From a virus: a DNA stretch of 41,811 bases. How positions within the stretch are numbered: the stretch's first letter is position 1; every line of letters begins with the position of its first letter. Under the pieces are notes generated by a model that ran no database searches, was not told the origin of the DNA, and worked only from the letters and a program-made list of their open reading frames with translations. Of the stretch, positions 1-41,811 are shown piece by piece. The position numbers and the translations under genes were made by a program. The DNA lies in IMG/VR virus record IMGVR_UViG_3300024333_000349, positions 1-41,811 of that record, one strand, 5' to 3'.

Positions 1-309
1 ATGAAACGATTGCCCGCAACTCAACGACCGCAGCGGCTTGTGCTGAATACCGCATTGGCGCGCGGACTGCCGATGCGCGCGGCGGCTACTGAGGCCGGCG
101 TGCCGTTGTCAACGGCTTATACTTGGGCGCGGGCTGAACGCGGTCTCACAAATGCCGGCGAAACGCGGAACCCTACTTGGCTTGAACAGCTCGAACAAAA
201 CTGGTCGCTCTACGGAGGGCGAACAGAACGAGCAGTTAATGAAGCGCAGATATTGCTATTGGAGAATTACATTGCTCAACATCAGGCTCAAGGAATCGAA
301 TTGCCATGA
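1..309 (+). CDS. Small helix-turn-helix protein
   Basis: The 102-residue reading frame opens with ATG at the first base of the window, so an upstream start cannot be excluded. Residues about 24-46 (LPMRAAATEAGVPLSTAYTW) read as a helix-turn-helix of the kind found in small phage regulators and terminase small subunits. The rest is hydrophilic. Its stop overlaps the next start as ATGA, so it is translationally coupled to the membrane-protein gene behind it. DNA binding is inferred from the motif only; the target is unknown. Confidence 0.6.
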   Translation: MKRLPATQRPQRLVLNTALARGLPMRAAATEAGVPLSTAYTWARAERGLTNAGETRNPTWLEQLEQNWSLYGGRTERAVNEAQILLLENYIAQHQAQGIELP

Positions 310-497
310 ACGCCATCGTCATCTGGCATTACTCGCTTGAATGGTGGCTACAATGGATTGGCTGGGCGATCATTGTTTATCTTGTCTGGATTATGATTGC
401 CTGCAAACGCAACGAGATGCGGGAACGCCGGGCATGGCGGGCGTTGCAAGAGCAGATTCGCCCGAAAACGCGACGGAATAGGAAAAACAGGAGATGA
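306..497 (+). CDS. Small single-span membrane protein
   Basis: A 63-residue protein with one strongly hydrophobic, Trp-rich segment at about residues 10-33, followed by a very basic tail rich in Arg and Lys. By the positive-inside rule the tail should be cytoplasmic. It starts in an ATGA overlap with the preceding gene and ends just before the methyltransferase. No family is recognised; its place next to lysis-type genes would suit a holin/antiholin accessory role, but that is a guess. Confidence 0.55.
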   Translation: MNAIVIWHYSLEWWLQWIGWAIIVYLVWIMIACKRNEMRERRAWRALQEQIRPKTRRNRKNRR

Positions 498-498
498 C

Positions 499-1224
499 AT
501 GAACTGTCCTAGCCCCTACTGGCAGAGCGATTGCGGACGGTTCACGGTGTACTGCGCCGATTGTCGTACAATTCTTCCGCACTTGACCGGCGTGGATGCG
601 GTGGTGACTGACCCGCCGTATGGGATAAGCAATCACGAATTTCGCTCAACACTTCCAAGCACTAAGGGCGTTGTGAACACCGAAAGCATAGCCGCCGATG
701 GAGACACGGATGCCGCCGGCTACCTGTTTTCCTTTATCAAGACAGATACGGATGCGGTTGTGTGGGGAGCGAATAACTTTCCGCACTTGTTACCACATAA
801 GGGACGCTGGCTATGCTGGGACAAGCGAATCACCGAAGATGCCGACAGAATGTTAGGAAGTGCGTTTGAGTTGGCGTGGACTAGCAAGATGACCGGCTTC
901 GACAGAATGATAAGGTGTTTGCATGGCGGGGTTGTAAATGCTGACGGTGGCAGTCGGCTTCATCCAACGCAGAAGCCAACAAAGGTGATGATTGCCTGCC
1001 TTGAGATATTTCCTGACGCTATCACCATCCTCGACCCCTTCATGGGCAGCGGCACTACTGGCGTTGCTTGTGTGAGGCTTGGTAGGAAGTTTGTTGGGGT
1101 TGAGATTTGTGAGGATTACGTGAAAATCGCCATAACACGCATCGAGCGCGAACTGGCGCAAGGCGATTTCATCCGGGATGCACAACCTAAACCAGCAACT
1201 CAACCGGAGCTTGTAACGACATGA
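499..1224 (+). CDS. Site-specific DNA methyltransferase (N6-adenine/N4-cytosine type)
   Basis: A 241-residue amino-methyltransferase acting on DNA with S-adenosylmethionine. Catalytic motif IV DPPY is at residues 38-41 and the SAM-binding motif I DPFMGSGT at about 179-186. This IV-before-I order is that of the beta-class enzymes. The ATG at 499 is chosen because AGGAG lies six bases upstream and homology begins at once after it; the frame stays open upstream. It overlaps the next gene by ATGA. It probably protects phage DNA from host restriction; the recognition sequence cannot be read from the gene. Confidence 0.9.
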   Translation: MNCPSPYWQSDCGRFTVYCADCRTILPHLTGVDAVVTDPPYGISNHEFRSTLPSTKGVVNTESIAADGDTDAAGYLFSFIKTDTDAVVWGANNFPHLLPHKGRWLCWDKRITEDADRMLGSAFELAWTSKMTGFDRMIRCLHGGVVNADGGSRLHPTQKPTKVMIACLEIFPDAITILDPFMGSGTTGVACVRLGRKFVGVEICEDYVKIAITRIERELAQGDFIRDAQPKPATQPELVTT

Positions 1225-1472
1225 ACTGGAAAGACCTCGTTAGTTCACCGACAACCGTGCTGGGCGCAGTTGGCGCTGCTGCCCAACTCATCCCGTTGAT
1301 TGACGGCTGCCCGCATTGGCTGGTATTGACTGCGAGGATCGCTGGCGCTCTGGCGCTGGCAGTGATGGGGCATCAGGCAGCAGACGCCAAAGACGTGCCG
1401 CAACCGCCTTCTACAACGACAGTTACAGCGAAAACGGACGGGCATGGGATGGAAAACCCGCTGAAACCGTGA
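1221..1472 (+). CDS. Holin-like small membrane protein
   Basis: An 83-residue protein with two hydrophobic stretches, about residues 10-27 and 33-49, separated by a short polar turn, and a Pro/Thr/Lys-rich hydrophilic C-terminus. Two short spans plus a charged tail are usual for small phage holins, which open the inner membrane at lysis. It starts in an ATGA overlap with the methyltransferase and precedes a u-spanin-like gene, which supports a lysis role. The assignment rests on topology and context, not on a recognised family. Confidence 0.5.
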   Translation: MNWKDLVSSPTTVLGAVGAAAQLIPLIDGCPHWLVLTARIAGALALAVMGHQAADAKDVPQPPSTTTVTAKTDGHGMENPLKP

Positions 1473-1525
1473 TAGCCGAGGGATTACATAATGCCCAAAA
1501 GGGCGCATTTAGGCGTATAAGCGCA

Positions 1526-2011
1526 ATGCGGGGCATTTACGCGCCACCAGAGCCAACTCAACGAACTCGCGGGCTTACTTCCTTTCTCCCGCGACGCTTC
1601 TCCAATACCCTAGCCGCTCTGGTGGCGCATTCTTTTGCGCGTAACGCACGGTGCGTAACCGGATTGGCGGCTTTTACGTTACTATCAGGCTGCGTATCCG
1701 GGAAACTGGAACGCAGCGCGTGCCGCTTTTTCGATAGCGCAGCGGCCACACAGGATTCATGGCGCGGCGTATCAACCAATGTCCAGCGCCGGGTTGAGCA
1801 GAGCGTTGAGACGAAAACCTACTGGCATACGCAAGCCAAGACGTTCTGGGAAACGGTTCAGCCATATATCACATCCGGTATAATCGCCCTGCTCGTTGGT
1901 CTGGGCGGTTGGCTCGGAGCAAAGAAACACACACAACGACAAAGGAGAAACGGAAATGAAGAAGTTGATTCTAAGCGTCCTCATTGGATTCTGCATCGGA
2001 AGCACAAGTAG
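1526..2011 (+). CDS. u-spanin-like lipoprotein with C-terminal membrane anchor
   Basis: The frame holds a signal-peptide-like segment ending in a lipobox (LLSGC), a periplasmic middle rich in Gln, Glu and Ser, and a C-terminal membrane helix (IIALLVGLGGWLGA) followed by a basic tail. An N-terminal lipid anchor in the outer membrane plus a C-terminal inner-membrane span is the hallmark of unimolecular spanins such as T1 gp11, which fuse the two membranes at lysis. The ATG at 1526 puts the lipobox Cys at about residue 56, too late for a normal signal. A GTG at 1622 gives a 24-residue signal peptide and a 129-residue protein and is the better functional start, although neither has a strong SD. 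The end overlaps the next gene by 56 bases. Confidence 0.6.
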   Translation: MRGIYAPPEPTQRTRGLTSFLPRRFSNTLAALVAHSFARNARCVTGLAAFTLLSGCVSGKLERSACRFFDSAAATQDSWRGVSTNVQRRVEQSVETKTYWHTQAKTFWETVQPYITSGIIALLVGLGGWLGAKKHTQRQRRNGNEEVDSKRPHWILHRKHK

Positions 2012-2417
2012 CTACGCCGGGAACTGGTTTACCGACGCGCTGAACTGGATTCAGGCCAACGGCGAGGCCAGCATGGGCGTCGGGATACCGCTGGGCAAGT
2101 TCAAGGCGGACGCGATAAAGCCTACGGCAGTCCAGCATTTGACGCTCTGCCGGTATGAGTATGTCGGGATTGAGTGGAGTCCGGGCATCGAAGCGAGTCA
2201 GTATCTCAACGGTGACCCGCTGGTTGGCGTCGGGGTTGGCGTAAGTTGGAAACTGCTCAAGGTCGGTCAACTGAGCGATCTGCGGTTCCCGTTGTTCCGG
2301 GCGTTCTCGGAACTGCGCGGGACAATATCGCTGACGCTTGGCGCAGATGATTTGTTCGACGGCAAAGTGAATGGCCGTAGTGCAATGCTCTGCGCGTCGC
2401 TGGGCTGGAAGTTTTAG
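1956..2417 (+). CDS. Secreted outer-membrane beta-barrel-like protein
   Basis: The ATG at 1956 has a good SD (AAAGGAG at 1941-1947). The 153-residue product starts with a signal peptide (MKKLILSVLIGFCIGSTSSY, cleavage likely after SYA). The mature part alternates polar and hydrophobic residues with Gly-rich turns (LVGVGVGVSWKL, GTISLTLG) and ends GWKF. A terminal Phe on a beta strand is typical of outer-membrane barrels folded by BAM. Possible roles are superinfection exclusion, as in Lom-like phage proteins, or envelope alteration at lysis. No specific family is recognised. Confidence 0.6.
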   Translation: MKKLILSVLIGFCIGSTSSYAGNWFTDALNWIQANGEASMGVGIPLGKFKADAIKPTAVQHLTLCRYEYVGIEWSPGIEASQYLNGDPLVGVGVGVSWKLLKVGQLSDLRFPLFRAFSELRGTISLTLGADDLFDGKVNGRSAMLCASLGWKF

Positions 2418-2418
2418 C

Positions 2419-2505
2419 ATGCCCCTCTGGCAATACATCGCAGTGGTGTTGATCGTGGCCATCGCCGGCTGGACATGGATTTGGCGCAGGATGAACAAGG
2501 GGTGA
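2419..2505 (+). CDS. 28-residue single-span membrane miniprotein
   Basis: ATG at 2419 sits directly after the stop of the barrel-like gene, and the product is almost entirely one membrane helix (residues 6-22, IAVVLIVAIAGWTWIW) followed by RRMNKG. Genes this short are often missed, but the tight packing on both sides and the clean helix with basic C-terminal cap argue for a real product. Function unknown; it may belong to the lysis set. Confidence 0.45.
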   Translation: MPLWQYIAVVLIVAIAGWTWIWRRMNKG

Positions 2506-2509
2506 TTTT

Positions 2510-2767
2510 ATGACTAGCGAACTGAACGGTAAACTGGCGCGGTGGGCTTTGGTGTTTTTGATGGGGTTGGTCGTGACACTATCCGGCGCATGGGCGGTGC
2601 GGATTGAACAGCGGATTTCAGCCATCGAAGATTCACAGAATGAGAAAGGGTTGCTGCTGGAAAAGATAGCGACCCGTCAGGAAATGGTTCTTCAGCGGCT
2701 TGACCGGATGGAAGGCGTTATTCAGGCCAACAATGTGATGCTCAAGCGGTCTGATGCGAGTCGTTGA
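2510..2767 (+). CDS. Membrane-anchored coiled-coil protein
   Basis: An 85-residue protein with one membrane segment near the N-terminus (about residues 11-30), then a long charged helix with heptad-like spacing (IEQRISAIEDSQNE through QRLDRMEGVI). An N-terminal anchor plus coiled coil resembles i-spanin and small phage membrane proteins near holins. It begins four bases after the 28-residue miniprotein. The function is not known. Confidence 0.55.
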   Translation: MTSELNGKLARWALVFLMGLVVTLSGAWAVRIEQRISAIEDSQNEKGLLLEKIATRQEMVLQRLDRMEGVIQANNVMLKRSDASR

Positions 2768-2768
2768 C

Positions 2769-3149
2769 ATGACCCCGCTGCAACAGCTTGGTCTGGATTT
2801 GCTGGACGCTTCCCGGCGGGTTGGCGGCCTAGCGGACAAAGCCAACGACCTTCAGATCAATCCTGCTGATGTCAATGCCATCGAGGATGCCGCTGCCGCA
2901 CTCGAACGACTGGGCCGGCGGCTGGTGAAGCAAGAGCTTGTTGGTTCCCATTCCCGCCACACAAGCCGCAGAAACAGACGACAGCGCCGAATCATCGCCT
3001 TCTGTCTTTCAAGCATTGAGCAGTTCCTCTTTCAACTCACTCAACCGTTTCGTCAGCTTGTCTATAGCCGGCAATTTCGGGCTGTGTTCCGCCCGCAATG
3101 TTTCCATGCTGCTAACGCCTATCAGCCCCGCCCGTTGGCGCTTGACTGA
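2769..3149 (+). CDS. Hypothetical helical protein with uncertain 3' end
   Basis: The first ~58 residues look like a real helical protein (TPLQQLGLDLLDASRRVGGL, then INPADVNAIEDAAAALERLG). After about position 2940 the composition changes to Arg/His-rich and the frame runs 141 bases into the convergent replication gene. A second frame opening at 2938 reads more naturally for ~20 residues (Ala/Thr/Asp/Ser rich) before it too becomes antisense of that gene. A frameshift, natural or from assembly, near 2935 is possible. Start chosen at the ATG one base after the preceding stop. Confidence 0.45.
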   Translation: MTPLQQLGLDLLDASRRVGGLADKANDLQINPADVNAIEDAAAALERLGRRLVKQELVGSHSRHTSRRNRRQRRIIAFCLSSIEQFLFQLTQPFRQLVYSRQFRAVFRPQCFHAANAYQPRPLALD

Positions 3150-3758
3150 TTCGATGTCGTCTTCGATCTGCCAGCGTTGACGGCGGACTGGCGCTGACCC
3201 TTGCAATACTGGGGCATCACATTTGTTCAGCCAGTTCACGACGAACCGGCGCGTGATTTTCCGGCCACGGCCACGGGGCGTAAGCAACCACGCCTGCATC
3301 TTGCGCTTCTCTGCTGCAATATCGAGGTTAGGGTAAAGCTCTGCTATCTTCTTCCAAAACTCAGAATCAGAACAAGAGTTAGAGTTAGAGCCAGATAGCG
3401 ATTCTTCTGTTACATCTTTGTTATATCTGAACTTGGTTTGTCGTAACTTGTTATGCTGGCGGTGGTTCAGGTCGCGTTCTCTTTTGCGTGACGTAAGCGT
3501 TATGTCACCGTTAGGCGCACGGACTACATTGCAGGCATTCGTTGTCTCCAATTCCTTTACTGCGAGGTCAACTTCGCCTTGAGTATTCCCGGTCATGCGA
3601 GAGATACCCTCAACAGAATCAGTTATACTTGGCACATCTAGTTCCATCATCACACAGAGCGCGTCAATCCAAACACCCCTCGTTGTTGCGCTGCACCGTC
3701 TGAGCTTCGGATCATTGCGCCAAGCGCCAAACTCCCATTTCTCCCAGAAGTTTTTCAT
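3009..3758 (-). CDS. Phage replication protein, replisome-organiser-like
   Basis: A 249-residue protein. The N-terminal ~85 residues (WEKWEFGAWRNDPKLRR onward, with SRMTGNTQGEVDLAVKELET) resemble the winged-helix region of phage replication initiators that score plasmid-like origins. A basic linker follows. The C-terminal part has FWKKIAELYPNLD and GRKITRRFVVNWLNK, close to the short motif at the end of many phage helicase-recruiting proteins. It is the last gene of the minus-strand early operon and starts against the stop of a 40-residue gene. The likely job is to open the origin and load host helicase; family placement is by pattern only. Confidence 0.6.
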   Translation of the reverse strand: MKNFWEKWEFGAWRNDPKLRRCSATTRGVWIDALCVMMELDVPSITDSVEGISRMTGNTQGEVDLAVKELETTNACNVVRAPNGDITLTSRKRERDLNHRQHNKLRQTKFRYNKDVTEESLSGSNSNSCSDSEFWKKIAELYPNLDIAAEKRKMQAWLLTPRGRGRKITRRFVVNWLNKCDAPVLQGSAPVRRQRWQIEDDIESVKRQRAGLIGVSSMETLRAEHSPKLPAIDKLTKRLSELKEELLNA

Positions 3759-3881
3759 TTAAGAGTTCTGCGCTTTGCGGTTTTCACAACATTCACACCA
3801 GCGAGTTCCGCCGGCGCGTATGTAGGAGTGACGCCCTATCAGGCATCGTAGCCAGCAATACCATCTACATCGGTGATTCAT
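3759..3881 (-). CDS. 40-residue Cys-rich miniprotein
   Basis: Read on the minus strand from ATG at 3881, the product has seven Cys and four Trp (MNHRCRWYCWLRCLIGRHSY, then RWCECCEN). A near-perfect SD (AGGAGG) lies five bases before the ATG, and the stop abuts the start of the replication gene, so it is well supported despite its size. The Cys spacing suggests a small zinc-binding knuckle. Function unknown. Confidence 0.6.
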   Translation of the reverse strand: MNHRCRWYCWLRCLIGRHSYIRAGGTRWCECCENRKAQNS

Positions 3882-4062
3882 TCCGCCTCCTGTTCTCTCG
3901 TTCGAGATACGCCTTGTTGAGCGTCCTTTCTATTTCAGCGAGCGTCCGGCATCCCATGCCGTGCCGCCCTATAGTGCGCGATCCGCAGTCGGCGCAGAAC
4001 CACGGGACGGAGCTAACAGGAGGATGCGCGGCGGCATCAGGCTTGCAATCTACGGTTTTCAT
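3865..4062 (-). CDS. Small zinc-ribbon-like protein
   Basis: A 65-residue protein with FCADCGSRTIGRHGMGC at about residues 22-38, a half zinc ribbon, followed by a charged helix (TLAEIERTLNKAYLERENRR). It overlaps the 40-residue Cys-rich gene by 17 bases. Early phage operons often carry such adaptor or inhibitor proteins. No function can be assigned. Confidence 0.55.
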   Translation of the reverse strand: MKTVDCKPDAAAHPPVSSVPWFCADCGSRTIGRHGMGCRTLAEIERTLNKAYLERENRRRNESPM

Positions 4063-4071
4063 CGCGCATTG

Positions 4072-4257
4072 TTAGGTAGGCGCATGGGCAGGGTCTTTGC
4101 AATTCTGCGCCTGTTGTTTCTTCTGATCCGTCTCTTGCGTGTTGGGGGATTCATCGTTTCCATCAAATCTGCCTTCCCCCTGCCTGCTAAGACCGGCGAA
4201 GATCGCCAGATGGAGCGGGTGCCCCGCAGAGGGAAGGTGTTTACGATGTCTTAGCAT
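4072..4257 (-). CDS. Small hypothetical early protein
   Basis: A 61-residue frame on the minus strand, nine bases upstream of the next gene. AGGA lies about nine bases before its ATG. The N-terminus is basic and mildly hydrophobic; the C-terminal half is polar (DGNDESPNTQETDQKKQQ). Composition and packing suggest a real gene, but there is no recognisable domain. Confidence 0.4.
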   Translation of the reverse strand: MLRHRKHLPSAGHPLHLAIFAGLSRQGEGRFDGNDESPNTQETDQKKQQAQNCKDPAHAPT

Positions 4258-4280
4258 GAAAGCATCCTAACCGAAAATCC

Positions 4281-4364
4281 TCACTTTGTCAATGCCTTGA
4301 TATGCAGATGCAGGTCGCCAACCAATGCACGGCATATCAATCTGTTGTTTTGTGGCCTGCTCAT
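4281..4364 (-). CDS. 27-residue ORF in ATGA overlap (tentative)
   Basis: Starting at 4364 in an ATGA overlap with the upstream gene and preceded by AGGA eight bases away, the product is a basic peptide (MSRPQNNRLICRALVGDLHL, then HIKALTK). The overlap geometry matches that of certain genes in this operon. A competing longer frame (4267-4467 on the same strand) covers the same bases, so only one is likely to be expressed. Confidence 0.3.
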   Translation of the reverse strand: MSRPQNNRLICRALVGDLHLHIKALTK

Positions 4365-4579
4365 CGCCAATCCTGATACGAGTCCGGCAGCCACGGCTCA
4401 CAACCGTCTGGATAGAAAAGATGGCATCGCCGACATTCGATTCCGTAGTAGTTTTCTTCCCAGTCATGCTTTTCGCCGACGCAGACGACGGGTACAGAAC
4501 CATCCGCCGAAGCCAACGGCGGGCAGCTAGGGTTTCGAGTCGCGTCACCCGTTGTTTCCGAAGTTTCTGGCGTTCTCAT
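4361..4579 (-). CDS. Small Cys/Trp-containing early protein
   Basis: The 72-residue form from ATG 4579 is preferred because AGGGA lies about nine bases upstream; the frame is open to 4687. A Ser/Thr/Pro-rich N-terminus is followed by a compact C-terminal region with CVGEKHDWEENYYGIECRRC and GCEPWLPD, a four-to-five Cys arrangement likely to bind zinc. Function unknown. Confidence 0.5.
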   Translation of the reverse strand: MRTPETSETTGDATRNPSCPPLASADGSVPVVCVGEKHDWEENYYGIECRRCHLFYPDGCEPWLPDSYQDWR

Positions 4580-4628
4580 CGGTTGCTTCCCTGCCCGCTC
4601 GCATGGGTTTCGGTGGCTTAGTTCTGCA

Positions 4629-4961
4629 TTAGCCGCGGTAGCGCACTTCACAATCGAGGCAGTTGATAAAGGCATGACGTTCTCCATTCTTCACGCTTAC
4701 GGGCTTGCCACAGTCTATGCATGGCTCCTTATGGCAGCCAGAAGCGCGGCTAACAATACGGGTCGAACTAATTCGCTTTCGTCTTACCGGCGGCGAAAGC
4801 CTGCGAAGCACTTTAGTCGCATCCTCAGTCGCAAACTGAACAAACATCGCCGCCGCGTGCTCGTCTATCTTTTCCAGCATCGGCACGAGCACTTGTCCGG
4901 CGGCGGTGAAGTCAGCCAGCCGCAGAATGAGGTCTTGAGGGTCTGGTTGTTTCTTCTTCAT
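4629..4961 (-). CDS. Helical protein with C-terminal zinc ribbon
   Basis: A 110-residue protein. Residues 1-50 form a charged helical region (DLILRLADFTAAGQVLVPML). After a basic linker the last ~40 residues carry CHKEPCIDCGKPV and INCLDCEVRY, two paired-Cys knuckles of a zinc ribbon. It starts in an ATGA overlap with the VRR-NUC nuclease gene, so the two are co-translated and could act together on DNA. The partner role is inferred from position only. Confidence 0.6.
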   Translation of the reverse strand: MKKKQPDPQDLILRLADFTAAGQVLVPMLEKIDEHAAAMFVQFATEDATKVLRRLSPPVRRKRISSTRIVSRASGCHKEPCIDCGKPVSVKNGERHAFINCLDCEVRYRG

Positions 4962-5353
4962 TGTTCCACCGTCACCTTCCCGCTTGTGCCGGCAACGGCA
5001 TCAGTGTACGCACACCGATACCGCATCGGGTTGATGTAGTATTGTTTGATGTCCTCGATCTCACGAATCACATCACCAACGTCGCGGGCGACGATGGAGA
5101 CCCCACCCTGTTTGACTACTTTCCGGTGCCACTCGGCCTGTATATCCGTCAACTGATCACGCCCGGCCTTTACTTCGATTGCCAGAAACGCGCCCCGGTA
5201 TAAAGCGCAAATATCACTCACCCCCGGCGTCCCGAATCGCATGAACCGGCCTTCGCTGCGGACAGCGCCAGAGCCGCCTTTCCACCAGAGGATTCCTTGG
5301 TAACTCAGGTAGTCGGTGATTGCTTTGGTCAATCGTCTTGCGGGCGCGGCCAT
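4958..5353 (-). CDS. VRR-NUC domain nuclease
   Basis: A 131-residue protein of the PD-(D/E)XK superfamily, VRR-NUC branch, stand-alone phage version. The catalytic signature is visible as GVSDICAL (Asp ~47), AIEVKAG (Glu ~60, Lys ~62) and a following Gln (DIQAEWHRKV), then the strand/helix GGVSIVARDVGDV. Family members cut branched DNA such as Holliday junctions or flaps. The ATG at 5353 is chosen because it lies one base after the exonuclease stop. It fits resolution or processing of replication intermediates beside the exonuclease. Confidence 0.85.
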   Translation of the reverse strand: MAAPARRLTKAITDYLSYQGILWWKGGSGAVRSEGRFMRFGTPGVSDICALYRGAFLAIEVKAGRDQLTDIQAEWHRKVVKQGGVSIVARDVGDVIREIEDIKQYYINPMRYRCAYTDAVAGTSGKVTVEQ

Positions 5354-5354
5354 A

Positions 5355-5975
5355 TCAGAGTATTCTTTCCGCCAACCGGCGCAATAGTTCAAGGTCATTC
5401 ACCAAGTAGGCGAGCGCCTTCGGTCTGTCTGATTCATAGATCGCGGCGAACTCAGCGCCTTCGCCGGTCTTTTCGCCAAGCCCAAGCAGTTTACAAATCA
5501 CGCCCAGACCGCCTTGTGCCTGCCGGTCGCCTAGCTGCCACCGTTGCCGCAGGTCAATCAAGTGTTCCAGCGGATACCCGCGCCCATTGCAGATCGGTGG
5601 CGGCCTGATGCCATACACCCAACTGCGCCTGACAAGAAACGGCCAATCGAAGTTTGCGCCATTGAACGTCACCCAGTCCAGCGGGCTTTTCTGCGCCCGT
5701 AATGCGCGGTAATCTCGCCAGAACTCAACCAGCAGATTCGCTTCTTCGCCCTCATACAGCGTTGGCTTCGTTGAACCGACCTGAATACCGGCGACGAGCA
5801 CCCGACCCGTAATCGGCGATAGCGCAGCATCGGCAAGCTGTTTCGCTCTGGCGTTCTTGACGTACTCGGCAATCTTGGCAGCATCCTTGTAGTTCGCCGG
5901 CGCTTCGGGCGTCTCAAGATGCTCTAAACAATTCGGGGCAGGTCCGGTCTCAATGTCCATGTAGATGTAACTCAT
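5355..5975 (-). CDS. DEDDy 3'-5' exonuclease (DnaQ/PolB-exo-like)
   Basis: A 206-residue protein with all three exonuclease motifs: Exo I MDIETG (Asp7, Glu9), Exo II FNGANFDWPFL (Asp110) and Exo III YLVND (Tyr190, Asp194). The Tyr in Exo III places it in the DEDDy group, as in family-B polymerase proofreading domains, but no polymerase domain is attached. Free-standing versions in phages trim or proofread DNA during replication and recombination. It starts in an ATGA overlap with the upstream gene and is followed one base later by VRR-NUC. Confidence 0.9.
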   Translation of the reverse strand: MSYIYMDIETGPAPNCLEHLETPEAPANYKDAAKIAEYVKNARAKQLADAALSPITGRVLVAGIQVGSTKPTLYEGEEANLLVEFWRDYRALRAQKSPLDWVTFNGANFDWPFLVRRSWVYGIRPPPICNGRGYPLEHLIDLRQRWQLGDRQAQGGLGVICKLLGLGEKTGEGAEFAAIYESDRPKALAYLVNDLELLRRLAERIL

Positions 5976-6316
5976 ATCTGTGCCATCGCTTTCTGTGTGC
6001 TCAAGATGCTGCGTAATGCGTCCATCTTCGACTGCAACCCGTGATACCGGCTGATAACCCGTTGCGAATCAATGTAAGCACCGGCAAGAACAGTCAGGGC
6101 ATCATAGTATGCTTGTGACGCCCTTGCGTTTACTTCGCGTTCGGCGATGCTCTTGCCGGGCGCGTCTTGAACGGCCTTGGCAAGCAACATCTTTCTGCGC
6201 TCGCCATCGTATTCGGCGATTTGCCGGGCAACGGCAAACTCGTCGCGCATCTTATCCTGCTTATCGAGGCAGGCGTATATCTCGGCCTGCAACGTCGCTA
6301 TGTCGCTGAAGTCCAT
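5972..6316 (-). CDS. Conserved-looking helical early protein
   Basis: A 114-residue, almost wholly helical protein with charged and hydrophobic alternation (IATLQAEIYACLDKQDKMRD, QRVISRYHGLQSKMDALRSI), likely a coiled coil. It lies between the SSB-like gene, three bases upstream, and the exonuclease, which it overlaps by ATGA, so a role in replication or recombination is probable. No specific family is recognised. Confidence 0.6.
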   Translation of the reverse strand: MDFSDIATLQAEIYACLDKQDKMRDEFAVARQIAEYDGERRKMLLAKAVQDAPGKSIAEREVNARASQAYYDALTVLAGAYIDSQRVISRYHGLQSKMDALRSILSTQKAMAQI

Positions 6317-6319
6317 AGG

Positions 6320-6847
6320 TCAGAACGGAACATGATCGTCTGCCGGCGGTTGATTGTCCGCACCGGTCTGTTCGGGTTCTTTCTCGGTTGTGGCCGGCGG
6401 CTGATAGCCTTCCCGGTCTTTGACCCGCTTGTACTCGCCGCTCGGTCGCAGAAGATTCTTGGGGTCGGCCTTCAATACGGTGGTGACATTGCCGTAAACA
6501 ACGCCGTCGGATTCCTCGTGTGTGATGATTAGCTGGCATGGCGCTGCCAAGACCTTTTCCAGATCGAAGCCCTTCAGTTCCTCGGCGGTAAACGCCCGCC
6601 CGCGCCAGCTTCGCAAGTCTTTGTACAGCGTTGAACGATCATCGAATGAGAAGTTGTACCGTTTACTCGCCAAGAATCGCTTGCCGGTTTCAGGCATCAC
6701 GGGGCTGATTTCCCAGATGACTTTGACATGATGTTTCACGCCCCACGGCGTTTCCACATCACCGAGGTCAACCACGTCAACGCAACAGCCCGGCCAGATA
6801 CCTTCCGGCGGCGGTACGAACGGCTTCTTTTTAAGAATCAGACTCAT
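6320..6847 (-). CDS. Single-stranded DNA-binding-like protein with SSB tail
   Basis: The 175-residue product starts at ATG 6847 with AAGGAG nine bases upstream. The core reads as a beta-rich domain (GIWPGCCVDVVDLGDVETPW, HHVKVIWEIS) with DLRSWRGRAFTAEEL and GFDLEKVLAAPCQLIITHE, a pattern seen in phage SSB-like proteins. The end is disordered and acidic and closes PADDHVPF, matching the DDDIPF-type tail by which bacterial SSB recruits partner proteins. It should coat ssDNA for the neighbouring nucleases and clamp-loader-like ATPase. Confidence 0.75.
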   Translation of the reverse strand: MSLILKKKPFVPPPEGIWPGCCVDVVDLGDVETPWGVKHHVKVIWEISPVMPETGKRFLASKRYNFSFDDRSTLYKDLRSWRGRAFTAEELKGFDLEKVLAAPCQLIITHEESDGVVYGNVTTVLKADPKNLLRPSGEYKRVKDREGYQPPATTEKEPEQTGADNQPPADDHVPF

Positions 6848-7056
6848 TTTGGTTCTCCTTTGCTTTGTTTGTTTTTCCTGAATGACTTCAATATTCTTCC
6901 CGCAGCGCAATCCTCGCAGTATCCATGCTCGTCAAGATCGCCTTCATCATCAAACTCTGCGTCGCAGCTACGGCACGTCGGCAGCGGTTCGGTTTCCTGA
7001 ATGGCATGGTACGCCTGCTGCGGCGTGCAGCCAGTGGGGATGCGGATACGGCTCAT
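6844..7056 (-). CDS. Small zinc-finger protein
   Basis: A 70-residue protein with CRSCDAEFDDEGDLDEHG followed by YCEDC, two CxxC knuckles spaced as in a zinc ribbon, and a basic C-terminus. ATG 7056 is used because it forms an ATGA overlap with the upstream membrane-protein gene; a GTG four codons earlier is also open. The stop overlaps the SSB-like start in the same manner. The rare loading of acidic residues between the knuckles is its main oddity. Confidence 0.65.
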   Translation of the reverse strand: MSRIRIPTGCTPQQAYHAIQETEPLPTCRSCDAEFDDEGDLDEHGYCEDCAAGRILKSFRKNKQSKGEPK

Positions 7057-7184
7057 AACTTCACCCACGCCAGAATCAGCCCAGCGAAAAGCACAATCTC
7101 AAATGCGATTGCCAGCACGAGAAAGCCGGCTACGCAATCAGCTTCGAGATCGAGCGGCTCAGGTTTGTATCGGTTCTGTTTCAT
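7053..7184 (-). CDS. 43-residue single-span membrane protein
   Basis: From ATG 7184 the product is MKQNRYKPEPLDLEADCVAG followed by one membrane helix (FLVLAIAFEIVLFAGLILAW) and VKL. GAAAGGACACG directly precedes the ATG, giving an SD and the ACACGATG start context shared by several early genes. The end overlaps the zinc-finger gene by ATGA. Function unknown; an early membrane miniprotein could act on host physiology or superinfection. Confidence 0.6.
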   Translation of the reverse strand: MKQNRYKPEPLDLEADCVAGFLVLAIAFEIVLFAGLILAWVKL

Positions 7185-7194
7185 CGTGTCCTTT

Positions 7195-7305
7195 CTATTG
7201 AGGCCCGCACCGCCACAGGGACACGATGTCGTCCAGAGAGGGACGAGAAGCCGCAGTCTTCCACTGCGGGCTGCGGACGGTGCGAGCCAAGATTAGTTTC
7301 AACAT
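7195..7305 (-). CDS. 36-residue ORF with the shared ACACGATG start (tentative)
   Basis: The ATG at 7305 is preceded by CAGACACG, the start context of neighbouring early genes. The product is MLKLILARTVRSPQWKTAAS, then RPSLDDIVSLWRCGPQ. It fills most of the gap between the recombinase and the 43-residue membrane protein. The same bases can form a three-way-junction fold, so this may be a leader peptide, a structured RNA, or both. Confidence 0.4.
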   Translation of the reverse strand: MLKLILARTVRSPQWKTAASRPSLDDIVSLWRCGPQ

Positions 7306-7357
7306 CGTGTCTGGTCGTGTCCATCGGGTGTCAAGTTACGGGATTCGCTGGATTGAA

Positions 7358-8245
7358 TCAAACATTTTCTTCGCTGTCCTGTTCTTTTTTTGTAGCATCG
7401 CCCGTGCTAGCGCCGAATCGGGCGGTCAACTTCGTTACATCGTCCTTGAGAACATCAGGCCGCAGATGCGCGTAGATTCGCAGCAGTAGCGCGCCTCGGT
7501 CTGAATGACCGAGAATATCGGCGAGTCCCTGCACGGACGCGCCCGCCGCCATCGCTTCGCTGGCGAAAAACTTCCGCCAGACATGGTAACTGCGGTAATG
7601 CGGCAAACCAAGCGCATCGCAGGCGGCGTGAAGCTGGTATCGAATATCCAATGCGCCGAATACCAGCATCTCGCCGTTATCCGTCCATAGGCGCTTCAGC
7701 AGCTCGGCGCACTTCGGCAGGATCGGTACGCGCCTACCCTTGCCGTTCTTCGTCTCACCGCGACGACCCACGAGCAGCACGCCTTTCGCAAGGTCGCAAT
7801 CATCCCAAGTCAATCGCTCGGCCTCGGCCCGGCGCAATCCTGTCAGGCTCAGGAACTCAATCAGATCGGCGGTCTTGCTCGGCCCGGTCTTGCGTAGCTC
7901 GGCGAGAATCGCGTCGCGCTCGGCAGCGGTCGGCACTTGGTCAAGCGGCTCAAGCACCCGCTGTCGGGACAATCGCCCGGCGGGATTCGTTGCCAGCGCG
8001 CCCTCGGCAATGCCGTGATCGAGAATCCGCCGCAACACTTGTAGCTCGGCATTGAACGACCTTGGCGCAAGCGCCGCTCGGCGCTCGGTCTGCCAGCGCC
8101 GGCAGGCATCGCGTAGGCTCGGCTCGGCCAGATCGCCAAAGAACCTCCCCAGCTCGGCGGCATGATAGGCGTAAGCCTTCCGGCTCGATTCGGTACAGTT
8201 CTGCCGCAGTGACAGCCAGTCGGCAGCTAGTTCGGTAAAGGTCAT
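7358..8245 (-). CDS. int: Tyrosine recombinase / integrase
   Basis: A 295-residue phage integrase-family protein. Residues ~1-90 form a SAM-like core-binding domain (TFTELAADWLSLRQ); the catalytic domain has Arg138 (TGLRRAEAERL), a basic beta-hairpin near 168, HVWR (His221, Arg224), LGHSD (His247) and the nucleophile Tyr258 (RIYAH). All key residues are present. ATG 8245 is chosen for GGAG upstream and an ATGA overlap with the preceding gene. It sits inside the early operon, not beside a recognisable attP, so it might resolve dimers or circularise DNA instead of, or as well as, integrating. Confidence 0.9.
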   Translation of the reverse strand: MTFTELAADWLSLRQNCTESSRKAYAYHAAELGRFFGDLAEPSLRDACRRWQTERRAALAPRSFNAELQVLRRILDHGIAEGALATNPAGRLSRQRVLEPLDQVPTAAERDAILAELRKTGPSKTADLIEFLSLTGLRRAEAERLTWDDCDLAKGVLLVGRRGETKNGKGRRVPILPKCAELLKRLWTDNGEMLVFGALDIRYQLHAACDALGLPHYRSYHVWRKFFASEAMAAGASVQGLADILGHSDRGALLLRIYAHLRPDVLKDDVTKLTARFGASTGDATKKEQDSEENV

Positions 8246-8622
8246 TTCGTGTCTCCTCTCTCGCAAGTACAGGGCTTGCTTTGTTCGTGTAGTTGAAAGC
8301 ATTTTAGGCAGGCAACAAATCCGTCCAGCACGCTGCCATCGGGGAATCTAAAGCCCGTTGAATCTTGGGCGCGGGCGCTCGCCTGTTTCTTATCCCTATC
8401 GGCAAGCACAGCGCCGCAGCACGGACATACATCGGCAGGCGATACAACCCGCACCACGCCGCAGCCTTGCCGGAATATCTTGAACGGTAGATTCCGCCTA
8501 GACAATTCCAGCACCAGCCATTTCGCCGCTGGCGGGAAGTCTAGGCTAAGGTCAATCGGCTCGGCTCGGTCAAGCCGGGCGCGGATCGCCGTCTGCCAGT
8601 CAGGATTTATCGTTGTGGGCAT
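8242..8622 (-). CDS. Zinc-ribbon early protein
   Basis: A 126-residue protein. The N-terminal half (DWQTAIRARLDRAEPIDLSL, KWLVLELSRRNLPFKIF) looks like a small alpha/beta fold. The second half has CPCCGAVL (66-69), CLKC (105-108) and CTCERG (118-120), probably one or two zinc sites. It overlaps the recombinase start by ATGA and its own start lies 23 bases inside the upstream gene. Such proteins often regulate or assist the adjacent enzyme; nothing specific is known here. Confidence 0.6.
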   Translation of the reverse strand: MPTTINPDWQTAIRARLDRAEPIDLSLDFPPAAKWLVLELSRRNLPFKIFRQGCGVVRVVSPADVCPCCGAVLADRDKKQASARAQDSTGFRFPDGSVLDGFVACLKCFQLHEQSKPCTCERGDTK

Positions 8623-8776
8623 CGGTTATCGGCAACGCCAGTTGCGCCCTATTCATCCGTTCCATGATTGCCCGTGCGGTGTCGGCTTCGGATTGCAGCC
8701 GGGCAGGGTCATCGGCCCGGTCTGATAGCAGCTTAAAACTCCGGTCAACGATCAATTCTTGCGTCTGTGGTTTCAT
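8600..8776 (-). CDS. 58-residue helical early protein
   Basis: The minus-strand frame from ATG 8776 gives MKPQTQELIVDRSFKLLSDR and continues with DDPARLQSEADTARAIMERM, a charged amphipathic helix. The ATG overlaps the AAA+ ATPase stop as ATGA and the end overlaps the zinc-ribbon gene by 23 bases. Continuous coupling and natural composition support it. Function unknown. Confidence 0.6.
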   Translation of the reverse strand: MKPQTQELIVDRSFKLLSDRADDPARLQSEADTARAIMERMNRAQLALPITDAHNDKS

Positions 8777-9756
8777 GCAGTCACCAATTCGGCTTGCGCC
8801 TGTCTCAGTTGTTCAGTTCTGAAATACTTGAACCCGATGCGCCATGTATCCCGGCACCGTTCAAGTATCCTGCCGGTGCCGCCGTCTGGCAGCAACACGG
8901 TTTCACCAATGCTCGGATACCACTTCGGCGGCGCGGCTGGCGATTCAACGACCGGCTCTGGTGCTGGTTCCGGCGCGTCCCGCCTATCGTTGACCTCGAT
9001 CATCTTCGATTCCGGGGCAACGTCGTGCGAAGTTTCAGGCTGAATCGGCTCGGCAACCTCGTTTTCGGCGGTTTCAGGCTGAGGTTCATCCGGCAACTCG
9101 GCCAGCAAACGCGGTTCTAGCGCCGCCAATACCGCCCGGAAGCTCAGTCTGCCGCTTCGTTTGATTCCAAGTTCGTCAAGCGCTGGCGCGTGATTCCGCT
9201 TCAGCAGAGATTCCCAAGCGTGATTGACAAGCGCCTGAGCATCATCCCAGAGTTTGTCGGCGTTGTGTTCAAACCGAAGGCACAAGCACCGCTCTTGAAT
9301 TGCATCATCAGCAAACTCAGACAGGGGCTTGTTGCTGGTGAAGATCACTATCGTCTTGCTCGGCAGATTCTCCAAGCGGGTCTTAAGATAGTTCACCGCC
9401 TCGCGGGACATGCAATCAGCTTCCTCGAATACCAGCGTCCACCATAGGCTGCCAATCATTGGCCGGTATCGGCAATGCTCGAAGATTTCCTCAAGCCGGT
9501 CAATCCCTTGGTGCCGGCTCGGCACAAGCCAGAAGCCGGTGCTGATCCGCTGGGCGTCGCTGCCGTCAACATCAGCGCCAAGCTCAGCGGCAACGGCGTA
9601 ACCGATGCTGGTTTTGCCGATGCCCGGCGGCCCGCAGGCAATCATAGCGAAGCTGCATCGCTGCTTGAGCTTGGCTTGTAACAGTCTTACAACCTCGGTT
9701 TGCCCGCGCAAATCAGCCAGTCTGCGCGGTCGGAACTGCTCGGTTAATGGTTTCAT
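8773..9756 (-). CDS. Clamp-loader-like AAA+ ATPase with C-terminal SH3-like tail
   Basis: A 327-residue AAA+ protein beginning TEQFRPRRLADLRGQTEVV, the usual opening of RFC small subunits and DnaX. Walker A GPPGIGKT is at 42-49, Walker B LVFEEAD at 108-114, sensor 1 FTSN at ~139-142, and IQER (~153-156) may supply the Arg finger. An acidic Pro/Glu linker (about 225-280) leads to a C-terminal ~45 residues (GETVLLPDGGTGRILERCRD, WRIGFKYFR) that read like a small SH3/KOW-type barrel. No sliding clamp or polymerase is in the window, so it may load the host clamp or act as a different remodeller. ATG 9756 carries the ACACGATG context. Confidence 0.8.
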   Translation of the reverse strand: MKPLTEQFRPRRLADLRGQTEVVRLLQAKLKQRCSFAMIACGPPGIGKTSIGYAVAAELGADVDGSDAQRISTGFWLVPSRHQGIDRLEEIFEHCRYRPMIGSLWWTLVFEEADCMSREAVNYLKTRLENLPSKTIVIFTSNKPLSEFADDAIQERCLCLRFEHNADKLWDDAQALVNHAWESLLKRNHAPALDELGIKRSGRLSFRAVLAALEPRLLAELPDEPQPETAENEVAEPIQPETSHDVAPESKMIEVNDRRDAPEPAPEPVVESPAAPPKWYPSIGETVLLPDGGTGRILERCRDTWRIGFKYFRTEQLRQAQAELVTA

Positions 9757-9916
9757 CGTGTCGTGTCCTCTCTTTGTTCTGATTTTGTTCGGCTCGGTAT
9801 TGCTTGACGGCATAGTGCTCAAATCCGATTGTCGCGGTCGGATCGCCTCGGCGCAACCTCAGCCACTCAGCCCAGAGCCGTTCTTGATTAGCTTCAGTGT
9901 AGGCGGTATAAGTCAT
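9713..9916 (-). CDS. 67-residue hypothetical early protein
   Basis: From ATG 9916, with AAAGGG upstream, the product opens MTYTAYTEANQERLWAEWLR and ends in a polar, Gln/Asn/Arg-rich segment. It overlaps the ATPase start by 44 bases and is coupled to the upstream gene by ATGA. It looks helical and charged; no family is recognised. Confidence 0.5.
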   Translation of the reverse strand: MTYTAYTEANQERLWAEWLRLRRGDPTATIGFEHYAVKQYRAEQNQNKERTRHDETINRAVPTAQTG

Positions 9917-10134
9917 GGCCCTTTCAACTCCCTTGCTTCGCTCAGTTCGCAGTCGCCGCAAGCATCATCGGCAACCTCAGTGCGGCTCGGTCGGTTGACC
10001 GGCTCAAGCGCGGCCTGTTGTCGCTCAGTGCGGCCCTTGCCCGCACCCGGTACGCCTCTCGGCGTTACTAGGTAGCGCAAAGCATCCCGCAACGCCGCCC
10101 GCAACTCATCCCGCTCGGCGATGAGACGCGCCAC
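9913..10134 (-). CDS. 73-residue hypothetical protein with GTG start
   Basis: The frame has no ATG; GTG 10134 is the first start after the in-frame stop that ends the upstream gene, with GGGGAAAG a few bases before it. The first ~20 residues form a charged helix (ARLIAERDELRAALRDALRY), then a Gly/Pro/Arg-rich stretch and a short CGDC near the end. Overlap with the following gene is ATGA. Function unknown. Confidence 0.45.
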   Translation of the reverse strand: MARLIAERDELRAALRDALRYLVTPRGVPGAGKGRTERQQAALEPVNRPSRTEVADDACGDCELSEARELKGP

Positions 10135-10168
10135 CGTCTCGCTTTCCCCGGCATAATCCGCCGGCAGA

Positions 10169-10190
10169 GGTGCCGGTAAGTGCCGGCACC
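10169..10190 (-). other. Intercistronic hairpin
   Basis: A perfect 8-bp inverted repeat, GGTGCCGG / CCGGCACC with a 6-base loop, in the 69-base gap between the 146-residue gene and the GTG-start gene. No T-run follows on either strand, so it is more likely an RNA-processing or stabilising element or a weak attenuator than a terminator. Confidence 0.45.
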
Positions 10191-10203
10191 CGTAGCCGAT
10201 TGA

Positions 10204-10644
10204 TTAGGCAGGCACAGCTTCCAGCGCGAACTTGCCGCTGTAGAATTCCTTCGGAATCTTCTCGGCATCCCGGACGGGCAGTTTTTTGATTGTCTTTGCC
10301 TTCAGATCAATCACATACAGCCATTCGATGTCACCGTGGATTCCCGTTGTTGGCTCAATCGCGCCCACTTTCCAGCCGTAACCGCCGGGGTTCTCGCCGG
10401 TCGGCTCGCCTTGCCGGAATGACTTGTTCCAATCGCTTTCGCCTTCGGCGTATTCCTGCCTGCCGAAGACGATCAACCACCCGGCGGCCTGTCCTACGTT
10501 GTCCCGGATAGCACCGCTTTTGACGCAATCCAAGAATCGCTGCAAGGTTGGCAGCGCACCTTCAGGATAGCCGTCACTATGGCGATAGAATATCAGTTCA
10601 TCGCCAGAGCCGTCTTTGACTACTATGTTCGCTCGTGTACTCAT
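10204..10644 (-). CDS. Conserved phage/bacterial protein of unknown function
   Basis: A 146-residue protein beginning MSTRANIVVKDGSGDELIFY and RHSDGYPEGALPTLQRFL, with GYGWKVGAIEPTTGIHGDIE and WLYVIDLKAKTIKKL. I recognise this pattern as a widespread uncharacterised family in phages and bacteria. It appears to be a single compact alpha/beta domain. The ATG has the ACACGATG context. No catalytic residues stand out, and the surrounding early genes give only a generic takeover or replication-support setting. Confidence 0.65.
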   Translation of the reverse strand: MSTRANIVVKDGSGDELIFYRHSDGYPEGALPTLQRFLDCVKSGAIRDNVGQAAGWLIVFGRQEYAEGESDWNKSFRQGEPTGENPGGYGWKVGAIEPTTGIHGDIEWLYVIDLKAKTIKKLPVRDAEKIPKEFYSGKFALEAVPA

Positions 10645-10659
10645 CGTGTCTCGCTTTCT

Positions 10660-10674
10660 GCCGCGTTACGCGGC
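10660..10674 (-). other. Short hairpin over a stop codon
   Basis: GCCGCG-tta-CGCGGC is a perfect 6-bp inverted repeat whose 3-base loop is the stop codon of the 150-residue gene on the minus strand. It is one of several strong hairpins at gene junctions in this operon. Role uncertain. Confidence 0.35.
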
Positions 10675-11118
10675 GCTGTATTTGGCTTGCAACCGCGCCA
10701 ATTCAGCGCGTTCAGCCGTTTCAGTTTCCTGCCCTAGAGCAGCCTTCGCTTTCTCTACAAGCTGATTCTCGCGCGCCCAGTTCCGCAGTGCGCGCTCAAC
10801 GTCGCTGTAGGTAAACTGCGGGTCGCCGCAAATGCCACCGCTTCTGTCGGAATACAACCCGTAGTTGCCCGCCGTGATTTCGAGAAACCGCAACTGATCC
10901 CGCAACGTCTCGAAAAAAGTGGCATAGAATCCACCTCGGTCATAGTGCGCGATATGACCGAAGGTGTTGCTCAGGCGGGTGTAGAACCACTTTTCAAACA
11001 AGCTCGGCTTGTAGCCGCTTTCGACAAAGCGGACGAAGTGATTCGCAAACTTGGCCTTATCCTCGGCGCTGTTCCACTCGGTTGGCGTGAACTGTTCCGC
11101 CGTGAACTGTCTTTTCAT
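10666..11118 (-). CDS. Hypothetical early protein
   Basis: A 150-residue protein, hydrophilic and mixed alpha/beta (FTPTEWNSAEDKAKFANHFV, YDRGGFYATFFETLRDQLRF), with a helical, Glu/Ala-rich C-terminus. It starts with GGAATGACACG before the ATG. The Tyr/Phe-rich middle suggests a folded domain, but I do not recognise it. It lies between strong hairpins on both sides of the operon transcript. Confidence 0.55.
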   Translation of the reverse strand: MKRQFTAEQFTPTEWNSAEDKAKFANHFVRFVESGYKPSLFEKWFYTRLSNTFGHIAHYDRGGFYATFFETLRDQLRFLEITAGNYGLYSDRSGGICGDPQFTYSDVERALRNWARENQLVEKAKAALGQETETAERAELARLQAKYSAA

Positions 11119-11158
11119 CGTGTCATTCCTTTCTTTGTTCGCGCTTATCTAGCGCCCG

Positions 11159-11183
11159 CTGCCCCGGCGCTTGACCGGGGCAG
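11159..11183 (-). other. Strong intercistronic hairpin, possible attenuator
   Basis: CTGCCCCGG and CCGGGGCAG form a perfect 9-bp stem with a 7-base loop, placed in the 85-base gap between two early genes. There is no following T-run on the minus strand, so an intrinsic terminator is not clear; attenuation or mRNA end protection is possible. Confidence 0.45.
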
Positions 11184-11203
11184 GACGGCGACAGAGAAGC
11201 CGG

Positions 11204-11683
11204 CTATTCGCCTTTCGCGTTGATCTCAGGGGCGATAATGCCGTAGCCGCCCCGGTCTTTGTGCAGAGCAGCAACAGCAGCAGCTTGTCCGACGGGTTGA
11301 TTGAGGTGCTGGTGCCGAAACTCGTCTGTCCACCAGCAATTAATCTTCAGCGCATACCCGCGAGCGTCGCGGTTCAGGAAAACCGGCACGCCAGCCGCTC
11401 GGAAGCCCAGCAGCCGGTCAACTTGACCGAGTATTGCATCAAGGGCCTTGTCGTGCCGCTCTTGCCAATGTTCCCACGCGCGCTGTGCGGCGTTGCCGTC
11501 GGACTGTCGAACACCGCGCATTTCATCACCATTGCACAATTCCAGCGTGTGCTCGTGCGCCTCAAGTTCGAGCTTCCGCAGTTTCCTGCACAATCTCACC
11601 GGGTCGCGCTCGGCGGCCCGTGGGAATATCGCCAGCAGGTTTTTTCCATGCTGGGCGATTGCGTTGCGTTGTTCGGTTGTCAT
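11204..11683 (-). CDS. Hypothetical early protein
   Basis: A 159-residue protein. The N-terminal ~90 residues are helical with many Arg, Glu and His (RLCRKLRKLELEAHEHTLEL, AQRAWEHWQERHDKALDAIL). The C-terminal part (AAGVPVFLNRDARGYALKIN, GGYGIIAPEI) resembles an element recurring at the ends of uncharacterised phage proteins. ATG 11683 has GGTGACACG upstream; the longer frame to 11770 lacks an SD. Function unknown. Confidence 0.55.
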   Translation of the reverse strand: MTTEQRNAIAQHGKNLLAIFPRAAERDPVRLCRKLRKLELEAHEHTLELCNGDEMRGVRQSDGNAAQRAWEHWQERHDKALDAILGQVDRLLGFRAAGVPVFLNRDARGYALKINCWWTDEFRHQHLNQPVGQAAAVAALHKDRGGYGIIAPEINAKGE

Positions 11684-11687
11684 CGTG

Positions 11688-11957
11688 TCACCTTCCTGCT
11701 GGCAGGGCCGGCTGTTGTGTTTGATTCTGGTTTGGATGTAGCGTTGCCAAATAGTGCAAGGGCCAAGCACCGATCACTTCAAGCACTTCGACTTTGCCAC
11801 CGTCACAGTTCACGGCGTGTTGCGCCTGCTCTAAGACGGTTTCCCGGCAAGCCTCGCGCAAGTAAATAGGCGCGTCAAATGGCAATGTTCCGACTGTCTT
11901 GCGATAGTCTTCGCACCCGTTGTGACTGCCAACCAGCAACCATGTTCGAGTCATCAT
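11688..11957 (-). CDS. First gene of the early operon, hypothetical
   Basis: An 89-residue protein beginning MMTRTWLLVGSHNGCEDYRK, with LREACRETVLEQAQHAVNCD and a Pro/Gln-rich tail. GAAAGGTGACACG precedes the ATG, a good SD plus the shared start context. As the promoter-proximal gene it would be made first and strongly after infection, as expected for a host-takeover or regulatory protein. No domain is recognised. Confidence 0.5.
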   Translation of the reverse strand: MMTRTWLLVGSHNGCEDYRKTVGTLPFDAPIYLREACRETVLEQAQHAVNCDGGKVEVLEVIGAWPLHYLATLHPNQNQTQQPALPAGR

Positions 11958-11996
11958 CGTGTCACCTTTCTTTATTGTGTTGCGTTGTTTGTAAGC

Positions 11997-12005
11997 TCAT
12001 AGCAT
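11997..12005 (-). promoter_or_regulatory. Two-codon upstream ORF in the early leader
   Basis: In the presumed early transcript leader, GACACG is followed by ATG CTA TGA, a Met-Leu-stop minimal ORF carrying the same start context as the real genes, 40 bases before the first gene. It may capture ribosomes and modulate early expression, or be a relic of the repeated start motif. Confidence 0.25.
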
Positions 12006-12017
12006 CGTGTCTGCCTT

Positions 12018-12045
12018 ACATTACCACGCTGCCGGTCCACTGCAA
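12018..12045 (-). promoter_or_regulatory. Candidate early-operon promoter
   Basis: On the minus strand, TTGCAG (12045-12040) and TAATGT (12023-12018) are separated by 16 bases and resemble sigma-70 boxes (4/6 matches each). Transcription would begin near 12010, upstream of the first early gene. It is the best such pair found by eye in the divergent gap; alternatives cannot be excluded. Confidence 0.4.
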
Positions 12046-12046
12046 C

Positions 12047-12074
12047 AAGATTCTGCAACTATTTTTAGAATCTT
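12047..12074. promoter_or_regulatory. Inverted repeat upstream of the early promoter
   Basis: AAGATTCT and AGAATCTT form a perfect 8-bp inverted repeat with a 12-base spacer, just upstream of the candidate -35 box of the early operon. The position suits binding of an activator or repressor dimer. Confidence 0.4.
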
Positions 12075-12130
12075 CGTAGCATCGCCAATGCCAGATTTAC
12101 ACTAGCACATGACATGCCAATACCAGCCCC

Positions 12131-12164
12131 ACTGATAGACTGTCAGTAAATTGACATTGTGTCA
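12131..12164. promoter_or_regulatory. Two adjacent operator-like palindromes
   Basis: ACTGATAGACTGTCAGT (12131-12147) is a near-perfect 17-bp palindrome and TGACA-ttg-TGTCA (12152-12164) a perfect one. The second overlaps a TTGACA box. They lie between the early operon and the HTH gene at 12206, as expected for a lysis/lysogeny or early/late switch. No obvious full repressor gene is adjacent. Confidence 0.45.
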
Positions 12165-12205
12165 GCGCTTGACTTGCGAGCGCGTATGGCCTACCCTACC
12201 CCGTC

Positions 12206-12724
12206 ATGCCCGAGACAGCGCTAGTGACAACCGACCCCGGCCTTGCTTTGCCACCTATCAAACCAAGTCAACGCAAGTTCCTAGCAGCCCTAGCAGAACA
12301 TGGATTCAAGGTTGCCCCTAGCGCCAAGGCGATAGGGATTCACGAGCGCACAGGCTGGCGCTGGCTGGCCGATCCTAAGGTGAGGCCGCACTTCGATAAG
12401 CTCGTTGCTGATAGCGTGCCGTTGATTGAAGCAGCCCACGTTGCGGCCGGGCTGGAGCGTGATACATTGGCAAGGATTCACATTCTTAAGAATCGCCACC
12501 CGCTCTACCGAGAAACACAGCGGATCGAAGTTGAACATAAGACTATCCCAATAGAATCAATCTCAGTAGCAGCCTTGCCAGCCCTGGCAGCCTCAGCAGC
12601 AGCCTTGATAGCACCTGCCCTTGCCCAAGTCTTGGCAGGCAAGGACAAGGCTGATCTTGCTAAACCAGTTATCGAAGCAGAGGCTACTACCAGTAGCGGT
12701 TTTGTAAGGCAGGACGGGCAGTAG
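12206..12724 (+). CDS. HTH protein, terminase-small-subunit-like
   Basis: A 172-residue protein. Residues ~20-62 (SQRKFLAALAEHGFKVAPSA, IGIHERTGWRWLADPKVR) form a helix-turn-helix arranged as in many phage terminase small subunits, followed by a helical oligomerisation-type segment (LIEAAHVAAGLERDTLARIH) and an Ala-rich, disordered tail. It lies about 7 kb before the large terminase, so it may be the packaging-site recogniser or a regulator that reuses the fold. There is no SD before the ATG; a TTGACT...TACCCT pair just upstream would make the mRNA almost leaderless. Confidence 0.55.
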   Translation: MPETALVTTDPGLALPPIKPSQRKFLAALAEHGFKVAPSAKAIGIHERTGWRWLADPKVRPHFDKLVADSVPLIEAAHVAAGLERDTLARIHILKNRHPLYRETQRIEVEHKTIPIESISVAALPALAASAAALIAPALAQVLAGKDKADLAKPVIEAEATTSSGFVRQDGQ

Positions 12725-13093
12725 TCCGCTATATGTAGTGGGTTTCAACCGTTTCCGCACCCGAATCCCCTGAAAACCGCAGCAAAGATTCCCAAATATA
12801 TGCAAATCCGTCCACGGGAACAACTTAGAAGCGCAATTTTTTCCCTTCAACCGCCCGGACAACCATAATTTTCAAAAGCAGGTGATTCCGGTGCTGAAAA
12901 ATTCCGGTAAAAAGTTGATCGTGATTTCTGACAAGTTGTCTTGTTCTTGACTTGTTTCGTTGACCAACTCAAGTGCTTGTGAGTTCCTGTCAGTATTTGG
13001 TGAGGAGGGTTGTAGAGATGGTGGTTCCCAGAGGATTTACACCATCGCTAGCGAGTTCTTCGGTATTCGGAGCCGGAGGTATCGTTAGGATGG
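12725..13093. other. Gene-poor stretch with TTGAC-rich sequence
   Basis: No convincing gene fills this interval except a plus-strand frame opening at 13018. It is AT-richer than its surroundings. Between 12910 and 12990 it carries several variants of GTTGAC/AAGTTG, including GTTGACCAAC, related to a triplet of GTTGACT further on. A protein-binding or origin function is possible; I see no tRNA, terminator or CRISPR array. Confidence 0.35.
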
Positions 13094-13663
13094 TCAGTCG
13101 TCGCGGAAATCGGCGGACGTTGCTGCAACAGGCTGATGCTGCTGATCATCCGAGGCGGTCACTATGTACCTCTGAACCTGTTGGGTTCTGGGGTTTCCCC
13201 ATGATTCGTGACTGGTTTCGCCGGTCGAGGTCTGGCAATAAGAAAGCCCGGCGACTTGTCCTTGGTCAAGGCATCCGGGCTGAACCATCTCCGCCGTGCG
13301 GTCTTTAGTGATTTCCCGATTACAGGAGATCGGGGCGGCGTTTAACACTTCGCTTACACGTTTGTCTGCGTGGGGGCCTGAAACCTTGGCAGAGGCCCCG
13401 GTTGACTGAAAAGTTGACTTACGAGTTGACTGATAATTCATCGAAAAATGGCAGGCTGGGCAGTAGTACGACCCTTTGCGGGTCTTACGCCAGCCGGGTT
13501 TCTGGCAGGCCGGACATTTCTTGGGTCTGGCTTTGAGTTTGAGCGGGCTGCGGACAGGTGGCGGCTGTTGTTTTGGCTGGAACACTGCGAGGACTTCTTC
13601 CCTATGATTCCACGGGCTGAGAATCAGGCGGTTTTCGCAAGGTCTGGCGCGTTGCGGGATCAT
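13094..13663 (-). CDS. Probable zinc-ribbon protein
   Basis: A 189-residue minus-strand frame. After a basic, Pro-rich N-terminus it has CPACQKPGWRKTRKGSYYC followed by PAC, a textbook CxxC-x14-CxxC zinc ribbon at about residues 50-72, then a Ser/Thr/Gln-rich, probably disordered tail. GAGG lies nine bases before the ATG. The ribbon resembles nucleic-acid-binding ribbons that mark ends of small phage or recombination proteins. A plus-strand frame (13018-13308) with a good SD overlaps the tail region, so the 3' half is less certain. Confidence 0.5.
   Translation of the reverse strand: MIPQRARPCENRLILSPWNHREEVLAVFQPKQQPPPVRSPLKLKARPKKCPACQKPGWRKTRKGSYYCPACHFSMNYQSTRKSTFQSTGASAKVSGPHADKRVSEVLNAAPISCNREITKDRTAEMVQPGCLDQGQVAGLSYCQTSTGETSHESWGNPRTQQVQRYIVTASDDQQHQPVAATSADFRDD
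13401..13431. repeat. GTTGACT three times at exact 12-bp spacing
   Basis: GTTGACT begins at 13401, 13413 and 13425, with different intervening bases. In the overlapping minus-strand gene the unit encodes four-residue repeats (QSTR, KSTF, QSTG). The periodicity is iteron-like, but it may only reflect a repeat in the protein. Confidence 0.45.
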
Positions 13664-13690
13664 GGGTTAGAGCCTCGTACAAAGAAAATG

Positions 13691-13807
13691 GCCGGCGGGC
13701 TTGGTAAACCCACCGGCGCATACATGAGGCCAGCTATTAGTCCGCTGGCGGACGCAACTCTCGGACTCTGGGCCGAGATTTTACAAATCTTGTTCATCCC
13801 AGAGTCC
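13691..13807. other. Three consecutive strong hairpins in a gene-free gap
   Basis: In order: GCCGGCGGG / CCCACCGGC (13691-13717, one mismatch), GTCCG-ctgg-CGGAC (13740-13753), and GGACTCTGGG / CCCAGAGTCC (13763-13807) enclosing an inner AGATTT-tac-AAATCT hairpin. They occupy the 184-base gap between two probable minus-strand genes. No T-tract follows, so this looks more like a folded RNA leader or a protein-binding site than a terminator. Confidence 0.45.
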
Positions 13808-13847
13808 GCCGAATTTCGATTGCCGTTTTCTCATGTTGGCTGCAAAT

Positions 13848-14078
13848 TTACCACAGGTGATCTGGATTGTCAAGTGGCCTGAAGAAGATTTTTCCGGGCT
13901 GCGGTATTCTTGTGAAGCACTTGCGGAACTCAGCCCAAGGCCCAAGCCAGCTGAAGTTGTCCGAGATCGTGACGATTTCGTTGTCTGGGAAGATGAACGC
14001 GATGTGCCGGTCGCCGCAGCCATCGCCGGGGCCGATGAACCGGTAAAAACCGTCCAAGCGCTTCATGGCGATGCTCAT
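13848..14078 (-). CDS. Probable small unknown protein
   Basis: The minus-strand frame reads MSIAMKRLDGFYRFIGPGDG, then HIAFIFPDNEIVTISDNFSW and GPWAEFRKCFTRIPQPGKIF, with strong preference for GC-ending codons (GGC, ATC, TTC, GAC) like other genes here. The frame is open further upstream to 14186 (GTG) or 14234 (ATG). A longer start would add TGKIFLSPVDFP, which echoes PGKIFFRPLDNP at the end, an internal repeat. No SD decides the start. An overlapping plus-strand frame (13833-14195) is the alternative. Confidence 0.45.
   Translation of the reverse strand: MSIAMKRLDGFYRFIGPGDGCGDRHIAFIFPDNEIVTISDNFSWLGPWAEFRKCFTRIPQPGKIFFRPLDNPDHLW
13870..13897 (+). repeat. Direct repeat, copy 1
   Basis: This 28-base segment matches 14113-14140 at 23 of 28 positions, with an identical core AAGATTTTTCCGG. 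On the minus strand both copies encode a GKIF..P.D.P motif, so it may be an intragenic duplication rather than a regulatory repeat. Confidence 0.5.
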
Positions 14079-14112
14079 GGTGCCGCGAAGATAACCGGGC
14101 GGCGATGGAAAA

Positions 14113-14140
14113 TCAACGGGGCTGAGAAAGATTTTTCCGG
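14113..14140 (+). repeat. Direct repeat, copy 2
   Basis: Second copy of the 28-base repeat at 13870-13897. It lies eight bases before the -35 box of the candidate promoter at 14148, so a regulatory role is also possible. Confidence 0.5.
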
Positions 14141-14147
14141 TATGTTG

Positions 14148-14176
14148 TTGACACCGGCAGCGGGCGGTGATAGCGT
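14148..14176 (+). promoter_or_regulatory. Candidate promoter for the modification island
   Basis: A perfect -35 TTGACA (14148-14153), a 17-base spacer and TAGCGT (14171-14176) as -10. Transcription would start near 14183, only a few bases before the ATG at 14188. A related copy of the spacer, -10 and start region recurs at about 15058-15095. Confidence 0.45.
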
Positions 14177-14187
14177 GACCACACACG

Positions 14188-15036
14188 ATGAATGAAAACA
14201 ATGATCCGCCGCCGGCTGCTTCGCCAATATCCATTTTATCGCTAGGGGCCGGCGTTCAATCGTCCACGATGGCACTGATGGCGGCAGCCGGTGAAATCAA
14301 GCCGATGCCAATGGCGGCGGTTTTCGCAGACACTCAGGCAGAACCGCCAAGCGTATATCGCTGGCTGGACTGGCTGGAAAAACAACTGCCGTTCCCGGTG
14401 TGTCGCGTAACGGCTGGCAATTTGCGGGAAATACTTACGACAAGCAAGCCGCGCAAGGACGGTCTGGGATACTGGCAGAAATCGTCGCTGCCGGCGTACA
14501 CGCTGAACTATGACGGCAGTAAGGGACACATGCCGAGGGGTTGCACCTACGATTTCAAGGTGATACCCCTCACCCGTGCTGCGCGAAAACTTGGGGGGAT
14601 CAAACGCGGGCAGAAAACCGTGGGCATTGTGCAGTGGATCGGAATCAGTTGTGATGAGGCTCACCGAATGAAACCGCCGCGTGAGCCGTGGATAGAACAC
14701 CGATGGCCGCTGATAGAAGCCGGAATGTCTAGGGTGCATTGTCTGCGCTGGATGAAGATGCGAAACTATCCAGAGCCACCACGATCAGCCTGCACATTCT
14801 GTCCGTATCATAATGACCGTGAATGGTTGCGGCTAAGAACTGAAGAGCCTGACGCCTTCGCGGACGCGGTTGCTTTTGAGAAAAGATTCCAGACTGAACG
14901 CGCAAAAACAAAGGACATCAGAGGGGTGCCTTATTTGCATGACAGCCGCAAGCCTTTGGAAGACGTAATCTTTCAATTAACACACCAACAGCCCGAACTA
15001 TTCGGAAACGAATGCGAGGGGATGTGCGGAGTATGA
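14188..15036 (+). CDS. PP-loop ATPase, PAPS-reductase-like phage enzyme
   Basis: A 282-residue member of the adenine-nucleotide alpha-hydrolase superfamily. The PP-loop SLGAGVQSS is at residues 18-26, with FADTQAEPPSVYRWLDWLEK next, RGCTYDFKVIPLTRAARKL in the middle and a C-terminal SACTFCPYHND Cys pair. This architecture is common in phages annotated as phosphoadenosine-phosphosulfate reductase, but sulfate reduction is unlikely for a phage. DndC, a DNA phosphorothioation enzyme, belongs to the same fold, so nucleic-acid modification is a fair inference given three methyltransferase genes downstream. It starts at ACACACGATG, close behind a promoter. Confidence 0.75.
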   Translation: MNENNDPPPAASPISILSLGAGVQSSTMALMAAAGEIKPMPMAAVFADTQAEPPSVYRWLDWLEKQLPFPVCRVTAGNLREILTTSKPRKDGLGYWQKSSLPAYTLNYDGSKGHMPRGCTYDFKVIPLTRAARKLGGIKRGQKTVGIVQWIGISCDEAHRMKPPREPWIEHRWPLIEAGMSRVHCLRWMKMRNYPEPPRSACTFCPYHNDREWLRLRTEEPDAFADAVAFEKRFQTERAKTKDIRGVPYLHDSRKPLEDVIFQLTHQQPELFGNECEGMCGV

Positions 15037-15131
15037 ACGCGCCCGGCACTCGAACTGACCGGCAGCGGGTGGCGGTAGGCTGGCCGCACACGATGAATAA
15101 GATGTGCATTGGACACAACAAGGAAATATGA
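15033..15131 (+). CDS. Short linker ORF in ATGA overlap (tentative)
   Basis: ATG 15033 overlaps the PP-loop stop as ATGA and gives a 32-residue basic peptide (MNAPGTRTDRQRVAVGWPHT onward). Its DNA also carries the second copy of the promoter/leader module ending ACACACGATGAAT, from which an inner 12-residue peptide (MNKMCIGHNKEI) would start at 15093. The regulatory reading is at least as likely as the coding one. Confidence 0.25.
   Translation: MNAPGTRTDRQRVAVGWPHTMNKMCIGHNKEI
15058..15095 (+). promoter_or_regulatory. Second copy of the promoter/leader module
   Basis: From GGCAG to the base before ATG, this copy and the one before 14188 are both 32 bases long and match at 25 positions, including CGGCAGCGGG and CACACGATGAAT. 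The -10-like TAGGCT is kept but TTGACA is not, so activity may depend on a phage factor. Confidence 0.35.
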
Positions 15132-15138
15132 GGTTGTT

Positions 15139-15378
15139 ATGCGCTACTGCAAGGTATGCGGCCGTACTGATAATGACCACCATGAACCTGACTGGATTGA
15201 AATACCGGCGGGATGCGTGTGTGACTGGAGGGAATGGGACTATCATAAGATGTCGAAACTCCCGCTGGTATGTAGCGAATACGAGGGCGATGGCACGACT
15301 AATTGTCAGACTTGTGAACACGACAAGGAATGTCATACGCACATCAGCAGAATATCAGGCGCTGACAACACACGATGA
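15139..15378 (+). CDS. Multi-Cys zinc-binding protein
   Basis: A 79-residue protein with CKVCG near the start, CVCDW in the middle and CSEYEGDGTTNCQTCEHDKEC towards the end in two parts, about nine Cys in all, consistent with two zinc sites. GAGG sits a few bases before ATG 15139. The stop lies within the third ACACACGATGAAT motif. It precedes a DNA methyltransferase and could be an adaptor for modification; that is an inference from position. Confidence 0.6.
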   Translation: MRYCKVCGRTDNDHHEPDWIEIPAGCVCDWREWDYHKMSKLPLVCSEYEGDGTTNCQTCEHDKECHTHISRISGADNTR

Positions 15379-15408
15379 ATAAGAACGGCAAGGGGGCGTG
15401 GATTTAAC

Positions 15409-16623
15409 GTGGCTAGACTTCGAGTGCTGTATGGCGATTGCCGGGACAAGCTCAGAGAGATTGTTGATGGCACGATTCAATGCTGTGTAACAAGCCCGCC
15501 GTATTGGGGACTCAGATCGTATTTGTCGAAAGACCACCCGGACAAGCACCGCGAGATCGGTCAGGAAAAAACGCCGGAATTGTATGTTGAAACAATGGTG
15601 CAGGTGTTCCGGGAAGTGAAGCGCTGCCTGCATGACAGCGGGACGTTGTGGCTGAATCTGGGGGATAGTTACGCAAGCGATATAAAGGGACACAACAACA
15701 ATGGTGAAGGCGGTTCAACGCTGACTAGCGGATCGAGACCTCACGTCCGCGCTGCATACAATGATGGGAGAGGGAGAACCGGCATTCGCGTTCAGCACGG
15801 CCTCAAACCCAAAGACCTCTGCATGATACCGTGGCGCGCTGCCCTAGCTTTACAGCAAGACGGCTGGTGGTTGCGTTCGGTGATTGTGTGGCATAAGAAG
15901 TCCTGTATGCCCGAATCCGTCACCGACCGCCCGACGAATAGCTGGGAGCCGATATTCCTGCTGGCGAAGTCCGCCCGGTACTTCTACGACGCCGAGGCAG
16001 TGAAGGAACAGGTAGCGGAATGCTCGATTGAGCGAGCCAAGTATTCGTTTGATGCCTCAAAAGAGCGGAACAACACAGCGCGGGGCGGTGCTGAAACATT
16101 TACCGCGAGCCAGCTTGTTCCTGAAAGCGGCCTACGCAACCAGCGCAACCTCTGGTCACTCGGCCCCGAACCATACAGCGAGGCGCACTTCGCCACATTC
16201 CCAACTGAGATACCGCGCCGCGCCATTCTAGCCGGTACGTCCGCCAAGGGCTGCTGCCCGAAGTGCTACGCGCCGTGGGAGCGGGTGGTGGAGAGAGTTG
16301 TAAAGTCCACAAACTACAAACAGCGCAAGGACGCCGCCGTTGATGTTTCGGGCGACCCAATGTATCGGAACGGTTCTCACAATTCTGGATTGGCTCAAAA
16401 TGCCGATACCGAAACCCACACCGTTGGCTGGCAGCCCGGCTGCGATTGCGACGCTGGCGACCCGATTCCCTGTACTGTTCTTGACCCGTTTGCCGGCAGC
16501 GGAACTGTCGGCCAAGTTGCGCTTGAATTGGGGCGTGACGCCATTCTGATTGAACTTAATCCGGGCTATCTGCCATTGATTGAGAAACGCACGACCGTAA
16601 CGAAAGGGCTGGTGCTGGCCTGA
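15409..16623 (+). CDS. DNA methyltransferase, probable N4-cytosine type, with zinc-knuckle insert
   Basis: A 404-residue beta-class DNA methyltransferase. It begins ARLRVLYGDCRDKL, has catalytic SPPYWGLR at residues 29-36 (SPPY favours N4-cytosine, not certain), the RPTNSWEPIFLLAKSARYFY target region, and DPFAGSGTVGQVAL near the C-terminus. A CCPKCYAPWERV knuckle plus GCDCD before the SAM motif forms a zinc insert typical of this phage/bacterial group. GTG 15409 is the start; a G-rich SD lies somewhat far upstream. It likely guards phage DNA against restriction. Confidence 0.9.
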   Translation: MARLRVLYGDCRDKLREIVDGTIQCCVTSPPYWGLRSYLSKDHPDKHREIGQEKTPELYVETMVQVFREVKRCLHDSGTLWLNLGDSYASDIKGHNNNGEGGSTLTSGSRPHVRAAYNDGRGRTGIRVQHGLKPKDLCMIPWRAALALQQDGWWLRSVIVWHKKSCMPESVTDRPTNSWEPIFLLAKSARYFYDAEAVKEQVAECSIERAKYSFDASKERNNTARGGAETFTASQLVPESGLRNQRNLWSLGPEPYSEAHFATFPTEIPRRAILAGTSAKGCCPKCYAPWERVVERVVKSTNYKQRKDAAVDVSGDPMYRNGSHNSGLAQNADTETHTVGWQPGCDCDAGDPIPCTVLDPFAGSGTVGQVALELGRDAILIELNPGYLPLIEKRTTVTKGLVLA

Positions 16624-16711
16624 CATGACCCTCGCCCTGCTCATTTTCATCAGTAACGCAGTATTTTTCTGTGCTATCATGTACGCAGTAGGATTGCTTG
16701 AGAGGAGGTGT

Positions 16712-16936
16712 ATGAAGATGGCGGAAACACAACAGGAACTCGTGGAACAGGTGAATCAACTCACGACGCAGGTGGCGAAGATCGGCACCGAGACGAGCGC
16801 GCTGATTCAGAAGGTTGCGGACTTGGAAGCGGCTCTGAACAGCCAGCCAAACGTCACGCCGGAATTGCAGGTGGCGTTTGATGCGCTCAAGGCTCAGGTG
16901 CAGACCGTGGACGATCTTGTGCCTGACCAGCCCTGA
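16712..16936 (+). CDS. Small coiled-coil protein
   Basis: ATG 16712 has an excellent SD (AGGAGG). The 74-residue product is a continuous heptad-like helix (QQELVEQVNQLTTQVAKIGT, SALIQKVADLEAALNSQ) ending in an acidic tail. The frame is open back to an ATG at 16625 that would add a membrane segment (LALLIFISNAVFFCAIMYAV), giving a 103-residue anchored form, so both isoforms are possible. Short coiled-coil proteins of this type occur near phage structural genes; role unknown. Confidence 0.55.
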   Translation: MKMAETQQELVEQVNQLTTQVAKIGTETSALIQKVADLEAALNSQPNVTPELQVAFDALKAQVQTVDDLVPDQP

Positions 16937-16982
16937 TGTCAAGATGGCCGATGCGGGCGGAATTGAAGGAAAAGATTGACGA

Positions 16983-17687
16983 ATGACCGCTGGCCTATTG
17001 ATACCAAAGGACGCTGACCAATCGGGAAAGCTAGTCCATGTTTGTGTCCGGCGTTTTGTTGGGCGTTTTTCGGCGGCGACGCTGTATCACGCGGATTGTT
17101 TGGAACTGCTGCCAAAACTGACTGGCGTGGACGCAATAATCACCGACCCGCCTTACGGAGTTGGTATGGACTATGGCGAATATGATGACAACCTATCGGA
17201 TACAACCGCATTGGTAAAAGCCTTCGTGGCGGTGGCAATCAATGTGGCGCGTGTGACCGCGCTGACGGCAGGAAAATGGGAAACAGAGTTGGCATTATAT
17301 CAGACGCAGCCGCCACGATGGCGAATGTGTTGGTACAAGGGGTCGCAATCATGCGCCAGCCCAATAGGTTTCAATGATTGGGAGGCGGTGCTGGTGTACG
17401 GTGAGAAAATCCACAATAACGCCCACGATTACTTTTACGCCATGCCCGAGAAGATGGGAAACTACAATCATCCATGCCCAAAACCGGTGGCCTACGCCAG
17501 CGCACTGATAGCTCGACTGGTAAAGGACGGCGAAACAGTGTGCGATCCATTCATGGGAAGCGGCACGATTGGAGTGGCAGCCGTGCGAGCAAACAAGAAT
17601 TTCATCGGCATCGAGAAAGACGCCCGATATTATGAAACCGCCGTGGAACGGATACGGAAAGAAATCAATCAAGGCGTGCTATTATGA
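16983..17687 (+). CDS. DNA methyltransferase (N6-adenine-like)
   Basis: A 234-residue beta-class enzyme: after LYHADCLELLPKLTGVDAII comes TDPPYG at residues 54-59, then WYKGSQSCASPIGFNDWEAV and the SAM motif DPFMGSGTIGVAAVRANKNF near the end. The first ~30 residues are atypical, so a later start may be used, though no better SD was found. The overall layout is that of the enzyme at 499-1224 but the sequence differs widely, so it probably recognises a different site. Confidence 0.9.
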   Translation: MTAGLLIPKDADQSGKLVHVCVRRFVGRFSAATLYHADCLELLPKLTGVDAIITDPPYGVGMDYGEYDDNLSDTTALVKAFVAVAINVARVTALTAGKWETELALYQTQPPRWRMCWYKGSQSCASPIGFNDWEAVLVYGEKIHNNAHDYFYAMPEKMGNYNHPCPKPVAYASALIARLVKDGETVCDPFMGSGTIGVAAVRANKNFIGIEKDARYYETAVERIRKEINQGVLL

Positions 17688-17890
17688 CCCATAACAGCTT
17701 TTGCGAGTGCGGTAAACAGAAGCGGAAAGGCGCAGTCTGCTGCCCGGACTGTTGGCAGAAGGATTTTGCCAAGCACGGCGGCAGGAATTACCGGTGCGGG
17801 GATAAACGGCGGGTGTCGGAAGTCGTATTTCATCCGACGCCCAGCCCGTTTTATTTTCCGTGCCGGTGGGCTGGCCGGGTGAAACCGTAA
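17684..17890 (+). CDS. Small zinc-ribbon protein
   Basis: A 68-residue basic protein with CECGKQKRKGAVCCPDCW at residues 7-24, a compact zinc ribbon, then KHGGRNYRCGDKRR. It overlaps the methyltransferase stop by ATGA. It may bind DNA or RNA. The sigma-70-like promoter at 17903 follows within 15 bases, so it closes one transcription unit. Confidence 0.6.
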   Translation: MTHNSFCECGKQKRKGAVCCPDCWQKDFAKHGGRNYRCGDKRRVSEVVFHPTPSPFYFPCRWAGRVKP

Positions 17891-17902
17891 ATGAAACCCG
17901 GC

Positions 17903-17930
17903 TTGACAGTATTGGCTGATCCAGTATAAG
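17903..17930 (+). promoter_or_regulatory. Strong sigma-70-like promoter
   Basis: TTGACA (17903-17908, perfect -35), a 16-base spacer and TATAAG (17925-17930, 5/6 to TATAAT). Predicted transcription start is near 17937. It should drive the partition-like/methyltransferase gene and possibly the nuclease-like, terminase and portal genes. It is the best promoter in the window. Confidence 0.7.
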
Positions 17931-17937
17931 ATGTTCG

Positions 17938-18025
17938 CGTGATAGTGAATAATTCACGTCGTTGCTGGCCGCCGGTTATCCGGTTCTTTGCCGCATCTTG
18001 CGGCAGCTATCACGGGCTGGCAACG
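17938..18025 (+). other. Structured 5' leader
   Basis: Pairings seen: CGTTGCTGGCC (17960-17970) with GGCTGGCAACG (18015-18025), 11 bp including two G-U pairs, enclosing hairpins CCGG-ttat-CCGG (17972-17983) and GCCGC-atctt-GCGGC (17990-18004). In addition CGTGATAG (17938-17945) is a perfect complement of CTATCACG (18007-18014), which crosses the first stem and would form a pseudoknot or an alternative fold. It covers most of the leader before ATG 18049. Confidence 0.5.
17945..17957. promoter_or_regulatory. Operator-like palindrome at the transcription start
   Basis: GTGAAT-A-ATTCAC is a perfect 13-bp palindrome beginning about eight bases after the predicted start. A dimeric repressor bound here would block the promoter at 17903. 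The partition-like N-terminal part of the downstream protein is one candidate for autoregulation. Confidence 0.55.
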
Positions 18026-18048
18026 ACTGTATTTGGTTGTCCTAACAT

Positions 18049-19068
18049 ATGAGCGAAAACTCAGTCATTATATTTTCACAGGCAACGGAGTTACTGGCAA
18101 AGGCTGATACGATTCAGCGCGCAAAAGAATTGAAATCTCTGGCATTAACTGCTGCCGAATGGGCGAAGCGAAAGGGAATGGGAAAAGAAGCTGTCCGGTA
18201 TTGCAAGAGCTACGCGCTGGAGGCCGAGCGAAAGATGGGCGAAATGCTGCTGGCTACGGAAAGAGCAGGGCCGGTAAATCCAAAACCCCCAAGGGATCGT
18301 CGGTTACCACATGTAACCGACGATGCGCCAACCCTCGCCAGTTTGGGCATTACGAAGCGCGAAAGCGCAGAAGCACAGTCGCTGGCTAAATTGCCTCTGG
18401 CGGATTTCGAGAAACTCAAGACCGGTGATGACACCCGCGCTGCGGTGCGGCGGCAACTGCGGGCGAAACGCGACCGCGCCCGAAAAAGCGCACGATGCAA
18501 GTGCAACGCAATCGAAGGCGTCCGCAGGGGCGATTTCCGCAACGTACTTTCCGATCTTCACAATGTCAACGCCATCATCACTGACCCGCCCTACGGCAAG
18601 GATGCGCTTCCGCTCTGGCGCGATCTTGGGGTGTTCGCCGCCAAAGTTCTGGCCGAGGATGGAGTGCTTCTCGCCTATTCCGGGCAGATGTACCTCCCAG
18701 AAGTGCTCGATGCCTTGCGTGAATCTCTTGATTACTTCTGGTGTTGTGCCGTATTCCATGAAGGCTCTGGCAACCTGACGCCGTTGGGACACCCTGTGCG
18801 GAAAGTTATCAATGAATGGAAACCGGTTCTGTTTTTTTGCAAAAAAAACGGCGGTTTCCCGCGCACGTTCCGGGATGTACTTCGCGCCGGCAAACCGGAT
18901 AAGAGCGCGCATAATTGGCAACAGCCAATCTCTGAGGCCGAATGGCTGATTGAACAATTCACTGAAAAGGGCGAAACCGTGGTTGATCCATTTGCCGGCA
19001 GCGGCACCGTGGCGAAAGCTGCGCGGAATTGCGGACGCCGGTTCATTGGCGCGGAGATTCTTTTGTGA
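18049..19068 (+). CDS. Partition/ParB-like N-terminal region fused to DNA methyltransferase
   Basis: A 339-residue two-part protein. Residues 1-140 are helical (SQATELLAKADTIQRAKELK, YALEAERKMGEMLLATERAG, TLASLGITKRESAEAQSLAK), matching a partition-like region often found at the front of phage methyltransferases and related regulators. Residues ~150-339 are a beta-class DNA methyltransferase: DPPYG at 179-183 and DPFAGSGT at 313-320. The N-terminal part may bind DNA or oligomerise and could control its own operator. The promoter and leader are directly upstream; the stop overlaps the next start as GTGA. Confidence 0.85.
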   Translation: MSENSVIIFSQATELLAKADTIQRAKELKSLALTAAEWAKRKGMGKEAVRYCKSYALEAERKMGEMLLATERAGPVNPKPPRDRRLPHVTDDAPTLASLGITKRESAEAQSLAKLPLADFEKLKTGDDTRAAVRRQLRAKRDRARKSARCKCNAIEGVRRGDFRNVLSDLHNVNAIITDPPYGKDALPLWRDLGVFAAKVLAEDGVLLAYSGQMYLPEVLDALRESLDYFWCCAVFHEGSGNLTPLGHPVRKVINEWKPVLFFCKKNGGFPRTFRDVLRAGKPDKSAHNWQQPISEAEWLIEQFTEKGETVVDPFAGSGTVAKAARNCGRRFIGAEILL

Positions 19069-19505
19069 ACCTTTTGACGCAAGGCGAATGCGGTTCTTGG
19101 TCGCGTGACGTTTGGAAGTGGAGTCACAAACAAAGCCATCCCTCGCATTGGGGTTGTGATCTTGACTTTTGCATCGTCGGCAAAAACCCGGCTCGCATCA
19201 TCGCAATCTTCGATTATAAGAATGGGCCCCGTGACCGGATACGGTTCACAGAAGCCATCGCCTACCAAGCCTTATTGAAGATTGCGCCAGTCTTCATCGT
19301 GCAATCGCCCTGTCCTTTTTGTGGGCCGTTCACGATTACAAGATTATTGGCTACTGACTATCGGCCCGAACCGCCGCGTTGTGAATGGGGGGAAAGCGTT
19401 ATCGTGCAAGATTGGGGCGGATTCCATCAGTGGGAGACAAAACTCCGCGCCAATGTGATTCAGAGTGGACAGGAGGGCGGAGACAAGCCGCCCCACGAAG
19501 TTTGA
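19065..19505 (+). CDS. PD-(D/E)XK-like nuclease candidate
   Basis: From GTG 19065 (GTGA overlap with the methyltransferase) the product is 146 residues. HWGCDLDFCIV followed by ARIIAIFDYKNGPRDRIRFT gives an Asp, a spacer and D-x-K on a second strand, the arrangement of the restriction-endonuclease fold. A helix and the strand APVFIVQSPCPFCGP follow. No named family is recognised. Coupling to a methyltransferase raises the possibility of a small restriction-modification pair; a role in phage DNA processing before packaging is also possible. Confidence 0.5.
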   Translation: MNLLTQGECGSWSRDVWKWSHKQSHPSHWGCDLDFCIVGKNPARIIAIFDYKNGPRDRIRFTEAIAYQALLKIAPVFIVQSPCPFCGPFTITRLLATDYRPEPPRCEWGESVIVQDWGGFHQWETKLRANVIQSGQEGGDKPPHEV

Positions 19506-19532
19506 TGAAATCTGATGGAATCTGATGGAATA
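19503..19532 (+). repeat. Three tandem 10-bp repeats before the terminase gene
   Basis: TGATGAAATC, TGATGGAATC and TGATGGAATA follow one another immediately upstream of ATG 19535. They include the weak GGAA ribosome-binding site, which is therefore present in two copies and a variant. Copy-number change could tune translation, or it may be a binding site. Confidence 0.55.
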
Positions 19533-19534
19533 AC

Positions 19535-20935
19535 ATGGGAAGTGCCATAGATGTCAAGGAACTGGAGGCGCGGTTCCGGGCTGACCCGGAACTATTGAAG
19601 CTCTGGACACCGCGCCTGACGAGCTATATGCTCGATACGCCCACGGTGAAGCAGTATGCCATGCTGCTCTACAACGGGTTTGAAGGCATGTACGGCGGCG
19701 GGGTTGGTTCCGGCAAGACCGTGTATCTTCTTAATGCCTCGTTTCAATATGCTGATGTTCCCGGTTACAAGGCATTGTTGTTGCGCCGCACCTATCAGAT
19801 GTGCATCAAGCCGGACGGCCTGATTCCGCGTTTGGTGAACCATCTGAAACGGCTCAATCTTGAAAAATGCTGGACTGAAACCAAGCGTCAAGCCTTTCTG
19901 CCGCACGGCAGCATCATCGAAATCGGGTATGCCGAGGAGGAGAAGGACATTCACAGTTTCGACGGGAACGAGTATCAGTTCATCGGGATAGATCAGGTCG
20001 AGATGTTCACACCTTATCAGTACAAACATCTGCTAACAAGGCTGCGCCGCCCGAAGAAACTGATGGCTGTTCCCCTGCGAATGCGTTGCACCGCCAATCC
20101 CAGCGGGCCATTCAAGAATTGGTACAAACAATGGTTTATCCGCAGCCAGCCGCCCGTGGACAAGGATGGTGTGCCGCAACGGATATTCATTCCGGCCACG
20201 GCGCGTGACAATCCGCATCTCGATCTGGAGAGTTACGAGAACCAATTCAAGCTCGTTGATGCGTTGACCCGTAAACGGCTCTGGGATGGCGACTGGGATG
20301 CTGAAGCCGAAGGCATGATGTTTAACCGGGCATGGTTTGAGCGCGTCAGTTCAACGCCGGTCATCATCGGCAAGGTGGCCGGTTGGGACAGAGCGGGTAG
20401 CGAAGCGCCCGATGCTGACTGGACAGTGGGCGCGCTCTGGGGCATGGGCGAGGACGGGAAGGCGTATCTCTTGGAAATTGTCCGGGGCCGCTGGACAAGC
20501 GCCCGCGTGGACGACGTGCAACGCCAGAAAGCCCGCGACTGGGGGATTGACACGATGCACTGGGGACAACAAGACCCCGGCGCAGCGGGGAAATCCGAGG
20601 ATGAACGGATCAAGCGCGATGTGTTTCGCGGGTTCAATTACGACAGCGAAACCACGGCCACGAACCAGCGCGGGGCGAAAGCGAACCGGTGGCGGCCATT
20701 GGCTGTGGCCGCCGAACACGGCGAAGTCCGGGTGTTGGATCGGGAATGGACTGAAACATATCTGGATGAGATGGAGAGCCTGTCCGAGGATGGCAGCCAT
20801 GATTTCGATGACCAAGGAGACGCCTCCTCTACCGGATTCCGGCACCTTGTCCAGCCAACAGATGAATCTGTCACGTCGCTTTTGATGGACGCCGAATCGA
20901 GCGAATCGGCGCTTGAGAGATTTCTAGGACTATAA
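19535..20935 (+). CDS. terL: Terminase large subunit
   Basis: A 466-residue DNA-packaging motor. The ATPase domain has Walker A GGGVGSGKT (54-62), an adenine/Arg region LLLRRTYQMC and Walker B-like FIGIDQVE (149-156; the usual adjacent DE is D-Q-V-E here). CTANPSG (~185-191) is the coupling motif. The nuclease domain has GWDRAG (Asp285) and late acidic residues in FDDQGDASS. It translocates DNA through the portal and cuts concatemers. It is followed by the portal after 60 bases. Length is normal. Confidence 0.92.
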   Translation: MGSAIDVKELEARFRADPELLKLWTPRLTSYMLDTPTVKQYAMLLYNGFEGMYGGGVGSGKTVYLLNASFQYADVPGYKALLLRRTYQMCIKPDGLIPRLVNHLKRLNLEKCWTETKRQAFLPHGSIIEIGYAEEEKDIHSFDGNEYQFIGIDQVEMFTPYQYKHLLTRLRRPKKLMAVPLRMRCTANPSGPFKNWYKQWFIRSQPPVDKDGVPQRIFIPATARDNPHLDLESYENQFKLVDALTRKRLWDGDWDAEAEGMMFNRAWFERVSSTPVIIGKVAGWDRAGSEAPDADWTVGALWGMGEDGKAYLLEIVRGRWTSARVDDVQRQKARDWGIDTMHWGQQDPGAAGKSEDERIKRDVFRGFNYDSETTATNQRGAKANRWRPLAVAAEHGEVRVLDREWTETYLDEMESLSEDGSHDFDDQGDASSTGFRHLVQPTDESVTSLLMDAESSESALERFLGL

Positions 20936-20958
20936 CAATCGCCGCTTGCGTTTCGCCT

Positions 20959-20991
20959 GTCCTTCGTTATCCTTGCTGGTAACGCAAGGAC
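20959..20991 (+). promoter_or_regulatory. Hairpin hiding the portal ribosome-binding site
   Basis: GTCCTTCGTTA (20959-20969) pairs with TAACGCAAGGAC (20980-20991) with one bulged G. The SD AAGGA (20986-20990) lies wholly in the 3' arm, five bases before ATG 20996. Opening of the stem, by temperature, ribosome passage or a protein, would be needed for portal translation. Confidence 0.5.
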
Positions 20992-20995
20992 TATC

Positions 20996-22666
20996 ATGCC
21001 ATTTTTCAAGCGGTTAGCCGAACGCCGGGAACAGCAACGGGAATACCGGGCCAAAGCCGCCGAATCGCTCCGGCTCGCTGCCGACCTCGAAAAAACGAAA
21101 CTGGAACTGGAACTGGCCCGCGCCCGGCGCGAAACCGCCGAGTCTGGTCTGATGCTGGAACAAATCAAGCTCGCCACGGAAACGGTGGCCACCGAATACG
21201 CTCTCGCCAAGGAAATCTACGGCAAAAACATCTTCAACGAGGACGACAAAGGCGTTCTGTTTGACCTGTTCAGCTATGCCACCGGCGATGCGATTGACGA
21301 GGCCAATTATCTCACGATGCTTCGTAACGCTTATCAAGCGTGGTCAACCGACGCCTTTGCCCATGGTTGGATCGAAGTGTTCGTCAAGTTCGTGGTCGGC
21401 ATGTCCTGCAAACTCCGGCAGAAGGACGGCGACGAAGCGGCACAGGCCGTTCTTGACGAGTTCATGGACGGTTATACCCGGCAGGACGGCAGCCGGGAAC
21501 AGCCGTGGGAGAAACGGGCGAATGAATGGGTGCGCCGGACGTTCCGGGATGAATGTTTCGTCAGGAAATTCCCGCGCACAGATGGCCGCACTTATCTCCG
21601 GTTCCTGAATCCGATGTGGGTGCGGAGCGCCTACAGTTACGGGCCAGTCTATACATACGGCATCATTACCGACCCGGATGACATTGAAAAGGTGATCGCC
21701 TATCGTTACTGGCCCTTTATTTTCATGACGAATCAATCGGTCGAGCCGCAGCAGATACCGGCCCGGAACGTGATTCACACCAAACTCACCGATAGTGATG
21801 CGAAACGGAGCCGACCGTTGTTGCTGCCTGTCATGGCCGATCTGGTGGAGTTCAACCGGCTGCTGCGCGCTCGCCGGAAACTGCATTGGCTGCGGACATT
21901 GTTCGCCCTCGAAAAACGGGTCAAAGGCGCTTGGCCGGCGCTGCTCAAGGCCAAACACGATAAGGCCAAGGTTGCCGATCCGAACAATCCCACCGGGCTG
22001 CTCGAATACGGCTGGTCTGCTGCCGGCATCATCGAGCACAATGATAACGTCGAGTACGAGTTCAAGACGCCACAGTTGCAGGCACAGGACGCTCTGGCCG
22101 ATATTCAGGTACATGGCGCGAAGATATTGGCCGGGCTGGGACTGTCGCCCACCGTCGGCATCCCCGGCATTTATCAGGAAACCTATAATCAGGGTGAGCT
22201 GAGTGAATCGCCAATGATTACCACGATGAAGATGTGGCAGGGATTCTTTGCGTGCGATTTCGCGCGACTGGCGGAGGACGAACTCAGGGCGGCACAGGCT
22301 GTGGGCCGGCTGGATTCGCGGATACCGGCTCAGGTCGCTGTGGACTATCCCCTGATGAATCCTCGTGACATGGAAAAGGAAACGCGGGCAATGGCATTGC
22401 AACAGGTCATGGGCGCAATCAGCCTGCGGACAGCGCGAGGCAAACTTGATCTGGATGATGTCATCGAGCAGAAACAGATTGAACTGGAACAGAGCCGGCT
22501 GGCAGCCGTGCCGGGCCATAATGGTTCCGGCGACGGTGAACCGAATATGACGGACGCGGAACTGGCCGCCATGCTCTCCGGCCCGGCGGGTCGCAACGGC
22601 AAGGGCAACGAGGACAAGATCGGGCTGGTGCCGAAGTCAGTCAAGCGGTTGGTGACGGCCCGTTAA
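20996..22666 (+). CDS. Portal protein
   Basis: A 556-residue protein. The first ~65 residues are a highly charged coiled coil (RREQQREYRAKAAESLRLAA, LEKTKLELELARARRETAES), an unusual N-terminal extension. The body follows the portal pattern: LFDLFSYATG..., ANEWVRRTFRDECFVRKFPR, IPARNVIHTKLTDSDAKRSR, and the long helix RARRKLHWLRTLFALEKRV; YDQ-like and Gly/Asn-rich C-terminal regions follow. It forms the ring through which terminase drives DNA. Position after terL supports the call. Its stop overlaps the convergent glycosyltransferase stop through TTAA. Confidence 0.85.
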   Translation: MPFFKRLAERREQQREYRAKAAESLRLAADLEKTKLELELARARRETAESGLMLEQIKLATETVATEYALAKEIYGKNIFNEDDKGVLFDLFSYATGDAIDEANYLTMLRNAYQAWSTDAFAHGWIEVFVKFVVGMSCKLRQKDGDEAAQAVLDEFMDGYTRQDGSREQPWEKRANEWVRRTFRDECFVRKFPRTDGRTYLRFLNPMWVRSAYSYGPVYTYGIITDPDDIEKVIAYRYWPFIFMTNQSVEPQQIPARNVIHTKLTDSDAKRSRPLLLPVMADLVEFNRLLRARRKLHWLRTLFALEKRVKGAWPALLKAKHDKAKVADPNNPTGLLEYGWSAAGIIEHNDNVEYEFKTPQLQAQDALADIQVHGAKILAGLGLSPTVGIPGIYQETYNQGELSESPMITTMKMWQGFFACDFARLAEDELRAAQAVGRLDSRIPAQVAVDYPLMNPRDMEKETRAMALQQVMGAISLRTARGKLDLDDVIEQKQIELEQSRLAAVPGHNGSGDGEPNMTDAELAAMLSGPAGRNGKGNEDKIGLVPKSVKRLVTAR

Positions 22667-23442
22667 AGCTCGCGGTATTTGATCGGGAAGTTCTTTGGTT
22701 GCCAGAATTGTTCCCCGCCATTGGCAATCGTTGGATAATCAATCGGATGATAGGCTGGATGCCGGTGTTCCTTGAACTTGAAATCCATGTCGCCGCGCTC
22801 CGTTGCTTCCATCGTCTTTGTCTTGCCGAAATGATAGAACCGCATCGCCTCGTCGCCAACAAGGTATTGTTTTAGTCCGGCTCGCGCCAGCCTGTAACCC
22901 AACCGCGCATCGCACCCGCGCCAGCCCAAATCCCGCATGTCATGTCCGCCGATGGCCCTGATTGCCTTTGTCGGCGCGGCCCAGATTGCGCCACAGGCAT
23001 GTTCGGGGCCAATGGCTAGAAGCCGGGGCATCACGGCCGGACTCCGTGTTGGGAAGTCCTTTTGCAGCACTTCCATCGTTACTGGGTCAAGAAAGTATAT
23101 TTGGCCATAAAAAGCGCATCCGGGCAGGGCATTGGTTAATTCTTTCACGCACGCGACCAATCTCTTAGTGACAGGGCCATCATCGTCTAGATGCAGAATG
23201 ATGTCACCCTTGGCCTCACGGAACATGACCTGATCCGGCACAAGAGAATCTGTATCTTTATCATGCAGTCGCTGGCATTGAAATGCCCGAAGGCCGTGAC
23301 AAACAATGTGCTCGTTTGTTTCGCCATCGAAAGCGAGCAGAATCTCAAAATCATCATTGGTTTGTCTTTCTAATGAACGAAGCAATCCCATGGTCTGCCC
23401 TGTAAGGCCGCCAGAGCGCGTCGGAATGCAGACGGAAATCAT
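22663..23442 (-). CDS. GT-A family glycosyltransferase
   Basis: A 259-residue GT2-like enzyme: MISVCIPTRSGGLTGQTMGL gives the nucleotide-binding strand, DFEILLAFDGETNE follows, and HLDDDG (Asp86-88) is the metal-binding DxD region; LGWRGCDARLGYRLARAG resembles the acceptor-side motif. It transfers a sugar from a nucleotide donor in the cytoplasm. It is the last gene of the inverted cassette and shares the TTAA stop overlap with the portal. Confidence 0.85.
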   Translation of the reverse strand: MISVCIPTRSGGLTGQTMGLLRSLERQTNDDFEILLAFDGETNEHIVCHGLRAFQCQRLHDKDTDSLVPDQVMFREAKGDIILHLDDDGPVTKRLVACVKELTNALPGCAFYGQIYFLDPVTMEVLQKDFPTRSPAVMPRLLAIGPEHACGAIWAAPTKAIRAIGGHDMRDLGWRGCDARLGYRLARAGLKQYLVGDEAMRFYHFGKTKTMEATERGDMDFKFKEHRHPAYHPIDYPTIANGGEQFWQPKNFPIKYREL

Positions 23443-24323
23443 CCGGCAATTACTCCTCTCAGGTTGTTCTCAAATTCATCCCGTTCCAATTCGTACCATA
23501 AGCGGCTGTTCTCGACCGGGCCACCGGCTCGGAGCAGCCGGCTTACTGTTTCGTGGACGCCCGTTCCAGAGCAGATCGCGCTTTTCGCCAGCCGGATTTC
23601 CGTATAAGCCACTGGTTTGACCCGGCCTGCCAATGGCCATTCTGTCATGGGCAGAGCATCAATCCCGATGACTCTTGCTCCGACACCAAATCCTTCGTGG
23701 ATGGCATGACCGAATCCTTCATAGGCGCTTGGCATTAGATGAAACAGGCATTCGTTCTGCAACTGGATCAACTGTTCGCGGCCAACTGATTCGTGCCAAG
23801 TAACACGAGGATAATGCGCTGCCTGCGGGAAGAACTTGCCGACAATCACAAGGTCGGCATCAATGCCGGTGGCCCATGCCTCAAGAATCGCCAGCGTGTT
23901 CTTGACCTGACTGCCGCCGGCGATATGCAGAAACTTTCTCTGTCGCGGAACGCTTGGTAGATGATGATCTTCCGCAGCGAACCCGATGAACACCGCCCGG
24001 CGGCCTGCTTTCTTGCTGAAAATATCCAGAGTGTCATGCGTCTTGCAGCAGATAAAATCCAAGGCGCTCAGAGAGGCATCGTATTGCGGAAACCACCATT
24101 CGGGGTTGGGAATGGCTACGTTCCGCTTCGCCAGCGGAAGAAACGCCGGGGCCACTGTCTCACAAAAGATGTTCAGATCAACCTTGTCATCCGGCACCAT
24201 CGCGCCGTTGAACTGTCCGGCAATGACTTCATGCCCCCACCGGGTGAGCAGCCGGCGCAGGATGAGATAATCACGGAGCAGCCCTTTCATCGAATCGAGA
24301 TTGGTGATGATGCGGATTTTCAG
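23439..24323 (-). CDS. GT-B family glycosyltransferase with probable CTG start
   Basis: The 294-residue form starts at CTG 24323, which overlaps the upstream stop as CTGA and restores a proper first beta strand (KIRIITNLDS) missing from the ATG form at 24290 (283 residues). The C-terminal domain has LHIAGGSQVKNTLAILEAWA and PSAYEGFGHAIHEGFGVGAR, the donor-binding E-x7-E region of GT4 enzymes. It adds a sugar to a phage or host acceptor. Overlaps with both neighbours mark tight operon coupling. Confidence 0.8.
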   Translation of the reverse strand: MKIRIITNLDSMKGLLRDYLILRRLLTRWGHEVIAGQFNGAMVPDDKVDLNIFCETVAPAFLPLAKRNVAIPNPEWWFPQYDASLSALDFICCKTHDTLDIFSKKAGRRAVFIGFAAEDHHLPSVPRQRKFLHIAGGSQVKNTLAILEAWATGIDADLVIVGKFFPQAAHYPRVTWHESVGREQLIQLQNECLFHLMPSAYEGFGHAIHEGFGVGARVIGIDALPMTEWPLAGRVKPVAYTEIRLAKSAICSGTGVHETVSRLLRAGGPVENSRLWYELERDEFENNLRGVIAG

Positions 24324-25186
24324 AAGTCACCGCCTTCATTCCATGCGCGCTCAATCTCATCCCGATACCAGTTCACTGTTTGTCTCAGGGATGATTCAAA
24401 CTCGAACGGCGGCAACCAGCCAACGACCGGATTACGCGGCAACGATTCCGGCGCATATTGAAAATCGTAACCGGGACGTTCCTTATTCGCGTTGATCAAT
24501 TTTGCGTCCAGCGGCAAGTCAAGAATGGCGGCAATCCGTTCGGCCATCTCCAGATTGGTGAGCTTGATGCCGTTGAAAATCGTGTATGGCTCGCCCGCCC
24601 TGCCATGCAGATAAAGATAGATGCAGGCGGCAGCAGCGTTCTTGGCATACGTCCAGATTCGGCTGCCGGAATTTCCCGTGGCGTCGGCGTAAATGCCGAC
24701 GATTTGTTTCTTCATAACCGCCCGCACCACTGCTGGCACAAAGTTTTTCCGGTTCTGACGTTCTCCAAAACAATTCGTGCAAAAAACATTGATCACCGGC
24801 AGCCGGTGGCTCCGATAGAACGCCCGGCCCATGTAAGCCGCTGCCGCCTTCGATGCCGCATAAGGACTGGAAGGATCGCCCAACGCCTCGACCGAATTGA
24901 AGTTGATGAATCGTCCATTGCTGGTCATGATCCTGCGGGCGGCTTCCAGCAGATTCGTTGTGCCAAGGATATTATCCAGCACATACTCACTCGCCGGCAC
25001 ATCGCCGTCCATTCGCATCCGGGCGGCGAAATGGAAAATGGCGTCAACGTCGGCGATTCCCCGAAGACATTCGCCGCGCAGATCGGCCTCCGGCCTGTCA
25101 ATCAGGATTGCGTTTTCAAACCCGGCGTATTCAAGAAAGTGGCTGCCGATAAATCCCCTTGAGCCGGTGACGACGACGGCGCTCAT
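24320..25186 (-). CDS. NAD-dependent sugar epimerase/dehydratase
   Basis: A 288-residue extended short-chain dehydrogenase. The NAD-binding glycine motif TGSRGFIGSH is at residues 7-16, FNSVEALGD supplies the Ser/Thr strand, and catalytic YxxxK is SPYAASK (Tyr109, Lys113). Family members convert nucleotide sugars such as UDP-glucose or dTDP-sugars. ATG 25186 is chosen over longer starts because it forms ATGA with the upstream gene and homology begins there. It should provide the donor sugar for the cassette. Confidence 0.88.
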   Translation of the reverse strand: MSAVVVTGSRGFIGSHFLEYAGFENAILIDRPEADLRGECLRGIADVDAIFHFAARMRMDGDVPASEYVLDNILGTTNLLEAARRIMTSNGRFINFNSVEALGDPSSPYAASKAAAAYMGRAFYRSHRLPVINVFCTNCFGERQNRKNFVPAVVRAVMKKQIVGIYADATGNSGSRIWTYAKNAAAACIYLYLHGRAGEPYTIFNGIKLTNLEMAERIAAILDLPLDAKLINANKERPGYDFQYAPESLPRNPVVGWLPPFEFESSLRQTVNWYRDEIERAWNEGGDF

Positions 25187-26832
25187 GATGCCGGCAAACC
25201 TCGCTTTCCTGCCTCGCGGCCATCGAGATGCAGCGTATGCAAGAGATTCTCGCCTTCTGCGTAAAGCGCCAGCCGGAATTTCTCCCACGGCTGGTCGAAT
25301 ACCGCGCCATACATCTTGTGTTCGATGAACCGGCCCGGTTCCGGGCAGAATTCGTTCATCCATTTCCGGTACACAGCCACGGGCGCGACGTGAATCCGGG
25401 CGCTCCAGCAATTTGATTTGATGACTTGACAGCCGTTGATATTGTGCCGCGCCGGGTCGGGATACAGGTGCCGGTGTTCCGGCAGCACAATCTCATTGTC
25501 ATGCAGCCGAATCAGATGAAGCGTGTCATTGGGGAGCAGGGCTTGGCAGATTTTCTCGAAATCAATCGAGCCGGTTGGGAAAGTATCGCTTTCGACATAC
25601 ATCAATAGAGGTGTCCGGCACAAATCAAGCGCCGGTCTGATATGGCCTGTCTCGTGGATATTTTCATTGAAAATGATTGGCAGCACACCCCGGAACGCCC
25701 CGTCCCAGTTGCAGAGCCAAAGGAATCGGCGCTTGAATTCTTCATAATCAGCCCGGCGGTCCTGCTGGTCGCGGCGCAACCCATCGAGAAGCACGATGAT
25801 TTCACAGTTCCGAAGCTGGTCATAGCCGCGAATCCCCCGGACACAGCGCTCGATGATTTCCGTCGAGGGGTGCGATGGATAGACGCAGGCGGCAATCACG
25901 ACGGTTAGTTTGTTCCGCAGATCACAGTCTGGCTTCAGCCCGGAGATAGATTCAATGTCATCATCGAGATTCTGGGCGAAGTCCCGCTTGTAGCGCAACC
26001 ACCAAGCAACGGCCTTGTTCGTATCCTGTTTCAGCCTTGTTGGATCATTGCGGTACTCCGTCAGCAGTTGATGCCATTGCTCCCAGCGCCGCACAACCGG
26101 GAAATCGGCCTGAATCATCCAGTTCCAGTAATTGAAATCTTCAGGATGAAACTGGCTGCGATTGATTGCCACCGGTAGAACCCCCAATTCCAGCGCCTCG
26201 AATACCCGGAAGCAATCCGGCGTATAGTTGCCGGACGGCGACGGCGCAATCTTGGCCTCACTCATCTTCGTCAGATACTCAAGCCGGGGAATCCCATGGC
26301 CGAATCCATCGGTGATTTTGAGGTAGCCATTGCTGGACGCCTGAAGCTGTTTAAAACAGTTCTGGCGATCTTCGTTGATGTCTTGCCCCGCGAAAAACCA
26401 ATCCAGCGGGCGATCCTTGTGCATCGGACAAAGATTGTGTTCCAGAACCATTTCCCGCGAACCGATCATCGGGCCGGTGCAGATGAACCTGTCCGCGCCA
26501 TTGGACATCGGCGGGCGCGGACACTGAATCCAGAATTTCCTTCTATCTCCGCGCAGGTCTTTCCACGGGAACCTGTTTTCCTCATCACCATTGCAGAACA
26601 CCACAGCCCATGGCATCAGATTCATAAACTCAAGAATCTTCGGTGCTCGTCCGTCCAAAAGTCGTGCCTGCAACATGATTACGCCGCCATTGGCCAATTC
26701 ATCTTTAGCCCAAGGCCGGTCAACGAAAGAGAACTGCTGCGTAGGCCAGAGCGCCCTCTCAAAAGCCGCCGTCTGAATGGCGTGATCGCCAAAACCCCTC
26801 CCCTGCGGCCAGAATACCGGGACTGCGTTCAT
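25183..26832 (-). CDS. Two-domain glycosyltransferase
   Basis: A 549-residue protein with two different transferase domains. The N-terminal ~300 residues contain KIAPSPSGNYTPDCFRVFEA and LELGVLPVAINRSQFHPEDF, like the exostosin/GT47 donor site. From ~310, NKLTVVIAACVYPSHPSTEI begins a GT-A domain with CEIIVLLDGLRRDQQ and LLMYVESDTFPT (Glu-x-Asp metal site). Such bifunctional enzymes add two sugars in turn. ATGA overlaps occur at both ends. Confidence 0.8.
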   Translation of the reverse strand: MNAVPVFWPQGRGFGDHAIQTAAFERALWPTQQFSFVDRPWAKDELANGGVIMLQARLLDGRAPKILEFMNLMPWAVVFCNGDEENRFPWKDLRGDRRKFWIQCPRPPMSNGADRFICTGPMIGSREMVLEHNLCPMHKDRPLDWFFAGQDINEDRQNCFKQLQASSNGYLKITDGFGHGIPRLEYLTKMSEAKIAPSPSGNYTPDCFRVFEALELGVLPVAINRSQFHPEDFNYWNWMIQADFPVVRRWEQWHQLLTEYRNDPTRLKQDTNKAVAWWLRYKRDFAQNLDDDIESISGLKPDCDLRNKLTVVIAACVYPSHPSTEIIERCVRGIRGYDQLRNCEIIVLLDGLRRDQQDRRADYEEFKRRFLWLCNWDGAFRGVLPIIFNENIHETGHIRPALDLCRTPLLMYVESDTFPTGSIDFEKICQALLPNDTLHLIRLHDNEIVLPEHRHLYPDPARHNINGCQVIKSNCWSARIHVAPVAVYRKWMNEFCPEPGRFIEHKMYGAVFDQPWEKFRLALYAEGENLLHTLHLDGREAGKRGLPAS

Positions 26833-27518
26833 AATTTCTTCAAGGCAATGGCTACGGGATAAACACCTTCTTTGTTATCATTGCCGTCCGGGGTTTCATA
26901 CTTCCTTGAAGGCGGGCCGCCGGTCAGATGCTCCAAAAACCGGGCAAGGCCGCCCGCCGTGAAATACCATGTGTCTGTTTCTGCGGTGGGGTTGACTTCG
27001 GTGCTGAACGCGATCAAGCCGCCCGGTTTCGTCACGCGAATCATTTCGCTCACCGCGACGAACGCGCCATCGTGCCAGCCGTCCTCCGGGCCGAAATGTT
27101 CTATGCTCGACACGCAGAAACTCGCATCAAAGATGTTGTCAAGATAGTCCAGCCTCATTGAATCCATGACGACCGGCTTCACGTTCGGCAAAAGCTGCCA
27201 ATGAGAGAGAAAACTTTCAAGTTCAATTCCAGCGGCCCTCAGATAGGCCGGCTCCCATTTGTCAGCGGCGATCACCTCATCGGACACGCTCGCCAGCCAA
27301 TCCACCAGCGGCTCGGTGCCGCATGCCGCATCGAGCACGCGCTTGAGCTGTCCGGCATGAAGCAATGCGAAGTTGACCATTGTAACGAATTCCCAGTCTT
27401 TCCGGTTACGCAGGTTCTTTCTGCCGGTTGCTTCCAGCCAAAGCTCCGCAGAGTAGGACAGGCTGGAGTCGAAGTCGGCATAATCACAGCCGCGAATCTC
27501 CAAGAGTTCAACGCTCAT
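26829..27518 (-). CDS. Class I SAM-dependent methyltransferase
   Basis: A 229-residue Rossmann-fold methyltransferase. Motif I is RVLDAACGTEPLVDWLASVS, motif II EVIAADKWEP, and the later block DASFCVSSIEHFGPEDGWHD with RVTKPGGLIAFSTEV is typical of small-molecule or sugar O-methyltransferases. In this glycan cassette it probably methylates a sugar hydroxyl. The usual DxGxG reads DAACG here, a normal variant. Confidence 0.82.
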   Translation of the reverse strand: MSVELLEIRGCDYADFDSSLSYSAELWLEATGRKNLRNRKDWEFVTMVNFALLHAGQLKRVLDAACGTEPLVDWLASVSDEVIAADKWEPAYLRAAGIELESFLSHWQLLPNVKPVVMDSMRLDYLDNIFDASFCVSSIEHFGPEDGWHDGAFVAVSEMIRVTKPGGLIAFSTEVNPTAETDTWYFTAGGLARFLEHLTGGPPSRKYETPDGNDNKEGVYPVAIALKKL

Positions 27519-28618
27519 TTTCGGTATCTCCTTCTGGCTTCCTGTATGACCAAATCAACCGGGGCATTGTACAGCCGGGCGACCATGACGCCAATCTCGT
27601 CAATTTCGTTATCGCCCAAGCGTTCCGGCTTGGCGATCTCCGGCCATTTCAAGTCGGCCAGAGAACCCGCATACTTCGCGGCGGCTGGGTTTGTAAGGAT
27701 AGCCAGCAATTCTTTCATTCGATTGTGGTAAGTGCAAAATTCTTTCACTAGCAGATGCCCGCGCCGCCGGATGCTTTCCCGCTCCGCATCGTGTTCAACA
27801 TAGTAATCAATCAGCCGCTTCAGTTCAACGAAGTCGCCGTATTCGTAGAATCGCAGATGAACGCCATCGGTGAACTCCTGCATCATCCCTTGTATCCACG
27901 GGTGGATCAGGAATCCGCCGCGTCCAAGCGTTTCATAGGCCCGGTCTGACCAATAATGGGGATGGGTATAACCCGGACAGAGCGAATCGCCGACGACAAC
28001 CTTGGCGCTGGCATAGACAGAGTTAAGCAGTTTACCGCGAACGGTTGCTTCCGGGTTGCCGTACTTCTTGAACCTGTCGCCATAGGTCTGACGGAGCCAG
28101 TCAATCAGTCTTGGCCGGTAAGGCCATTCCCTGTGATAATGATAACTGCCGATGAAACAGACATCGCCGGCCAGCATATCATCCGGCCCCTCACAATAGC
28201 AATCGCGCCTGATTACGCCGGGCCGAATCCAATGGTGGTTTACGTTGTGCTGCCGATAAAAAACCTCGCTGCCACCATCCACGCCGAAGAAAATGTCAGT
28301 CTTGAACCACGGATGCACGCCAACGTAATTGGCGGCCCGCCCAATTTCAGCGAACAGATCGAGACTGAACGAAACGGTTTTTACGCCCAGCCCGCGCAGC
28401 CGGGCAAGACAGAGAAACATATCGCCGCGATTCAGCCAGCCGTGCGTGTGCATCCAGAAAAGAAGGTTGCAGGACTTGGCGACATCAAATACTTGCTCGG
28501 AAATAACCTCGTCCTCTTGCAGCGGGATTACCTCGTGCCCCATGTCCCTGAACGTCCACACAAGATCGGATTCGGTGCTGTGCGCTGGCCGGTGATTTCC
28601 GAGAAGGGCGATTTTCAT
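27515..28618 (-). CDS. CgeB-like glycosyltransferase
   Basis: A 367-residue protein starting MKIALLGNHRPAHSTESDLV in an ATGA overlap. GDVCFIGSYHYHREWPYRPR and YWSDRAYETLGRGGFLIHPW match the CgeB/GT-B phage family (Glyco_trans_1_2 type), with the donor-side Glu-Thr-Leu-Gly-Arg-Gly-Gly. CgeB, originally from the Bacillus spore crust, recurs in phage glycan cassettes. The acceptor is unknown. A later ATG-rich opening is not needed. Confidence 0.8.
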   Translation of the reverse strand: MKIALLGNHRPAHSTESDLVWTFRDMGHEVIPLQEDEVISEQVFDVAKSCNLLFWMHTHGWLNRGDMFLCLARLRGLGVKTVSFSLDLFAEIGRAANYVGVHPWFKTDIFFGVDGGSEVFYRQHNVNHHWIRPGVIRRDCYCEGPDDMLAGDVCFIGSYHYHREWPYRPRLIDWLRQTYGDRFKKYGNPEATVRGKLLNSVYASAKVVVGDSLCPGYTHPHYWSDRAYETLGRGGFLIHPWIQGMMQEFTDGVHLRFYEYGDFVELKRLIDYYVEHDAERESIRRRGHLLVKEFCTYHNRMKELLAILTNPAAAKYAGSLADLKWPEIAKPERLGDNEIDEIGVMVARLYNAPVDLVIQEARRRYRK

Positions 28619-29295
28619 TCTGCACACCGTAGTTGCATCTGTGCGATGATTAAGAGCCAGCGCACCAAATCTTCGGGGGAATCAAAATCCCGGCTCAGTC
28701 CTGAGAGATTGGCGAAATTCGGGGAATCATCGGGGATATTGAGAATGTCATCGGATTCAGCGGGCAGCCCGCAAGCAAGCCGGCACGCCCGCCATCCACC
28801 GCCCATTGTTTCGCCCCTGTATTCAGCCTCTAAGAGCTTTGTGACTATCCGGCGGAATCTTTCAATCCACGGCGCAGGTACATATACAGCAAGCATTTCG
28901 CCTTCTGACTTGTTGCCAAACCAGACAATATCCCGCCCCTTGGACAGATTAACGAGCCTGACAATCAGCCGGGCGTCTTTCTCCATGATGAAAACATCAC
29001 CATACAAAAATAGGACATCTTCCTTTGCGTCCTGCCAGAGCGCTTTTGAAGAAAGAAACTTGGCCGTATTCCAATTCACGGTGGACGCCGGCAGGTGATA
29101 ACAGTGAATATCTGGCTCTTGCATCGCCACCTCGCGGGTGATCAAATAGTGTTTGGCGCTCGGAAATCCAGCACTAAACTGGCGATGGAGCCGGTCGATG
29201 ATTCGTTCGCCGCAGATTTTAAGTTCCTGTTTTGCGCATCCCATGAAGTTATTCCAGCGGGTTGACGCTCCGCCGGCTAAATATAGGATTTTCAT
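28615..29295 (-). CDS. Nucleotidyltransferase-like enzyme
   Basis: A 226-residue protein beginning MKILYLAGGASTRWNNFMGC, with AKQELKICGERIIDRLHRQF: the G-G-x-S-x-R and conserved Lys-Gln-Glu-Leu of GT-A-fold sugar-1-phosphate or MobA-type nucleotidyltransferases. VLFLYGDVFIM gives the metal-binding Asp. It probably activates a sugar or recognises a nucleotide sugar. ATGA overlaps couple it to both neighbours. Divergence in the second half leaves the exact substrate open. Confidence 0.7.
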   Translation of the reverse strand: MKILYLAGGASTRWNNFMGCAKQELKICGERIIDRLHRQFSAGFPSAKHYLITREVAMQEPDIHCYHLPASTVNWNTAKFLSSKALWQDAKEDVLFLYGDVFIMEKDARLIVRLVNLSKGRDIVWFGNKSEGEMLAVYVPAPWIERFRRIVTKLLEAEYRGETMGGGWRACRLACGLPAESDDILNIPDDSPNFANLSGLSRDFDSPEDLVRWLLIIAQMQLRCAE

Positions 29296-29954
29296 TGGGG
29301 CAGAAACAGCCAATGTTCTTCATGATCTATTTCAAGCAGGTTTGCTGAGTAGTTATGACTCGTGATGAATTGCAACAGGCTTTCCTTGTTGGAACCGAAC
29401 CGTTCCAGTTGATCGGGATGCACCGAACACCAAATCGTTGGCCTCACTTGGCGCAGCGTCCATTCTGCGCCTTTCAACACAAGCATTTCCGAACCCTCGA
29501 CATCAATCGTTACTGCATCTGGGCGAAGTTTGTGGGCAAGGTCGTCGAGGGCCAAGCGCGGCGTATCGTAATCCTGCGCTAAACTGGAAGTGCCATCAAC
29601 GGGACATTCAACAAAGCTCATCGCGCAAGAGGGCCATTCGCCGAGCAGGAACAGATTTGAATCGCCGGGCGTATCGGCAAGAAACGCCTGACAACAGCCC
29701 GCCGGCATTGCGTAAGAATTTCCTTCCCATGTCATTCGTATATTGGGCCACAAAGCCGCGCTTGGCTCAATCAGCACCATGTTTGATGGCCCAACAAACT
29801 TGGCATAGATCGAACTGCACCAGCCGTGTTCTGCGCCAACATCATAGAGAATCATTCCCTGCCGGAGACGTTCCTCCATTGAATCGAATCGTTTTATTTC
29901 CAGCCGGTAATACCATCCCAGTTCGCAAACCGGTCGCACATCACGGCTTTCCAC
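29292..29954 (-). CDS. FkbM-family methyltransferase
   Basis: A 220-residue enzyme from GTG 29954. Motif I is MILYDVGAEHGWCSSIYA, MVLIEPSAALWPNIR is next, and AVTIDVEGSEMLVLKGAEWT is the FkbM signature. Members methylate sugar or polyketide oxygens. The frame is open to an ATT at 29981 that overlaps the upstream stop and gives a natural N-terminus (IENWIRQSEVESRDV); ATT initiation is rare, so this is only a possibility. It works with the other sugar-modifying genes here. Confidence 0.85.
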   Translation of the reverse strand: MESRDVRPVCELGWYYRLEIKRFDSMEERLRQGMILYDVGAEHGWCSSIYAKFVGPSNMVLIEPSAALWPNIRMTWEGNSYAMPAGCCQAFLADTPGDSNLFLLGEWPSCAMSFVECPVDGTSSLAQDYDTPRLALDDLAHKLRPDAVTIDVEGSEMLVLKGAEWTLRQVRPTIWCSVHPDQLERFGSNKESLLQFITSHNYSANLLEIDHEEHWLFLPQ

Positions 29955-29976
29955 TTCTGATTGACGAATCCAGTTT

Positions 29977-30789
29977 TCAATCGGATTTCACAAGTTCCGG
30001 CGTCCAGAAGCACAGACATGCGCGATGCAAAGGGATAATTGTCGCATCTTCCGGCTCGAACAGCTCGCCCTCGTAATGATCGCACTCGTCAAATCTTGGG
30101 TGAGCCGCCGAAAGCGTGTAACGCATCAGAACCTTCTCGCCGATCTGACCGGCCATTTCCGTCTGGGCATCGGCGTAAAGACTGGCCGAATCATATTCGA
30201 TTTCGCGTTCCAAGTTCGGAAGCAGGGCGGCAGCCGGCGCTTGTTCTCCGCCCTTTTGTGTTCCCCTTAGAACAGCGCTGACGCCGCCCTTGAGCGCGCC
30301 AATCGCTTCATCGGTAAGCGCAGCCCGGCTGATGCGTTTCATCAGGGCCGATTCCGCGCCTTGCACGAGACGTCGGATATGTTCTGGAATCGGTTCATCC
30401 TCCAGCCCGACTCGTATGGCTTTGAGAACCAAGGACGAAATGATTGCGCCGCCAATGACTTTGAGCGCGGCCACAGACCGCTTGGATTTGGCGGCAACAC
30501 TGGCCGCGCCGCGTTCCGCCGTTGCCGCCAACGATGAAGTAACGGAATTCGTCAACAATGCCGCGAGCATTTCCATCTCGTTATGTATCGGGCGGCGCAT
30601 GAGCGGCAGGGCATCAGGCGGGATTGCGCCGTTTTGTGAATGGCCGACAATCAAAAGCAAGAGCCGGTTCTCGCTGTCTTGCACCTGTTGGCGCAACAGA
30701 AGCAGCAGGGCTGAAAGTTCTTTCAAGAACCTGACACGATGCGGGTCGGGATTTTCCGCAAGCGCGTCCGTGATGTGCTCACGGCTCAT
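29977..30789 (-). CDS. Minor head protein, Mu gpF-like
   Basis: A 270-residue protein. The N-terminal two thirds are helical with hydrophobic patches; the C-terminus reads RYTLSAAHPRFDECDHYEGE then IIPLHRACLCFW, close to the His/Asp/Cys...PLHxxCxC pattern at the end of Mu gpF-like head morphogenesis proteins. Such genes normally follow the portal on the same strand; here it is inverted and opens the glycosylation operon. ATG 30789 lies four bases after the HTH gene. It may be a virion component or the target of the glycan genes. Confidence 0.65.
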   Translation of the reverse strand: MSREHITDALAENPDPHRVRFLKELSALLLLLRQQVQDSENRLLLLIVGHSQNGAIPPDALPLMRRPIHNEMEMLAALLTNSVTSSLAATAERGAASVAAKSKRSVAALKVIGGAIISSLVLKAIRVGLEDEPIPEHIRRLVQGAESALMKRISRAALTDEAIGALKGGVSAVLRGTQKGGEQAPAAALLPNLEREIEYDSASLYADAQTEMAGQIGEKVLMRYTLSAAHPRFDECDHYEGELFEPEDATIIPLHRACLCFWTPELVKSD

Positions 30790-30793
30790 GATG

Positions 30794-30985
30794 TCAGTCC
30801 CGCTTGTGAACGTAAGGGCGAAGCAGTTCCATCTGTTCTTTTGTCCAGACCCAATCACCGCGCAACCCGATCTTGGCTATCTCTGCTGCCAGACCGATGT
30901 TCTGTGCGGTGATCTTAACGTAGGTATCGCTGACTCCGAGTTGCTTGGCTACTTCTCCGGTTGATAACAGAATCTCCTTGGGCAT
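30794..30985 (-). CDS. Small MerR/excisionase-like HTH protein
   Basis: A 63-residue protein whose LSTGEVAKQLGVSDTYVKIT opening is a winged-helix DNA-binding start as in excisionase and MerR-like proteins; GDWVWTKEQMELLRPYVHKR may be the wing/next helix. It is the first gene of the inverted operon and faces the capsid gene across 83 bases that carry a promoter and palindrome. It could repress capsid expression or control the cassette. No effector domain is present. Confidence 0.65.
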   Translation of the reverse strand: MPKEILLSTGEVAKQLGVSDTYVKITAQNIGLAAEIAKIGLRGDWVWTKEQMELLRPYVHKRD

Positions 30986-31017
30986 CTTCAGACTTACCTT
31001 ACTACAATATGTGGTGG

Positions 31018-31046
31018 TTGCAAGCAGAGACTACACAACATATAGG
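31018..31046 (+). promoter_or_regulatory. Candidate capsid-operon promoter
   Basis: TTGCAA (31018-31023), a 17-base spacer and TATAGG (31041-31046), each 4/6 to the sigma-70 consensus, about 25 bases upstream of the capsid-gene ATG. It lies inside the divergent gap after the HTH gene. Transcription would enter the whole head/tail operon. Confidence 0.5.
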
Positions 31047-31053
31047 ATATGTT
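31037..31053. promoter_or_regulatory. Perfect palindrome over the capsid promoter -10
   Basis: AACATAT-agg-ATATGTT is a perfect 7-bp inverted repeat covering the -10 box. A bound dimer would stop RNA polymerase. A related half-site (ATATGT) is at 31008-31013. The adjacent HTH protein is the obvious candidate ligand. Confidence 0.6.
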
Positions 31054-31068
31054 CAAGGAGTAATTTAT

Positions 31069-33468
31069 ATGCCTTGGAAAACCGAAGATGTGGACTCTCA
31101 TAAGAAGGGCTTGGACGAATCCCAGAAGAAACGCTGGGTGTCCATTGCCAATTCCGTCCTGAAACAGTGCGAGAAAGACGGGGGCAAGGACTGTGAAGGC
31201 AAGGCCGTTCGCATCGCCAACGCCAAATGCGAAGGCAGCGAAGAGAGCCTGAAGGAAATACTTGCCGAGTTTGCCAAGGAGGAAGGCGCTTCTGGCGAGA
31301 AAGGATTTGCCAAGGAATCGTTTGCCGCTGAAGGCGCAAGGATTGATCCCGATGGCGGCGTTATATTCGATGCGCTGGCGTTTGGCCCGAAAGAGAAAGT
31401 CGGCCCGTATTTCAAGGGCGCGAGCGGCTTGTATAGCCGGAACTTTTTTAGTTCGCTTGCCGCCGCAGCCGAAGGCGCTTACTCGTGGCCATTCCATCCC
31501 AGCTTCGATGATATGGGACAGGCCATTCCGCGCGATCCCAAGGCTGCCATTGCCCGCTGGACGGGTCTGAAGGAAGTTGCCAAGGAAGGATTGCCGGAAG
31601 TTCGCGGCAAATGGGCGCTGCGGAAGAAACACAAGGAAGATTACGATTTGGTGCTCGAAAGCCCGCGCAGTTTTGCTTTTTCAATCTTTGCCCCGACCAT
31701 CAAGAAACATGACCCCCAGTATGGTTCGGTGCATGACGCCATTGACTTGGACAGCCCGTGGCGTCCGTCCATTGACCTCGTGGAGGCCGGTGGCGCAAAC
31801 AAGAACGCGATAGAATCGGCTGCCGGTCAGCCGCAACCCAAGTCCAAGGAGGACTATATTATGGAAATGACCCAAGAACAGCTTCAGGCGAAGATTGACG
31901 AAGCCGTGAAGCGTGGCAACGAGGCTCAGGAGGCGAAGTTTACCGCTGAACTGGCCAAGTTGAACCGGAAGAATCTGGTTACGGAGAAACTGGCAACAGC
32001 CAAGTTATCCCGCACTAGTGTCTCGCCGGAATTGATTGAACTGCTGGAAAATCCCGCCACACCAGCGGACAAGCTCGACAAGATTGTGGCCGAACAAGCC
32101 AAGTTGCACGCGGACAATGAGCCGACTGTGACCGGCATGGGCGCATCGAGCCAGCAACCGCCGGACGGGGGATTCACCATTGAACGCGCTGTGCGCGTCG
32201 GCCAGACGCGAGGCGGCGTCGCCGGCATCGCCATTGAAATGGCCGGCGGAAAGCGCGGATTCGAGAGTGACGCGGCCAGCAAGGATTCCTTGATGAAGCG
32301 GTTTGCCGAGGAAATCTATCTCCGCGTCGCCAACTGGAAGGATCAGAGCAAGGAAACCTGCGCGCTTCGGCGGGCGGTCATTGAAGGCTCCAGTCTGCAC
32401 GGGAACTTCTCCGCCTGTTTCGGCGTGCTTCCGATGGACAAGAACCAGATTACGCGGCTCTGTGGCCGGTATCAGCCGTTCGAGTTTGCAATGGAAGCGG
32501 TGGTCAGCACCACGTTCACGATGATCAATCAAGCGCTGCTTTCGGCGGCAATGATTGAGGCTTACAACATTGCCCGCGAAGGATTGATTGGCAAGGAACT
32601 GGTGACGATCTACAACTCGCCGCTGGAAACCGAGCGCATTCCGGGCTTCAGGCGCGGTACTGGCGTGGCGAACGTCGCGGAAGGTGCTGCCTTCCCGGTC
32701 ATGGCCATCACGCCGAAAGCGGTGCAGGACTACGCCTTCACCAAACGCGGCTTCCAAGTCCAGATTACCCGTGAAGAAGTGCTGGGCGACCAGACCGGGC
32801 GCGTCCTCATGGCCGCGAACGATTACGGTCAGGAATTGGCGCTCGATGAGGAGGAGAACATCCTCACCGGCATCTTCGAGTTGAACGGCAAGCAGGTGTA
32901 CCGGCCCGTGGTTGGGAACACCGGCGTCGTCACGGCGCTGTTCAGCGGCGTGAACACGCAGGAATCCAATGCGCTGGTTGATTATCAGAACATCGAAACC
33001 GCAGCCCTGCGGCTTGGCCAGCAGGTTGACGAGAACGGGAAGTATCTCAAGGACAACACCAAGACGCCGTTTGTGATCGTTGTGCCGTGGGCCTTGAATT
33101 TCAAGGCGCGGCGCATCATCGGCGCTCAGTACCTCTGGATGCTCTCCGGCTCAAGCGCGACAGTGCCGGCGGGCACTGCCCGCACCGAGGTCGCCAATAT
33201 GTACGTTGGCACCGAAGTCAAGGTGTCGCAAACCCTGATGGATTACACGCTCGGCTGGACAACGTGGTACATGGCCGGCGCTGGCGGGTTCCAGAAACAG
33301 TACATCTACAAGCAACGCATCCCGCTTGAGTTCGTGCCGATTCCGCCCGCTGAAGTTGCGGCGGTGACTGCCGACATCGTGGCCGGCATCAAGGGCGAAT
33401 ATCTCGCCGGAGTCGTGGCGCGAGACAACAAGTACGTTGTCAAGAACATCGCTGGTACGGCCAGCTAA
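31069..33468 (+). CDS. Fused head maturation protease-scaffold-major capsid protein
   Basis: A 799-residue product from ATG 31069 (AAGGAG upstream). Residues ~8-56 resemble a ChaB-like helical domain (KKRWVSIANSVLKQCEKDGG). About 85-250 reads as a phage prohead-protease-like domain (GVIFDALAFGPKEK, WPFHPSFDDMGQ, SFAFSIFAPTI). A coiled scaffold segment (EQLQAKIDEAVKRGNEAQEA) precedes an HK97-type capsid region (LMKRFAEEIYLRVANW, FAFTKRG-like QDYAFTKRGFQVQITREEVL, WALNFKARRIIGA). These are usually separate genes. A strong internal SD before ATG 31861 would also yield a 535-residue scaffold-capsid protein, which is probably the main form. Catalytic residues of the protease are not certain. Confidence 0.8.
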   Translation: MPWKTEDVDSHKKGLDESQKKRWVSIANSVLKQCEKDGGKDCEGKAVRIANAKCEGSEESLKEILAEFAKEEGASGEKGFAKESFAAEGARIDPDGGVIFDALAFGPKEKVGPYFKGASGLYSRNFFSSLAAAAEGAYSWPFHPSFDDMGQAIPRDPKAAIARWTGLKEVAKEGLPEVRGKWALRKKHKEDYDLVLESPRSFAFSIFAPTIKKHDPQYGSVHDAIDLDSPWRPSIDLVEAGGANKNAIESAAGQPQPKSKEDYIMEMTQEQLQAKIDEAVKRGNEAQEAKFTAELAKLNRKNLVTEKLATAKLSRTSVSPELIELLENPATPADKLDKIVAEQAKLHADNEPTVTGMGASSQQPPDGGFTIERAVRVGQTRGGVAGIAIEMAGGKRGFESDAASKDSLMKRFAEEIYLRVANWKDQSKETCALRRAVIEGSSLHGNFSACFGVLPMDKNQITRLCGRYQPFEFAMEAVVSTTFTMINQALLSAAMIEAYNIAREGLIGKELVTIYNSPLETERIPGFRRGTGVANVAEGAAFPVMAITPKAVQDYAFTKRGFQVQITREEVLGDQTGRVLMAANDYGQELALDEEENILTGIFELNGKQVYRPVVGNTGVVTALFSGVNTQESNALVDYQNIETAALRLGQQVDENGKYLKDNTKTPFVIVVPWALNFKARRIIGAQYLWMLSGSSATVPAGTARTEVANMYVGTEVKVSQTLMDYTLGWTTWYMAGAGGFQKQYIYKQRIPLEFVPIPPAEVAAVTADIVAGIKGEYLAGVVARDNKYVVKNIAGTAS
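31846..31863 (+). promoter_or_regulatory. Internal ribosome-binding site and start in the capsid gene
   Basis: AAGGAGG (31846-31852) is followed after eight bases by ATG 31861, in frame with the long protein and exactly where the scaffold coiled coil begins. This is as good an SD as any in the window and should make a separate scaffold-capsid product, as in nested protease/scaffold genes of other phages. Confidence 0.7.
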
Positions 33469-33488
33469 GACTGACGGTTAGGCGCGGT

Positions 33489-33528
33489 TTTCAGAGCGGG
33501 CCGGTTCGCATAACGGCCCGCCCTGAAA
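33489..33528 (+). terminator. Strong hairpin after the capsid gene
   Basis: GCGGGCCG (33496-33503) pairs perfectly with CGGCCCGC (33514-33521); TTTCAG and CTGAAA extend the stem after one mismatch. It lies in the 76-base gap after the capsid stop. There is no T-run, so it may be a partial terminator or a mRNA-end stabiliser that keeps capsid mRNA more abundant than downstream mRNA. Confidence 0.5.
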
Positions 33529-33544
33529 GAACAATGGAGCCGAT

Positions 33545-34090
33545 TTGAGTAACGCGATAGACGACCGCGAGACAGTTCTTTTGACAGATTTGGCCGCCGT
33601 CGAAGGCCAAATCAGAACGGTGCGGGCATGGTTGTCCGACCCGGACAATATCTCTGCGCTTACGACATCGGTGGAAGGCAGCCGGGCACAGCAGGAAAGC
33701 CGGCTTGGACAACTGTTGAAAGAGGAAGCGCGTCTGATTGAGCGGTTGGGACAGTTGCCGGTAGAGAATATCTACAAGGTGAACGTGGCCGTGAACGTCA
33801 TCGGGCTGGATACCGGGAAGGACTTGATTCCGCCACAGGGCGCACCGGCGGCTGGCGCAACGAATGGCACGTTCAGCATCGCCAATAACGATACCAGCGT
33901 CGTCCTGACGATTCCGGGCATGACCGGAACCGGGCAGATCGTGATTACGCAGTTGACGCCAACGGGCAACCCCGGTGACGCCATTTACCGCGTCGCCTAC
34001 GCAGTTGACGCCGCCACAGTCACTGCGAATAAGGCACCGGGCGTGGGCAATGCTTTCAACGCCCAATGGACGGTTTCGAGGTATTCGTGA
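33545..34090 (+). CDS. Head/neck protein with C-terminal repeated module (copy 1)
   Basis: A 181-residue protein starting at TTG 33545 (TGGAG upstream). Residues 1-80 are charged coiled coil (ETVLLTDLAAVEGQIRTVRA, RLGQLLKEEARLIERLGQL), a Pro/Gly/Ala linker follows, and residues 107-181 are one copy of a ~75-residue beta-rich module (GTFSIANNDTSVVLTIPGMT, PTGNPGD). The location directly after the capsid suggests a head-completion or decoration protein. The C-terminal module recurs in two tail-region genes. It ends in a GTGA overlap. Confidence 0.65.
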   Translation: MSNAIDDRETVLLTDLAAVEGQIRTVRAWLSDPDNISALTTSVEGSRAQQESRLGQLLKEEARLIERLGQLPVENIYKVNVAVNVIGLDTGKDLIPPQGAPAAGATNGTFSIANNDTSVVLTIPGMTGTGQIVITQLTPTGNPGDAIYRVAYAVDAATVTANKAPGVGNAFNAQWTVSRYS

Positions 34091-34599
34091 GCTTCGTCCT
34101 GACTGATCCGCGAATCGAAGATGCGATTGCCCGGTTTCTGACTGAGATCGCCGCCATCAAGGACAACAATGGCGCAACGCTGTTTCAGATAACCGGACGC
34201 GGGTATCCGGTCAAACAGATATACAAATCTTCTGAACTGCCCGGCGCTTGGGTCAATCTCGTGGACATGCGCGAAGAAGAAGGCATGGTCATGGAAACCC
34301 GCAACGAACGGGATTTGATTGGCGTGCTGATACTCTGGCGCGGTCAGGCCGATGGCAACGTGACCGACCCGCCGCAGATGCTCGTTCAGGAAACGGAACG
34401 GACGGCGATAGGGCTGAATCAACTTATGGGCGCGGTCATCAAGGCGATGGAGGCCAGCACGCTGGACGGCATCACCAACTGGGTGACATGGACGCGGACA
34501 TTGACGCCGGTATTGACGCAGAATCTTCCGCTGAACTCGCTGATGCCGGTGTTCAAGGTGAACATCGCCACGCCGAGGACTGACCCGACAATTTCATAA
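34087..34599 (+). CDS. Head-tail connector / tail-terminator-like protein
   Basis: A 170-residue protein from GTG 34087 (GAGG upstream, GTGA overlap); an ATG at 34066 in the same frame is the alternative. It is alpha/beta (DPRIEDAIARFLTEIAAIKD, SSELPGAWVNLVDMREEEGM, GLNQLMGAVIKAMEA) like many gpU/tail-terminator or connector proteins, which close the tail top. Position between the capsid-proximal gene and a tail-completion gene supports it. The precise family is not recognised. Confidence 0.55.
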   Translation: MSFVLTDPRIEDAIARFLTEIAAIKDNNGATLFQITGRGYPVKQIYKSSELPGAWVNLVDMREEEGMVMETRNERDLIGVLILWRGQADGNVTDPPQMLVQETERTAIGLNQLMGAVIKAMEASTLDGITNWVTWTRTLTPVLTQNLPLNSLMPVFKVNIATPRTDPTIS

Positions 34600-34600
34600 C

Positions 34601-35053
34601 ATGACAGAAGCAGAACAAGTAATTAGAAGCGAATCGGAACGATTGGTGCAAGTTGTTGCCAGCGATATTGCCATTGATAACCGCAACATACTTGACAGCG
34701 GCAAAATGTTCAATTCAAGCGACCCGGAGATTGGCGCGGCGCTGGAGGACGTTACTCCGCTCGCGGCGCGAACGATTAAGATCAAGCGCGATCTTGGCGC
34801 GCCCTACCCGATGCTTGCCCGCGTGCGGACTGAAGCCATGCGCGATTCGATTGAACCTTCCAGCGTCGGCGGGGGGAGGGCGGCTGTGGTTGTTGAGGAT
34901 GATGTTAAGAGTCAGTTTCAACAATCCACTCGGCCTTTTTTTGGCGTCTCGGAATCTGCATTAGCAAAAACCCAAGAGCGTTGTGATGAAGCGGCGGAGC
35001 GCATTGTCAATCAATTACAAGGTTTCACGGCGACCGTGAAAATAACGGTGTAA
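34601..35053 (+). CDS. Tail-completion / virion morphogenesis protein (HK97 gp10-like)
   Basis: A 150-residue protein. The pattern TPLAARTIKIKRDLG..., RVRTEAMRDSIEPSSVGGGR and STRPFFGVSESALAKTQERC matches the phage virion-morphogenesis/HK97 gp10 group (a short basic beta fold then R-x-FFG near the end). Such proteins complete head-tail joining. It starts two bases after the preceding stop. Confidence 0.7.
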   Translation: MTEAEQVIRSESERLVQVVASDIAIDNRNILDSGKMFNSSDPEIGAALEDVTPLAARTIKIKRDLGAPYPMLARVRTEAMRDSIEPSSVGGGRAAVVVEDDVKSQFQQSTRPFFGVSESALAKTQERCDEAAERIVNQLQGFTATVKITV

Positions 35054-35068
35054 CACAAGGAGATAAGC

Positions 35069-35476
35069 ATGTCAGAACCTAATGTCCACAAAAACGTAAA
35101 ACTGGCCAAGTTCTATCCGTCTGATGGAAGCGGCCCGTACACAATCACGTCAGTCATTGACGTGCGGCAGACAGATGCCACGCCGATCCTGACGGCAGGC
35201 AGCGATAACGATTCCAGAAACACCTTTGTCGCCAGCGGCGTCAAGGCCACCAATGGCGAGCTTCGGCAGCGCGACCCGACCACGATGCTCAACGTCTATG
35301 ACAAGCTGGGCATCTTCGTCTTTGTCTGCGCTAACCAGAATCCGGGCGGCAAGGACAAGGTGGTGGAGATCAATCCCTGTCTGTTCCCTCAGCCGGCCAA
35401 CACGCAGGCATGGCAACAGTTGGGAGAAGCAAGTTCCCGGTTTGAAGGCGGTTCAGCGGTAGTCACCATGTCTTAA
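35069..35476 (+). CDS. Probable major tail tube protein
   Basis: A 135-residue beta-rich protein with strong SD (AAGGAG upstream of ATG 35069). It lies just before the tail-assembly chaperone pair, the usual site of the tail-tube gene. KLAKFYPSDGSGPYTITSVI and FVASGVKATNGELRQRDPTT suggest a tube-like sandwich; ANQNPGGKDKVVEINPCLFP is next. It is short for a tube protein, so an alternative minor tail protein is possible. Confidence 0.55.
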   Translation: MSEPNVHKNVKLAKFYPSDGSGPYTITSVIDVRQTDATPILTAGSDNDSRNTFVASGVKATNGELRQRDPTTMLNVYDKLGIFVFVCANQNPGGKDKVVEINPCLFPQPANTQAWQQLGEASSRFEGGSAVVTMS

Positions 35477-35481
35477 CGGTT

Positions 35482-35988
35482 ATGGCCGAACCGCGCATCC
35501 TTGAGGTGGACATTGCGCCGGGTCTTACGGCCAAGGTGCGGGTGCTTTCGCAGCACCCGGAAGACGATGAGGCCCGGCGACAGCTTTACCGCGCCAGCGC
35601 GTTATGGGATTGGGCTGATAAACAGGTGGAACGGGCGGGCATTGAGGTCGAACCCGCCAAGGCCAATCCGCTCATTGAACAGGTCGCCAACGCCAAGCTG
35701 GAACGCGATAAAGCGCGGCGCGAAGCCGTCAAGGTGGCGCTGCGAACCAAACAGAGCGATACCGAAACCGAGGAGATATTGCGGCGATGCGACGACCGGC
35801 TGTTTCTGTTGATTTTCAACGCCTGTCAGGGAATAGACCCCCGCGAAGTGCTGGCCGATTGGCTCGTAAAACAGGTGACGGCGCTCAAGCTGACTCCGGC
35901 GGAATTGCTGGGTGTGTGTTACACGCCGGAAACCTTGGCGTCGTACTTGCCGGGGCTGACCGCCAGTTCTATGCCGACCGTGAGCTAA
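35482..35988 (+). CDS. Tail assembly chaperone (G-like)
   Basis: A 168-residue, highly charged protein (EPAKANPLIEQVANAKLERD, DTETEEILRRCDDRLFLLIF) between tail tube and tape measure, as for gpG-type chaperones. The end overlaps a second frame in the -1 register. At GGGG (35952-35955) a ribosome on the GGG codon could slip back one base, giving ADRQFYADRELIRRKLLERG in the fusion. The slip site is inferred by the fit of the joined protein, not proved. Confidence 0.65.
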   Translation: MAEPRILEVDIAPGLTAKVRVLSQHPEDDEARRQLYRASALWDWADKQVERAGIEVEPAKANPLIEQVANAKLERDKARREAVKVALRTKQSDTETEEILRRCDDRLFLLIFNACQGIDPREVLADWLVKQVTALKLTPAELLGVCYTPETLASYLPGLTASSMPTVS

Positions 35989-36164
35989 TCCGGCGGAAAC
36001 TGCTGGAGCGCGGGATTGTCGGCGAGGGCGCGCGGCTGGTGTCCTATCTGGACGGCTGGCTGATTCAATCCTACGAGGAATATCTTGCCAAACGCGCCTA
36101 TGACACACGCGAATTGGTTGGAGCAGATGTGTTCATGGTAACGGGGGTGCCGGCAGATGCCTAA
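35955..36164 (+). CDS. -1 frame extension of the tail chaperone (GT-like)
   Basis: This 69-residue tail (from Ala-Asp-Arg-Gln-Phe-Tyr onward, with SYLDGWLIQSYEEYLAKRAY) has no convincing own start. Joined to residue 158 of the preceding frame by a -1 shift it makes a 227-residue product, matching the two-protein chaperone logic of lambda G/GT. A GTG in this frame near 35913 is an alternative start. The end overlaps the tape-measure ATG by eight bases. Confidence 0.55.
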   Translation, partial: ADRQFYADRELIRRKLLERGIVGEGARLVSYLDGWLIQSYEEYLAKRAYDTRELVGADVFMVTGVPADA

Positions 36165-38958
36165 CCTGATTATAGATGTGGTGCTCGGCCCCGGCTACGA
36201 AACCGCCAGAAAAAATCTGGCCGATCTATTGCAAGGTAAGGTTACTGAGGCCGCTGGTGCCGGCGCTGGCGTTGCCGGGGCCGCACCGCCCTCAACCATA
36301 GCCCTTCAAGGAACTGCGATACAAAGGGCCAGCCAAGCGGCTGGTGTGCCAACTGCGGTAGAGATACAAGACGCAGTAAGGTCTTCTACTGCTGCGAGCC
36401 GGGCCGGTCATGAGCAAATGCAGCGACAGGCGGCTGATGCTGCCTCCCAAGCAAGGTTGCAACAAGAACAAGCAAGAGAAGACGAAAGGGCGTTTCTTGC
36501 GGGTCGTGCCCGTGACGATGAAGTAACCCGTAGTCAGGCCATTTTAGAGAACGAGATTTACAATAAAAGATTAAGCCGTGAAAGAGGCCGATGGGAAATT
36601 GATGCCGCCGCCGATGCTGGTTCAAAACTGGCGGCAGTAAGACAGAAAATATCACGAGACGATCTTCGGAGTTCGCTGGCTGACGCAAGGGAGGCCAACA
36701 AGCAGCTTACGCGAGTCTATGATGAACGACCGGTAAAATCGGCGAGGGAATCGGCGGCTGTGTTCCTTGAAAAGGAAGCGGAAGAATTACAGAAATCGAA
36801 CATAAAGTTCCGAGACGCCCTTGATTCCAATAGGCGGCTTTCCGAACAATTTTATGACCGGCGGGCGAAATCAGCCAAGGATTCAGCAAGGGTATTTATT
36901 GAGGCCGAAGAACAAATCACTAACGCAATCAGCCGTCCGTCCGCCGCCGGCCCTTCTGGAACACGACAACAAGGTTTGATTGGCCGCGCCACTGCGGTTG
37001 GTGCATTTCGACAATTTATTACCGCAGCAATGCCGGACCTTAACTTGGGGGGCACTCTTGGGGTTGCCGCACTTGGTGCCGCCACCGGAAACTTGACCGC
37101 CCTAGCGCCAATAATTCCACTCATAGCAGGGGCAGAACTTGCGGCGACGGGGTTTGAGGCGGCGCGGAGGCGGCGTGAAGCAGAAGTTGAATTTTTGACG
37201 CAATCAGCGCGCGCTGGTAGAATGCCAATGGGCGCTTATGCCGCTGCCAATGTGCCAATGGGAACCAGACTTGAGAGCTACCGCCGCGAGCCGGGGATCG
37301 AGGGCCTTGGAAGTCTTATTACGGATATTTTCACCGGCGGCTGGATTGGCCACTCAAGATTTGCTGCCCAGAGCCTTCGCGCCGGAGGCAATCTATCAAC
37401 CCTCGGAATTGATGACCGGTCAATTCAGAACATAACCGGCTTGCTCCGGCAGGCTGCGCCGACAATGGGGGGCGATTATGGGGCGCTGGCCGCTGGCGTC
37501 GCTGAACAAGCTGGCCAGCTTCCAACTGGTTTTCGGAGGCGGGCAGCGGAATTGCTCGCAGAACGTATCCGTGCCATTTCATTAAAAATGCCATCCAGTT
37601 CGGAAACCTTTCTTCGGGAGGAGGTCAATGTTGAGACGAAAGCGACGCGCTTCCTCATTGAACAAGGTGAACGATGGGCGGATTTGGCGAACAAACAGGG
37701 CAAAGCATTATCAGTGATGCAGATCAATCAAGCCGCTGATTCCGCTCAACGCAAGGTCTATGATGCCGCTGAAATTCAATCTGGGGAAGCCAAGCTGCGA
37801 TTATTGCAGGCTCCGCAGGAAGTCCGGCGACAAAATCTGGCCATTAGCAAGCGGGTTGCCGATGCGGAATTGGCTCAAGTGGATTTGAGTATCCGGCAGT
37901 ACAAAGAAAAAGCGGACACAATGCAGGATGTGGCCGATCTTTCCAAGGCGCAGTTTGAAGCGGAATATGCCACGATACTCAATCTGGCGCTGGAGGAAGG
38001 GCAGCCGCGAGCAATGGCAGAACTCAATGCCCTGAAAGAAACCGCTCAATTTCGGCAGAAGATGGCTGATGATCAGCGTGCCGCAGATGCGGTAAGGACT
38101 CAACAGCGAGCAGCAGAGGGCAACAGACCCGGCCAGAGAGCGGCGATAGAAATGGAGCGCCAAGCAAGAGACGAAATCATAGAATCAAATCGTGTCTTGC
38201 AAGAACGCGAGAATCTCCTCCAAAAATTGAGTGCGGCCGGCGGAGCGGCCAGAGCGTTGACTGGTGCCGCGTTCGGAAAGGGGATAACGGCGGAATTCGC
38301 CGATATTGCCATCAGCCGGAAAGAGTTGGAGGCAAGGATCGCCTTTGTCCGTTCATTTAACGAGCCGGCGGCGGAGATTCTGTCTTTTCAAAGGGCCGGA
38401 TTGCGCGCGCGCGTAACTGAGGCCATGATCGGACTCGGCGCACAAGTGCGGGCGGGCGAAACGCCGCTGAGTACCGAGGCCGAGCGGCTTCGCCAGCGGG
38501 AACGGGATGAGCGACGCGCCGAGCGCTATCGTATGTGGGTTTCTGAGAATCTGGAACGCGGCGGATATAACGATCCGAATATCCAGCGGGCCGCCGAAGC
38601 GTTGGCTGGTGGGAGATGGCCCGCCGACAGAGAAGGACTGCGGCCATCATCGCGGGGATTACCGGGGCTGCCAACTATCGGTAGGCTTCCAACCGTAGGG
38701 GATTTGCCCAGAATGGGGCCGGGCCCGATATATCCACGCGGGTACGATCCGCGCTTTAATGCCCCAAAGCCAGACGTAGTATCCGGCGGACAGCCTAGCG
38801 GCGGGAAGGGCGAACCGGAACAAAAATTGAAATTGGAAGATGAGAGCCTGATTTCCGCCCTGAACAATCTGGCATCCGTTGTAGCTAGTGCCGCCAGTGG
38901 TGGCACAAACGTATCATCACCAAGCGGAAATGCGACAACTTCATTGAGCTACTATTAA
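36157..38958 (+). CDS. Tail tape measure protein
   Basis: A 933-residue, mostly helical protein with coiled coils (RARDDEVTRSQAILENEIYN, REANKQLTRVYDERPVKSAR), a hydrophobic central segment (~305-335, GTLGVAALGAATGNLTALAP) and Ala/Glu/Arg-rich repeats. A repeated KSARESAAVFLEKEAEEL / KSAKDSARVFIEAEEQI motif lies at ~190-255. It sets tail length: at about 1.5 angstrom per residue, roughly 140 nm. The C-terminus is Gly/Pro-rich. It is directly downstream of the chaperone pair. Confidence 0.88.
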   Translation: MPNLIIDVVLGPGYETARKNLADLLQGKVTEAAGAGAGVAGAAPPSTIALQGTAIQRASQAAGVPTAVEIQDAVRSSTAASRAGHEQMQRQAADAASQARLQQEQAREDERAFLAGRARDDEVTRSQAILENEIYNKRLSRERGRWEIDAAADAGSKLAAVRQKISRDDLRSSLADAREANKQLTRVYDERPVKSARESAAVFLEKEAEELQKSNIKFRDALDSNRRLSEQFYDRRAKSAKDSARVFIEAEEQITNAISRPSAAGPSGTRQQGLIGRATAVGAFRQFITAAMPDLNLGGTLGVAALGAATGNLTALAPIIPLIAGAELAATGFEAARRRREAEVEFLTQSARAGRMPMGAYAAANVPMGTRLESYRREPGIEGLGSLITDIFTGGWIGHSRFAAQSLRAGGNLSTLGIDDRSIQNITGLLRQAAPTMGGDYGALAAGVAEQAGQLPTGFRRRAAELLAERIRAISLKMPSSSETFLREEVNVETKATRFLIEQGERWADLANKQGKALSVMQINQAADSAQRKVYDAAEIQSGEAKLRLLQAPQEVRRQNLAISKRVADAELAQVDLSIRQYKEKADTMQDVADLSKAQFEAEYATILNLALEEGQPRAMAELNALKETAQFRQKMADDQRAADAVRTQQRAAEGNRPGQRAAIEMERQARDEIIESNRVLQERENLLQKLSAAGGAARALTGAAFGKGITAEFADIAISRKELEARIAFVRSFNEPAAEILSFQRAGLRARVTEAMIGLGAQVRAGETPLSTEAERLRQRERDERRAERYRMWVSENLERGGYNDPNIQRAAEALAGGRWPADREGLRPSSRGLPGLPTIGRLPTVGDLPRMGPGPIYPRGYDPRFNAPKPDVVSGGQPSGGKGEPEQKLKLEDESLISALNNLASVVASAASGGTNVSSPSGNATTSLSYY

Positions 38959-38959
38959 C

Positions 38960-39583
38960 ATGCCAAATCCAGCATCAGACATCAGCGGCGTCAAGACTTG
39001 GAACTACGAAGTCGAAACGCCGGAACCGCGCATCCTGCGGTGGGAACTAGCCGGGTTTGACGGCTACATCGAGAACCCGCTGAACGTCCGGCCCGTGGTC
39101 ATCACCGAAACCGGCTGGACAAGCACAGCCATTGCCACGTTGCAGGCGTTGTTCAAGGATCGGGGCAAGTCCAATCTTACCACCACACTGAACACCAAGG
39201 GCAAGGGCATCTACACCAATGTCTATCTGTGGGACGCGAGGCTCACTGGCCGGAGCCGCGGCGACGGTACAAAGGCGATGGAGGTGGAATACCGGCGTAT
39301 CTGGCAACAGATTATCTGTGGCGCAGACATAGAGAACCCGCCGAGCGCCGATGTCTATGGCAGTTTCAGCATCACCGATTTCAATACCAGCGTGGTGATT
39401 CCAGTCATCGGCCTGACGGCCACCGGGCAGGTCTATATCACTCTCATTGCGCCGACCGGGAATCCGGGCGACACGATTTTCACCGAAACTTATACAGACA
39501 ACCAAGTGACCGTCTCCGTTGACAGTCCGCCCGGATTCGGGCAGGCGTTCAACGGCCTCTGGTATTTGGGGAGGCTGACCTAA
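38960..39583 (+). CDS. Distal tail-type protein with repeated module (copy 2)
   Basis: A 207-residue protein starting one base after the tape measure. The N-terminal ~120 residues (TWNYEVETPEPRILRWELAG, ENPLNVRPVVITETGWTSTA, GKGIYTNVYLWDARL) are beta-rich and resemble a distal-tail or tail-tip assembly protein. Residues 133-207 are the second copy of the ~75-residue module (GSFSITDFNTSVVIPVIGLT, PTGNPGDTIF). The module is likely surface-exposed. Confidence 0.65.
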   Translation: MPNPASDISGVKTWNYEVETPEPRILRWELAGFDGYIENPLNVRPVVITETGWTSTAIATLQALFKDRGKSNLTTTLNTKGKGIYTNVYLWDARLTGRSRGDGTKAMEVEYRRIWQQIICGADIENPPSADVYGSFSITDFNTSVVIPVIGLTATGQVYITLIAPTGNPGDTIFTETYTDNQVTVSVDSPPGFGQAFNGLWYLGRLT

Positions 39584-39584
39584 T

Positions 39585-39815
39585 ATGGGCGGAGATTTCT
39601 CAATCAGCGGTTCAAACACTTCCACGGTGATCGCCATTGTCGGCATGACTGCGACCGGCCAGATTGCCATCAGTCTCCTGCCGCCCACGGGCACGCCGGG
39701 TGATACGATTTTCCGCCAGACAGCCGGCAGCGGCAGCGTCACCGTCAGCGTGGACACCGCGCCGGGCACCGGCAATGCGTTCAACGGACGGTACACAGTC
39801 CTACGGTATAGCTGA
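39585..39815 (+). CDS. Stand-alone copy of the repeated virion module (copy 3)
   Basis: A 76-residue protein consisting of just the module: GGDFSISGSNTSTVIAIVGM, TATGQIAISLLPPTGTPGDT and FNGRYTVLRYS. It aligns along its full length to the ends of the genes at 33545 and 38960, with conserved FSI, NTS, TGQ, PTG-PGD and AFN. It lies between two tail proteins, overlapping the next by one base. It is probably an added decoration or receptor-contact protein. Confidence 0.7.
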   Translation: MGGDFSISGSNTSTVIAIVGMTATGQIAISLLPPTGTPGDTIFRQTAGSGSVTVSVDTAPGTGNAFNGRYTVLRYS

Positions 39816-41695
39816 TGGGCGCGACACAGACGCGGACAATCGTTGAAGTGATTCTTGGCGGCATCAGCCAACAAGGGTATTTGCGGGACTTGTGCAAGGT
39901 CGCCGGCCAGCCCGGTTTCGCCGTGGTACAACTTATCCGGCAATCGGCCTACAAGTTCGACAAGACGACCATTCAGAAGAAACTTGCCCAAGTCAAACTC
40001 AACGGTGTGCCGTACATTGTCGGTTATCCGCTTCTCTCGGATTGCGTGGCTGAGGACGATACGGTTTCGATCAAGATCGTGGACAAACGCTGGCTGGTGA
40101 ACAAGGACTGGGTTGGCCGCCGCCATCTGCCGCCGAACGGGATTCGCTGGCTCGGTTCAGACATCATCTTCAATCTGGACGGGAAACGGAACAAGGACAA
40201 GGATGCGCTGCAATTCGTGTACGAGCGCGGGAACGTAACCGACCCGGAGAACTGCGCCGTTATAGAGGCGACCTATTGGACGTATGCCGATATTTGGAAC
40301 TGGGTCTGGCGCGAGTATGTGGATGATGTAGCCGCCCCGACCCTGCCCGTAACAGGTGGGCTGAACCGGTCGGCAGGCGAAATAGATTTGACCGGTATGC
40401 CGGTAGGCGTGGCGCTGGATTATATCCTCTCGTTCACTGAATGTGCTTGGACGATTGACGCCAATGGCAATGCCGTTGTGTTCAATGTCCATTCGCCGCG
40501 CACCACAAGAACGCTCAAGTTCAATGACCCGGCTGAGAAACTGCCCGTGACCAGCTATTCGACTGATTACCCGGTCAAATTCCGGGTCATTACGAATCAG
40601 GAGGATGTGGCAACAAACATTGAGATCGTCGGCGGCAAGACCATCCGGGAAATCATGGCCACAGAAGATGATTTCTATGATGAGGCGTTGGAACTTAACG
40701 TCGAGCCGGTGGCGAGTTATCCACCGATAGACGTTGTTCCTCCCGGCGGTGGGGCTATTGTCCGCGAATTCCGCAATTACGCCAAGAATATGTATTACCG
40801 GCACGGATTCAAGCGCGACCGGTACGAAACGCACGGGGCTGGCAGGAATATCCGGCGGAAAGACAACGCCAAGCCCATTCTCGGCGAACTGATGATTGGC
40901 CGGAACCGGGACGGCGGCTATGTCAACGCCGAAAGCGAGTGCAACTTTCTTGGCAGCAGCCCGACATGGTTGCTGGGCCAACAATATCACGCCGGCGGCG
41001 ACATAGATACCATCCGGGGTGAGATTGACATCTCGTATTACGATACGATCTATGCGCCGGATGCACCGAAACGATTCACGCACGCCATCGAGACCGAGGA
41101 ACGCGAGTTTGTAACGTCATCGGCTACGCACCCAACGCTGCCAAAAGCGGTTCATCGCGCCGTGCTGCGCGGTGAGTTTGTCCACAAGACGCGGGAGGCC
41201 GTAAAGATACCGGTGCCAGTACAGATTGTCCGCATCTGCACTTCCGGCGGCTGCACTTATTCTGTCACTGAAGCGATAGACCTGACAGACCTATTGGCCG
41301 CTGGCGCAACGCGGGATTATCCCGACCCGGCTGGCGGGCCGTTCAGTGGCACGCCGGACATGGAAACCTTCACAGTAACATTGCCGGCTGGCGTCATTGA
41401 AGATGCCATTGGCCCGCTGAACGAAGTCAAGAGCTTCGTGGACGGCATCAACCGGGTTGACGCCGTTCAGATTGAAGGCGCGTTTCCCTGCCTGACCAGC
41501 CTCGACGTAGGCGATTTGATTGTGACAAGCCCGGCCAACGCCTACGGCAGCACCGGGCTGGAAGTCGTAATTGGCCTGCGGTTCAGCGAACGAACACAAT
41601 CGCTGGAATTCATTGCCACCAACTATGTCAGCGTCAATGCCATCGGCGCGGCACAGGCATTTGTCAACCGCGTGGCCTACAGGACGCCGCTATGA
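39815..41695 (+). CDS. Baseplate hub / tail-associated protein
   Basis: A 626-residue protein. The N-terminal part (VEVILGGISQQGYLRDLCKV, VKLNGVPYIVGYPLLSDCVA, EDDTVSIKIVDKRW) fits a phage tail-hub/Tal-like fold; later regions are mixed, with RICTSGGCTYSVTEAIDL and a beta-rich end (VNAIGAAQAFVNRVAY). It lies just after the distal-tail genes and would form the tail tip contacting the host. No lytic or receptor-binding domain is clear. Confidence 0.65.
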   Translation: MGATQTRTIVEVILGGISQQGYLRDLCKVAGQPGFAVVQLIRQSAYKFDKTTIQKKLAQVKLNGVPYIVGYPLLSDCVAEDDTVSIKIVDKRWLVNKDWVGRRHLPPNGIRWLGSDIIFNLDGKRNKDKDALQFVYERGNVTDPENCAVIEATYWTYADIWNWVWREYVDDVAAPTLPVTGGLNRSAGEIDLTGMPVGVALDYILSFTECAWTIDANGNAVVFNVHSPRTTRTLKFNDPAEKLPVTSYSTDYPVKFRVITNQEDVATNIEIVGGKTIREIMATEDDFYDEALELNVEPVASYPPIDVVPPGGGAIVREFRNYAKNMYYRHGFKRDRYETHGAGRNIRRKDNAKPILGELMIGRNRDGGYVNAESECNFLGSSPTWLLGQQYHAGGDIDTIRGEIDISYYDTIYAPDAPKRFTHAIETEEREFVTSSATHPTLPKAVHRAVLRGEFVHKTREAVKIPVPVQIVRICTSGGCTYSVTEAIDLTDLLAAGATRDYPDPAGGPFSGTPDMETFTVTLPAGVIEDAIGPLNEVKSFVDGINRVDAVQIEGAFPCLTSLDVGDLIVTSPANAYGSTGLEVVIGLRFSERTQSLEFIATNYVSVNAIGAAQAFVNRVAYRTPL

Positions 41696-41811
41696 CCCCG
41701 ACCTATTATTCCAGCCTGCCGGTCTTGCGACTTTACAAGAGGGACATGGCGCGGCTGCGAGACCTGAAAATCACCGGCAGGCCAAGAGTAATTCACTGGG
41801 ATGGCGACAAG
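41692..41811 (+). CDS. Partial tail gene running off the window
   Basis: ATG 41692 overlaps the baseplate hub stop as ATGA and the frame stays open for 40 codons to the end of the window (MTPTYYSSLPVLRLYKRDMA onward, with a basic Arg/Lys-rich stretch). Too little is present to name it; a minor tail or fibre-related protein is expected from the order. Confidence 0.55.
   Translation, partial: MTPTYYSSLPVLRLYKRDMARLRDLKITGRPRVIHWDGDK

Follow-up and report, generated by a model that had tools for sequence, protein, structure and literature searches.

Introduction

In tailed phages, Ig-like domains are promiscuous small beta-sandwiches found at the termini of virion proteins, including those of the capsid and the tail, and are thought to bind surface sugars. 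Another arrangement is found in the lactococcal phages of the 936 group, where carbohydrate-binding modules are carried on the neck passage structure, the major tail protein and the evolved Dit, and where GFP fusions served to assess binding (PMC6669499). Evolved Dits improve adsorption to hosts that bear exopolysaccharide (PMC10688798).

Here we analyse a window of 41,811 bases, equal to one entire IMG/VR virus record, in whose virion operon a module of about 75 residues occurs three times, in every case on the plus strand and in frame within an open reading frame (ORF). As in the 936 phages, a single phage carries the same module on two or more virion proteins, here with two copies fused and one free, and the module is optional on otherwise conserved proteins, as seen from module-less syntenic homologues in a relative. 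Between this module and the 936 carbohydrate-binding modules themselves we detect no sequence relation.

Three copies of one module

Copy 1 (33863-34087) forms the C-terminus of the ORF at 33545-34090, copy 2 (39353-39580) forms the C-terminus of the ORF at 38960-39583, and the free copy (39585-39812) makes up the entire 76-residue ORF at 39585-39815. Pairwise identities among the three lie between 44 and 61%, with E about 1e-22 or better. Comparison of the full ORFs by BLASTP gives 54% over 74 residues for 33545 and 39585 (E 4e-26), 61% over 66 residues for 38960 and 39585 (E 2e-26), and 44% over 79 residues for 33545 and 38960 (E 2e-22); identity to the free copy is 53-54% for copy 1 and 57-61% for copy 2. 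Smith-Waterman scores between copies range from 189 to 210, whereas 1000 shuffles never gave more than 70, and 29 of the 76 columns in the three-copy alignment are invariant. The original prediction of one module repeated three times in the virion genes is thus borne out. It had also placed an Asn-Thr-Ser in all three copies, which holds for two, the sequences at this site being NTST, NTSV and, in copy 1, NDTS.

Ahead of each fused copy lies a short linker rich in Pro, Gly and Ala, namely the Pro/Ala/Gly-rich PPQGAPAAGATNG before copy 1 and ENPPSADVY before copy 2. Copy 2 and the free copy form a contiguous tandem pair across one gene boundary and copy 1 lies at another, so that the module occupies two sites rather than three. 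The 41,811-base record contains no fourth copy. It breaks off 116 bases past the gene at 39815-41695, and further copies could therefore lie beyond its right end, which is missing and with it the usual place of tail-fibre genes.

The copies differ mostly at third codon positions, with dN of 0.45-0.49 and dS of 1.3-1.7, the latter being near saturation, and this bias (dN well below dS) argues that all three have been maintained as proteins. The free ORF starts 1 nt past the stop of the gene before it and its own stop overlaps the start of the 39815 gene (TGATG). It resembles a real gene, since a Shine-Dalgarno-like GGGGAGG (39568-39574) stands 10 nt ahead of its ATG.

Proteins that carry the module

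The order of the virion genes, all of those with an assigned strand being on the plus strand, indicates what the two host proteins may be. The conserved part of a capsid gene (31339-33468; PF25209 Phage_capsid_4, E 1.7e-8; phrog_133, E 5e-7) lies just upstream of copy 1, and the ORF directly after it, at 33545-34090, encodes a 181-residue protein in head/neck position, whose N-terminal 100 residues or so comprise a helical, coiled-coil-like segment and a short further part before the module begins. There follow a gene at 34066 that looks by eye like a tail terminator, one at 34601 that by eye resembles a tail-completion protein, one at 35069 in the tail-tube position, two overlapping genes at 35482 and 35787 in the position of the tail assembly chaperones, and a 933-residue protein (36157-38958) in tape-measure position. 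The second host, of 207 residues (38960-39583), has a body of about 117 residues followed by the C-terminal module, and it lies in the position of a distal-tail protein (Dit/gpM), between the tape-measure gene and a 626-residue tail-associated protein (39815-41695; Tal-like, from its position), those two identities resting on position and size.

The original prediction had described the hosts as a neck/head protein and a distal-tail-like protein. Gene order fits both descriptions, but neither host has a homologue that we could find in a known family, nor a confident fold. A structure model of the Dit-position body is poor (pLDDT 49); its fold matches include kinases as well as tail and baseplate proteins, all at a probability of 0.45 or less, and we set them all aside because the model is too poor for any match to carry meaning.

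As called from the ATG at 34066, the ORF at 34066-34599 (plus strand) begins before copy 1 has ended. The GTG at 34087 looks a likelier start, with a GTGA overlap with the stop of the 33545 gene and GAGG just upstream, and it fits the shorter N-terminus of the homologue in the relative described below.

A collinear relative

Profile scans with the module and with the Tal-position, Dit-position and capsid proteins all converge on one IMG/VR contig of 47,904 bases, IMGVR_UViG_3300035670_000342, which is collinear with the window across the virion genes. Its capsid protein is 34% identical to that of the window and its 636-residue Tal-position protein about 39-40% identical; its tape-measure-position protein, of 924 residues, occupies the corresponding place, and no sequence similarity to the 933-residue protein of the window could be detected.

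Both host proteins are present in this relative without the module. Its Dit-position protein, of 117 residues, is 45% identical to the Dit-position body of the window and ends exactly where the module begins in the window protein. Its Tal-position gene begins two bases after the Dit-position gene (34037/34039), and since the two adjoin there, the window has an extra stretch that holds copy 2 and the free copy. The post-capsid protein of the relative (28609-28899), of 96 residues, likewise stops short of the module. It is too diverged for detection by tblastn; the N-terminal 95 residues of the 33545 protein nevertheless align to it without a gap and score 100. No shuffle of 2000 exceeded 61, and five other virion proteins of the relative gave 23-35. 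Because the module-less proteins are complete and the next genes start right behind them, the modules are best seen as optional additions at gene ends. The original prediction of a transferable module, carried by unrelated hosts and in one case free, is well supported by this comparison.

The relative does have one diverged copy of the module, 34-42% identical to the copies of the window, at the C-terminus of a 247-residue ORF downstream of the tail-associated gene, in the usual region of tail-fibre genes. At the sequon site this copy reads DDES, with no Asn. The copies of the window are closer to one another (45-54%) than to it, which suggests that the module spread in the lineage of the window; the comparison has four sequences, none of them an outgroup, and gain here and loss there both fit. 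Several genes of the relative past its tail-associated gene (locus L004, 4821-10355) open with signal-peptide-like stretches, for example MRRTWPVITLALLLATPCFG, MIKYVAVFMLVVSAAFGKD and MRTLALYFLLTVVAVAQ, which is odd for virion fibre proteins.

Predicted fold and database searches

AlphaFold2, run on the three-copy alignment, predicts a compact all-beta domain (pLDDT 83.9, pTM 0.72), in agreement with the original prediction of a beta-rich module. Among the top Foldseek neighbours in the PDB, at E 0.05-0.6, phage tailspikes and fibres predominate: Sf6, Pam1 (TMq 0.62-0.66), AP22 Gp54, the K64-1 depolymerase, R2 pyocin and endosialidases. A CBM3b is also among them (E about 0.1, TMq under 0.5), as are aminopeptidase N and other unrelated proteins, small beta-sandwiches being common; no match in the PDB is better than E 0.05 and none reaches E 0.001. 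Many of the neighbours in BFVD are tail, tail-fibre or receptor-binding proteins, the best at E 8e-4 and the only one below 0.001. We take the module to have a beta fold, as modelled, of the kind used on phage spikes, and we assign it to no family.

Three comparisons with known families bear on this reading. The first is with PF24146 (K1-lyase_C), a widespread tailspike C-terminal domain whose profile we assembled afresh with sequences from Streptomyces phages and from 80 IMG/VR loci. Against it the module gives an hhalign P of 0.0012 over 43 columns in register (probability 19.5%), a P-value that is optimistic because PF24146 was chosen by eye; the score is 21.4, compared with at most 20.2 in 150 column shuffles. 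The Pfam model of PF24146 recovers known members at 1e-31, and at E<=10 it has no match to any of the four module sequences. A relationship between the two profiles is suggestive only. Like the module, PF24146 is about 70 residues long and mostly C-terminal on diverse phage proteins, ending within 3 residues of the ORF end in 83 of the 123 domain hits in these loci, and 3 of 30 records have neighbouring proteins that both match above the cut-off; unlike the module, its members sit mainly on spikes and fibres. The second is with PF12195 (End_beta_barrel), the endosialidase beta barrel, endosialidase tailspikes being among the fold neighbours of the module. The copy in the relative matches it over most of its length at E 0.0066 and 15.5 bits, below the cut-off of 35 bits; none of the three copies of the window matches, and the model also matches control genomes weakly. 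Third, the module has no match to an Ig-like Pfam family, and Ig-like domains are typically longer.

Searches for further members led back to the same contig. The original prediction had proposed a profile search of phage and metagenomic sequences; this returned the one relative contig, with its module copy 34-42% identical. Scans of IMG/VR with the module profile, the module of the relative and the Tal-position, Dit-position and capsid proteins gave no other, and neither did two degenerate DNA patterns (PGxGNAFN and GxGNAFNxxW) combined with HMMER. Genome contigs scanned with the module and Tal profiles contained none, and tblastn against 50,697 phages found no relative of the module, the host proteins, the capsid or the Tal-position protein. 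No family in Pfam, PHROGs or the PDB sequences claims the module, matches being absent or below threshold, and searches of PDB sequences with it gave chance matches only. One candidate, gp48 of Nonlabens phage P12024L (157 residues), which only its length links to the fold neighbour I6RTE7 from BFVD, was rejected since it has no profile similarity to the module.

Other genes of the phage

On the minus strand, between the terminase side and the capsid gene, lies a block of sugar-related genes (22666-29954). It comprises a GT2-like gene (22666-23442), a GT1-like gene (23442-24290), a GDP-mannose dehydratase/epimerase (24323-25411), an RXYLT1_C-like protein (25186-26832), a methyltransferase (26832-27518), a Glyco_trans_1_2 gene (27518-28627), a MobA-like NTP transferase (28618-29313) and an FkbM methyltransferase (29295-29954). 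By tblastx, some of these genes have counterparts in the relative.

Elsewhere the window holds four separate genes of the N6_N4_Mtase DNA methylase family on the plus strand (397-1221, 15409-16620, 16983-17684 and 18049-19065), a large number for a 42-kb phage. A gene of the phage integrase family (PF00589, E 5e-16) at 7361-8302 on the minus strand suggests that the phage is temperate. The large terminase (19535-20932, plus strand) has its best phage matches, at 34% identity, in psiM2 and psiM100, archaeal viruses of Methanothermobacter, and also matches over a thousand bacterial phages.

Discussion

Our analysis points to a small domain that has been attached, as an option, to the ends of virion proteins. 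We think it probable that the module is an accessory adhesion module on the exterior of the virion and that it binds the host surface weakly, probably through glycans. How could such an arrangement arise and work? A self-contained beta domain of about 75 residues would have been duplicated within the lineage of this phage and joined by short Pro/Gly/Ala linkers to the proteins in head/neck and distal-tail position, in each case at the C-terminus, with one tandem copy produced as a separate small protein. Several copies on the exterior could then make weak contacts, probably with glycans, and these would help to keep the virion near the cell and oriented until the dedicated receptor-binding proteins engage. 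We regard accessory adhesion as the simplest reading of a domain with a spike-like beta fold on the ends of otherwise complete virion proteins in head/neck and tail-tip positions. The contact with receptor or glycan that the original prediction had suggested is plausible, given the weak similarity to tailspikes and fibres and the analogy with published modules; the exposure of the module on the virion, its glycan ligand and the role of the free copy are what we infer.

A structural role deserves the most attention among the alternatives. The module might oligomerise its host proteins or stabilise the collar and the tail tip, with the free copy filling or capping the assembly. The tailspike proteins among the Foldseek neighbours suit this view as well, since C-terminal domains of tailspikes also trimerise, as that of a K. 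pneumoniae phage tailspike does (PMC10936425); moreover copy 1 comes after a coiled-coil-like segment, and a free copy made beside a fused one could co-assemble with it. However, the relative has both proteins without the module, which argues that core assembly does not need it, and the Pro/Gly-rich linkers suggest domains that hang from their hosts rather than being integrated. We therefore hold a structural role to be possible but unlikely.

The free copy admits two narrower readings. It might be a real virion protein that co-assembles with the fused copies, for example as mixed trimers, at the head/neck and at the tail tip, in which case one small gene could tune a two-site adhesion coat in valency or specificity; we consider this a long shot, and we know of no loose domain combined with anchored domains in this way among phage carbohydrate-binding modules. 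Or it might be a mere leftover of tandem duplication without a function of its own, the fused copies doing the work. Its start 1 nt past the Dit-position stop, and a relative that has nothing at that place, would suit a leftover, but the ORF is intact, has a Shine-Dalgarno-like sequence 10 nt upstream and a stop-start overlap with the next gene, and has diverged chiefly at third codon positions, and we give this reading a slim chance. Finally, the glycosylation-target idea of the original prediction, in which the enzymes of the phage would put sugar on the Asn or Thr of the NTS and so mask the virion, draws on the block at 22.7-30 kb with its glycosyltransferase, epimerase, NTP-transferase-like and methyltransferase genes, but we have dropped it as highly improbable because the sequon is not conserved in position (NTS in two of three copies, no Asn in the copy of the relative), none of the genes tested was recognised as an oligosaccharyltransferase, nothing ties the block to the module, and the targets of such blocks may just as well be the host surface or other substrates.

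Whichever role applies, the locus is a clean natural example of one small domain spread over several particle proteins of a phage, and both states can be read, the one without modules in the homologues of the relative and the one with modules in the tandem pair and the distant copy. If the adhesion role is true, the multi-site binding-module strategy of lactococcal phages would extend to a lineage almost without relatives in the databases we searched, and it would do so by means of a domain family absent from both Pfam and PHROGs.

The comparison with the 936 phages can now be made more closely. Their carbohydrate-binding modules, those of the BppA type included, are like the present module in that they sit on neck and distal-tail proteins of one virion, in that they are optional, phages with and without them existing, and in that they are found at protein ends or as insertions. 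There are differences. In the evolved Dits of the 936 phages the carbohydrate-binding module is inserted, whereas here the module is added at the C-terminus; unlike the 936 modules, the present one has a free-standing copy; and the 936 modules have been assayed for binding, whereas ours is known from its sequence and predicted fold, with no significant match to a known sugar-binding family in Pfam, PHROGs or the PDB sequences. The module is a new sequence family, and its arrangement is of a kind already known.
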